Source of the DNA: a virus
Length of the DNA: 36,748 nucleotides
IMG/VR virus record: IMGVR_UViG_3300021185_002194
Location: 1-36,748 of that record
Direction: 5' to 3' (one strand)
The position numbers and the translations under genes are program-made. The stretch's first letter is position 1. Each line of letters starts with the position of its first letter. The notes under the pieces were generated by a model, which had not been told where the DNA came from, made no database searches, and saw only the letters and a list, made by a program, of their open reading frames with translations. Below are positions 1 to 36,748 of the stretch, one piece after another.

Positions 1-86
1 CTGGCAATAACACCGCCAACAAACGTAACTAATAATGCACAAAAAGTTAATAATGTCTTAACATCTACGTTTGCTGTATTTTCCAT
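1..86 (-). CDS. Partial second copy of the membrane/coiled-coil lysis candidate (5' end only)
   Basis: These bases are identical to 35611-35696 and encode the first 28 or so residues of the gene complete at 35397-35696, including its hydrophobic N-terminal segment. The start codon is at 84-86 on the minus strand and the rest of the gene runs off the left edge. It is the same locus seen twice because the window overlaps itself, not a second gene. It shows that the tail-fibre gene at 91-4008 is followed by the lysis genes that appear at the right end. Confidence 0.85.
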   Translation of the reverse strand, partial: MENTANVDVKTLLTFCALLVTFVGGVIA

Positions 87-90
87 GATG

Positions 91-3000
91 TTAACTTTCT
101 AGCGCTTCAAGGCGTGTTTCTAATGCTTCAATCTTAGCAATAGCGTCTTGTAGTGCAGATGTGAGCAATGGCACAATCTTACTTTGGTCTATGCCTTGGT
201 AATCTGGCACTTGTCGTGTTGCCATAACTTTCTCTGTTGTTTCGCGCCATAATTGACCTTCCTCAAGTTCATCTGGCTCTACAACATCTGAGCTATGTAT
301 TACTTCATCAATCGCAGGTGTTAGCTCTTGTTGTTGTTCCTCATATGTAGCGTCAACTGCAGGAGTTAGTTCATTGCCTTCATCGTCATAAGTTGCATCA
401 ACAGCAGGTGTAAGCTCAACTTGTATTGTTTCATACGTTGCGTCAACGGCAGGGGTGTATATGTCACCTGTTGCCTTGCTCTCAACATACTCTTGGTCTT
501 GCATTGCATCTTTTTCACCAACAATCGCTTCTGGCACTACCTCTTGCGCTTCATGTGCTATAAAGCCATCTACTCTCCCGCTGTCATTTACCCACTCAAA
601 GTTACAAGGCTTCAGCGCTTTAACTCTGTCAATACTGCCTTGCATCGGCTGTATATCAGTCTTGAGCCTATAGTCTGAGCTAGTTACATAAAAAGTTTGT
701 GTGCCTGCTGTATTAATCTTACCTACTTGCCCATTAGCATTTTCAAAACTAATATGCGTTCTAAGTGAGCCACTACCTGAGTATGTTATCAATGCAGGTG
801 TGCTACTATTTTGTACGTGGCTTTCAATAGTGCCACCACCTGCGGGTGTTGCGTTACCAACATTTAGTGTAGTACCTACATCTAAACTGGTAGGTATATC
901 AATACCCGTACCGCTAGTAATTAAGTTAGTAGTTGCGCCATTTGCAGTTAATACTTTAACTTCACCTGTATTCGTTTGTAATCTTAAATCACCACTACCA
1001 CCTGTGTATACAGACCTAGACGAGCTACCAAGATATATATTGCCTTCGACGTGGACTTTGTCTGCAGGTGACGTAGTACCCACGCCAAAATTACCATTAC
1101 CTAACAGTGTTGTCCTAATAGTATTATTAGTAATAGTGTAGATTGGAATGTTATCGTATGCACCCCATTGATAATTAGTAGCATTACCTGAATCTAGTCT
1201 GTGGTAGAATGTACTGTTATCATAGCCATATATTGCTAACTTCTGTCCTGCTGTACCCGCAGACCATTGTAAAGTTCCGCTAGTACCTGTAGTTGTAGTT
1301 GCACCTGTTACATTTACACCACTACCTGTTACTGCCATACGTTGAGTGTTATCAGTAAAGAATGTTATATCATCGTTATTAGAGTTAACAATATTTAACT
1401 TACCATTACTACTACTACCGTAACCAATATAACCAAGTTGTGAACCTGTTGATGATTGGTATAGCACATATGGTGTGGATGTAGTTGCATTTCCATCAGT
1501 ATCTTTCAAAGTAATTACAGGTGATGTGTTTTGCACAAGTAAGTCACCTGACGCTATACTAACGTTACCCGATTGGTCAATACGCATTGCCTCAGTACGT
1601 GTTACTCCTACATCCCAGCGGTGTTGGTATGAATCATAACGTGCGCCAAATCCGCTTTCACCCCAGAACCTTGTATTTGTATCCCATGCAGGGGCACTTG
1701 TTACAACGCATCTGATAACACCAGATACATCTAAATTCCCATAGATATTCATATTACCACCTTGAGAAATGCTCAGTTGTTCAGCACCAGAGTTTACAAC
1801 TCTTAGTCTACCTTGATAGTTATCTATGTATTGGTCGCCATAACCTTGTGATTGCCATACTACTTGTGGACTGTCTTGATTACTGCTATTAAGATAAATG
1901 TTACCTGTAGTATTAATATCACGTTTTACATCTAAAGAATTATTAGTAAAGACTGCTATGTCTGAATTAAGCGCACCACTTGTAGCTCCTTGTGCAATTC
2001 GCATTGCTAGGCCACCTGTATCTACACGAACAGAGAAAGCATTACTGCCATCTATCATGGTTAAACCACCACCATATGAACCACTTGTAATAAGTGACGC
2101 ATTAGTTGCCCAACCCGTATTAGCAGGGTTGTAACCACTACCTGAAGTCTTTGTTACACCTGTTACATCTATACCACCTGTATCAATCCTAAGTCTTTCA
2201 ACATTAGCTAAATTCCTAAATCTTACAGTGTTATCAAAATCTACATAACAAGCCGAACCGCTTTGTCCAATATCTAATGTATTATTTCCATCAGTATCAA
2301 CTAAACGAATAGTCGGTGATGCGCTTTCAATATGTAGCTCATGGTTAGGACTTGTAGTTCCTATGCCTACGTTACCAGACGTATCAATGGTTAATTTATT
2401 TTGTGCGGCATAAGATGATTGCGAACCTGTAGGTGAATAACCAATATTAAACCCAGTTTGATTATAGCCACTACCAACAAACCATTCTCTATTACTTGCA
2501 CCACTAGCGCTATTAGCATTGTCTCTAATTTTTATACCAGCGCCACGTCCTTCATATCCATGTATATCAAGTATTGCGGTTGTTGAAGGAGAACCACCAG
2601 CATCGGGAGTGCTAATTTTCATAAAATCGGCTTGAGCTGTACCTGTTACATCTATACCAGTAGATGTTGTTTCAAGTTTCTTGACGTTATCATAGAATAC
2701 TTGAACACCCGCATTAGGTTGTGCATATAGCATATTTTCACTGCCATTAGCATATAAATGTATTGCTGAGTTCGTGTCTAAGAAAAGCGCACCTGTTCCA
2801 ACATCTCTTATCCAATTGTGTGTACCATCGTGATAGATTTGTAAGTCTGAGCTAGTACCAAACTTAGCTTTAACACTGTCGTTAAACAGTATATCGCCTG
2901 TCATAGTGCCGCCAGCTTTAGGTAGCGCAGCATCAGCAGTAGTACCTTGTGCGGCAGTAGCATAATCAGATGAATCAAATGCTTTGACTTGTGCTAAGTT

Positions 3001-4008
3001 AGTAACCTCAGAATCCATTAAGGCTCCTGCGGCTGTTACGTTAGCAGTATCTGTTACATCAGCAGATGCTTCTATGCCATCGAGTTTAGTGCCATCAGCA
3101 GCTACGTCGCGGCCATCTACTGTGCCTGATAGGGTTAGATTTCCTGTAAAGTTTAAGTTACCTGTGCCTGTAATATCGTGGCTATTAAGACTTAAGTTGC
3201 CGCCAAGCTCGGGTGAAGTGTCGTCTACAACGTGTGCTATACCGCTAGTGCCGCCTGTTGCAGATATAGTACCATCAGCCGCTATAGTTACATTTGTACC
3301 AGCGGTTAGTGAAGCAACAACATTTGTTGTATCTGTTACATCAGCCGCTGTTTCTATTCCGTCTAATTTTGTGTGGTCAGCATCTGTAAATGCGTTTGTG
3401 TTGCTGTTGCTTTCGTATGCTGTTTTAATCTGTGCCGCTGTCTGGTCTGCTGTTGCACCTGGCTCTATACCGCTAAGTTTGCTTACATCAGCGTCAGCAA
3501 AATTGTTTGTGTTTGCATTACTCTCATACGCGGTTTTAATTTGTGCGGCTGTTTGGTCTGCTGTAGCTCCAGGTTCAATGCCGTCAAGCTTTGTGCCATC
3601 TACTGATACATTACGACCATCAACAGTACCTGTTAAAGTAATGTCTCCTGTATAATCTAAATTGCCTGTGCCTGTGATATTCCGATTATTTAAATCAAGA
3701 TTTCCGCCAAGCTGAGGTGACAAATCCTGCACAAGTGCAGTAATACCAGCATTTTCATCTGTGCCATTTACCCATACATTTCCATTGTACTTTAATACCT
3801 GACCGCTTATGGCGTTATTGACTTGCACATCTGTAATGTTGTCTAATATGTGATTATGACCATTATCTACAACAGTAACTACAATATCTATATCGCCTGT
3901 TGTGTAATCTAACGTACCACTACCTGTTGCTTCTCCAGTAAGGTTTGTAGTTAAGTCTGTAGGTACGGGTACGGGTGAACCACCAGCACTATCTTCAGCT
4001 ATTGGCAT
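91..4008 (-). CDS. Tail fibre/spike with C-terminal S74 intramolecular chaperone
   Basis: This 1305-residue protein is the likely receptor-binding fibre at the virion tip. The N-terminal third has fibre-shaft modules, including near-identical 37-residue units at about residues 140-215 and a LGGNL..ITGTGNL..GTVDGR module present twice. The middle is Gly/Ser/Thr-rich beta-type sequence. At residues 1110-1116 is the SSDYRLK signature of peptidase S74 chaperones, where endosialidase-type proteins self-cleave between Ser and Asp after trimerisation (here S1111/D1112). Four 15-residue repeats beginning TPAVDA follow (about 1185-1236), then a charged C-terminal helix ending in EALETRLEALES. It is the last structural gene before the lysis genes. 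Its last third exists as a diverged allele at 35701-36748. The S74 call is firm; the receptor role is inferred. Confidence 0.93.
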   Translation of the reverse strand: MPIAEDSAGGSPVPVPTDLTTNLTGEATGSGTLDYTTGDIDIVVTVVDNGHNHILDNITDVQVNNAISGQVLKYNGNVWVNGTDENAGITALVQDLSPQLGGNLDLNNRNITGTGNLDYTGDITLTGTVDGRNVSVDGTKLDGIEPGATADQTAAQIKTAYESNANTNNFADADVSKLSGIEPGATADQTAAQIKTAYESNSNTNAFTDADHTKLDGIETAADVTDTTNVVASLTAGTNVTIAADGTISATGGTSGIAHVVDDTSPELGGNLSLNSHDITGTGNLNFTGNLTLSGTVDGRDVAADGTKLDGIEASADVTDTANVTAAGALMDSEVTNLAQVKAFDSSDYATAAQGTTADAALPKAGGTMTGDILFNDSVKAKFGTSSDLQIYHDGTHNWIRDVGTGALFLDTNSAIHLYANGSENMLYAQPNAGVQVFYDNVKKLETTSTGIDVTGTAQADFMKISTPDAGGSPSTTAILDIHGYEGRGAGIKIRDNANSASGASNREWFVGSGYNQTGFNIGYSPTGSQSSYAAQNKLTIDTSGNVGIGTTSPNHELHIESASPTIRLVDTDGNNTLDIGQSGSACYVDFDNTVRFRNLANVERLRIDTGGIDVTGVTKTSGSGYNPANTGWATNASLITSGSYGGGLTMIDGSNAFSVRVDTGGLAMRIAQGATSGALNSDIAVFTNNSLDVKRDINTTGNIYLNSSNQDSPQVVWQSQGYGDQYIDNYQGRLRVVNSGAEQLSISQGGNMNIYGNLDVSGVIRCVVTSAPAWDTNTRFWGESGFGARYDSYQHRWDVGVTRTEAMRIDQSGNVSIASGDLLVQNTSPVITLKDTDGNATTSTPYVLYQSSTGSQLGYIGYGSSSNGKLNIVNSNNDDITFFTDNTQRMAVTGSGVNVTGATTTTGTSGTLQWSAGTAGQKLAIYGYDNSTFYHRLDSGNATNYQWGAYDNIPIYTITNNTIRTTLLGNGNFGVGTTSPADKVHVEGNIYLGSSSRSVYTGGSGDLRLQTNTGEVKVLTANGATTNLITSGTGIDIPTSLDVGTTLNVGNATPAGGGTIESHVQNSSTPALITYSGSGSLRTHISFENANGQVGKINTAGTQTFYVTSSDYRLKTDIQPMQGSIDRVKALKPCNFEWVNDSGRVDGFIAHEAQEVVPEAIVGEKDAMQDQEYVESKATGDIYTPAVDATYETIQVELTPAVDATYDDEGNELTPAVDATYEEQQQELTPAIDEVIHSSDVVEPDELEEGQLWRETTEKVMATRQVPDYQGIDQSKIVPLLTSALQDAIAKIEALETRLEALES
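301..456 (-). repeat. 45-bp in-frame repeats in the S74 chaperone, four units
   Basis: The coding sequence carries units starting TPAVDATYE.. at residues 1185, 1200, 1215 and 1230, each 15 residues (45 bp); the last is degenerate (TPAIDEV). The other allele at 35911-36156 has six units. The units lie between the catalytic part of the S74 domain and its C-terminal helix. Loss or gain of whole units keeps the frame. Confidence 0.85.
3360..3591 (-). repeat. 111-bp shaft repeats of the tail fibre
   Basis: Two almost identical 37-residue units (KLDGIEPGATADQTAAQIKT and onwards) are followed by a truncated third that begins KLDGIE. They correspond to about residues 140-217. Such repeats are common in the shafts of marine phage fibres and allow length variation by recombination. 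Confidence 0.8.
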
Positions 4009-4019
4009 TTAACTCTCCA

Positions 4020-4301
4020 TTACCATTTTACGCGGTCAGCCCAATAAGCTGCGCTTGATTTACCTTTTGCTATGTTCTTGCGATGTCTCGCTTTAAAACT
4101 AGCTCTCTTTTTCTTCATACGTTGGCTTTCACCAGACTTAGGCTTTCCTGCTGTACTAGCACCTTGCTGTCCAAAGCGTATTATCTTTTCTTTGCCATCA
4201 TAACACGCTTTTACAACGTGCGACTTTGTTTTATGCCCAGGCGTACGTCTAGGCTTGTTGCACTTCATTTTAGCTTTTAGTATGGGTTTGCGGCTAATCA
4301 T
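4020..4301 (-). CDS. Small basic conserved phage protein
   Basis: This 93-residue protein is very rich in Lys and Arg. Its C-terminal half has a recognisable pattern: GQQGAST.GKPKSGES, then SFKARHRKNIAKGK, then SAAYWADRVKW. Proteins with this ending recur in marine phages, usually without a known function. The basic charge suggests nucleic-acid binding or packaging into the virion, but that is inference. Its start overlaps the end of the upstream 514-residue gene by 8 bp and it ends 12 bp before the tail-fibre start, so it is translated within the late structural operon. Confidence 0.8.
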   Translation of the reverse strand: MISRKPILKAKMKCNKPRRTPGHKTKSHVVKACYDGKEKIIRFGQQGASTAGKPKSGESQRMKKKRASFKARHRKNIAKGKSSAAYWADRVKW

Positions 4302-5838
4302 ACAAATTACTTGATTGCGCGCCTAATACTCTACTAATTGTACGCATTGTATTTGTTTCACTAGGACTTAACAATCTATAATTTTCCTGCAATTTTAATG
4401 CATTAATAATTTCTTGCAATTGTTTAACTGCTTGTTTTTTTACACTTTTACTAACAATATCAGCACTTGTAAGTATAGCTATTGGGCCAGCTATACCACC
4501 TGTTGCAACACCACTTAATACGCCTAACCCACCAGCAACATTAAGATTGCCATCAGTAAGTGAAGTACCAGCAACTACTTCTTTTAATTTTTGCGTTGTT
4601 GATGGATACACCAAATCATCTGCAATATTTAATACATTCTTATTGCCTACAGAATTTTTACCTACACCACTTGAGCCACTTGCTACATTTCGTGCGGTAT
4701 TTCTTATTTCTTGTATTGCATCTGCACCGCGCATATATTCAATATTACCCCTTATTGGGTTTCCTGCAATATCAGTTGCATTTGGATTTCCTATTACTTT
4801 TTCTGAATTAGCTATACGACTATAACGTGAATACTCTTGATTACCCAACAAATAAGCTGCGTGTGACTTTTTAGCATTGCCACCAACTTTATTTATAAGT
4901 GTGTCGTTTAAACTATCTATAATATCTAATATTGCTGTTGCTTGTGCTTTTTGGTCTTTCACTAGTCCTGGCAATCTAGCTTTTGCATCAGTTATTAATT
5001 TTTGTAATGAATTTGTTGTTTGTATACGCACACTTTTATTATTTATTAATTGTGGTTCTACATTAACTTTGTTTCTTAATGCATCTATAAATGCTTTAGT
5101 TTCACCAGTTGCATATTGTACATCTCTATTACTACTAGCATTTCTAATTGCATCATCAACAATGTTATCATCTAGTGGTGTATTATGTTTTGCTGCATCT
5201 TTATAATGTTTTTCACTTTGCTTTAATATATTTTCTGATGAAATTTTATCTTTTTTAATTTTTCTACGATTTGCGTTGCTAACTAATCCTTTACCCACAC
5301 CGCTTATTAATTTAGCACTACCAGCGCCTAGCAATCCTGATAGCGCAGCGTTTCTTGCAACTAATTCAGCGTCTTTATCGTCAACAATATCACTTGCAAC
5401 ACTGTATGCTACAGAATCACCTGCAACTCCTTTTGCATTTAATGATGCTTTTTCTAATGCACGTTTTACTGCTTTTTCTGGTTGTCCTCGCAATGTTGCT
5501 CTTTTAGCTAATTGTGATGGTAATACTTTTAATGCATTAAGCTTTCCAAATCCTATTGCTGAACCACCAATATTTGCAGCCATAGCAGCTTTAGGTGCAG
5601 TTTCTTTAGTGTATTTATCTAATTCACGTAAACCTTGCCTTGCATCTTGATAGGTTACATTTGGACTTAGTGATTTAATACCAGCATATATTGGGTCGCT
5701 TAAATTAGCAGTTGCGCCTCTAAATGCTTGCTGTGTCAAACCTTTAGCCAATCTATTGCTACTATCTATAGAGTTTTGTGACTCTATTTCATCTACGGAA
5801 ATTAAATTGCCATTTTTATCTATTATAAAATCAGTCAT
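4294..5838 (-). CDS. Probable internal virion/DNA-ejection protein (514 aa)
   Basis: I do not recognise a named family. The protein is Ala/Gly/Lys-rich, with predicted helical and weakly hydrophobic stretches (AAKAAMAANIGGSAIGFGK-like region near residues 80-100, LSGLLGAGSAKLISGVGKG near 165-185, and a Gly-rich hydrophobic stretch ending ILTSADIVSK near 435-465). It lies directly downstream of two other large unknown virion-type proteins and upstream of the fibre. That is where podoviruses carry their ejection proteins (T7 gp14/15/16, P22 gp7/16/20). The role rests on position and composition only. It starts 1 bp after the stop of the preceding gene. Confidence 0.6.
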   Translation of the reverse strand: MTDFIIDKNGNLISVDEIESQNSIDSSNRLAKGLTQQAFRGATANLSDPIYAGIKSLSPNVTYQDARQGLRELDKYTKETAPKAAMAANIGGSAIGFGKLNALKVLPSQLAKRATLRGQPEKAVKRALEKASLNAKGVAGDSVAYSVASDIVDDKDAELVARNAALSGLLGAGSAKLISGVGKGLVSNANRRKIKKDKISSENILKQSEKHYKDAAKHNTPLDDNIVDDAIRNASSNRDVQYATGETKAFIDALRNKVNVEPQLINNKSVRIQTTNSLQKLITDAKARLPGLVKDQKAQATAILDIIDSLNDTLINKVGGNAKKSHAAYLLGNQEYSRYSRIANSEKVIGNPNATDIAGNPIRGNIEYMRGADAIQEIRNTARNVASGSSGVGKNSVGNKNVLNIADDLVYPSTTQKLKEVVAGTSLTDGNLNVAGGLGVLSGVATGGIAGPIAILTSADIVSKSVKKQAVKQLQEIINALKLQENYRLLSPSETNTMRTISRVLGAQSSNLYD

Positions 5839-5839
5839 T

Positions 5840-8458
5840 TTAATTTCTACCTTTAAGTTCTGCCAATGCTTTTTCTAAGTCTTTTTCTACATAAGGATTA
5901 CCATTTTCATCTCTCATACCAAATCTTGCTTTACCATTATCTAATATAATTTGATTTATCAATTTATATTCCTTTATAGCCTCTACAAGTTTCTTACCGC
6001 TTAAACCTCTGCTAATGTTTGTAAGTCCTTTTGCAACTGTTTGTGCTTCAAACTCAGTGATTTGACCAGCGCCTTTAAGTATTTCATAAGCTTTTGCGTA
6101 TACTTGTCCGTCAAATTGGTCAAAGTATGATATTGCTGCAGTTATATCTTCTGCTACACCACGTTGGCCGCCTACTGCACTTGGTATAAAATAATCCAAC
6201 GCTTTTGACGTACCTACTAATGTTTTACCTATTTTGCTATCACTTTCACCTCTAAATGGGCCTGACATTTTATTTAATATTTTAGGGTCAATATTTAATA
6301 TATTATCTAATGTATTTAACTCTCTTGCTAAACCATCAGTTTGCTTCAGCAGTGATGCAATTATTTGTGGTGCGTCACTTCCGTATGTATCGTAATATTT
6401 CTTTGATGCGCGTGAATTTATATTAATTGTTTTGCCACCTGGTAATTGCATTGTTTCAAGCTGCCCAGGCTGGCCAGTATCAAACCAATATTTTTTAGTG
6501 CCGTCAAGTTGTTCTATCAATGCACTTTTTGGTGGTGCGCCAATTAAATTGTTAATATTTTCAATTTTTTTTCTTTCTTTATCTTCGCCTGACAAACTAT
6601 CATCAATTTCATAATTACTTTCTATATTATTAAGTAATTGTGCGTTTGTTTTTTGTATTTCTGGGTCAAGGCTTACTACATCTGCTTCTGTAGGTAAATT
6701 GTTAGCTGCGTCAGGTGCAACTGTACTAGCTGTAAATGGTGCAAATCTTGGTGTTTTCATACCACCTGCAGCTGCATTTGCAGCGTAGTCTGCTTTTTTG
6801 TCTTCACTATCACGTACGCGTACAAAATTATTACCATCGTAATATCCATACATTAAACCAGTTTGGTAAGGGTTGTAATAACCTGCACTATCTTGTTTAT
6901 CAATGCTTTGGTCATCTAGTAATTTTAATTGTTCTAGCAATGAATTTCTGCGGTCATTATATTGTTCATAATTATTTGCATTTTGGCTTTGTGCGTAATC
7001 CATAAATTGACCAAAATTATTATTGTTTACAGTAGGGTCGCCAAATCTATCTGCCATAATGCCACCTAATATGCCTAGTAAATATTTATTTTTGTTCATA
7101 CTTGTTGGCTTGTATTCTTCTTGTATTAATCTTGTTAATCTATCTCTTTCAGTTTCTGGCCTTTCTACATTTGTATTTATTTGCCCTGCTGGATTACGAT
7201 ACATACCAGCATTCAAAAAACTACCACTTTCAGAGCCAGTACCAGAGCCAGTACCAGAGCCAGTACCAGAGCCAGTACCAGAGCCAGTACCAGAGCCAGT
7301 ACCAGAGCCAGTACCAGAGCCAGTACCAGAGCCAGTACTATCTCCTAATTTATCTTTATATAATGCCTCTTTAGCTTTTGCTTTTTCAATTGCTTGTCTC
7401 GCCAATTCTTTTTTTACATCTTCTGGTGTATTTTTTAAATGCTGATATGTAACATTACCAGCTTTACTTGTTATTACTTCATCAGGCGGTGCAGACATTA
7501 CTTGTAAGGCTGTGCGACTTACTTTTTGTCCTAGTAAATCTTCGCCTGGATTTACGTCCTCGGGTGTTAATGTAGACTTTCTTTTTAAATCTAAAAACCC
7601 TGGTCTTGTATTTACAACTGTAGGTTCTGTCCTTTGGTTTGTTTGTCTGTTTTTTCTATTTGTTAGTATGTCAAGTATTCTTTGGTCTTGTGGTTCGCGT
7701 GTAATTCTTTTACCTCCAATTGCATATGGATTTTGCTCAATGTCTATTTTTTTGTTTACACGTCTAGCTACTGCTAAATTTTCTTCACGTTGTTTTTGTT
7801 CTTGTACTCTTTGTTTATTTCCAAGTGCATACTTTGCTCTACCTTTGTAGTAATCATTTCTCATCATGTCCTTGGCGCTAAACACTGGCTCGTTAGAGTT
7901 ATTTGTTAAGTCTACATTTATTCTGCCTTGATTATTTGGGTCAAACAATGGGTTTGCTATAGCACCCTGATTGTTACTTGGTATTGTTTGTGCTTTGCTA
8001 AATCCTCTTGCGCGTTGCAAGTCATCTAAAGTAATATTTGCACCTGGTGTTTCAAAATTTCCCATTACAGGTAACAACTGATTTCTTACATTTGGGTCTT
8101 GTAAATTAATTTTACTTCCACGCTCTATACCAGTTTTGTCGTATATATTGTCTATATATGCATCTACAGGATTATTATCACCTTTAGGCGCAAATCTATT
8201 TACCATACCCTCAATTGTGTCTATATTATGCAATTTACTATAATTGTTTAATACTTTATCAGCTGCACGTATGCCACTAAATCTATTATCAAATTGTGCG
8301 TATCCCGAATCATCTTGCCCTGTTTGCCCTTGCCAATTATTACCTTTATTATATCGTATATTTAACAAATTATTATTTCTTTGCCCACGATACGGAAGTC
8401 CTGTATTTGGATTTATTAATATATTTGCTAACAGTGCATTTTGTTGTGGGTTTCTCAT
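5840..8458 (-). CDS. Large virion protein with N-terminal P5/lysozyme-like domain; ejection protein candidate
   Basis: This is an 872-residue protein. Residues about 20-125 (RNNNLLNIRYNKGNNWQGQ, then YAQFDNRFSGIRAADKVL, then a NRFAPKGDNN..AYI segment) match a domain found in many phage virion proteins, often annotated structural protein P5 or lysozyme-like and thought to act on peptidoglycan during entry. After a charged linker comes a run of GTGS tetrapeptides (about residues 374-409), then a Gln/Asn-rich middle and a helical C-terminal part. Position between two other unknown virion proteins supports an ejection-apparatus role. The enzyme activity is unproven: the domain resemblance was read by eye. 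The GTGS run is a likely flexible linker and is the most repetitive DNA in the window. Confidence 0.65.
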   Translation of the reverse strand: MRNPQQNALLANILINPNTGLPYRGQRNNNLLNIRYNKGNNWQGQTGQDDSGYAQFDNRFSGIRAADKVLNNYSKLHNIDTIEGMVNRFAPKGDNNPVDAYIDNIYDKTGIERGSKINLQDPNVRNQLLPVMGNFETPGANITLDDLQRARGFSKAQTIPSNNQGAIANPLFDPNNQGRINVDLTNNSNEPVFSAKDMMRNDYYKGRAKYALGNKQRVQEQKQREENLAVARRVNKKIDIEQNPYAIGGKRITREPQDQRILDILTNRKNRQTNQRTEPTVVNTRPGFLDLKRKSTLTPEDVNPGEDLLGQKVSRTALQVMSAPPDEVITSKAGNVTYQHLKNTPEDVKKELARQAIEKAKAKEALYKDKLGDSTGSGTGSGTGSGTGSGTGSGTGSGTGSGTGSGTGSESGSFLNAGMYRNPAGQINTNVERPETERDRLTRLIQEEYKPTSMNKNKYLLGILGGIMADRFGDPTVNNNNFGQFMDYAQSQNANNYEQYNDRRNSLLEQLKLLDDQSIDKQDSAGYYNPYQTGLMYGYYDGNNFVRVRDSEDKKADYAANAAAGGMKTPRFAPFTASTVAPDAANNLPTEADVVSLDPEIQKTNAQLLNNIESNYEIDDSLSGEDKERKKIENINNLIGAPPKSALIEQLDGTKKYWFDTGQPGQLETMQLPGGKTININSRASKKYYDTYGSDAPQIIASLLKQTDGLARELNTLDNILNIDPKILNKMSGPFRGESDSKIGKTLVGTSKALDYFIPSAVGGQRGVAEDITAAISYFDQFDGQVYAKAYEILKGAGQITEFEAQTVAKGLTNISRGLSGKKLVEAIKEYKLINQIILDNGKARFGMRDENGNPYVEKDLEKALAELKGRN
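7231..7338 (-). repeat. 12-bp tandem repeat, about nine units, coding GTGS
   Basis: On the plus strand the unit gccagtaccaga recurs every 12 bp from 7235 to 7336 with almost no change. It encodes (Gly-Thr-Gly-Ser)n in the minus-strand virion protein. Perfect tandem identity suggests recent expansion. Copy-number changes would stay in frame because 12 is a multiple of 3. Confidence 0.9.
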
Positions 8459-8473
8459 GTCATTCTCTTTTGT

Positions 8474-9502
8474 TTACAGTCTGTTGTAATTACCAAATCC
8501 AGTGTCAACTCTAGGTACTGATGGTGCTGATGGCTTACTAAATAATCCACCTAATATACCAGCACCTACACCGCCTGATGGCATACTAGCTAATCCTAAC
8601 AGACCTTGCCCAATCATACCACCGATGCCGCTACCACCACTTGTTGTACGTGTGCTTGTACTGTCTTGTAAGTTTGGTGTTAATTGACCTAATTGTATCT
8701 GATAATCAGCGCGTCTATATCTATCGTTTATTCCTGCTAAATAATCATCATATGCTGCTTGCAATCTTTGCTGTTCAATTTCTCTATCCGCAGCACCTAA
8801 TCCAGATTCAATTTGCATTGCTCTCATATCAGCGTCAGATAATTGACCAGCCATATTTGCCACTTGGTCTGCACTACGCGCTCTCATATCTGCACCTCGT
8901 AATCCAGCCGACTGATTATATTGGTCTGCCATAAGCTGTCTTTGTGCATCTGCTTGCACTCTACTTGCAGCATCTTCATAACCTTGTTGCCTTAGTTGTG
9001 CCGCAGTTTTTGCAGCTATTTCACCAAAATTACGTGTATTTTCAGCTTGCTGTATTGCTTGTCTAGAACCCCCAAATGCAGATGCTCTAGAGGCTTGTGC
9101 ATCAATATTTTCAGCACTAGCCATTTCTCTGCGGTCTATATCACTTAATGCATTACTAATTACGTTTTCCATGTATGGGTTCATGTATCCGCTAATATCT
9201 GCATCAGTAAAGTTTTGTGATTGTATTTGGTCTGGCGTGTATTGTGCGCCTTGCTGTGCCATTGACAAGCCTTGCTCAACAAAACCGCGATTACTTACGT
9301 TGTTCCCTAAATAATTAGCTACAGCATCACGTTCACCTTGCGTTATATCTACAACACGTTCGCCTGTATAGGGTGCAAATTCTTGCCCTGTAAGCTCATT
9401 AACATTACGATTAGCGCTATCCAGCATTTGTCTTGAGTACGGGTCAAACGTAACATCTTTTTTATCTTCAACTTTTTTCTTGCCGCCCATTACAGCCTCC
9501 AT
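8474..9502 (-). CDS. Virion structural protein, ejection/internal core candidate
   Basis: This 342-residue protein has a motif I have seen in many marine phage virion proteins: YMNPYMENVI, then a helical segment with ASAFGGSRQAIQQAE at about residues 150-165. The middle is a long Gln/Ala/Arg-rich helix. The last 60 residues are Gly-rich and hydrophobic (GGSGIGGMIGQGLLGLASMP), typical of proteins that pass through or insert into membranes. It is the first of three adjacent large late proteins that probably form the genome-ejection apparatus. The second Met (MGGKKK, four codons in) is an alternative start. The reading frame overlaps the upstream gene by 13 bp. Confidence 0.65.
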   Translation of the reverse strand: MEAVMGGKKKVEDKKDVTFDPYSRQMLDSANRNVNELTGQEFAPYTGERVVDITQGERDAVANYLGNNVSNRGFVEQGLSMAQQGAQYTPDQIQSQNFTDADISGYMNPYMENVISNALSDIDRREMASAENIDAQASRASAFGGSRQAIQQAENTRNFGEIAAKTAAQLRQQGYEDAASRVQADAQRQLMADQYNQSAGLRGADMRARSADQVANMAGQLSDADMRAMQIESGLGAADREIEQQRLQAAYDDYLAGINDRYRRADYQIQLGQLTPNLQDSTSTRTTSGGSGIGGMIGQGLLGLASMPSGGVGAGILGGLFSKPSAPSVPRVDTGFGNYNRL

Positions 9503-9861
9503 ATTAAGGTTTTGCCATGCTCAACAAAACCAAGTTTTTTTAATAATCTGTTCCAACCCTTGCGGTGGTCAAATGTCATAATAAAGTCACCGCCTAAGTC
9601 TTTTACGTGTTTTTTTGCGGCATCTACTAAAAGATAAAAATCTTTTAAATCGCCACCATATAGCCAAACATTTAATCCAACAGTTCCATCAGATTTGTTA
9701 GCTATTTGTGTTATTGCAGCGCTGTTATTAGCGGGCCAATATTGTGCCTCACTATTTGCAACAGCTTTTTTTACATCATCATACGTGTGTTTATGTCCTG
9801 AACGTGCTAAAGCGTTTACAATTTGTTCTTTATGGTTCTCTATATTTACAGAGCCGTCCAT
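9490..9861 (-). CDS. GNAT-like small protein in the tail region
   Basis: This 123-residue protein has an acetyltransferase-like layout: a central beta stretch (TVGLNVWLYGGDL), a helix (FYLLVDAAKKHVKDLG) and a C-terminal FDHRKGWNRLLKKLGFVEHG..LIWRL pattern, which resembles the last strands and helix of GNAT folds. I see no clear R/Q-x-x-G-x-G/A acetyl-CoA loop, so catalysis is doubtful. Similar small GNAT-like proteins occur among podovirus tail genes. It overlaps its upstream neighbour by 16 bp and its downstream neighbour by 13 bp. Confidence 0.5.
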   Translation of the reverse strand: MDGSVNIENHKEQIVNALARSGHKHTYDDVKKAVANSEAQYWPANNSAAITQIANKSDGTVGLNVWLYGGDLKDFYLLVDAAKKHVKDLGGDFIMTFDHRKGWNRLLKKLGFVEHGKTLIWRL

Positions 9862-10055
9862 GTTAATACTCCAGAGTTATTAATACTTGCACTATAGCGT
9901 GTGCCGTTAGGACTTGTAAGTATTAATCTATTGTTTGCGTTTATATTTATATCTTCATTAATCTTACGTGTTTGCGTCATTTCATATGTAATATTGCGAC
10001 GTGTTTCTGTTTCATTTATTGCATCGTAGGCTGGCATTGCATCAGGTAGCCTCAT
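9846..10055 (-). CDS. Small late protein, unknown
   Basis: This 69-residue protein has a charged helical N-terminal half and a beta-rich C-terminal half (NNRLILTSPNGTRYSASINNSG). Similar short proteins with a LILxSPNGxxY-like core accompany tail genes in marine phages, and a neck or tail-assembly role is possible. Start and stop overlap both neighbours (4 bp upstream, 16 bp downstream), so it is firmly inside the late operon. Confidence 0.65.
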   Translation of the reverse strand: MRLPDAMPAYDAINETETRRNITYEMTQTRKINEDININANNRLILTSPNGTRYSASINNSGVLTWTAL

Positions 10056-11530
10056 CGTTTGCTCCCTGGTTTAACTTCAATACGCGGTACACCAAGCCTC
10101 CAATTAGTTGACTCTGCGCCTATTGCCTTAACAAGCATCTGTCTGCCATGTACTCTTATTGGTACAGGTTGCCTAGTTGCTGTATATGGCCCAAAACTAC
10201 GCTCTGTGCCGTTAGGATACATTTTGGTTTTAAATGTCATGCTCACATCGCCTTGTGCGCTTTCATCAGGGTATAAAAACGTAAGATTAGAGCTGTTTTC
10301 ACCCGAACCTAATTCTACAGGGCCATGCTCAATAAAACTTACATCGCCATTGTGGTCATACCCAAACTCATGGTCATATATCTTACCAGTAGCATCTACA
10401 GCTATTGGATATGGTAACGGCGCTTTGTCTGTCGCACATAATCGCGATAAACTGCCTTTATTCCAATGCCCTTCTCTGTAGTCATAAACCACATATTTGT
10501 CATTTTCAGTGCTATCCGCACTAGGGTAAAACCACCAAACCTCACCAAATGATGCGTTATGCCAAGCAGTAACTTTACTAATTTGCGCTCTGTTAATATC
10601 TTTAAATACTGCATCATGTACGTCGCATTTTATAGGTTGGCTGTAACCTGTATAAACATAAAAGTTTTCATGTGACATCCAATATGCTGCGCCATCAGCC
10701 GTAGTTACAGCACCAGCAGATACTAAACCACCACCAGCATTATCTTGTGGAAATCCGTACACTAATGGCGGCCCTAAATATACAACGCGCCATACGTCTT
10801 TGTCTGTAAATATCAGGCTACCACCTTTTACATTAACAGCATTTAATATTGTACCAGCTGTTTGCAAGCTAAAGTTACCAGCTTGGTTGTTGGCTGCCGC
10901 TGTCCATTGATTTCTATCTTCTTGGTCTGACCAAGCAACATCTCTTGGCACTCCTGCTGCTCCAAGACACATTACAATACGTTCTGGTGTTACTAATACT
11001 GCTTTATTACTTATAGGTGCATTTGTTACTTGTGTAGCATCAACATTTACATCTACATTCCATTCGTATAATTTACCATCATCAGGCAATACACCTAGTA
11101 ATATTTGACCAAAAGTGTCTAATGACCATACACTTGCTGGATTTATAGTATTAGTTACAGCAGGGTTACTAACCCCATACGGGCCGCGACCATATAAACC
11201 TGTGCCATAACCAGCACCTGTATCTGCATCTGCCCTGCCTGTAGTCAATCCAGAAGGCGTAATATCTGTTACAGCACCTCCTACAGTCATAGCGTACAAG
11301 TTACTGTTGGTACCTATAGCGGCAAATATTTGATTACTGTTATCACGCCAAGATATAACACGTCTTGCCTTGCCGCTTACAGTTGTAGTTGTTCTTTGCC
11401 TCCAACCGCCTATTGGCCCTAGTGCTCCAAATTGCCAGCGCACAAGGTTAGCATCAAAGTTACGGCCTTTTGACTGATACTCTGTGCCGTTGGTGTATAC
11501 ACCTGGTGGTATGTTTAATGGTACTAACAT
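10052..11530 (-). CDS. Tail/DNA-stabilisation protein (P22 gp10-like position)
   Basis: This 492-residue protein is rich in beta strands and short Gly/Trp/Tyr turns. It starts LNIPPGVYTNGTEYQSKGRN and has repeated WSLDTFGQILLG- and WRVVYLGPP-like blades, suggesting a beta-propeller. Proteins with this N terminus follow adaptor genes in many podoviruses, where they are annotated as packaged-DNA stabilisation or tail-tube proteins. The size is close to P22 gp10 (472 residues). It is probably a tail hub or nozzle component. Its start overlaps the stop of the upstream gene by one base. Confidence 0.65.
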   Translation of the reverse strand: MLVPLNIPPGVYTNGTEYQSKGRNFDANLVRWQFGALGPIGGWRQRTTTTVSGKARRVISWRDNSNQIFAAIGTNSNLYAMTVGGAVTDITPSGLTTGRADADTGAGYGTGLYGRGPYGVSNPAVTNTINPASVWSLDTFGQILLGVLPDDGKLYEWNVDVNVDATQVTNAPISNKAVLVTPERIVMCLGAAGVPRDVAWSDQEDRNQWTAAANNQAGNFSLQTAGTILNAVNVKGGSLIFTDKDVWRVVYLGPPLVYGFPQDNAGGGLVSAGAVTTADGAAYWMSHENFYVYTGYSQPIKCDVHDAVFKDINRAQISKVTAWHNASFGEVWWFYPSADSTENDKYVVYDYREGHWNKGSLSRLCATDKAPLPYPIAVDATGKIYDHEFGYDHNGDVSFIEHGPVELGSGENSSNLTFLYPDESAQGDVSMTFKTKMYPNGTERSFGPYTATRQPVPIRVHGRQMLVKAIGAESTNWRLGVPRIEVKPGSKR

Positions 11531-11994
11531 TAACTAAAACTCACTGTAACTGTATCTGAATTTATTACGTTGCCATCATCATCTGTTACTTGACATCTGT
11601 AAACAGCATTTCCACCTTGCAATGCGTAATTAAAACCAAATCTTGTAGTGTACTGCGTAGGGAGTTGTGGAAATAAATTTATGCTACTTACAGTGCCAGA
11701 TATATAGAACCATTGATATGTAAATGGCGCTCTACCGCCTGTAACAGTTACCGCTGTATAGCCCGTGCCAGGACTACTTGTAACGCCTGTGTAACTACCT
11801 ATAGATGAGTTATATGATGATGAGCCAGACAATGTTGTTTGCGTTAATGTTGCTTCAAATGCAGTAGAAACAACTTCCCATGCACTACCATTCCATCTTT
11901 TAACACCACTGTTAGGTTCTACCCACGCACTACCGTTGTAATACTTAGCTGTTACCTCTGCAAATGCAGTGCCGTTATACGTTTTTATTGCCAT
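11530..11994 (-). CDS. Ig-like virion decoration protein
   Basis: This is a 154-residue protein. The first 50 residues hold three short YNGxAW-type repeats (TYNGTAFAEV, YYNGSAWVEP, RWNGSAWEVV), a beta-repeat seen in phage surface proteins. The rest looks like an Ig/PKD-type fold, with GGRAPFTYQWFY followed by AVYRCQVTDDDGNVINSDTVTV. Ig-like domains on virions usually bind surfaces or carbohydrate. Start and stop are joined to its neighbours as TAATG, so it is co-translated with the fibre-like protein upstream. Confidence 0.7.
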   Translation of the reverse strand: MAIKTYNGTAFAEVTAKYYNGSAWVEPNSGVKRWNGSAWEVVSTAFEATLTQTTLSGSSSYNSSIGSYTGVTSSPGTGYTAVTVTGGRAPFTYQWFYISGTVSSINLFPQLPTQYTTRFGFNYALQGGNAVYRCQVTDDDGNVINSDTVTVSFS

Positions 11995-12530
11995 TATACT
12001 GTTGTATCAAACCAAATGTCATCTGTTAATGGACTGCTAGGTGCTGATGTGCCTACAGTTATTGTTCTGCCATTGCCACTAGCGTGTGTTACTTTGCTGT
12101 CTAATGCAGCTTGCAAACCGCTTGTTTTTGCTATTGTAAATGTACTGTCAGCTACAGTAGCAAGTGTTGTAGCTAACGAAAAATTACCTGTACCATCAAA
12201 TGCTACACTTCCTGTTACAGCGCCTGTTAACGTTACTGTTCTAGCAGTAGACCATTTATCTGCTGATGTTGCATTGCCTGTCACAGCACCCGTTACGTTA
12301 CCTGTTACGTTACCTGTAACATTGCCTGTTAAATTACCAGCAAATGTTGGCCCTGTTACTGTGCCTGTAAATGTAGGATTGGCTATTGGTGCTTTAGCAT
12401 TAGCTAAGTTTTCATTAATTTTTACTTGTGCATCAATTGCTATTTGCGTAGCGTTTAAATCACCGCCCCATGTATCTTGTGCAGTACCTGGTGTATTATA
12501 TGTCCAGCCATAGTTAGTTGTTGTAGGCAT
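11994..12530 (-). CDS. Short tail-fibre-like protein
   Basis: This 178-residue protein begins PTTTNYGWTYNTPGTAQDTWG, an opening typical of short phage fibre proteins. It has a run of GNVTG pentapeptides near residues 66-85 and ends with a TVGTSAPSSPLTDDIWFDTT strip also seen at fibre C termini. It is probably an appendage or the base to which another fibre attaches, because it lacks a chaperone domain. It starts 1 bp after the adaptor stop. Confidence 0.7.
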   Translation of the reverse strand: MPTTTNYGWTYNTPGTAQDTWGGDLNATQIAIDAQVKINENLANAKAPIANPTFTGTVTGPTFAGNLTGNVTGNVTGNVTGAVTGNATSADKWSTARTVTLTGAVTGSVAFDGTGNFSLATTLATVADSTFTIAKTSGLQAALDSKVTHASGNGRTITVGTSAPSSPLTDDIWFDTTV

Positions 12531-12531
12531 A

Positions 12532-13143
12532 TTAATAGTATCCTGCTGTTGTGTTAATCATCTGTGGTTTTGTTCCTGACATTCTGCGTTTGTCTTGGTC
12601 ATTTAATGCCTTTACAGCATCTTCAAATAATGCACTCCACACAGGCAATCTACTGTCATCATTCAAAAATGGTGCAGCGTGTAATAGTGTACCGTATAAA
12701 TATATTTGTGGTGATTTACTTAGCAACCAATTTGTGTCTACATCATTTACTAAAGGCGTTACTTCAGCCAAATATCTCATAATGCCAATAGTAGCATCTG
12801 GTGGAAATGGATAAAATAATAATTTAGTGCCTTGTATAGAATAAAACCTAGGTATACCTGAGTCAGCGCCTATGCCATCTAATGAGTTATGCGGTACATA
12901 CTGCAATGGATATTCAGAGTTTTTCATCTGTATATTACGCATTTCTAAAAAGTTTGTAGGAAGTGTTGTTTGGCCTACGTTTATAGTAAACTCAGTATAT
13001 TCTTCCATTTCAGATACATTAACTTTGCGGTTAACGCTTTCTTCGTTCATTTTAATAAAATTAGGTATTTGTGCAGTCAAATCATCACGATTTAACGTGT
13101 CATTTATAACTGTTTTTAACTCGCCTAGATTTGCAAATGCCAT
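12532..13143 (-). CDS. Head-tail adaptor (SU10/P22 gp4-like)
   Basis: This 203-residue protein has the pattern of phage adaptor proteins that dock under the portal: an N-terminal helix with NRDDLTAQIPNFIKMNEESVNR, then TTLPTNFLEMRNI, then QYVPHNSLDGI and a C-terminal helical bundle with LLSKSPQIYLYGTLLHAAPFL. This order recurs in SU10-type adaptors. It lies in the expected place, a few genes after the capsid. The family is recognised by eye; the fold is inferred. Confidence 0.78.
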   Translation of the reverse strand: MAFANLGELKTVINDTLNRDDLTAQIPNFIKMNEESVNRKVNVSEMEEYTEFTINVGQTTLPTNFLEMRNIQMKNSEYPLQYVPHNSLDGIGADSGIPRFYSIQGTKLLFYPFPPDATIGIMRYLAEVTPLVNDVDTNWLLSKSPQIYLYGTLLHAAPFLNDDSRLPVWSALFEDAVKALNDQDKRRMSGTKPQMINTTAGYY

Positions 13144-13145
13144 AA

Positions 13146-13475
13146 CTACACCTTAAACTGCGCCACTCGCAATGCTTGAAATTCATTACTATTTAATTTT
13201 TCTACAACACGAGGCCAATGGTCTTGATTAAATACATCAATGCCTTCTGTTGCTTTCCAATGCTGTATAAGCCCTAATGGTATTGTGCCAACCTTTACCA
13301 AGTCAGCCTTGCCCAATGTACCTTTAGCATCATATTGTTGTCTTTTATTATCATCTAATATTTTAGTGACATCTTGTTCTGTTTTTACATACATTTCATC
13401 TGTTGCACTATCTACTGCCAGGCTGTGTTTCATGCCTGTTGCTGCATCATATGAAAATGGTTTAAAACTACTCAT
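13146..13475 (-). CDS. Conserved small head/neck protein
   Basis: This 109-residue protein has no named domain that I recognise. Its end (IDVFNQDHWPRVVEKLNSNEFQ-type segment, residues 78-100) resembles a motif found in small proteins between capsid and adaptor genes of other marine podoviruses. A neck or capsid-associated role is a guess from position. It follows the preceding gene by 1 bp and precedes the adaptor by 2 bp. Confidence 0.65.
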   Translation of the reverse strand: MSSFKPFSYDAATGMKHSLAVDSATDEMYVKTEQDVTKILDDNKRQQYDAKGTLGKADLVKVGTIPLGLIQHWKATEGIDVFNQDHWPRVVEKLNSNEFQALRVAQFKV

Positions 13476-13476
13476 G

Positions 13477-13695
13477 TTAATCCCTTGCTACAACTAAATC
13501 GTTTTCTTCTAGTAATTTAGCTTGCGCTGCATTTGTTTTAAATATGTCGCCTTTTTTGTAACATATTTCACTGCCATCAGCATTATTTTTACCTGTTCTA
13601 ATGCAAGCTATACCGCCTTTTTTAGTAACTATGCATTCAATACCATCATCTTTTTGTATTTTAGCTTTAATCTTTGGTGCTTTTGCTTTTGGCAT
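13477..13695 (-). CDS. Small Lys-rich protein next to capsid, unknown
   Basis: This 72-residue protein has a basic N terminus (PKAKAPKIKAKIQK), three Cys residues (in IECIV, IACIR and EICYK) and a C-terminal KGDIFKTNAAQAKLLEENDLVVA segment. It follows the capsid gene after a hairpin and has a good ribosome site (AGGAG about 6 bases before ATG). Capsid decoration is possible, but nothing in the sequence proves it. Confidence 0.65.
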   Translation of the reverse strand: MPKAKAPKIKAKIQKDDGIECIVTKKGGIACIRTGKNNADGSEICYKKGDIFKTNAAQAKLLEENDLVVARD

Positions 13696-13713
13696 ATTTA
13701 TCTCCTAATTGTA

Positions 13714-13735
13714 GGGGCTGGCAAATGCCAACCCC
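13714..13735 (-). terminator. Hairpin after the capsid gene, partial terminator or processing site
   Basis: On the minus strand GGGGTTGGCA and TGCCAGCCCC form a 10-bp stem with one G-U pair and a 2-base loop. No U-tract follows; the ribosome site of the next gene comes instead. A strong hairpin just after the capsid stop would protect or partly terminate the capsid message, giving more capsid than downstream protein. Confidence 0.6.
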
Positions 13736-13751
13736 CATTCGTTACCTAATA

Positions 13752-14711
13752 TTAGGTTAAGTCTGCGGCTACGCCTAGACCTTTTTCGTTTTTAACGATT
13801 AGTGTCATATCACCAAGGATTTGACCTTTTTCGTTGTCACCAGTTTTGGATAGTTCTTCATAACGTGGTGAACGTAATGTACCTAATGTACACATGGATG
13901 GGTCTACAAATAGAGCATCGCGTGTTAAACCATACTGTACTGGTATTATAGTTAGTTTGCCGTGGTTAGACAGATAAACGTCTGCACCGCCAACAACTAC
14001 GCCTTCATCCATTCCGTTGATTTCATAACGGTTAGCTGCAAGTCCAGCAAATCCAGCAAATATTGCTTTATGAGCAGCACTCATATAAATTTGTGAGAAT
14101 GTAGCGCCATTGTTAAATCCAGATTGAATTACGGAATCCATAATAGTTTTGGTAAAAGTACGCTGTGTACCATTTGTAGCAGCAGCACAATCTGTTCCGC
14201 TATATCCACCATTAGCACCATTTGTACCACGCGATACGTTTGAAGTTGCCCAGGCTAATGCACCAGCAGCTTTACGACCAGTTGAACCTGATTCTTCAGA
14301 TGAAGCAAAGTTACCAATAAAACGTGCTTCAAAGTCACGCTTTAGCTCAATACCTTTGATAAGCTTTTGTCTAGCCATTTCTGACGCTACACCAGCCGAG
14401 TCAACAGCTTCTTGTATGCCAGCTACAACTACCGCACGCTTTTTAGTTTGTACGCGGTTAGCAACACGTGTTCTTGTGTTAGCTTCGAATGATGTAGTAT
14501 CATCACCATCAACTTGTGCTGAAGCAGCATCTGGAGTTGCTAGTGTTTCTGTTTGCCACTCATGACGTGTAGCAGTAACTTTAACGCCGCCGCCTTTAAT
14601 GTTTGAGCAGAATGGTGTTTTCTCAGGAGCAACGCGCTCGATGAGGTTTGAGAGGTCTTCTCTGTTGCCAGCAACACCTGCTGGTACGATTGTGTTTGTT
14701 GGTGCAGCCAT
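13752..14711 (-). CDS. Major capsid protein, SU10-like (DUF5309 family)
   Basis: This 319-residue protein matches the SU10-type major capsid family. The opening GNREDLSNLIERVAPEKTPF is followed by THEWQT-like (RHEWQTETLA) and VNGDDTT-like (VDGDDTTSF) stretches, then RVQTKKRAVVVAGIQEAVD and a C-terminal TLGTLRSPRYEELSKTGDN segment. It assembles the icosahedral head with the portal and scaffold encoded just upstream. The length is normal for the family. The gene is preceded by a good ribosome site (AGGAGAT) and followed by a hairpin. GC is visibly higher than in its neighbours, as often seen in heavily translated genes. Confidence 0.93.
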   Translation of the reverse strand: MAAPTNTIVPAGVAGNREDLSNLIERVAPEKTPFCSNIKGGGVKVTATRHEWQTETLATPDAASAQVDGDDTTSFEANTRTRVANRVQTKKRAVVVAGIQEAVDSAGVASEMARQKLIKGIELKRDFEARFIGNFASSEESGSTGRKAAGALAWATSNVSRGTNGANGGYSGTDCAAATNGTQRTFTKTIMDSVIQSGFNNGATFSQIYMSAAHKAIFAGFAGLAANRYEINGMDEGVVVGGADVYLSNHGKLTIIPVQYGLTRDALFVDPSMCTLGTLRSPRYEELSKTGDNEKGQILGDMTLIVKNEKGLGVAADLT

Positions 14712-14732
14712 CTTAATATCTCCTGTTGATAG

Positions 14733-15704
14733 CTAACTCGATAACAATAACGCTACAGCATCATCTAATGAATTAGACTTGTTGAAGCGCTTTGCAGCAC
14801 GAGCTTTTCTTAATGAATTTGCATTGCCTGCTGATTTGCCTTTTGACTTAATTGTCTTAGGCGCAGGTTTTGCGCTAGTTTTTGAAAGTTTCTTTTGACT
14901 ATTGCGGTACTTAATACCATCATAAGCTAAAGCTAACATTCCTGGTTTTGCAAACCTAAGTTCTTCTGGTGTCGCGCCTAAATCCAACAATGTTTTAGTC
15001 AATGTTTGTTGTATTTCTGGCCCTTTAACAGCATCCAGTAAATCTGGAAATTGTTTAGGTACATTTGCAAAGTTTTCTTGCAATATCTGTTGTTCATATT
15101 CTTGTTGTGCATTAACCGCAGATTCTTTATGAACCTCTAAGGCTTGCGACTCAGCTTCAAACAACGCTTTGTTTTGCAAGTATTCTGATGGGTCTCTTTG
15201 CGACATAGCTACCCAATCAATGTTATTCCAACGCTCATCAAACAGTCTGTCTAATGTTGCTGTTTCAGTTTGCACTGACTCAATAACATTATGTAGTTGT
15301 TCCATACGTTGCATTGACTGTTTAGTTACTTCAGCCGCAGCTTGTTGCGCTCTAGTTGTTTCAGCTTGTGACCGCTTAACTTCGTCTGCAATAACAGATT
15401 GTGCTTCAGCAGGCAGTGATGAAAAAACATCTTTTGCGCCATCAGTCCAGAATTGGGGTGCGTCGATTGACGGAACATCTTCTTCCGCTTCAACTTCCTC
15501 AACTTCTTCATCTTCAAGGTTGACCTCGCTATCGTCAGGCTCCTCGTCGTCGTCGATGGTTTCTGGTTCACCATCTAGTTCAGTATCTTCTGTTTCTACT
15601 TCCTCTACAGCATTTGTAGTTTCTGCTTCTTCAGGCTTTGGCGGCTCTAACTGTGTTAGCTCGCTTACGGCTTGGTCGATACTTAAGGGGGCTTCATTAC
15701 TCAT
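14733..15704 (-). CDS. Capsid scaffolding protein
   Basis: This is a 323-residue protein. The first 80 residues are extremely acidic (runs of Asp/Glu between residues 22 and 76). A Gln/Ala/Glu-rich coiled-coil follows (about 105-215), and the C terminus is basic (SQKKLSKTSAKPAPKTIKSK near 268-287). This charge layout and its position between portal and major capsid are those of phage scaffolds, whose basic end binds the capsid lattice. No protease domain is seen. Confidence 0.85.
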   Translation of the reverse strand: MSNEAPLSIDQAVSELTQLEPPKPEEAETTNAVEEVETEDTELDGEPETIDDDEEPDDSEVNLEDEEVEEVEAEEDVPSIDAPQFWTDGAKDVFSSLPAEAQSVIADEVKRSQAETTRAQQAAAEVTKQSMQRMEQLHNVIESVQTETATLDRLFDERWNNIDWVAMSQRDPSEYLQNKALFEAESQALEVHKESAVNAQQEYEQQILQENFANVPKQFPDLLDAVKGPEIQQTLTKTLLDLGATPEELRFAKPGMLALAYDGIKYRNSQKKLSKTSAKPAPKTIKSKGKSAGNANSLRKARAAKRFNKSNSLDDAVALLLSS

Positions 15705-15707
15705 TTC

Positions 15708-15950
15708 TTAGACTCCTTCTTGGTTAATCTTATGAGTGTCAATGTAGTTGTTTAGTTTACGTGGAATCTCACGGCACACATTGATAAGTGCTATAAGTTC
15801 ACGTCGTTTATCTTCGTCTTTTGCTCCTGTTTGCAAAAGCGTTTCATATGCTATTTCTTCCATGTTTTTTAGTGCTGTAGTTGTCAGCTTTAATTCACGT
15901 TTAGCCTGTGTAGCGTTCGTGCTTGCTTCTGCGCTACTTATTGTTGTCAT
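15708..15950 (-). CDS. Small helical protein between portal and scaffold, unknown
   Basis: This 80-residue, mostly helical protein (KRELKLTTTALKNMEEIAYE, then RRELIALINVCREIPRKLNN) has no family I recognise. Its start overlaps the portal stop by 4 bp (ATGA) and its stop lies 3 bp before the scaffold start. It is co-translated with the head-assembly genes and may help assembly. Confidence 0.7.
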   Translation of the reverse strand: MTTISSAEASTNATQAKRELKLTTTALKNMEEIAYETLLQTGAKDEDKRRELIALINVCREIPRKLNNYIDTHKINQEGV

Positions 15951-17998
15951 GTTATAAGGCTACCACCAGGTCTAAATGATGATACTTCTTGTTTATACTG
16001 CATTTCCATTTCACGCATCTGCACAGCCAATGCTGTTTCTCTGTCAATTTTTTCACGTTGCAATGCATCGTTTGCAGCCATTTTTTCACGCTCAATTTGC
16101 ATTCTGCTATCTATTTCGTACTTTTTAAGTTCCATTTCTTGCTGTTTAGCTTGTGCTTCCATTTGCATTTTTATTTGTTCGCTGTTATCTTGCGGCTCTT
16201 GGCCTTGCTCACCCATGCCAGGCTGTGGTGCAGGGAAAAACATTTCAGGTGCTTTTATACCAGCTTTTGTAGCATATCGTATTAATGCAGCGTGTATTGA
16301 CTCAGGTGTTGCAAGCGAACCTTGCGGCGCACCGCCTTGCTGACTAACAATTGCAGCTTGCAGATTTATAACTTCTTTAGCTAATAATGCTTCTTGTTGC
16401 TTACCACCAGCACCAACGCCAATTTCTATAGTCATATCGTGTCGCCTACCCCATTTTGTAGGGTCTACTTGTGTCCACTTACCTCTAAGACGGACATAAT
16501 CAGCTTCCGTTGCATAATCTTTAATAAGACAATGTATACCTAACATCATATCTTTAATACCGCCTTCAGCAAAGATACGTGCCATTAGTCTTGTACGTTT
16601 TTTACCTTCAGAAAGCATTGTAAGCGCTCCTGAGGCCGTTTCGTGCAATGTGTCAGCCTTTATACCCGTTTCACCGCGCATGATGCCTGTACGGCGCTCT
16701 GCCATGACATTTGCTGTTTCTAGACCTGACATATAGTCAAAACCACTGCCAGCCAGTCTAACTGGTCTTACGGCACCGCCATTGCGTGACCTTATTGGTG
16801 CGCCAGGCGTATTGTTGAGCAAATCAGATATAGTGTTTTCATTCGCACCATCTTCTGACACTTCCATGCGTTGATTGAGGCTAAATGACAGTTCATCTAG
16901 CATATGTCGTTGTATGCCTGTTTTTACACGCTGCACTTCAATTAATTTATCGGCTAAAGACAATCCATAAAATTTATGGGGCATTGGGTATGGACATATA
17001 CTAGAGTATTGTATATAGTCCGCATCTTCTATTTCCAATATTACAGACGCATCGTCATTAGTTATAAGTCGTTTTATTTGGCCTTCAACACGTATATAAT
17101 GCTCTAAAACAGTAACTTGCTCCATTACACCTATAGAATTGTTAAATAAATCATCTTCAGTGTCTAAACTACGTGCATCAGTAACGGTTTCATTGTCACC
17201 AACATCTACATTAGTTAAATTTGCTACTTTGTCAGGGTCATAACCCTTTTCTAATAAATCCTGTTTACGTGTTTGTATTTGCGCTACGCAATATGTTGCA
17301 TCTCGCAATTTTACAGTATCTTTTGCTACTGCAAATCGTTCAGCAGGTACTGTTTCTATTTTTACGCGGCCTTTTGTAGTAGTTTTAGTAAACTCAGCGC
17401 CTGTTATAGTTATTTGACCATCTTCACGTTCTTCTGTTTCACCAGCAGTTAATTCATAACCGTTTTCCAGCATTGACATATAGCCAAAGCCATCAATCTG
17501 TTCGTATGTTTGTTTATCGTCGTAGCTATCTTCTTCCCAATACCAACGAAATATACCTGTTTTAAGCAATAATGCTTCTTTTATGCCGTCATATAGCACC
17601 TGGAACCCATTGTTTTGTTCAAAAAACACATGATTAATATAATCTGTTTCTTGTTGGGCAGCTTCTTCATCTTCTATACCTACAGGTTGAAATACAGCTA
17701 CATCTTCACCTGACAATATTTCTACAAGGTCAGGCAGTATAGATTCAACATTATCAGCAATATCTGTACTTACAGTTTTACTGCGCTGTCCAAATACAGA
17801 TACATCAAACACATCGCCATTGTAGTAACGTAATGCTATTTCACGACTGTTTGTTAGGTCACTATCATGTGACATACCAATAGATTGTTCAAACTCAGCA
17901 CGTACCATAGATAACACATCATCATCACCCGTATCATCTACGCCGTCAGCAGTGTTGTTTTCATCATCGTCAAATATGTCTGCGTTGTATTCTTGCAT
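15947..17998 (-). CDS. Portal protein
   Basis: This 683-residue protein lies between terminase and scaffold. Its size fits podovirus portals (P22 725, N4-like about 760). The acidic N terminus is followed by a portal-type core: DIADNVESILPDLVEILSG, then GIKEALLLKTGIFRWYWEED, and later RTGIMRGETGIKADTLHETA and a MTIEIGVGAGGKQQEALLAK segment near the barrel. The last 70 residues are a Gln/Glu/Lys/Met-rich helix, as in P22-type portals with a long barrel. It forms the dodecameric DNA gate at the head vertex and the docking site for TerL. Start and stop overlap both neighbours (1 and 4 bp). Confidence 0.92.
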   Translation of the reverse strand: MQEYNADIFDDDENNTADGVDDTGDDDVLSMVRAEFEQSIGMSHDSDLTNSREIALRYYNGDVFDVSVFGQRSKTVSTDIADNVESILPDLVEILSGEDVAVFQPVGIEDEEAAQQETDYINHVFFEQNNGFQVLYDGIKEALLLKTGIFRWYWEEDSYDDKQTYEQIDGFGYMSMLENGYELTAGETEEREDGQITITGAEFTKTTTKGRVKIETVPAERFAVAKDTVKLRDATYCVAQIQTRKQDLLEKGYDPDKVANLTNVDVGDNETVTDARSLDTEDDLFNNSIGVMEQVTVLEHYIRVEGQIKRLITNDDASVILEIEDADYIQYSSICPYPMPHKFYGLSLADKLIEVQRVKTGIQRHMLDELSFSLNQRMEVSEDGANENTISDLLNNTPGAPIRSRNGGAVRPVRLAGSGFDYMSGLETANVMAERRTGIMRGETGIKADTLHETASGALTMLSEGKKRTRLMARIFAEGGIKDMMLGIHCLIKDYATEADYVRLRGKWTQVDPTKWGRRHDMTIEIGVGAGGKQQEALLAKEVINLQAAIVSQQGGAPQGSLATPESIHAALIRYATKAGIKAPEMFFPAPQPGMGEQGQEPQDNSEQIKMQMEAQAKQQEMELKKYEIDSRMQIEREKMAANDALQREKIDRETALAVQMREMEMQYKQEVSSFRPGGSLIT

Positions 17999-19314
17999 TA
18001 TATTGCACTTCCGTAATTAGGCATTATCAGTGGTTTTGCTTTACGTCTAACAAATCTATCTGACATTATTGCCATTAATCCAAAACTATCAGCGTCATGT
18101 GATGACCAATCGTGATTAGGGCCAAGTCCTATGTCACGTCCATCAGCAGGGCGCTTTTCGTGATACCAACCAAGTGATACTCGGCCAGCCTGTGTTTTTT
18201 CTCTAACAAACTTACATTTAGGTAATATGCGTCTTACAGCTTCAACACGTTGCATTGCTGCGCCTTTACCTTGGTTTGTCAATGGTTTTAGCACCTCAAA
18301 CCCGCCATCTCTCCAATGGTCTTCTATTCTTTTGCCTGTCCAACTATTTTCGTTAACACCATCATGCGGTAGCTGCATTATAGCGTGTGGCCATCGTCTA
18401 CGCATTTCATTAATGTGATAACTAAGCACTTGGCCTTGTGCTATGTAATGGTCTAATATGTGTATCCAATCACCTACAAATTGTGCTAACCAAATAGTAT
18501 AACTATCAGCTTTAGCACCAGAACCACCAATATCGTGAAAGCCGTACACAGGCAGTGCAGGGTCAATAGGTAGACTATCAACAATCCGTTTATCACGTTC
18601 AGCTTGCGCTAATAGTTTAGAGAAATATGCGCCTTCATGCACACTGGCATAATCGCCTTCCCATATCCACTCATAGCTATCGGGTCGTTTTTCTTGGTCT
18701 TCTATGCGTTGATTAGCCAATCGCGTTTTGTTAAACCAAGGGTTGTCCTTCCAATTCATTTGTACTATTTTACTGCTGTTAGGCGGTTCAAGCCTAAAGC
18801 GTTGGTCTGTAGCACTACCTTTGCGTTCTGGGTTCCATGTTACCCATATTTCAGAGCCTTCTTCACGAATTGTAGGGAGTAGTTTACTCCAGGCTAGTTC
18901 GCTTACAGGTTCTGCTTCGTCAATCCAGCACAGCATAATACGCGCTTTTGACTTAATACTTTCAAGGTTATGTCTTAGTCCGCTAAAACTATAATCAACA
19001 CGCCCTGGCATTTTAGGGTTAGTTCTTATATACTTTTCGCCTACCTCATAGCATTGTGACAACCATTTATTGCCAATAATAGCTGCTTTTACCTCGGCAA
19101 AACTACTATCATTCAAACTGTTTAACTGCTCACGAGCGCAAAGTATTTGTCCACTTTCGCCATTACTTGCAAGCATTGCACCTCTTACAGCCGTCATCAT
19201 GGCAAAGCTACGTGTCTTAGCACTGCCTCTGCCGCCATATGCGCCTCTAAAATCAGCTTTACCTTCAAATACAGGTATAAGCTTAGGCGGTAATTCTATG
19301 TTAATCGCTGTCAC
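17998..19314 (-). CDS. terL: Terminase large subunit
   Basis: This 438-residue protein is the packaging motor. The ATPase domain has Walker A GGRGSAKT at residues 27-34, Walker B IMLCWIDEAE at 126-135 with catalytic E133, and a TWNP coupling motif at 159-162. The RNase-H-like nuclease domain has the acidic residues D261 (GFHDIGG), D318 (PHDG) and D408 (HDADSFG). The length is normal. It lies directly after the small subunit, which it overlaps by 14 bp, and its stop meets the portal start. The packaging mode (cos, pac or direct repeat) cannot be read from the protein by eye. Confidence 0.96.
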   Translation of the reverse strand: MTAINIELPPKLIPVFEGKADFRGAYGGRGSAKTRSFAMMTAVRGAMLASNGESGQILCAREQLNSLNDSSFAEVKAAIIGNKWLSQCYEVGEKYIRTNPKMPGRVDYSFSGLRHNLESIKSKARIMLCWIDEAEPVSELAWSKLLPTIREEGSEIWVTWNPERKGSATDQRFRLEPPNSSKIVQMNWKDNPWFNKTRLANQRIEDQEKRPDSYEWIWEGDYASVHEGAYFSKLLAQAERDKRIVDSLPIDPALPVYGFHDIGGSGAKADSYTIWLAQFVGDWIHILDHYIAQGQVLSYHINEMRRRWPHAIMQLPHDGVNENSWTGKRIEDHWRDGGFEVLKPLTNQGKGAAMQRVEAVRRILPKCKFVREKTQAGRVSLGWYHEKRPADGRDIGLGPNHDWSSHDADSFGLMAIMSDRFVRRKAKPLIMPNYGSAI

Positions 19315-19588
19315 TTTTTGGTGCTGTCAATTCTATTTTATTTATTATTTTAAATGGCTCACCGCTGTCGTCGTTAGCCACTTGCATTGGCAATACTTTG
19401 CCTAACAACGTCATGAATGCAGCAGGGTTTTCTTCTGCACGTTCACGTAAATACCTAACTAAACCATCTTTACCACCACCTGTTTTAATAGCAGCTTGCA
19501 GTATTGCATCCTTTAATAATGCAGTTTGTTTATTTGGTGTACCTTTTTGTCTGCCACCTGTTTTTTTACGTTTAGGTTTAATATCCAT
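19301..19588 (-). CDS. terS: Terminase small subunit candidate
   Basis: This 95-residue protein has the N-terminal GGRQKGTPNKQTALLKDAIL motif followed by RAEENPAAFMTLLGKVLPMQ. The pattern is typical of small proteins directly upstream of terL in alphaproteobacterial and marine phages. The basic N terminus would bind DNA and the helical part would oligomerise. The role is inferred from position plus motif. It overlaps terL by 14 bp. Confidence 0.78.
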   Translation of the reverse strand: MDIKPKRKKTGGRQKGTPNKQTALLKDAILQAAIKTGGGKDGLVRYLRERAEENPAAFMTLLGKVLPMQVANDDSGEPFKIINKIELTAPKSDSD

Positions 19589-20141
19589 TACGTTGCCTCA
19601 ATTCTGCATCAGATATCTGTCCAAGTCCTCTTAACTGATTGTTTAATGTTTGTTGCTGCATCATGCGATTGTAGTTGTTAAATGCGTTGTTATTACCAGC
19701 AAACGGCATATAATCTTGCATAATAGGTTGTTTATCAGGCATTGTAGGTATACTGTATTGTGGCATCTTAGGGGCTACAGGCATTACATCGTTAGTTAGC
19801 GCTTGCGGCTCTTGATACTCACGTATAGGCTGCATTTGATTAGGTATTTGTTGTTGCGTTACAGGCATTTGCTGCATGGGTTGCGGTATCTGTGGCATTT
19901 GTGCAACACTTGGTGCTGTTTTAATATATTCTGGTACAGAATTTTGCATCATAGGTTGTTTTGGCGTTTGTTGCATAGGGCGCTGTTCTATGGGTTGTTG
20001 TTGACGCATCATACCACCATTACCACCAGGTCGCTTTACAGCACGTTGCAAGGGTGCAAAACCCATATTATTCTGCCTACCACCATTGGTTAAGTTGCCA
20101 TTGGGTCTGTTAAATCTATCTAAGCCAGGTCTACCAAACAT
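19578..20141 (-). CDS. Gln/Met/Pro-rich low-complexity late protein
   Basis: This 187-residue protein is dominated by Gln, Met, Pro and Asn (MRQQQPIEQRPMQQTPKQPM and similar strings). Two short ordered segments remain: FGRPGLDRFNRP at the start and LNNQLRGLGQISDAELRQRN at the end. The disorder hides any family. It overlaps the TerS start by 11 bp and is the second gene of the late operon. The strict frame and tight spacing argue that it is expressed. It may be a virion-associated disordered protein or an assembly chaperone. Confidence 0.65.
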   Translation of the reverse strand: MFGRPGLDRFNRPNGNLTNGGRQNNMGFAPLQRAVKRPGGNGGMMRQQQPIEQRPMQQTPKQPMMQNSVPEYIKTAPSVAQMPQIPQPMQQMPVTQQQIPNQMQPIREYQEPQALTNDVMPVAPKMPQYSIPTMPDKQPIMQDYMPFAGNNNAFNNYNRMMQQQTLNNQLRGLGQISDAELRQRNGY

Positions 20142-20147
20142 AATATA

Positions 20148-20258
20148 CTAATACCCAGGTATCTTATAACCGCTTGATTTACGCTTACCAGAACGCTTTC
20201 TACACTTACCCATCTTCTGACAGGTCTTAGGACTGGTACATGACTTACAAGGTTTCAT
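20148..20258 (-). CDS. 36-residue Cys/Lys-rich mini-protein, first gene of the late operon
   Basis: Read by hand on the minus strand: 36 codons from ATG at 20256-20258 to TAG at 20148-20150. The product begins MKPCKSCTSPKTCQKMGKCR and ends SSGYKIPGY. Four Cys (residues 4, 7, 13, 19) in a CxxC-x5-C-x5-C pattern, with Lys/Arg all around, suggest a metal-binding, nucleic-acid-binding knuckle. Its stop lies 6 bp before the start of the next late gene. A GGA at about -12 is a weak ribosome site. Comparable tiny Cys-rich proteins occur next to terminase genes in other marine phages, as far as I recall. The function is unknown. Confidence 0.65.
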   Translation of the reverse strand: MKPCKSCTSPKTCQKMGKCRKRSGKRKSSGYKIPGY

Positions 20259-20480
20259 AAAAAATTTTTCCAAAAAAAAATGACGCAATACCCCCATAAG
20301 CCTTAACAAAAGGCGAGGTGCGAGGCTTCAATATTGTTTGAACGCGCGGCATCATCTGTTGTATAATTACCACAGGGCAAAAAAAATTCAAGAAAAAAAA
20401 TGGGGATATAAAAATAGGTGGTGATGTATATATAAAGTTAAACATATAAATATATATAAGATGGTGGGGTGGGGTCGGGC
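20259..20480 (-). promoter_or_regulatory. Leader and promoter region of the late operon
   Basis: This gene-free stretch lies between the terminator at 20481-20506 and the first late gene, so the late promoter should be here. One candidate on the minus strand is TTGAAT (20391-20386) followed by TAATTA 16 bases on, or by TTATAC 19 bases on. Downstream the leader has a 5-bp GCCTT/AAGGC hairpin (20300-20314), a duplicated GCGAGG and long A/T runs. The promoter-associated motif of the small-gene units is not clearly present, so late timing may use another signal. A 66-codon open frame here is AT-run sequence and is not believed. Confidence 0.4.
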
Positions 20481-20506
20481 AATAAAAAAGGGAGGCAATG
20501 CCCCCC
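20481..20506 (-). terminator. Rho-independent terminator before the late operon
   Basis: On the minus strand GGGGGGC and GCCTCCC pair (7 bp with one G-U pair, 3-base loop) and are followed at once by TTTTTTATT. It ends the unit of the gene at 20556-20852 and insulates the late operon from the upstream small-gene units. The plus strand lacks a U-tract, so it acts on leftward transcription only. Confidence 0.88.
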
Positions 20507-20555
20507 TGGTTAAATTTGTTTTGGTTTAGGTCGTTTATGTTTTGAGTTTTGTAGT

Positions 20556-20852
20556 TTATGCTTCTTCAAATTCCATATTTACAACATCAATATCTTTTTT
20601 TTCGCTAGGTAGTAACACGTCGCCCCAGTCTAACAATTTGTTAATAGCGTCTTCAGTTGTGCCTACCTTATACCCATGCCCATAAGCTATATCATAAATG
20701 TTGCTGTCCCTGTTATGCCTTAGCTTTAGCACATAATCAAAGAATTTACTATATTCTTTGCGATTGTCAAAAATGAATGTTTCATTCGCTTTATTATTGT
20801 TTTCAATATAATATATTTTTACGAAATAATTATAGTTACTATGTCCATACAT
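20556..20852 (-). CDS. Small protein, unknown (98 aa, shorter start chosen)
   Basis: The protein from MYGHSNYNYFVKIYYIENNN has 98 residues, is rich in Tyr/Asn/Asp and ends acidic (KKDIDVVNMEFEEA). I do not recognise it. An ATG 11 codons upstream (20883-20885) would extend it, but that ATG sits inside the repeated leader element GGCAATGAAGCC. The layout of the other units (promoter, leader element, ribosome site, ATG) places the true start at 20852. It is the only gene between its promoter and the terminator at 20481-20506. Confidence 0.65.
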   Translation of the reverse strand: MYGHSNYNYFVKIYYIENNNKANETFIFDNRKEYSKFFDYVLKLRHNRDSNIYDIAYGHGYKVGTTEDAINKLLDWGDVLLPSEKKDIDVVNMEFEEA

Positions 20853-20877
20853 TGTCTTTTCTTTCTTTTTAAAGAGC

Positions 20878-20933
20878 GGCTTCATTGCCTTAATTAAGTT
20901 ATGCCTGGTAAGCCGCTTATGGTCAACATTAAT
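20878..20933 (-). promoter_or_regulatory. Promoter of the 20852 gene with upstream motif and GGC..GCC leader element
   Basis: On the minus strand the conserved motif ATTAATGTTGACCATAAGC occupies 20933-20915. Its TTGACC (20926-20921) is a -35 box, CATAAC (20903-20898) is the -10 box, and the spacer is 17 bases. The leader element GGCAATGAAGCC lies at 20889-20878. The same order is found at 22632-22692, 23666-23724 and 24979-25035. A near-palindrome AACATTA..TAATGTT flanks the motif. Confidence 0.65.
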
Positions 20934-20964
20934 ATTGCTAATGTTAGCCGCGCCAGTAGCAAAA

Positions 20965-21125
20965 GAACAAAAGGTGAACGCTCATATGAGCGATTTAAGC
21001 CGCGTGGGTAAGGTTTCAGGGTTTTGCTTACCCTACTATATAAAAAGCTCAAAACGCTTTCAGTGGCGAAGACATAAGGCGAACAAAGGGTGAACGGATA
21101 GCGAACGTTTGTTCATGGTTTGTTC
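20965..21125. repeat. GAAC iteron-like repeats phased at 11 bp; candidate origin or operator array
   Basis: GAAC occurs at 20965, 20976, 21081, 21092 and 21103, and inverted GTTC at 21111 and 21122. Steps within each cluster are exactly 11 bp. Two 16-bp copies (GAACAAARGGTGAACG) at 20965-20980 and 21081-21096 differ by one base and lie 116 bp apart. Between them are a perfect 14-bp palindrome CGCTCATATGAGCG (20979-20992), a 7-bp hairpin GGGTAAG/CTTACCC (21006-21033) and an AT-rich stretch. No convincing gene covers this stretch. One helical turn between repeats puts the bound proteins on one face of the DNA, as in replication origins or cooperative operators. Confidence 0.6.
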
Positions 21126-21136
21126 TTTTACAGTAC

Positions 21137-21164
21137 AAATAAAAGCCAAGCCTTGAAGCCTGGC
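21137..21164 (-). terminator. Rho-independent terminator
   Basis: On the minus strand GCCAGGCT and GGCTTGGC form a stem of 7-8 bp with two G-U pairs and a 4-base loop, followed by TTTTATTT. It ends the two-gene unit 21637-21180 and separates it from the iteron region and the next promoter. Confidence 0.82.
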
Positions 21165-21179
21165 AATTATTCCCTCCCT

Positions 21180-21290
21180 TTAAGCTGTCAGCACTATAAA
21201 CCAAAGCGTTGTTATACATACAAAGCCTATAATTAATAATAAATTTAGCATATCGATAAGAAAAGCTTTTGATTGCAAATAATTTAGCAT
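21180..21290 (-). CDS. 36-residue single-span membrane mini-protein
   Basis: Read by hand: ATG at 21288-21290 overlaps the stop of the upstream gene (ATGCTAA) and TAA is at 21180-21182. The product is MLNYLQSKAFLIDMLNLLLI continuing into IGFVCITTLWFIVLTA. Residues 14-36 are one unbroken hydrophobic helix after a short polar N terminus. It ends 16 bp before a terminator. The coupled start, terminal position and clear membrane helix support a real gene. Possible roles are a small inner-membrane effector (superinfection exclusion, host inhibition) or an antiholin; none is proven. Confidence 0.55.
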   Translation of the reverse strand: MLNYLQSKAFLIDMLNLLLIIGFVCITTLWFIVLTA

Positions 21291-21637
21291 TGCGTGACCC
21301 CGTCGTTAAAACCTATGCACCATTGAATGAATTCTTTTTGTGTTTCTTTTGTTGCTATGTGAATGCTTCTATTAATCTCAATTCTTGGCCCGTAGTACCT
21401 AGGATTGGATGCAACAACCGTTTTAATATCTTGCGGCTTGTATTGGTTAAAACCATTCTTTTTAATGTACCTAACAACATTAGAGACTTGCCAGGCGTCA
21501 TAATACTTTTTTTCACCCCTAAAGATAAAGCCAGGCGCATATGCTTTATTGTCCATGAATTCGCGTTCTGTTTGTTCCCCTATAGAGACGTGCTTGTCTA
21601 TAAGCTTTTCAAGTTTGTTTTTTTCTGTTGTTGTCAT
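21284..21637 (-). CDS. Small protein, unknown (117 aa)
   Basis: The product begins MTTTEKNKLEKLIDKHVSIG and has a VVRYIKKNGFNQYKPQDIKT segment and a C-terminal FIQWCIGFNDGVTQC. I do not recognise it. A start 21 codons upstream is possible, but AAAGGATTAAGAAT directly before the ATG at 21635-21637 is the ribosome-site pattern shared by most genes of this block, so the shorter start is chosen. It is followed by the overlapping membrane mini-protein. Confidence 0.7.
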   Translation of the reverse strand: MTTTEKNKLEKLIDKHVSIGEQTEREFMDNKAYAPGFIFRGEKKYYDAWQVSNVVRYIKKNGFNQYKPQDIKTVVASNPRYYGPRIEINRSIHIATKETQKEFIQWCIGFNDGVTQC

Positions 21638-21667
21638 ATTCTTAATCCTTTTGTTTGTGATAACCAT

Positions 21668-21704
21668 AATAAACCATAGTAACAGCTTATTGTATAGCAT
21701 TAAT
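21668..21704 (-). promoter_or_regulatory. Promoter with the conserved upstream motif, no leader element
   Basis: On the minus strand ATTAATGCTATACAATAAGC lies at 21704-21685. TATACA (21696-21691) and TTTATT (21673-21668) are 17 bases apart and serve as -35 and -10. Unlike the related sites, no GGC..GCC element follows before the ribosome site of the 21637 gene. Confidence 0.6.
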
Positions 21705-21809
21705 AACCCTAATACTGTCTATTTTAGATAATAACCCCCATGTACCCGCAAGTTAATATCAATTTAACAAATTAAATGAGCTGTTAATTATATATATATA
21801 ATCTATTAG

Positions 21810-22013
21810 TTATCTATTAAAACACTCATTCGCTCTTACAACCTTACTTGCCCATTCATTAAATATTTGTTGTGCTTGTACTTTGGTTAGTTTATAATTT
21901 TGTTGTAAATGACGGGTGTAACTTATAGGTGCGCTAGTCATACTATGAAATTTTCTTTTTAAAAGGTCATCTAGTATTTCATAAGCCCATTCGTGTTTAT
22001 CGTTATAAGTCAT
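21810..22013 (-). CDS. Small helical protein, unknown (67 aa)
   Basis: This 67-residue protein begins MTYNDKHEWAYEILDDLLKR. Its C-terminal half (LQQNYKLTKVQAQQIFNEWASKVV) has a helix-turn-helix-like spacing, but I cannot assign a family. The start has the block's typical AAAGGATTATAAAATG ribosome site. It is the last of three genes in the unit headed by the promoter at 22632-22692, and no clear terminator follows. Confidence 0.65.
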   Translation of the reverse strand: MTYNDKHEWAYEILDDLLKRKFHSMTSAPISYTRHLQQNYKLTKVQAQQIFNEWASKVVRANECFNR

Positions 22014-22037
22014 TTTATAATCCTTTGTCTTTAAAAG

Positions 22038-22280
22038 TTATATAGTAAATTGTGCGTGTAGTTTTGAATTTATAACGCTACTATTCCAACTCATAGTTTG
22101 TTCAAAATATTTTAATTTCCAAATATTTATATCTGTATTTTTTGCTAAGTTTGCTCTTTTTATTTTGGCGCGTGCCTCTTTAACTGTTGCAAATTCGCCT
22201 ATAATATAACTTGGTTTTTTATATGTATAAACTTCAACTTCATATGAATATTTGCTTTTCGTTTTGTTATTATAAGTCAT
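22038..22280 (-). CDS. Small protein, unknown (80 aa)
   Basis: This 80-residue protein is Lys/Tyr-rich with a beta-strand-like middle (YSYEVEVYTYKKPSYIIGEF) and a VKEARAKIKRANLAKNT helix. It has no family I recognise. Its first residues MTYNNK echo the next gene's MTYNDK, which may reflect the shared leader rather than homology. AAAGGATTTAAAAATG is the ribosome site. Confidence 0.65.
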   Translation of the reverse strand: MTYNNKTKSKYSYEVEVYTYKKPSYIIGEFATVKEARAKIKRANLAKNTDINIWKLKYFEQTMSWNSSVINSKLHAQFTI

Positions 22281-22291
22281 TTTTAAATCCT

Positions 22292-22612
22292 TTAGTTATT
22301 GTATGAGTTCATTAAATATTTAATCATTTCATTTTCATTTTTAGTTAAGTCATCATCAGTGCTATCTATTAATGAATTGACTATATCACCTCCTAATTCG
22401 TCATCAGTGAAATCCGCATATATTAAGTATTCAAGAACCTCCGTAACTGAAAAGTGAAAATGGTTTGTTACTAAGCGAACGGCATCATCAACACCTATGT
22501 AATGGTGAGCCTCTAGAGCGCCCTCGATAAGCCCTTTGTGGTGTATTTTATTTTCATTATAATTGTAATCATGTATTATTTTTTCGTACGATTTTCTCAT
22601 TAATTCAGTCAT
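22292..22612 (-). CDS. Small acidic protein, unknown (106 aa)
   Basis: This 106-residue protein is mostly helical. It has a His-rich patch in NHFHFSVTEVLEYLIYADFT and an acidic tail (DDELGGDIVNSLIDSTDDDL). The low pI and small size suit a DNA mimic or an inhibitor of a host protein, but this is speculation. It is the first gene after the promoter at 22632-22692, with AAGGGACAAAAAATG as ribosome site. Confidence 0.65.
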   Translation of the reverse strand: MTELMRKSYEKIIHDYNYNENKIHHKGLIEGALEAHHYIGVDDAVRLVTNHFHFSVTEVLEYLIYADFTDDELGGDIVNSLIDSTDDDLTKNENEMIKYLMNSYNN

Positions 22613-22631
22613 TTTTTGTCCCTTTCTTAAT

Positions 22632-22692
22632 GGCTTAATTGCCTTGGACTATTTTTTTATAGTATATGTTTAGCTTATAGTAAACAATTAGA
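22632..22692 (-). promoter_or_regulatory. Promoter with conserved motif and GGC..GCC leader element
   Basis: On the minus strand TCTAATTGTTTACTATAAGC lies at 22692-22673. TTTACT (22684-22679) and TATAAA (22661-22656) are separated by 17 bases, and GGCAATTAAGCC lies at 22643-22632. The -10 box matches the sigma-70 consensus at five of six positions, so this is the best promoter of the set. Confidence 0.75.
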
Positions 22693-22711
22693 GTTACTTA
22701 TGTTGCAATTA

Positions 22712-22837
22712 TTACTTTTTAAATCCTTTTTTCATGTTTGCATAAGCTTTGGGTGATATAGTTGACTTCTTTTTGCTTCGGCTTATGCCTTTTTTCTTGC
22801 GTGCGTTTATGTTCGCATATAGTCCCTTTCCTGGCAT
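22712..22837 (-). CDS. 41-residue basic phage mini-protein (MPGKGLYANI family)
   Basis: Read by hand: ATG at 22835-22837, TAA at 22712-22714. The product begins MPGKGLYANINARKKKGISR and ends SPKAYANMKKGFKK. The MPGKGLYANI opening is shared by small basic proteins in many phages and cyanophages, so this is a real conserved gene despite its size. The function is unknown; high Lys content suggests nucleic-acid or ribosome binding. A GAAAGG ribosome site lies 7 bases upstream and a promoter candidate lies at 22872-22900. Confidence 0.82.
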   Translation of the reverse strand: MPGKGLYANINARKKKGISRSKKKSTISPKAYANMKKGFKK

Positions 22838-22871
22838 ATCTTAACCTTTCTCAATCAATTATCTATATGAA

Positions 22872-22900
22872 ATCATAAGCTTTTTTGTAATAAAATGCAA
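22872..22900 (-). promoter_or_regulatory. Sigma-70-like promoter for the 41-residue gene
   Basis: On the minus strand TTGCAT (22900-22895) and TATGAT (22877-22872) are separated by 17 bases, with the start codon 34 bases further on. This site lacks the conserved motif and leader element seen in the other units, so the gene may be expressed independently of that regulon. Confidence 0.6.
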
Positions 22901-22914
22901 GTAATTAGTTATTA

Positions 22915-23643
22915 TTAAGCCGCCCATTTCGCGCCGTTCCCATGCAAAACAACTGCAACAGATTTAGCCTTAATACTTGACCCCCTGCAAAGCTTACACG
23001 TTGCACAAGTAATGGCCTTTTCTTTTAGCTTTATATCAGTGGCGGGACACAAAATTTCATTAGGTTGCAAGCTGTCATTTTCTTTTATGGTTCTAAAAGT
23101 TCGAATGTTAAGCTTCCAAAATTTACGCGCGTCTTTTAACGAATTAGCACTTGCCATACAATTAGAATAATCAACGCCTTTCAAATCATGCTGATGCGTA
23201 TAACCCGTATAAGATTTGGCCCTGCTGATTAATGCCTTAATTATATGACCTGGTACAGCGGCGGGGTCACCATATGCACCCAATCTTATAGCTTCATTAG
23301 CGCCAAGCGATTCCAAGTCATTAACAAGTTTATATTTGTTGGCCTTGTAAGCTTTATAAATTGAATTTGGCCCATGGATAAGAGACACATAGCAAACGCG
23401 TTCTTTTGCAGTTCCTTTATCACCATTGTGAGCTATTCCTTTTAAGGGGCAATTGCCACAGATTGAAACGTCTAAACCTAGTCTGTTATTTTCAATTGGG
23501 CCTTTTCCATTATCATTGATAATATACAGGCTTGCCATTTTACCAAGCTTTTTATTTCTTTTGCTAAACGTTAAAGCAGCTATAATGGGCTGCCCGTCAA
23601 TTTCACTAGGGCCGCGATAAATTAAACATGATTGCTTTTGCAT
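22915..23643 (-). CDS. Conserved Cys-rich phage protein of unknown function (242 aa)
   Basis: This protein belongs to a family I have met in many phages without an assigned role. The landmarks are a SICGNCPLKG motif (about residues 60-70), a VCYVSLIHGPNSIYKAYKAN segment, the signature RLGAYGDPAAVP (about 121-132), TGYTHQHD, MASANS, RTFRTIKEN and a C-terminal CPATD..TCATCKLCRG cluster. At least seven Cys in paired motifs suggest a zinc or iron-sulfur site. The strict conservation pattern suggests an enzyme. It heads a unit with its own promoter and leader element, and a good AAAAAGGATTATTACAATG ribosome site. Confidence 0.75.
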   Translation of the reverse strand: MQKQSCLIYRGPSEIDGQPIIAALTFSKRNKKLGKMASLYIINDNGKGPIENNRLGLDVSICGNCPLKGIAHNGDKGTAKERVCYVSLIHGPNSIYKAYKANKYKLVNDLESLGANEAIRLGAYGDPAAVPGHIIKALISRAKSYTGYTHQHDLKGVDYSNCMASANSLKDARKFWKLNIRTFRTIKENDSLQPNEILCPATDIKLKEKAITCATCKLCRGSSIKAKSVAVVLHGNGAKWAA

Positions 23644-23665
23644 TGTAATAATCCTTTTTTAAAAT

Positions 23666-23724
23666 GGCTTATGCCTTGATTGATTTTTTTATTACATAAA
23701 TATTGCTTATTGTACAGTATTAAA
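23666..23724 (-). promoter_or_regulatory. Promoter with conserved motif and short leader element
   Basis: On the minus strand TTTAATACTGTACAATAAGC lies at 23724-23705. TGTACA (23716-23711) serves as -35 and AATAAA or TAATAA (about 23694-23688) as -10. The leader element here is the 10-base form GGCATAAGCC (23675-23666). The promoter overlaps the 3' end of the zinc-ribbon gene upstream. Confidence 0.62.
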
Positions 23725-23868
23725 ATTTTTAATATTATATTCTACTAGCGCGTCGCATTTTGTACAAGTCAAAATGGTTAATATTATAAAACCCTCGTCA
23801 TTTTCTTGACTGATATCAAAATCATTATTCCATGACAATTCGCCGCCGCAATTATAACACATATTCAT
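23707..23868 (-). CDS. 53-residue zinc-ribbon mini-protein
   Basis: Read by hand: ATG at 23866-23868, TAA at 23707-23709. The product begins MNMCYNCGGELSWNNDFDIS and continues with FIILTILTCTKCDALVEYNI. The two CxxC knuckles (C4/C7 and C35/C38) with beta-like sequence between them are a classical zinc ribbon. The start lies inside the end of the upstream gene (17-bp overlap), so translation is probably coupled. A second Met two codons on is possible. It may bind nucleic acid or a host RNA-polymerase or ribosome component. Confidence 0.72.
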   Translation of the reverse strand: MNMCYNCGGELSWNNDFDISQENDEGFIILTILTCTKCDALVEYNIKNFNTVQ

Positions 23869-24199
23869 TTTTATATTTCCTTGCAAAGTAATCTATTAAT
23901 TTAGTTTCAATGTAATTAACCAGGTAGTCAGTAGCTTGCTTGTCGCATAAAATACCGTTTGTTACAATTGGTATATCATCATCGAATTTAAAGCTATTAT
24001 TGTTATATTTTATAATATGGCTTTTTTCAAAACTATCAAATAAAACATCATCAAAAAAAGTTCTATAAAAACCAGTAACAGTAGGTTTTTTAGTTGCTTC
24101 ACGTTTGTAAAAGTTAAGCCTTAACGTCAATTTATATTTTGGCTTTTCGTTATATTTATTAATTCGCTCTAAGTCATACTCAGTTTTTCTTGTAATCAT
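23852..24199 (-). CDS. Small protein, unknown (115 aa)
   Basis: This 115-residue protein is rich in Lys, Tyr, Phe and Asp. It has a beta-like KYKLTLRLNFYKREATKKPT stretch and a C-terminal helix with LVNYIETKLIDYFARKYKNE. I do not recognise it. It has the block's ribosome site (AAAGGATTAAAAAAATG) and overlaps the zinc-ribbon gene by 17 bp. Confidence 0.65.
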   Translation of the reverse strand: MITRKTEYDLERINKYNEKPKYKLTLRLNFYKREATKKPTVTGFYRTFFDDVLFDSFEKSHIIKYNNNSFKFDDDIPIVTNGILCDKQATDYLVNYIETKLIDYFARKYKNEYVL

Positions 24200-24211
24200 T
24201 TTTTTAATCCT

Positions 24212-24544
24212 TTAATAAAAAGTTGGGGCGCGTCGGATGGGTTTATCCTCGCACGATTCGATTTCATATTGTCTCAAAATTTGTGCCACTTTAAAAGAAG
24301 ACCTAGCACTTTCATACATATCATCATGAATAATATGCATACTAAGTACTTCAGTTTCAGTTTCCCGCAACAAGTCTTGTGTACTCTGTGCTACATTCTC
24401 AGCGAATGCATGAATTTTATCCATAATTTGATAGTATTCATACATCGTGTTACTAGCATCATCCATTATATGTTCCTCGATATGCGAGGCTATAATCTCA
24501 GCTAAGTCCTCTACAGCATTATATTTAGTGTTTATTACATTCAT
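24212..24544 (-). CDS. Small acidic helical protein, unknown (110 aa)
   Basis: This 110-residue protein is nearly all helix and acidic in its first two thirds (VEDLAEIIASHIEEHIMDDA, then LLRETETEVLSMHIIHDDMY), ending with a basic-aromatic tail RRAPTFY. I recognise no family. Acidic helical proteins of this size in phage early regions often target host proteins, but this is inference. The ribosome site is AAAGGATAATAAAATG. Confidence 0.65.
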   Translation of the reverse strand: MNVINTKYNAVEDLAEIIASHIEEHIMDDASNTMYEYYQIMDKIHAFAENVAQSTQDLLRETETEVLSMHIIHDDMYESARSSFKVAQILRQYEIESCEDKPIRRAPTFY

Positions 24545-24555
24545 TTTATTATCCT

Positions 24556-24960
24556 TTATATGCCAAAAAATTCTTTAACTTCTTTCCACGAACCTGTTAG
24601 TATTGGTTGCTCAAAATTATTTTCTCGACCCCATATTTCATTTTTATGTGTATTATTTGCTAAAGCGATAGTATAAAAAATTTCGCCAGTTTTTATATCT
24701 GCAAAACGAAAATCATCATAACTGCCTTGACAGTCGCCATTATTCTTAAACCAAACGTACATTTTATGTCCGTCAATTTTTGCACTGGGAAGTAATTGTA
24801 TAACTTTTTTACCAAGTAATTTTGTTTTCTTTGCAAGACTGCTGTTATTACAAAACCAATCGTACCAACCCGCACTGCATTGCGTGCTTACATCGTTGCA
24901 ATTGTAATCACCATTGATAAAGTTACCAACCCATTTATTTACTGTTATTTTATTTGTCAT
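24556..24960 (-). CDS. Conserved phage protein, unknown (134 aa)
   Basis: The product begins MTNKITVNKWVGNFINGDYN. Recognisable segments are GWYDWFCNNSSLAKKTKLLG, a MYVWFKNNGDCQGSYDDFRF stretch and a IWGRENNFEQPILTGSWKEV end. This series occurs in hypothetical proteins of other phages; no function is known to me. A start five codons upstream is possible, but AAAGGAAATAAAATG before the ATG at 24958-24960 fits the block's pattern. It is the first gene after the promoter at 24979-25035. Confidence 0.75.
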   Translation of the reverse strand: MTNKITVNKWVGNFINGDYNCNDVSTQCSAGWYDWFCNNSSLAKKTKLLGKKVIQLLPSAKIDGHKMYVWFKNNGDCQGSYDDFRFADIKTGEIFYTIALANNTHKNEIWGRENNFEQPILTGSWKEVKEFFGI

Positions 24961-24978
24961 TTTATTTCCTTTCAAGGT

Positions 24979-25035
24979 GGCTTAATTGCCTATCTGTATG
25001 ACTAATATAGAAACTACTTATAGTATAGCATTAGA
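24979..25035 (-). promoter_or_regulatory. Promoter with conserved motif and GGC..GCC leader element
   Basis: On the minus strand TCTAATGCTATACTATAAG lies at 25035-25017. TATACT (25027-25022) serves as -35. The best -10 at 17 bases is TAGTCA (25004-24999), which is weak. GGCAATTAAGCC lies at 24990-24979. It sits in the 85-bp gap after the NusG-like gene and would drive 24960 down to 23707. Confidence 0.6.
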
Positions 25036-25045
25036 AAAACTTATA

Positions 25046-25600
25046 CTATGTAACAGACTTTATATTCTCTATTGCCGTTTCAACTTTTCGAGGCGTACCT
25101 AAAATATTTAACATAAGTATTAAATTATTATCTACCTGGCTTTGAACACTTAACTGCAAGCCAGCCATGCTACCCGTTTTAAACTGCACTAACTCACCTG
25201 GACTATATTGCTTAAACACATCAGGTTTATATTTTTTTTGTCTATTTTTCTTTGAATGCTTACTAGTTTTGTAGCCTGTCGGATATATCTCTTTTAAATC
25301 ATCAATAGCATTTAAACTTAGACAATATGGTGCATCGTTATGCATTATAAATCCATATATGTTAGCATTTTTGGCTATCAATTCAGCTAATTTATTTGTA
25401 TTGCCTTCAACCTTTATTATTAAATATCCTTTGAATAATGGCTCGACATAACTAATCCTCACACGCTTTTTTCTTTGTTGCTTGCTAGTCCTTAAATATT
25501 TAGTCTCAAACGGCGTATATACTTCGATATTATTCTGACTTAAATAATCATGCACATTTAAAACTGCATCACTTTTAACTTTTAATATCTGCCACAACAT
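25046..25600 (-). CDS. NusG/RfaH-like transcription elongation or antitermination factor
   Basis: This 184-residue protein has the two parts of NusG paralogs. Residues 1-100 look like an NGN domain: WQILKVKSDAVLNVHDYL, an EVYTPFETKYLR strand, EPLFKGYLIIKVE, and a GFIMHNDAPYCLSLNAI end. Residues about 130-184 look like a KOW domain (FKQYSPGELVQFKTGSMAGL onwards). The length equals typical NusG. Phage NusG paralogs can load on RNA polymerase and let it pass terminators, which would suit a late operon of over 20 kb. It is the third gene of the regulatory operon, starting 2 bp after the GcrA-like gene. Confidence 0.85.
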   Translation of the reverse strand: MLWQILKVKSDAVLNVHDYLSQNNIEVYTPFETKYLRTSKQQRKKRVRISYVEPLFKGYLIIKVEGNTNKLAELIAKNANIYGFIMHNDAPYCLSLNAIDDLKEIYPTGYKTSKHSKKNRQKKYKPDVFKQYSPGELVQFKTGSMAGLQLSVQSQVDNNLILMLNILGTPRKVETAIENIKSVT

Positions 25601-25602
25601 TA

Positions 25603-26187
25603 TTAATATTCTCTGATTGGTATTAACTTAAAACTACTATTATCCATGACAATTTTAGCTTGGTCTAAGTTACCACGCCATGCCAGTTTTGCTTGCAGTG
25701 TTAGTGTTTTGGTTGAGCAATGCAAATAACCACCTGCTGACCTTAAAAAATAACCCTTGCCAGGTTTTGGCACAAAGCTTGCGGATATAATATTTTCGCT
25801 CTTGTTGCTTCTCTTGGGAAATTGATTAGGTGCATATTTACGCATTTTATTAAAAGTGGTGTAACTTATATCAGCCATTTCTAATATTTCACTTACGCCA
25901 TAGCCTTCCATCCACAACTTCCTACATTTATGTATTTCAGCTATATCTGCATATTTTTTATATTGCTTAAATTTTGGTGCTACAAGCTTTAACTCTTTTT
26001 TCTTTTTGGTAAAACCACGCTTGGGCAATATATCGCGATTGCGGTGTGCAAACTTATCTAAGCTTGATTTACTTACACCTAGCTCTTTTGCTATCTGCTC
26101 AGGAGACATATACATATCGCCCCACAACTTAGTGGCTAATAGTATTTTATCCTGTGTCCAAATCCAGCTAGTCATTTGGGTTATCAA
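25603..26187 (-). CDS. GcrA-like DNA-binding regulator with two HTH segments
   Basis: This is a 194-residue protein. Residues 7-55 (SWIWTQDKILLATKLWGDMY, SPEQIAKELGVSKSSLDKFA, HRN) follow the GcrA pattern: an opening Trp, the LW helix, then the HTH with AxELG. A second HTH-like segment lies at about 86-115 (CRKLWMEGYGVSEILEMADI). GcrA of alphaproteobacteria binds methylated GANTC promoters together with sigma-70, and phage homologs may redirect the host polymerase. The resemblance was judged by eye, so a generic phage HTH protein is the alternative. It overlaps the Cro-like gene by 20 bp and is followed at 2 bp by the NusG-like gene. AAGG lies 8 bases before the chosen start. Confidence 0.65.
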   Translation of the reverse strand: MITQMTSWIWTQDKILLATKLWGDMYMSPEQIAKELGVSKSSLDKFAHRNRDILPKRGFTKKKKELKLVAPKFKQYKKYADIAEIHKCRKLWMEGYGVSEILEMADISYTTFNKMRKYAPNQFPKRSNKSENIISASFVPKPGKGYFLRSAGGYLHCSTKTLTLQAKLAWRGNLDQAKIVMDNSSFKLIPIREY

Positions 26188-26359
26188 GCTTGCCTTCTTC
26201 CATCCATGTCAACACGTTTTTATAAACCTGGGGAATTGGGTCTATTTTGCCTTGACTATGCCTTATAATAGTTGACCTGTTGCACCCACAAAAAGTTGCA
26301 AAACTTGCATAGTTAAAACCTAATTTCTTTAATAATCTGCTATATTCGTCGTTTGTCAT
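26168..26359 (-). CDS. Cro/CI-like HTH repressor
   Basis: This 63-residue protein consists of a single HTH: LLKKLGFNYASFATFCGCNR followed by STIIRHSQGK, with a short C-terminal helix (YKNVLTWMEEGK). The size and lack of an oligomerisation domain are typical of Cro-type regulators. It is transcribed away from the early plus-strand operon, directly next to the divergent control region, where it would bind. A strong AAAGGAGTAACT ribosome site precedes the ATG. With no integrase seen, it is more likely a switch between early and later transcription than a lysogeny repressor. Confidence 0.75.
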   Translation of the reverse strand: MTNDEYSRLLKKLGFNYASFATFCGCNRSTIIRHSQGKIDPIPQVYKNVLTWMEEGKLDNPND

Positions 26360-26550
26360 AGTTACTCCTTTTGTTTTGCCTAGATTTACATAAGATTTAC
26401 CCTAATGCAACACTTTTCTAACATTAATTTTACTAATACTATACTATAAATATTGCTAATGCGGAATTTATTTCCTTGACTTATGTTTCTGCATGATATA
26501 GAGTGTAATCACTACACAAGGCAATAAAGCCAAATATAGGAGGTAGTAAT
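26360..26550. promoter_or_regulatory. Divergent control region between regulatory and early operons
   Basis: These 191 gene-free bp separate the leftward regulator operon from the rightward early operon. On the minus strand TTGCAT followed 16 bases on by TAAATC is a modest promoter for the Cro-like gene. On the plus strand a copy of the conserved motif (CTAATACTATACTATAAAT, 26432-26451) lacks a good -10 box at 17 bases, so it may be a binding site only. The early promoter itself is listed separately. Confidence 0.55.
26476..26531 (+). promoter_or_regulatory. Early rightward promoter with GGC..GCC leader element
   Basis: TTGACT (26476-26481) is a good -35 box. The likely -10 is TGATATAGA, an extended -10 with TATAGA at 26497-26502 (15-base spacer), or TAGAGT at 17 bases. 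GGCAATAAAGCC lies at 26520-26531, just inside the transcript, followed by an AGGAGG ribosome site. The leader element is the same as in the minus-strand units. Confidence 0.68.
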
Positions 26551-26868
26551 ATGACAAATAAAATAATATATGAGACTAGCAAAGAGGGTAATGGTGTTTT
26601 TAACGTTAAGATATTTGACGATGGAACAGTTGACACGACTGACGATGACAATATGAATTTAAATGTATTCGACAATGTTAATGATGCTATCAACTGGCAT
26701 TACAAACAATCTCGCCTCATAAAAAACAGAGAGGCAAATTCACACGAAAATATAGTTTATCATTTAATGCCTTTCCATAATTATGACATGCCAATAATTG
26801 TGGATAGCCAATGGAATATTATAAGTGCAGTTTGGGATAATACTGAACCAAAAGGGGTAACAAGATGA
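26551..26868 (+). CDS. First early protein, unknown (105 aa)
   Basis: This 105-residue protein starts MTNKIIYETSKEGNGVFNVK and is rich in Asn/Asp. It has a NVFDNVNDAINWHYKQSRLI segment and a PIIVDSQWNIISAVWDN end. I do not recognise it. It has the best ribosome site of the block (AGGAGG, 8 bases before ATG) and is the first gene of the early operon, so it should be the earliest and strongest product. A host-takeover role is plausible. Confidence 0.7.
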   Translation: MTNKIIYETSKEGNGVFNVKIFDDGTVDTTDDDNMNLNVFDNVNDAINWHYKQSRLIKNREANSHENIVYHLMPFHNYDMPIIVDSQWNIISAVWDNTEPKGVTR

Positions 26869-27071
26869 AAATATATAGAGTATTTGATTATGAAGAAGAA
26901 ACTGGATGTGGGTCAACCTATACTTCAAGCATGAAACACGCCAAAAAAATAGCAAAACTTATGGATGACCCCAGTGAAATTTGCTTTACAGAATTTAACA
27001 ATGACAAAGCGTCAATCATACGCGCACTTAATATTGCGTCTATGGAACATTATAGTAGAGATATAAAATGA
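26865..27071 (+). CDS. Early small protein, first member of a tandem paralog pair (68 aa)
   Basis: This 68-residue protein begins MKIYRVFDYEEETGCG. The pattern M-K-x-A-x-x-I-x-K-x-M-x-DP and the EFNNDKASIIRALNIAS segment are shared with the next gene. No outside family is recognised. It overlaps the first early gene by 4 bp (ATGA), so translation is coupled. Confidence 0.68.
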   Translation: MKIYRVFDYEEETGCGSTYTSSMKHAKKIAKLMDDPSEICFTEFNNDKASIIRALNIASMEHYSRDIK

Positions 27072-27084
27072 AAAAGGAAATAAA

Positions 27085-27333
27085 ATGAAAATTTACAGAG
27101 TATTAGACTTCGATACTGAGGATACTCACCATGGTATCCACGTAGCAACTATGAAGGAGGCTGAAACAATATCAAAGTATATGACTGACCCTAAGATTGA
27201 TTGCCTAGAATTTAATAACGATAAGCAATCAATTATAAATGAGCTCAATGTTGCCGCAGGTCATCGCTTAGAATTTAACATGGCCACAGACCGCATAGAA
27301 CCTATTATTAAAACTGGAGAGAACTATGCCTAA
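27085..27333 (+). CDS. Early small protein, second member of the tandem pair (82 aa)
   Basis: This 82-residue protein begins MKIYRVLDFDTEDTHHGIHV and carries EFNNDKQSIINELNVA, so it is a clear paralog of the preceding gene with a 14-residue C-terminal extension. The shared layout suggests a fold of one helix between strands. AAAAAGGAAATAAAATG is its ribosome site. Confidence 0.68.
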   Translation: MKIYRVLDFDTEDTHHGIHVATMKEAETISKYMTDPKIDCLEFNNDKQSIINELNVAAGHRLEFNMATDRIEPIIKTGENYA

Positions 27334-27544
27334 ACATACAATAGAATCAATTATAGAAAACTGCGGTGGCTCAAAGGCCATCGCTAACAACATCGAAAAC
27401 CTTAAATACGATAGCGTTAGGAAATGGAAAATATTTGGAATCCCAGAACGACATTGGAGTACAATCATAAGGTTACACAAAAAACGGCTGTCACCCAACA
27501 GACTACACAAACTAAACAAGATTTGCAGAGGTGACTTCAGATGA
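27326..27544 (+). CDS. Cro/YdaS-like HTH protein
   Basis: This 72-residue protein has the pattern GGSKAIANNIENLKYDSVRK, then WKIFGIPERHWSTIIRL. GGxxAIA, then VxxW, then GIPxxHW is the signature of Cro/YdaS-type antirepressor or replication-control proteins. It is the second HTH protein next to the divergent control region (the other is 26168-26359 on the minus strand), the layout of a two-repressor switch. It overlaps the previous gene by 8 bp and the next by 4 bp. Confidence 0.72.
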   Translation: MPKHTIESIIENCGGSKAIANNIENLKYDSVRKWKIFGIPERHWSTIIRLHKKRLSPNRLHKLNKICRGDFR

Positions 27545-27723
27545 GAATACAAAAGCATGAAGGAGAAGTGACTGAAACCTTTTACACCAACCACCCTTAC
27601 TTCAATCGAATGATGTTACAACGTGCTGTTAAACGAGGCGACACAAGGCGGCAACACCATTTCCAGGAGTTAGTAACAAAAGAAACTACAGATGCACTCA
27701 GGAGACTGTTACGTGAAATTTAG
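27541..27723 (+). CDS. Small basic early protein, unknown (60 aa)
   Basis: This 60-residue protein is basic and His-rich (HPYFNRMMLQRAVKRGDTRR, then HHFQELVTKETTDALRRLLR). No family is recognised. It overlaps the HTH gene by 4 bp (ATGA), and its end overlaps the HNH-like gene. Confidence 0.6.
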   Translation: MRIQKHEGEVTETFYTNHPYFNRMMLQRAVKRGDTRRQHHFQELVTKETTDALRRLLREI

Positions 27724-28099
27724 CGAACATCCAGACTACATTAAATATAAACTTATACCAAATTATTTGTATGCCAAGATAGCGCTTGAGCAATGTGGTA
27801 AGTGTGGCTGTGGCTGTGGGAGGGACTTAGAATTTAAACAGCGGAAAATAAGAATCGAGCATTTGGCCCAGAGGGCGTTTGGGGGCAAGCATGAGGAGGC
27901 TAATATAGCGCTTTGGTGTGTGAACCCTTGCGCTCTAGCAAAAGATAAAAGAGATGCGGCTAACCGCAAAAAAGTTAGAAGCTTAACAAACTCCACAAAA
28001 AAAAGTCAGAGGCGCAAACAGAAAATACAAGGTAAAGCTAAGATACAATCGCGTGGATTTAACACCAGCTACAAACCTAACATCAAGGAAATTGATTAA
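27713..28099 (+). CDS. HNH-like nuclease/recombination protein
   Basis: The core is CGKCGCGCGRDLEF followed by IRIEHLAQRAFGGKHEEANI and LWCVNPCALAKD: a zinc knuckle, the His of an IxxEHLxxRAxGG helix and a C-terminal Cys/His region, as in HNH endonucleases of NinG or group I intron type. The C-terminal third is very basic. GTG at 27713 has AGGAG 8 bases upstream and is preferred; ATG at 27692, seven codons earlier, has no ribosome site. It may nick DNA at replication forks or act in packaging. It overlaps the preceding gene by 11 bp and DUF1064 by 1 bp. Confidence 0.65.
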   Translation: MKFSEHPDYIKYKLIPNYLYAKIALEQCGKCGCGCGRDLEFKQRKIRIEHLAQRAFGGKHEEANIALWCVNPCALAKDKRDAANRKKVRSLTNSTKKSQRRKQKIQGKAKIQSRGFNTSYKPNIKEID

Positions 28100-28428
28100 T
28101 GTATAAACGTAACAAATATAACGCCATCAAAGTTAAAGATGATGGTATGACATTTGATAGTAAACGGGAGCACGCGAGATATTTGCACAACAAGCAAAGA
28201 TTGAAGGATGGTGAAATATCAGACTTGGAGATACATCCAGTTTATCAGATATTAGTTAATGACCAAAAAATATGTAGATATACAGCGGATTCGCAATACA
28301 AAAATAAAGAAGGCACATTGATTGTTGAGGATGTTAAATCACCTATCACAGCAAAGCAAGCACGTTACAGGCTTGTTAAGAAGCTTATGAAAGCTGTACA
28401 TGGGATTACTATCCTGGAGGTATACTAA
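28099..28428 (+). CDS. DUF1064 nuclease-like protein
   Basis: This 109-residue protein matches the DUF1064 pattern: KYNAIKVKDDGMTFDSKREH, then YLHNKQRLKDGEISDLEIHP, then YTADSQYKNKEGTLIVEDVK and a C-terminal KLMKAVHGITILEV. The family is a PD-(D/E)xK-like, resolvase-type group common in phage replication regions. The acidic and Lys residues in FDSKxE, YTADxxY and VEDVKS fit such a nuclease centre. It probably resolves replication or recombination intermediates. Confidence 0.85.
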   Translation: MYKRNKYNAIKVKDDGMTFDSKREHARYLHNKQRLKDGEISDLEIHPVYQILVNDQKICRYTADSQYKNKEGTLIVEDVKSPITAKQARYRLVKKLMKAVHGITILEVY

Positions 28429-28435
28429 AAAAATA

Positions 28436-28500
28436 GGGCGATAGAAAAGGATTAGAAAACTACCGCCCAGATGCCATTACTATTGAGGGAAACCAATGGC
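28436..28500 (+). ncRNA. Two-hairpin intergenic structure upstream of the helicase
   Basis: The 124-bp gap between DUF1064 and the helicase holds two hairpins. GGGCGATAG/CTACCGCCC (28436-28468) has 9-bp arms with one mismatch and a 15-base A-rich loop. GCCATT/AATGGC (28473-28500) has 6-bp arms and a 16-base loop. No U-tract follows either one, so they are not simple terminators. They may control processing or translation of the helicase message, or be a small RNA. Confidence 0.45.
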
Positions 28501-28527
28501 TTTACATAATATTAAATACAATATAAC
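28501..28527 (+). promoter_or_regulatory. Weak promoter candidate before the helicase
   Basis: TTTACA (28501-28506) and TATAAC (28522-28527) are 15 bases apart, which is short. The motif of the other promoters is only partly matched. The helicase ATG follows 25 bases later with AAAAGGATTAAAAATG as ribosome site. Confidence 0.35.
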
Positions 28528-28552
28528 ATAATGCAAGCAAAAAGGATTAAAA

Positions 28553-29953
28553 ATGCAAGATTATCACTCACCAGAGGCTGAACAGGCTATCATAGGCGGT
28601 TTACTACGCGATAACGACTACTACGACGTGGTCAGCAACAGCCTAGCGCAACAACATTTTTATAACCCAATCAATAGCAAGATATATATTATCATTAGCG
28701 ACAGATTAACATCTGGCCATAGCGTTGATGCAATATACGTAAAGAACCAACTGACAATGTTAGACGTTGATGTTGACTTAGCAGAATATCTATCAACGTG
28801 CGTACATATGTTTTCTGGTGATGAAAATGTAGTTAAGTCATACAGCGAGATAGTTATAGATTACGCTAAACGTAGAGAGGCAGACTACCTCACAAGAGCT
28901 TTGCAAGACAAACTGAATGACAATGAACAAGAAATAGATACTGTATTGCAAGATTACGTTGCTGACATTGATGCTGTTATGCTTGATGGCAATAAGCAGC
29001 TAACCAAAAGTGAAACCTCAAAACAGTTATCAGACACTTTTATAGCAGACTTGAATGCAGATAAAGAGCAAGCAAGCTGTTACTCTGGCTACTTTCATCT
29101 CGACCAGATGCTTGGTGGATTTGTGCCAGGCAGAGTTTACGTTATGGCGGGAAGGCCATCAATGGGTAAGTCAGCGGTAGCCTTAAATATTGCAAAAAAT
29201 GTAGCTATGCAGAGAAAAGGTGTAGTTTTTTTATCACTTGAAATGACCAACAGCGGCCAAAGTGAAAGAATTATAAGTAGCATAGGCGCTACTACATATG
29301 GGCCACAGAATTTCCCAATTTATAGTCAATTGCGACACGCATGGCGCGAAAACAAATCAAGAGATAAGATAAAGAGAGCCGCAGATACATTTGCTAAACT
29401 ACCTATTGAGTGGGAGGAAGGTGTTGGATTAAACCTTAACAACATCAAGCTAGTGACTAACAGAGCCATACGCTCATTACGTGCAGGTGGTAGTGATTTA
29501 AAGTTACTTATTATTGACCACATAGGACACGTTGCTGGAACGCGGCCAGGACAATCAAACTACGAAAAGGTTACAGAAGTTAGTAACGCGCTGATATCCA
29601 TAGCAAAGCAGTACGAAGTACCTGTGCTGGCTTTATGCCAACTATCCAGAGCAGTAGAGCAAAGGGATGATAAAAGGCCACAGTTAAGTGACCTCAGAGA
29701 ATCTGGACATATAGAACAAGACGCAAGTTGCGTCATAGGTATCTATAGAGATTTCTACTATGCTGAACGTGAAGCCAGAAACGCCAGAGGTGATGACAAT
29801 GACCTAACAGCAAGATTAACCCAAGGGCAAAACAAACTTGAAATGATTGTAACAAAAAACAGACATGGAAACATAGGTGAAGTCAATTTATATTGTGAGC
29901 TATCAAGAATGTTTATAGATAATCCAAACCAAGATTACAGGAGTCGAAAATGA
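28553..29953 (+). CDS. Replicative DNA helicase, DnaB-like
   Basis: This 466-residue protein has DnaB architecture. The N-terminal domain (residues 1-110) opens SPEAEQAIIGGLL. The RecA-type domain has Walker A GRPSMGKS at 200-207, the SLEM motif at 228-231 and a Walker B LLIIDHIGH at about 335. A DxRESGxIEQDAD-like switch region (LRESGHIEQDASCVI) and a terminal KNRHGNIGEV motif complete it. It unwinds DNA at the phage fork and is loaded by the initiator downstream, with which it overlaps by 4 bp. No phage DNA polymerase or primase gene is present, so host polymerase III and DnaG are probably recruited. Confidence 0.93.
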   Translation: MQDYHSPEAEQAIIGGLLRDNDYYDVVSNSLAQQHFYNPINSKIYIIISDRLTSGHSVDAIYVKNQLTMLDVDVDLAEYLSTCVHMFSGDENVVKSYSEIVIDYAKRREADYLTRALQDKLNDNEQEIDTVLQDYVADIDAVMLDGNKQLTKSETSKQLSDTFIADLNADKEQASCYSGYFHLDQMLGGFVPGRVYVMAGRPSMGKSAVALNIAKNVAMQRKGVVFLSLEMTNSGQSERIISSIGATTYGPQNFPIYSQLRHAWRENKSRDKIKRAADTFAKLPIEWEEGVGLNLNNIKLVTNRAIRSLRAGGSDLKLLIIDHIGHVAGTRPGQSNYEKVTEVSNALISIAKQYEVPVLALCQLSRAVEQRDDKRPQLSDLRESGHIEQDASCVIGIYRDFYYAEREARNARGDDNDLTARLTQGQNKLEMIVTKNRHGNIGEVNLYCELSRMFIDNPNQDYRSRK

Positions 29954-30633
29954 AAAAAGGGATTTGGGGATGGGAAGATGCCATCACAAAAAGCAATTTA
30001 GAGCCAATGACTAGATTGGTGCTTTTAACGTTGCGTACTTATATGAATGCAAAGAATGAACAATGCTTTCCAGGTGCAAAGAAAATAGCAAAGAGTAGTG
30101 GTATGAGCTTGAGAAGTGTATTTACACATTTAAAGAAAGCGGAGAGGGCTGGCTATGTTGTAATTACAAAGAAGAAAAGTGATAATGGTGGACACGATAG
30201 CAATGAATATACTGCTTGTTACCCTATGCAGGAGGTGCATGACCTACGTGTAAGAGTTGCACCACCGATAGTGCAGGAGATGCATACTAACATACAAGTT
30301 GAACAAACAAGTAAACATAAAGAGCTTTTTGAACAGGTTTGGAGTGAGATTAATAGCAAGCTAGTTAAATCCAGGCAAGGTGGTAAAAAAAGAGCATATG
30401 CTAGATTTGTACAGCTATCTAGTGAATACGACCCTAACACGTTAGCTAATGCTATCAGAGGCTATTATAACGATGCACCACAGAAGAAAAATAATTATGC
30501 ATATGCGGCGAGTATTGTTGCCTGCCTAGGTATTAAAGAATTATATGCAGGTTACTTGAATGATAAAATAACAACAAAGGAGGGTAAAAGCGTTTATGAA
30601 AAATATATAGAGAAAAATAAATTGACAACGTAA
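29950..30633 (+). CDS. Replication initiator/helicase-loader-like protein with N-terminal HTH
   Basis: This is a 227-residue protein. Residues 1-75 have the winged-HTH pattern of phage O-type or replisome-organizer proteins: PMTRLVLLTLRTYMNAKNEQ, CFPGAKKIAKSSGMSLRSVF, THLKKAERAGY. After a linker (about 90-120) comes a helical C-terminal domain that may bind the helicase. Adjacency to the helicase with a 4-bp overlap is classical. The linker-coding DNA has short repeats (30227-30285), as ori sequences have in lambda O. Identification as initiator is inferred from domain and neighbours. Confidence 0.75.
   Translation: MKKGIWGWEDAITKSNLEPMTRLVLLTLRTYMNAKNEQCFPGAKKIAKSSGMSLRSVFTHLKKAERAGYVVITKKKSDNGGHDSNEYTACYPMQEVHDLRVRVAPPIVQEMHTNIQVEQTSKHKELFEQVWSEINSKLVKSRQGGKKRAYARFVQLSSEYDPNTLANAIRGYYNDAPQKKNNYAYAASIVACLGIKELYAGYLNDKITTKEGKSVYEKYIEKNKLTT
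30227..30285 (+). repeat. TGCA repeats inside the initiator gene, possible origin
   Basis: Two 14-bp copies, TGCAGGAGGTGCAT (30227-30240) and TGCAGGAGATGCAT (30272-30285), lie 45 bp apart, with another TGCA at 30258. They encode the linker between the two domains. An AT-rich stretch follows (from about 30286). Lambda-type origins sit at the same place in gene O, but only two full copies exist here. Confidence 0.4.
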
Positions 30634-30674
30634 AATAAATCCGTAGAATATACACATTAATAAAGGAAAAAATT

Positions 30675-31265
30675 ATGAAATACTCAGAATCAACAAAAAA
30701 CATAGCACCAGCTGTTACAGCCGCTAGTAATGCTATTACTGGCGCAAAGAAAGATGGTAAAAACCCACATTATAAATCAACATATGCAACACTTAGCTCA
30801 ATTATTAATGCGGCTAATAAACCATTAAGTGATAATAATTTAAGCATTATGCAAGAATTAAGTGAAATAACAGACAACCAAATGATTAAAGTTACTACAC
30901 GATTAAATCATACGTCTGGCGAATATTATGAATTAGTAACACCAGCACCATTGAAAAATAAAGATATTCATGTGCTAATGAGTACATTCACTTATTGCCG
31001 TAGAAATGCAATATCAGCAATGCTAAATATCCCAGTTGAAGATGATGATGGAAATAAGTCACATGATGCAAAAGCAGAAAAAATTGTTGTTGACCTAGAG
31101 CCTATGCTTATAAAGATATCAGAATCTATGGATAATGATTCCCTTGAGGCTGTTGCTAAGGAAATTAGAAATGCTGAGTTACCTACCAATGCAAAAGCTA
31201 AGTTACGAAAAGCCTGGACAGAACAAAAATCTATATTGATTGCTGTTGAGAAAGCAGAAGCGTGA
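30675..31265 (+). CDS. ERF-family single-strand annealing protein
   Basis: This 196-residue protein has the ERF pattern: ESTKNIAPAVTAASNAITGA, then KNPHYKSTYATLSSIINAAN, PLSDNNLSIMQELSE, then TRLNHTSGEYYELVTPAPLK and a MSTFTYCRRNAISAMLNIPV stretch. ERF proteins anneal complementary single strands during phage recombination and genome circularisation. It overlaps the exonuclease by 4 bp (GTGA). An AAAGGAAAAAATT ribosome site precedes the ATG. Confidence 0.92.
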   Translation: MKYSESTKNIAPAVTAASNAITGAKKDGKNPHYKSTYATLSSIINAANKPLSDNNLSIMQELSEITDNQMIKVTTRLNHTSGEYYELVTPAPLKNKDIHVLMSTFTYCRRNAISAMLNIPVEDDDGNKSHDAKAEKIVVDLEPMLIKISESMDNDSLEAVAKEIRNAELPTNAKAKLRKAWTEQKSILIAVEKAEA

Positions 31266-31900
31266 AAATCGTAGACGTACAGCAAGGTAGCCCAGAGTGG
31301 TTTAGTGCGAGGTGTGGTAATTTTACTGCATCTCGCGTTAAAGACATACTTGCTAAGACAAAATCTGGCTATAGTACATCACGCAAAAACATGATTGTGA
31401 AATTGGCTTTAGAGCGCATGACATCCGAGATTGAGGAAACTTACAGCAATGCTGCGATGCAGAGAGGGAACGACCTAGAACCAGAAGCACGTGACTTTTA
31501 TGCCTTTGAGAAAGATGTAATCGTAACAGAGGTTGGTATGGTCATACATCCAGAGCATGAGCATATTACTTGTAGTCCAGATGGCTTGGTAGGCGATGAT
31601 GGTTTAGTAGAAATCAAATGCCCTGCAAGTATGGCTAAAATGGTAAGCTACCTGGAAAAAGATGCACACGCTAAAGAGTATCAGATTCAGTTACAACATC
31701 AGTTACTTGTGACGGGTAGGCAGTGGGTAGACATTGCTGGTTACGACCCAAGGTTTCCAGAGGGTTTACAGCTTGCTGTTTGCCGAGTAGAAGCTGATAA
31801 GCAAATCCAAGCAGAAATATTAACAGAGATACAAAGCGCAAACGAAGAAGTAAACGCGCTTGTAGAAAAACTTAATCAACTAAAAAAGGAAAAAACATGA
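31262..31900 (+). CDS. YqaJ/lambda-exo-type exonuclease (GTG start)
   Basis: This 212-residue protein starts with GTG coupled to the ERF stop. The motifs are QGSPEWFSARCGNFTASR, NAAMQRGNDLEPEARDFY, TCSPDGLVG with the catalytic Asp, and LVEIKCPASM with the E-x-K pair, then QIQLQHQLLVTGR. This is the PD-(D/E)xK core of YqaJ. It makes 3' single strands for the ERF protein next to it, a standard SynExo recombinase pair. A Lys/Glu-rich tail ends the protein. Confidence 0.92.
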   Translation: MKIVDVQQGSPEWFSARCGNFTASRVKDILAKTKSGYSTSRKNMIVKLALERMTSEIEETYSNAAMQRGNDLEPEARDFYAFEKDVIVTEVGMVIHPEHEHITCSPDGLVGDDGLVEIKCPASMAKMVSYLEKDAHAKEYQIQLQHQLLVTGRQWVDIAGYDPRFPEGLQLAVCRVEADKQIQAEILTEIQSANEEVNALVEKLNQLKKEKT

Positions 31901-32328
31901 TTAACAAAGCAACACTAATTGGTAATGTTGGTAACGACCCAGAAGTAAAAACATTTGCTAATGGCAACAAAGTAGCAAACTTTAGCCTGGCAACGACTGA
32001 CAAATGGAAAGACCGCAACACAGGTGAGATGCAATCTAAAACTGAATGGCATAAAGTAGCTGTATTCTCAGAGGGTTTGATAGGCATTGTAGAGCGCTAT
32101 GTAAACAAAGGTAGCAAGCTTTATGTTGAAGGCAAAATACAGACCAGAAAGTGGCAAGATTTGTCTGGCAACGAAAAATCTATGACTGAGATAGTTTTAA
32201 AGGGCTTTACGGGCGTTATAACGCTCCTGGATAGCCGTGAGAGCAGTTTTGGTGGTGTTGGTGCAGACAGAGGCGGTTATGCTCCTGTGACGAAGCCTGA
32301 AGAGCTCAACGACGAGATACCATTTTAA
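31897..32328 (+). CDS. ssb: Single-stranded DNA-binding protein
   Basis: This 143-residue protein has an OB fold with the SSB opening INKATLIGNVGNDPEVKTFA, then WHKVAVFSEGLIGIVERYVN, KGSKLYVEGKIQTRKWQD, then LKGFTGVITLLDSR. The C-terminal tip DEIPF matches the host-SSB tail that binds replication proteins. It protects single strands made by the helicase and the exonuclease. It overlaps the exonuclease by 4 bp. Confidence 0.96.
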   Translation: MINKATLIGNVGNDPEVKTFANGNKVANFSLATTDKWKDRNTGEMQSKTEWHKVAVFSEGLIGIVERYVNKGSKLYVEGKIQTRKWQDLSGNEKSMTEIVLKGFTGVITLLDSRESSFGGVGADRGGYAPVTKPEELNDEIPF

Positions 32329-32745
32329 ATGGGCCAGCATACAGTCCAGATAAAATGTGAGGCAGATAAGGTGGAGTGTAAACGCCTTATCGACCTTTCA
32401 CCTATTGGTACATATGTGCGTTATACCAGGAATGTTAGAACCATACCGCAAAACTCCAGGCTGTGGGCGTTGCTGTCAACTATATCCGTTGCTATGCGAT
32501 GGAATGAATTTGAGGGTTATCACACAGGATTAAAGTCAGGTGAGAAGTATAGCCCAGAGGAATGGAAAGATTACTTTTGCCATATGTTACGCGGCAATAA
32601 ATTTATGCCAGATGAACATGGGCGCGAGCAGATACCTGTTGGTATGTCTACAAGGAGTATGACTAAAGACGAACACAATGAGCTACAGGCTCTTATAGAA
32701 GCTTTTGCTGTAAGGTTTGGTATAGGTGTAAGGGAAATTACTTAA
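32329..32745 (+). CDS. ninB: NinB-like recombination protein
   Basis: This 138-residue protein has the NinB pattern: RTIPQNSRLWALLSTISVAM, then YSPEEWKDYFCHMLRGNKF, then VGMSTRSMTKDEHNELQALI and a FGIGV end. In lambda, NinB (Orf) binds single strands and SSB and can replace RecFOR in recombination, which fits its place behind ERF, exonuclease and SSB. The gene starts directly after the SSB stop. Its stop overlaps the convergent small gene by 4 bp. Confidence 0.92.
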   Translation: MGQHTVQIKCEADKVECKRLIDLSPIGTYVRYTRNVRTIPQNSRLWALLSTISVAMRWNEFEGYHTGLKSGEKYSPEEWKDYFCHMLRGNKFMPDEHGREQIPVGMSTRSMTKDEHNELQALIEAFAVRFGIGVREIT

Positions 32746-32891
32746 TCAGCAGTGTAGAACAATTTGCACATTGATTTAAAAAGATGTAAAAAACTTTTCA
32801 TATCTAAATCATAGCAAGCTATCTGTCCGTTGTCATCTGCCACTACAAGCTGATAGCCATTACCTTCATTTGAATTTCTTACGTATAACAT
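32742..32891 (-). CDS. 49-residue protein coupled to the metallophosphoesterase
   Basis: Read by hand: ATG at 32889-32891 overlaps the stop of the metallophosphoesterase gene (TAATG); TAA is at 32742-32744. The product begins MLYVRNSNEGNGYQLVVADD and ends with FLHLFKSMCKLFYTAD. It looks like a small beta-hairpin protein with an amphipathic C-terminal helix. There is no separate ribosome site, so translation would depend on the upstream gene. It ends the late-direction operon, converging tail to tail on ninB. No family is recognised. Confidence 0.55.
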   Translation of the reverse strand: MLYVRNSNEGNGYQLVVADDNGQIACYDLDMKSFLHLFKSMCKLFYTAD

Positions 32892-34432
32892 TAGATGTAA
32901 TCAGCCAGGCTTTTACCATTAATATAAAAATACATTGAACGTTTGCCATTAGCATTTATTATTACATCAGCACAAGCCCATGTAGATAAACCAACTTTGT
33001 AAGGCTGTTTTAAGGTAGATACGCCTGTCTGCCACGCACCGCCACTAATACCAGGCGAATGACTGTGACCTATAACAGTTTTATACATAGCATTGGCAAA
33101 TCCCTTGATACTGCCTCTTGAGCCATTAGCGCCCCTATCGCCATGTTGTGATACGTCTATTCCTTTTATGTTCGCACGTTTGTTTGCATTTATAAACTTG
33201 TAACATCCTGGTATGTATTTTTGAAAGGCACATTCTAATGCTGATTTATTTTTGTAAGCTATCTCAGCAAGTAACTCTGAACCTATCGCCGCATTGTGTG
33301 GTTCTTTGAGGTGTCTGCCTTCATTTAAGTAACGCTCAATATGCCTGTCGTGATTACTATCTACTATCCAATTCTCTTTACCGCCCGTTTGCACTATATG
33401 TGCCGCAGTATGCTTTAACTCCCAGGCCAAACTATTCATACGCATATTAAAAACTTTTATCTTATCAAGTAGCTTGTGGTGGTGTGATATTGATACGCCA
33501 TCAAATACGTCATGGAATACGTGTATTTCTGGTTTAAGTCTATCGCACAGCCTAGCTCTAGCTTTTAGTATAACTCTATCGTGCATAGCCGCGTGGTCAT
33601 CACCTCTAACTATTGCCGCAGAGTTTTCACCAGGTTGCAATCCTTCAGGTGTCCAATACTCGTTTAAAAAATAAAAACCTTTACCATCCCAGATTATCTG
33701 TGTGTGATAAAACTTATCTCCAACAAGCTTGACGTATGTTGCGGCAAATACATGGTTAAACTTAGCTTTACCACCAGCTTTTGTTCGAGTGTACGTCTTA
33801 CTGGTACAGCTACCTGTAGTTTGTAGCATCTTGGGCAGTTCATCGCCTGGTGTTGCCGCTAATCTCAGGTGCAGTGATGTAGCGCCATAAACAACTGACC
33901 TTTGACCGCTGTGAGCTTGCATACCAGATAGCGGGTCTATAGCAGTAGCTGTCAGGCGCAATCCAGACACCATGAATGACTTGCTCAATATTAAATCATC
34001 TAGCAATGCATAGTTATGTATAGCAACGGGCCATTGATAATCTTTTTTAGCTATCAGTGTATTGTGTCTGTATTTGAGGGGAATGATTAACAGCTGACTT
34101 TTGTGGTGCTTACTAAATAATTCTAGTGTGTCAAAAAACTTTTGGTTTAATGTGCTGTTATTTGTTGCAGATGTTATTAAAAATGATTTATACTTCTTTG
34201 CAGCTTTTATATCTAAGTTACTTGGACACTCTACGTCATTTGTTTTATACTTAGGATTATGTGGCTCAAGCTTTATACCAAGAATACTTTGTGTGTTGCT
34301 TTTATGTTGTCGCATCGCACGTTCTGTATTTGTGCTAATACCAGCCTTACGCATAGCATCAGCAAGTGATGTGCTGTTAGGCCAAACTTCTGCTATTCTT
34401 TTAGCGCGTTCAATACTTGTATGTGTTTTCAT
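32891..34432 (-). CDS. Metallophosphoesterase, T5 A1-like
   Basis: This is a 513-residue protein. Residues 5-45 look like an HTH segment (ERAKRIAEVWPNSTSLADAM). The second half carries the calcineurin-type motifs in order: GDDH at 277-280, HDVFD at 307-311, NHD at 360-362, QHGD at 429-432 and GHSHS at 455-459, with RGANGSRGSIKGFANAM between the last two. This set, with the WQTGVSTL and NGKRSMYFYINGK end, is what I know from T5 A1-like phage proteins. T5 A1 takes part in host-DNA degradation and second-step DNA transfer, so a nuclease or phosphoesterase aimed at host DNA is likely. It is placed here after the lysis genes, unlike the pre-early A1 of T5. Confidence 0.8.
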   Translation of the reverse strand: MKTHTSIERAKRIAEVWPNSTSLADAMRKAGISTNTERAMRQHKSNTQSILGIKLEPHNPKYKTNDVECPSNLDIKAAKKYKSFLITSATNNSTLNQKFFDTLELFSKHHKSQLLIIPLKYRHNTLIAKKDYQWPVAIHNYALLDDLILSKSFMVSGLRLTATAIDPLSGMQAHSGQRSVVYGATSLHLRLAATPGDELPKMLQTTGSCTSKTYTRTKAGGKAKFNHVFAATYVKLVGDKFYHTQIIWDGKGFYFLNEYWTPEGLQPGENSAAIVRGDDHAAMHDRVILKARARLCDRLKPEIHVFHDVFDGVSISHHHKLLDKIKVFNMRMNSLAWELKHTAAHIVQTGGKENWIVDSNHDRHIERYLNEGRHLKEPHNAAIGSELLAEIAYKNKSALECAFQKYIPGCYKFINANKRANIKGIDVSQHGDRGANGSRGSIKGFANAMYKTVIGHSHSPGISGGAWQTGVSTLKQPYKVGLSTWACADVIINANGKRSMYFYINGKSLADYI

Positions 34433-35007
34433 TACGAAGTTCTTTTGTAATGCTCATCTTCATAGCTAGTATTTTGACCTCGGCTACCAAACCACCAGCC
34501 AACAACCATTGCTGTCATGTTAACTAATGCCAAGTCAAACGGATTTGCTAGCATCTGGTCAAACGCCGTGCCAATTAATGCTACCTGGTCATTCAAGTTA
34601 GTTACATCTTGCGTTAGTTTATCTGTAATAGCGTAGTATTCGCTAGTACGTATGCTTGTCATTAAAACTAAATACCAAGTTATGCCTGGCCTGGTGATAG
34701 AGCGCATAAAGTTTGCAATATCGCCTAACATTGACTTACCCCATCTAATCTTACTCAGATTGTTTTCAGCATCTTGCGAGTTAGTAAACGCAGATATATT
34801 GCCAGCAATTTCTGTTAGTGCAATCTCTTGCTCAGTTTCTTCACGCCTTGCTTTCATTGACATTTCGGTCAGTGCTAACTCTTGCTCAAACTCCACGCGC
34901 ATACGCTCTGTTTCATGTTTAAACATATTGCGCTCATGCTTACGCTGCAAGAACGCGCCAAAGATACCAACGCCTGTTGATAGAATAGGGGATAAAATAT
35001 CAATCAT
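34432..35007 (-). CDS. Holin candidate (membrane protein with coiled-coil)
   Basis: The protein from MIDILSPILSTGVGIFGAFL has 190-191 residues. It has an N-terminal hydrophobic segment, a charged helix (HETERMRVEFEQELALTEMS, then ETEQEIALTEIAG), and two further membrane segments around ITRPGITWYLVLMTSI and ALVNMTAMVVGWWFGSR. This resembles the 3-TM holins of gene-transfer-agent type. A start at 35040 is possible but has no ribosome site; ATG at 35005-35007 has GGAG about 9 bases upstream and overlaps the endolysin stop by 8 bp. Lysis-cassette position supports the call; the fold is inferred. Confidence 0.62.
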   Translation of the reverse strand: MIDILSPILSTGVGIFGAFLQRKHERNMFKHETERMRVEFEQELALTEMSMKARREETEQEIALTEIAGNISAFTNSQDAENNLSKIRWGKSMLGDIANFMRSITRPGITWYLVLMTSIRTSEYYAITDKLTQDVTNLNDQVALIGTAFDQMLANPFDLALVNMTAMVVGWWFGSRGQNTSYEDEHYKRTS

Positions 35008-35407
35008 CTGACCAAAACTCCAATGACTTATCACCGCCAAACCAATGTCGGCGGCGACCTGTATCTATGTGTAAAAAGGTCTGATAATAACCAAAGCCTG
35101 TAAAGCCAGCAGACTTACACATAAAATTTAATTCTTCTTTGTTGTGATTACGTAGGGATATATCTACAGCAAGTTTTCTATGCTGACTCATTGGCACACC
35201 ACCAACAGCTAGGTTATGCCTAAAACATCTATGTGCAGAGTTTATGTGCAACGGCTTTTCTATCTTTGTGCGTACCCATTGAAGTTTGTCTAAAAACTCT
35301 GGGTCATGGTAGTATTGACCGCAATGATTGCATGATAGTTCTTTGGCACTAAAGTTAGGCCATCGGTCACTATCCCAATCGACTTTTATGTAATGTTTAG
35401 TTTTCAT
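35000..35407 (-). CDS. Endolysin, M15-family peptidase
   Basis: The 135-residue protein from MKTKHYIKVDWDSDRWPNFS has the M15 zinc-peptidase signature: INSAHRC..HN..VGG, SQHRKLAVDI with ligands H76 and D82, and FGYYQTFLHIDTG with H113. It should cleave peptide cross-links in peptidoglycan. The spacing H-x5-D is one residue shorter than the usual S-x-H-x-x-G-x-A-x-D, which is worth noting. A longer frame to 35530 would lie inside the upstream gene in another frame and is rejected. It overlaps the holin candidate and the upstream gene by 8-11 bp. Confidence 0.83.
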   Translation of the reverse strand: MKTKHYIKVDWDSDRWPNFSAKELSCNHCGQYYHDPEFLDKLQWVRTKIEKPLHINSAHRCFRHNLAVGGVPMSQHRKLAVDISLRNHNKEELNFMCKSAGFTGFGYYQTFLHIDTGRRRHWFGGDKSLEFWSDD

Positions 35408-35696
35408 TCTTAATAATGAGTGCAGTGAGGTCTTTATGGTTTTGCCGCATTTCAACGCCCAGGCTTTCAATACTGCGCTCCACTCTTTTAACAGATTCAC
35501 GTACATCATCTTTCCTTGCAAAGTTTTCATTCATGTCATCTTTTAAATCATCTATACGACTATGTGTTTTAGAGTTGTCATTACTTATCTTAGCTGAGAC
35601 CTGTCTATCTCTGGCAATAACACCGCCAACAAACGTAACTAATAATGCACAAAAAGTTAATAATGTCTTAACATCTACGTTTGCTGTATTTTCCAT
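35397..35696 (-). CDS. Membrane-anchored coiled-coil lysis protein (spanin- or holin-like)
   Basis: This is a 99-residue protein. Residues 9-29 form one membrane helix (VKTLLTFCALLVTFVGGVIA), and residues 32-95 a charged coiled-coil (THSRIDDLKDDMNENFARKD, then SVKRVERSIESLGVEMRQN). This is the layout of i-spanins or small phage holin partners. It sits between the tail fibre and the endolysin, overlaps the endolysin by 11 bp and starts 4 bp after the fibre stop. The exact lysis role is open. Confidence 0.65.
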   Translation of the reverse strand: MENTANVDVKTLLTFCALLVTFVGGVIARDRQVSAKISNDNSKTHSRIDDLKDDMNENFARKDDVRESVKRVERSIESLGVEMRQNHKDLTALIIKNEN

Positions 35697-35700
35697 GATG

Positions 35701-36748
35701 TTAACTTTCCAACGCCTCTAGTCGTGTTTCTAATGCTTCAATCTTAGCAATCGCGTCCTGTAGTGCAGATGTTAGCAATGGCACAATCTTACTTTGGTCG
35801 ATGCCTTGGTAGTCTGGCACTTGCCTTGTTGCCATAACCTTTTCTGTTGTTTCTCGCCATAGTTGACCTTCCTCAAGTTCATCTGGCTCTACAACATCTG
35901 AGCTATATATTACTTCATCAATCGCAGGAGTTAGCTCTCGCTCTTGCGCCTCATAGGTAGCGTCAACGGCAGGTGTAACAAGTTGCTCTTGTTCTTCTGT
36001 TACTGCTTCAATAGCAGGGGTAAGTTCATTGCCATCTTCGTCATATGTAGCTTCTACGGCAGGACTTATCTCTACTGTTACTGTTTCATAAACGGCCTCA
36101 ACAGCAGGTGTTAGCTCAACTTGTATTGTTTCATACGTTGCGTCAACGGCAGGAGTGTATATGTCACCTGTTGCCTCGCTCTCAACATACTCTTGGTCAC
36201 GCATTGCATCCTTTTCTCCACTAATAGCTTCTGGTACTACCTCTTGTGCTTCATGTGCTAAGAAACCATCTACCCTAGTACCGTCTTCTTTCCACTCAAA
36301 GTTAACAGGCTTCAATGCTTTTACTCTGTCAATACTTCCTTGCATAGGTTGTATATCAGTCTTGAGCCTATAATCTGAGCTAGTTACATAACTTACTGAA
36401 AATGCACTAACATCTATTCTACCTATCTCACCATAAGGATTTTCAAATCCTATATGGGTCTGAGTAGTGTTAACATTGCCTACAGTTTGTAAAGCACGTG
36501 AAGACCCTACAACAGTAGATTCTATAAAGCCACTACCTGCTGCACTAGCACCACCAACGTTTAATGCATTACCTACGTCTAGATTAGCAGGAATATTTAT
36601 ACCTGTACCGCTTGTAATTAGATTAGTCGTTGCGCCATTCGCAGTTAATACTTTAACTTCACCTGTATTCGTTTGTAATCTTAAATCACCACTACCACCT
36701 GTGTATACAGACCTAGACGAGCTACCAAGATATATATTGCCTTCGACG
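35701..36748 (-). CDS. Tail fibre, partial: diverged allele of 91-4008 (3' part only)
   Basis: The minus-strand frame is open to the right edge, so the 5' end is outside the window. It encodes about 348 residues. The first part (VEGNIYLGSSSRSVYTGGSG onward) equals residues of the other copy. The next 70 or so residues before the chaperone differ strongly (HIGFENPYGEIGRI against HISFENANGQVGKI). The S74 site SSDYRLKTDIQP is identical, and the C-terminal 45-bp repeats number six instead of four. Bases 36642-36748 equal 945-1051 and 35611-35709 equal 1-99. Either this is the genome junction read through a second strain allele, or a real second copy. Confidence 0.88.
   Translation of the reverse strand, partial: VEGNIYLGSSSRSVYTGGSGDLRLQTNTGEVKVLTANGATTNLITSGTGINIPANLDVGNALNVGGASAAGSGFIESTVVGSSRALQTVGNVNTTQTHIGFENPYGEIGRIDVSAFSVSYVTSSDYRLKTDIQPMQGSIDRVKALKPVNFEWKEDGTRVDGFLAHEAQEVVPEAISGEKDAMRDQEYVESEATGDIYTPAVDATYETIQVELTPAVEAVYETVTVEISPAVEATYDEDGNELTPAIEAVTEEQEQLVTPAVDATYEAQERELTPAIDEVIYSSDVVEPDELEEGQLWRETTEKVMATRQVPDYQGIDQSKIVPLLTSALQDAIAKIEALETRLEALES
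35911..36156 (-). repeat. 45-bp in-frame repeats in the S74 chaperone, six units
   Basis: The units begin TPAVDA, TPAVEA, SPAVEA, TPAIEA, TPAVDA and TPAIDE, each 15 residues. The other allele (301-456) has four. The extra length is exactly 90 bp, two units. The shared first and last units mark the array's ends. Confidence 0.85.

Follow-up and report, generated by a model that had tools for sequence, protein, structure and literature searches.

A phage operon encoding NusG-like and GcrA-like proteins as a candidate early-to-late switch module

Introduction

The Q gene of phage lambda comes last among the early genes and immediately precedes the late promoter. According to the sources cited here, each for the point it describes, the place where Q loads is a promoter-proximal pause (PMC7171158), specialised paralogs of NusG are known from chromosomes and plasmids (PMC7819879), and one of them, LoaP, acts through an RNA hairpin in the leader (PMC12691694). 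Phages carrying GcrA homologs are also known, phiCbK among them, and the phiCbK homologs are described as members of the Pfam GcrA family (PMC3556154). In the literature searched, which left most subscription journals outside its coverage, no report of a phage-encoded NusG was found. A phage family labelled 'transcription antiterminator' (phrog_6386) already matches the NusG-like protein described below (E 2.2e-8), so that a phage protein of NusG-like kind is not in itself novel.

RfaH of E. coli has an autoinhibited alpha-helical C-terminal domain and joins paused complexes at ops, a site on the non-template strand. The protein analysed here resembles RfaH in its NGN fold, in being a specialised NusG paralog and in the candidate promoter-proximal leader found ahead of a long operon. 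It differs from RfaH in scoring under the cut-off of TIGR01955, in the lack of an ops sequence and in being phage-borne and coupled to a DNA-binding gene. With UpxY and LoaP it shares the best NCBIfam scores, a gene placed beside or near the operon served and a leader-based arrangement (through a candidate leader), but the scores stay under the cut-offs and the leader RNA has no significant fold. In one clade (clade C) the NusG-like gene has a position like that of lambda Q, last of the early genes and directly ahead of the late promoter; unlike Q, it belongs to an unrelated protein family, two proteins are encoded and there is no known Q binding element. The neighbouring GcrA-like protein has an N-terminal DNA-binding domain, like GcrA of Caulobacter and the phiCbK homologs, but unlike the latter it scores under the Pfam cut-off and fails to align over its C-terminal two thirds.

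Organization of the regulator operon

The window is the whole IMG/VR virus record IMGVR_UViG_3300021185_002194 (positions 1-36,748), from a marine phage. Three regulator genes, identified as ORFs in it, are transcribed leftward between 26359 and 25046:

25046..25600, minus strand: NusG-like protein, 184 aa, NGN domain and KOW-like C-terminus (PF02357, Foldseek, VIA-align)
25603..26175, minus strand: GcrA-like protein of 190 aa, start codon ATG at 26175 (PDB profile search, VIA-align)
26168..26359, minus strand: Cro-like small protein, plausibly helix-turn-helix, 63 aa (ORF; clade D homolog)

The Cro-like gene ends in ATGACTAG, where the GcrA-like ATG overlaps its stop by 8 nt, and only 2 nt separate the GcrA-like stop from the NusG-like ATG. 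Beside the operon lies a divergent early promoter region, with replication genes running rightward from 26551 (DnaB, a replication initiator and Erf, named by PHROGs). The tight operon next to an early promoter that an earlier note on this DNA had described was thus borne out. The late structural operon extends for ~20 kb on the minus strand, from about 20258 down to 91. No RNA polymerase was recognised among nine ORFs run against PHROGs (most large ORFs, part of the genome), and an Rfam scan and a tRNA scan of the window gave 0 matches each. With a NusG paralog and a protein bearing a GcrA-type DNA-binding domain, the operon encodes candidate regulators that could work on the host RNA polymerase, as that note had also proposed. 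Elsewhere in the window, a 12-nt tandem repeat at 7224-7338 encodes a Gly-Ser-Gly-Thr linker in an 872-aa gene, and the terminal part of a 1305-aa tail gene recurs at the opposite end of the record (1-1051 and 35611-36748, 87-94% identical), either as another allele of the tail C-terminus or through an effect of assembly.

The single-protein NusG scan returned seven near-identical contigs and the terminase scan 59, while profile scans identified 26 contigs with the NusG-like gene and 25 with the GcrA-like gene, all of the latter within those 26; the remaining one (L023) is truncated by the contig end in its GcrA-like gene. Grouped by regulator, these sequences formed clade A (the window plus 7 contigs), clade B (9) and clade C (10). 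The window and all 26 related contigs have the GcrA-like gene next to the NusG-like gene, at a spacing of -8 to +2 nt in 27/27 cases (truncated L023 included). The Cro-like gene was present in 8/8 members of clade A and in 0/19 of clades B and C. Terminases of clades A and B are 98-100% identical, their NusG-like proteins 45% and their GcrA-like proteins 57%. Since the terminases are nearly identical, the NusG/GcrA-like module either diverges faster than the rest of the genome or was exchanged.

A fourth group, clade D, was exposed by a search with the early leader described below and comprises six records with the GcrA-like gene and without NusG. In four of them (L237, L302, L226 and L267) the order of genes is Cro-like, a 70-71-aa protein, GcrA-like, a dGTP diphosphohydrolase-like gene (PF18909) and one small and one large terminase gene (named by sequence); the Cro-like gene was close upstream of the GcrA-like gene in 4/4 records inspected. 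The 70-71-aa protein is also encoded in clade C (L033 7950-8189). The GcrA-like gene is thus the sole component present in all four clades, and since clade D lacks NusG and clades B and C lack the Cro-like gene, the GcrA-like protein is the constant part and the other two are variable. The earlier note had envisaged a trio acting in three layers (repression, promoter activation and elongation) and a search for its co-occurrence in other phages. The packed operon and the recurrent GcrA-like/NusG-like adjacency stood, while the trio did not hold as a unit: the Cro-like gene is confined to clade A among the window and its 26 relatives, and even the GcrA-like/NusG-like pair is not obligatory, as clade D demonstrates. 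TerL relatives were mostly alphaproteobacterial phages, the best match being a Microcystis phage (54.7%); a search of genome contigs confirmed 0 of 127 pattern matches, and no host was assigned.

The NusG-like protein as a probable specialised paralog of NusG

The NGN domain (PF02357) was detected in the NusG-like protein at 42.4 bits (E 1e-10) against a cut-off of 22.2, which upholds the identity proposed from the sequence. Among NCBIfam models the scores followed the order UpxY (NF033644, 42.5 bits, cut-off 100), RfaH (TIGR01955, 31 bits, cut-off 144.5), housekeeping NusG (TIGR00922, 27.7 bits, cut-off 135.7) and LoaP (NF033641, 19.5 bits, cut-off 125), all under the curated cut-offs. The UpxY, LoaP and RfaH models matched 9/9 aligned members and the nusG model 8/9, the best E value being that of UpxY (7.9e-15). 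Fold comparisons agreed: the top Foldseek match of the predicted structure was RfaH bound to ops (5ond, E 2.3e-5), and VIA-align gave Z scores of 8-11 against NusG and RfaH structures (Z 11.2 and rmsd 2.3 over 100 residues for RfaH 8pen). The AlphaFold model itself is poor to modest (pLDDT 59.7), with a low-confidence helix at 155-168 and a C-terminal part under 50; the sequence profile reaches the C-terminus of A. aeolicus NusG (E 0.0043), and the RfaH model aligns to positions 3-180. Fold searches, of little reach outside residues 1-124, returned no other family there, and tblastn against 50,697 phage records found no relative. These results establish the NusG family and fold of the protein, with specialised paralogs of the RfaH/UpxY/LoaP type as the closest families, and it probably rides on the host RNA polymerase.

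A conserved leader follows the predicted late promoter

Upstream of the late structural operon, two elements were recognised:

20364..20391, minus strand: predicted late promoter, TTGAAT (20391-20386), 16-nt spacer and TGG-TAATTA (20369-20364) (by eye and alignment)
20320..20357, minus strand: late leader, AGAT-n3-GCCGCGCGT-n14-AGCCTCGC, candidate NusG-like loading site (alignment, pattern scan)

Clades A, B and C all have the late leader, conserved at an unchanged position behind the predicted late promoter. Two blocks (9 and 8 nt, in the same order) are common to the window and clade C leaders, and two such blocks were shared in 3/5000 dinucleotide shuffles; when the two leaders were simply aligned locally, the alignment was unremarkable and fell off the blocks (33/2000 shuffles reached its score). 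A loose version of the pattern was dropped after it returned at least 120 stretches, many in GC-rich viruses. The strict pattern, run on all IMG/VR contigs, returned 25 contigs, all in the TerL list of this phage group at >=85%, to which the late leader is restricted. These are 25 of the 35 loci with TerL>=85%, and the remaining 10 begin too close to or inside TerL to include the leader, except that L032 begins inside an insertion carried by L024 between leader and TerL. In some clade C phages the late leader is separated from the terminase genes by a methyltransferase gene (a 426-aa frame, named by eye; L024 1600-3560, also L023 and L032). Among loci with TerL<60% the leader was found in 0/24 and the NusG-like gene in 0/7 of the longer records; the NusG profile had no match in L042, L047, L050, L052 and L038 and matched the controls L019 and L033. 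Clade D records contain neither the NusG-like gene nor the late leader.

In 10/10 clade C loci the late leader begins 60 nt past the NusG-like stop, so that a candidate antiterminator gene stands between the early genes and the late promoter; this is not the case in clades A or B, where 3.8-4.7 kb separate the regulators from the late leader (long loci showing both). Since the relatives with a NusG gene share this leader at the start of the late operon, it is the likely target of the NusG-like protein. Leader and structural genes descend together, and the correlation therefore represents one lineage and not many independent events. The leader RNA folds no better than shuffles (z -0.77, -0.43, 0.68 and 0.72), and covariation analysis gave nine predicted pairs with three two-sided changes, all between the two sequence groups, which we do not count as proof. 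Likeness of the leaders to the RfaH ops site was set aside as too short for a test.

Judged from sequence and gene position, the NusG-like protein is most likely a late-operon antiterminator of the RfaH/LoaP type in a position like that of lambda Q. We propose, tentatively and with somewhat less than even confidence in the explanation as a whole, that the GcrA-like and NusG-like genes would constitute a translationally coupled early-to-late switch module. Shortly past the late promoter, the NusG-like protein would load onto the host RNA polymerase at the candidate leader (20357-20320), possibly at a pause, and would keep the polymerase processive, by read-through or antitermination, across the ~20-kb late operon. 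The GcrA-like protein would be a DNA-binding partner acting on promoter or operator DNA, and the Cro-like protein, where present, would repress early promoters.

The main rival, which we consider rather unlikely, is that the NusG-like protein is a general elongation factor needing no loading site: it would replace the host NusG on all polymerases and shield phage DNA from Rho and silencing, leaving the late leader with another role. On RNA polymerase, NusG and its paralogs are competitors for one site, and silencing of phages by host Rho is known, both as described in PMC7819879, and clades A and B have nearly the same late leader in spite of NusG-like proteins that are only 45% identical, so that allele-specific recognition of the leader is unsupported. 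Against a general role, the closest families (UpxY, RfaH and LoaP) are operon-specific paralogs, and the late leader tracks the presence of NusG.

The GcrA-like protein has a GcrA-type DNA-binding domain

The GcrA-like protein consists of a GcrA-type DNA-binding domain, a second HTH-like region and a small beta domain. Its best PDB profile match was the Caulobacter GcrA DNA-binding domain (E 0.0037), which also ranked first in VIA-align (Z 7.1, rmsd 1.1 A, 44 residues, 39% identity) and fits residues 8-54 of the model, although a Z of ~7 is tied with unrelated homeodomain-like chains. The Pfam GcrA family (PF07750) scored 12.3 bits, under its cut-off of 26.9, and was found at E<=1 in 5/9 members (best E 0.012); the NCBIfam GcrA model likewise remained under its cut-off. 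Full-length GcrA (7ye1) aligns at residues 2-37 only, the alignment with GcrA being limited to the first ~45 residues. No match to the sigma-70-interacting C-terminal domain of GcrA was obtained, though a missing match does not establish that such a domain is absent. The second HTH-like region and the beta domain had no clear match, and fold searches, of little reach outside residues 2-61, gave no other family there. Internal duplication of the HTH is weak, its score being reached by 40/2000 shuffles. In tblastn against the phage records we obtained one weak match (annotated 'GcrA-like cell cycle regulator', E 0.02), and none with the clade C protein; L113 gave a weak profile match (E 3.6e-5). 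GANTC, the site found at GcrA-regulated promoters, is rarer than expected in the window (35 vs 54.6) and absent from 17743-23308 and 24256-27343, so that the late promoter and three of the four promoter motifs listed below are free of it and the fourth has no copy within 400 nt. Identity as a full GcrA was rejected on these grounds (the Pfam score, the alignment at residues ~1-45 only and the absence of GANTC from the promoters): the protein has a GcrA-type DNA-binding domain but is not a GcrA. Of the two family assignments that were to be checked with HMMs, NusG therefore passed its cut-off and GcrA did not.

This GcrA-like HTH protein could by itself be the late activator, with the NusG-like protein as an accessory. 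We regard this as unlikely. The protein does stand out as the one component found in every clade, and its gene precedes the terminase genes both in clade C, where NusG accompanies it, and in clade D, where NusG is missing and the dGTP diphosphohydrolase-like gene comes before the small and large terminase genes; but no operator was identified and in clades A and B the gene is kilobases away from the late operon. Equally unlikely in our estimation, a two-protein replacement of lambda Q may be at work, in which the GcrA-type protein would mark the late promoter and hand the NusG paralog to RNA polymerase at the adjacent leader.

The Cro-like gene, promoter-like motifs and early leaders

The Cro-like protein had no Pfam match over the cut-off, and neither had its clade D homolog; its best PHROG (8898, E 0.0023) is one of unknown function. 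It is 52% identical over 58 aa to one clade D protein encoded at the same position. On the other strand, 27326-27544 encodes a small DNA-binding protein (phrog_8008, E 7.2e-6; weak YdaS) with look-alikes in clades B and C; this protein may prove to be the actual partner repressor.

Repeated promoter-like and leader elements do exist near the operon, as had been noted. The promoter motif TAATRCTATACWATAA occurs four times in the window (motif search):

26434..26449, plus strand: promoter-like motif TAATACTATACTATAA, ahead of the rightward operon
25018..25033, minus strand: promoter-like motif TAATGCTATACTATAA, directly past the NusG-like gene
23707..23722, minus strand: promoter-like motif TAATACTGTACAATAA
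21687..21702, minus strand: promoter-like motif TAATGCTATACAATAA

It was present in 8/8 members of clade A and in 0/19 of clades B and C, which have the same GcrA-like/NusG-like pair. The motif thus accompanies the Cro-like gene, whose product may use it as an operator, or it may simply be an extended -10 promoter.

The early leader AGGCAATNAAGCC was found in four exact copies in the window, against 0.025 expected:

26519..26531, plus strand: early leader AGGCAATAAAGCC, 19 nt before an ATG (exact match; widespread, not module-specific)
24979..24991, minus strand: early leader AGGCAATTAAGCC, 18 nt before an ATG (exact match)
22632..22644, minus strand: early leader AGGCAATTAAGCC, 19 nt before an ATG (exact match)
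20878..20890, minus strand: early leader AGGCAATGAAGCC, 25 nt before an ATG (exact match)

There are 24 copies in the 8 members of clade A, all ahead of start codons, 5 in 9 clade B loci and 0 in 9 clade C loci. The distance to the ATG is 17-20 nt (25 in one case; one sequence has a nearer ATG at 2 nt), and the AGGC...GCC(T) of the element could form a short stem with the loop AATNAA. Across all viral contigs, the early leader followed by an RBS and an ATG was found in at least 120 stretches vs 23 for a loop-permuted control, an enrichment of at least 5-fold, in viruses of 28-65% GC, many of them unrelated; a NusG-like gene lay within the examined stretch in 6/114 new loci among the matches listed. 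The genes behind the element are unrelated small genes that swap behind the same leader, as in an accessory early-gene site; one of them (L001:5331-6221, minus strand) encodes an ArdC-type anti-restriction protein (PF08401, 63.3 bits; PF18818, 138 bits). The early leader is a general viral 5' UTR element and not private to this NusG-like module.

The idea, following the earlier note, that the NusG-like protein acts at these early leaders as ops-like sites, for which their number and their placement before start codons in the window and clade A had spoken, is very improbable given their absence from clade C loci that have NusG, their spread through viruses mostly without it, their fixed distance to the ATG and their apparent placement, by eye, at the transcript start in clade B. 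The match of the operon to repeated promoter and leader elements that the note had drawn was not supported for either element, and we retain the late leader as the candidate site of NusG-like action.

Significance

If the two-protein replacement of Q were true, the handover from initiation to elongation would be contained in one translationally coupled pair. In the switch module proposed here, a phage NusG paralog with a conserved candidate loading site before the late operon would, if confirmed, represent a short, testable substitute for Q-type antitermination, for which clades A-D provide natural alleles for swapping.
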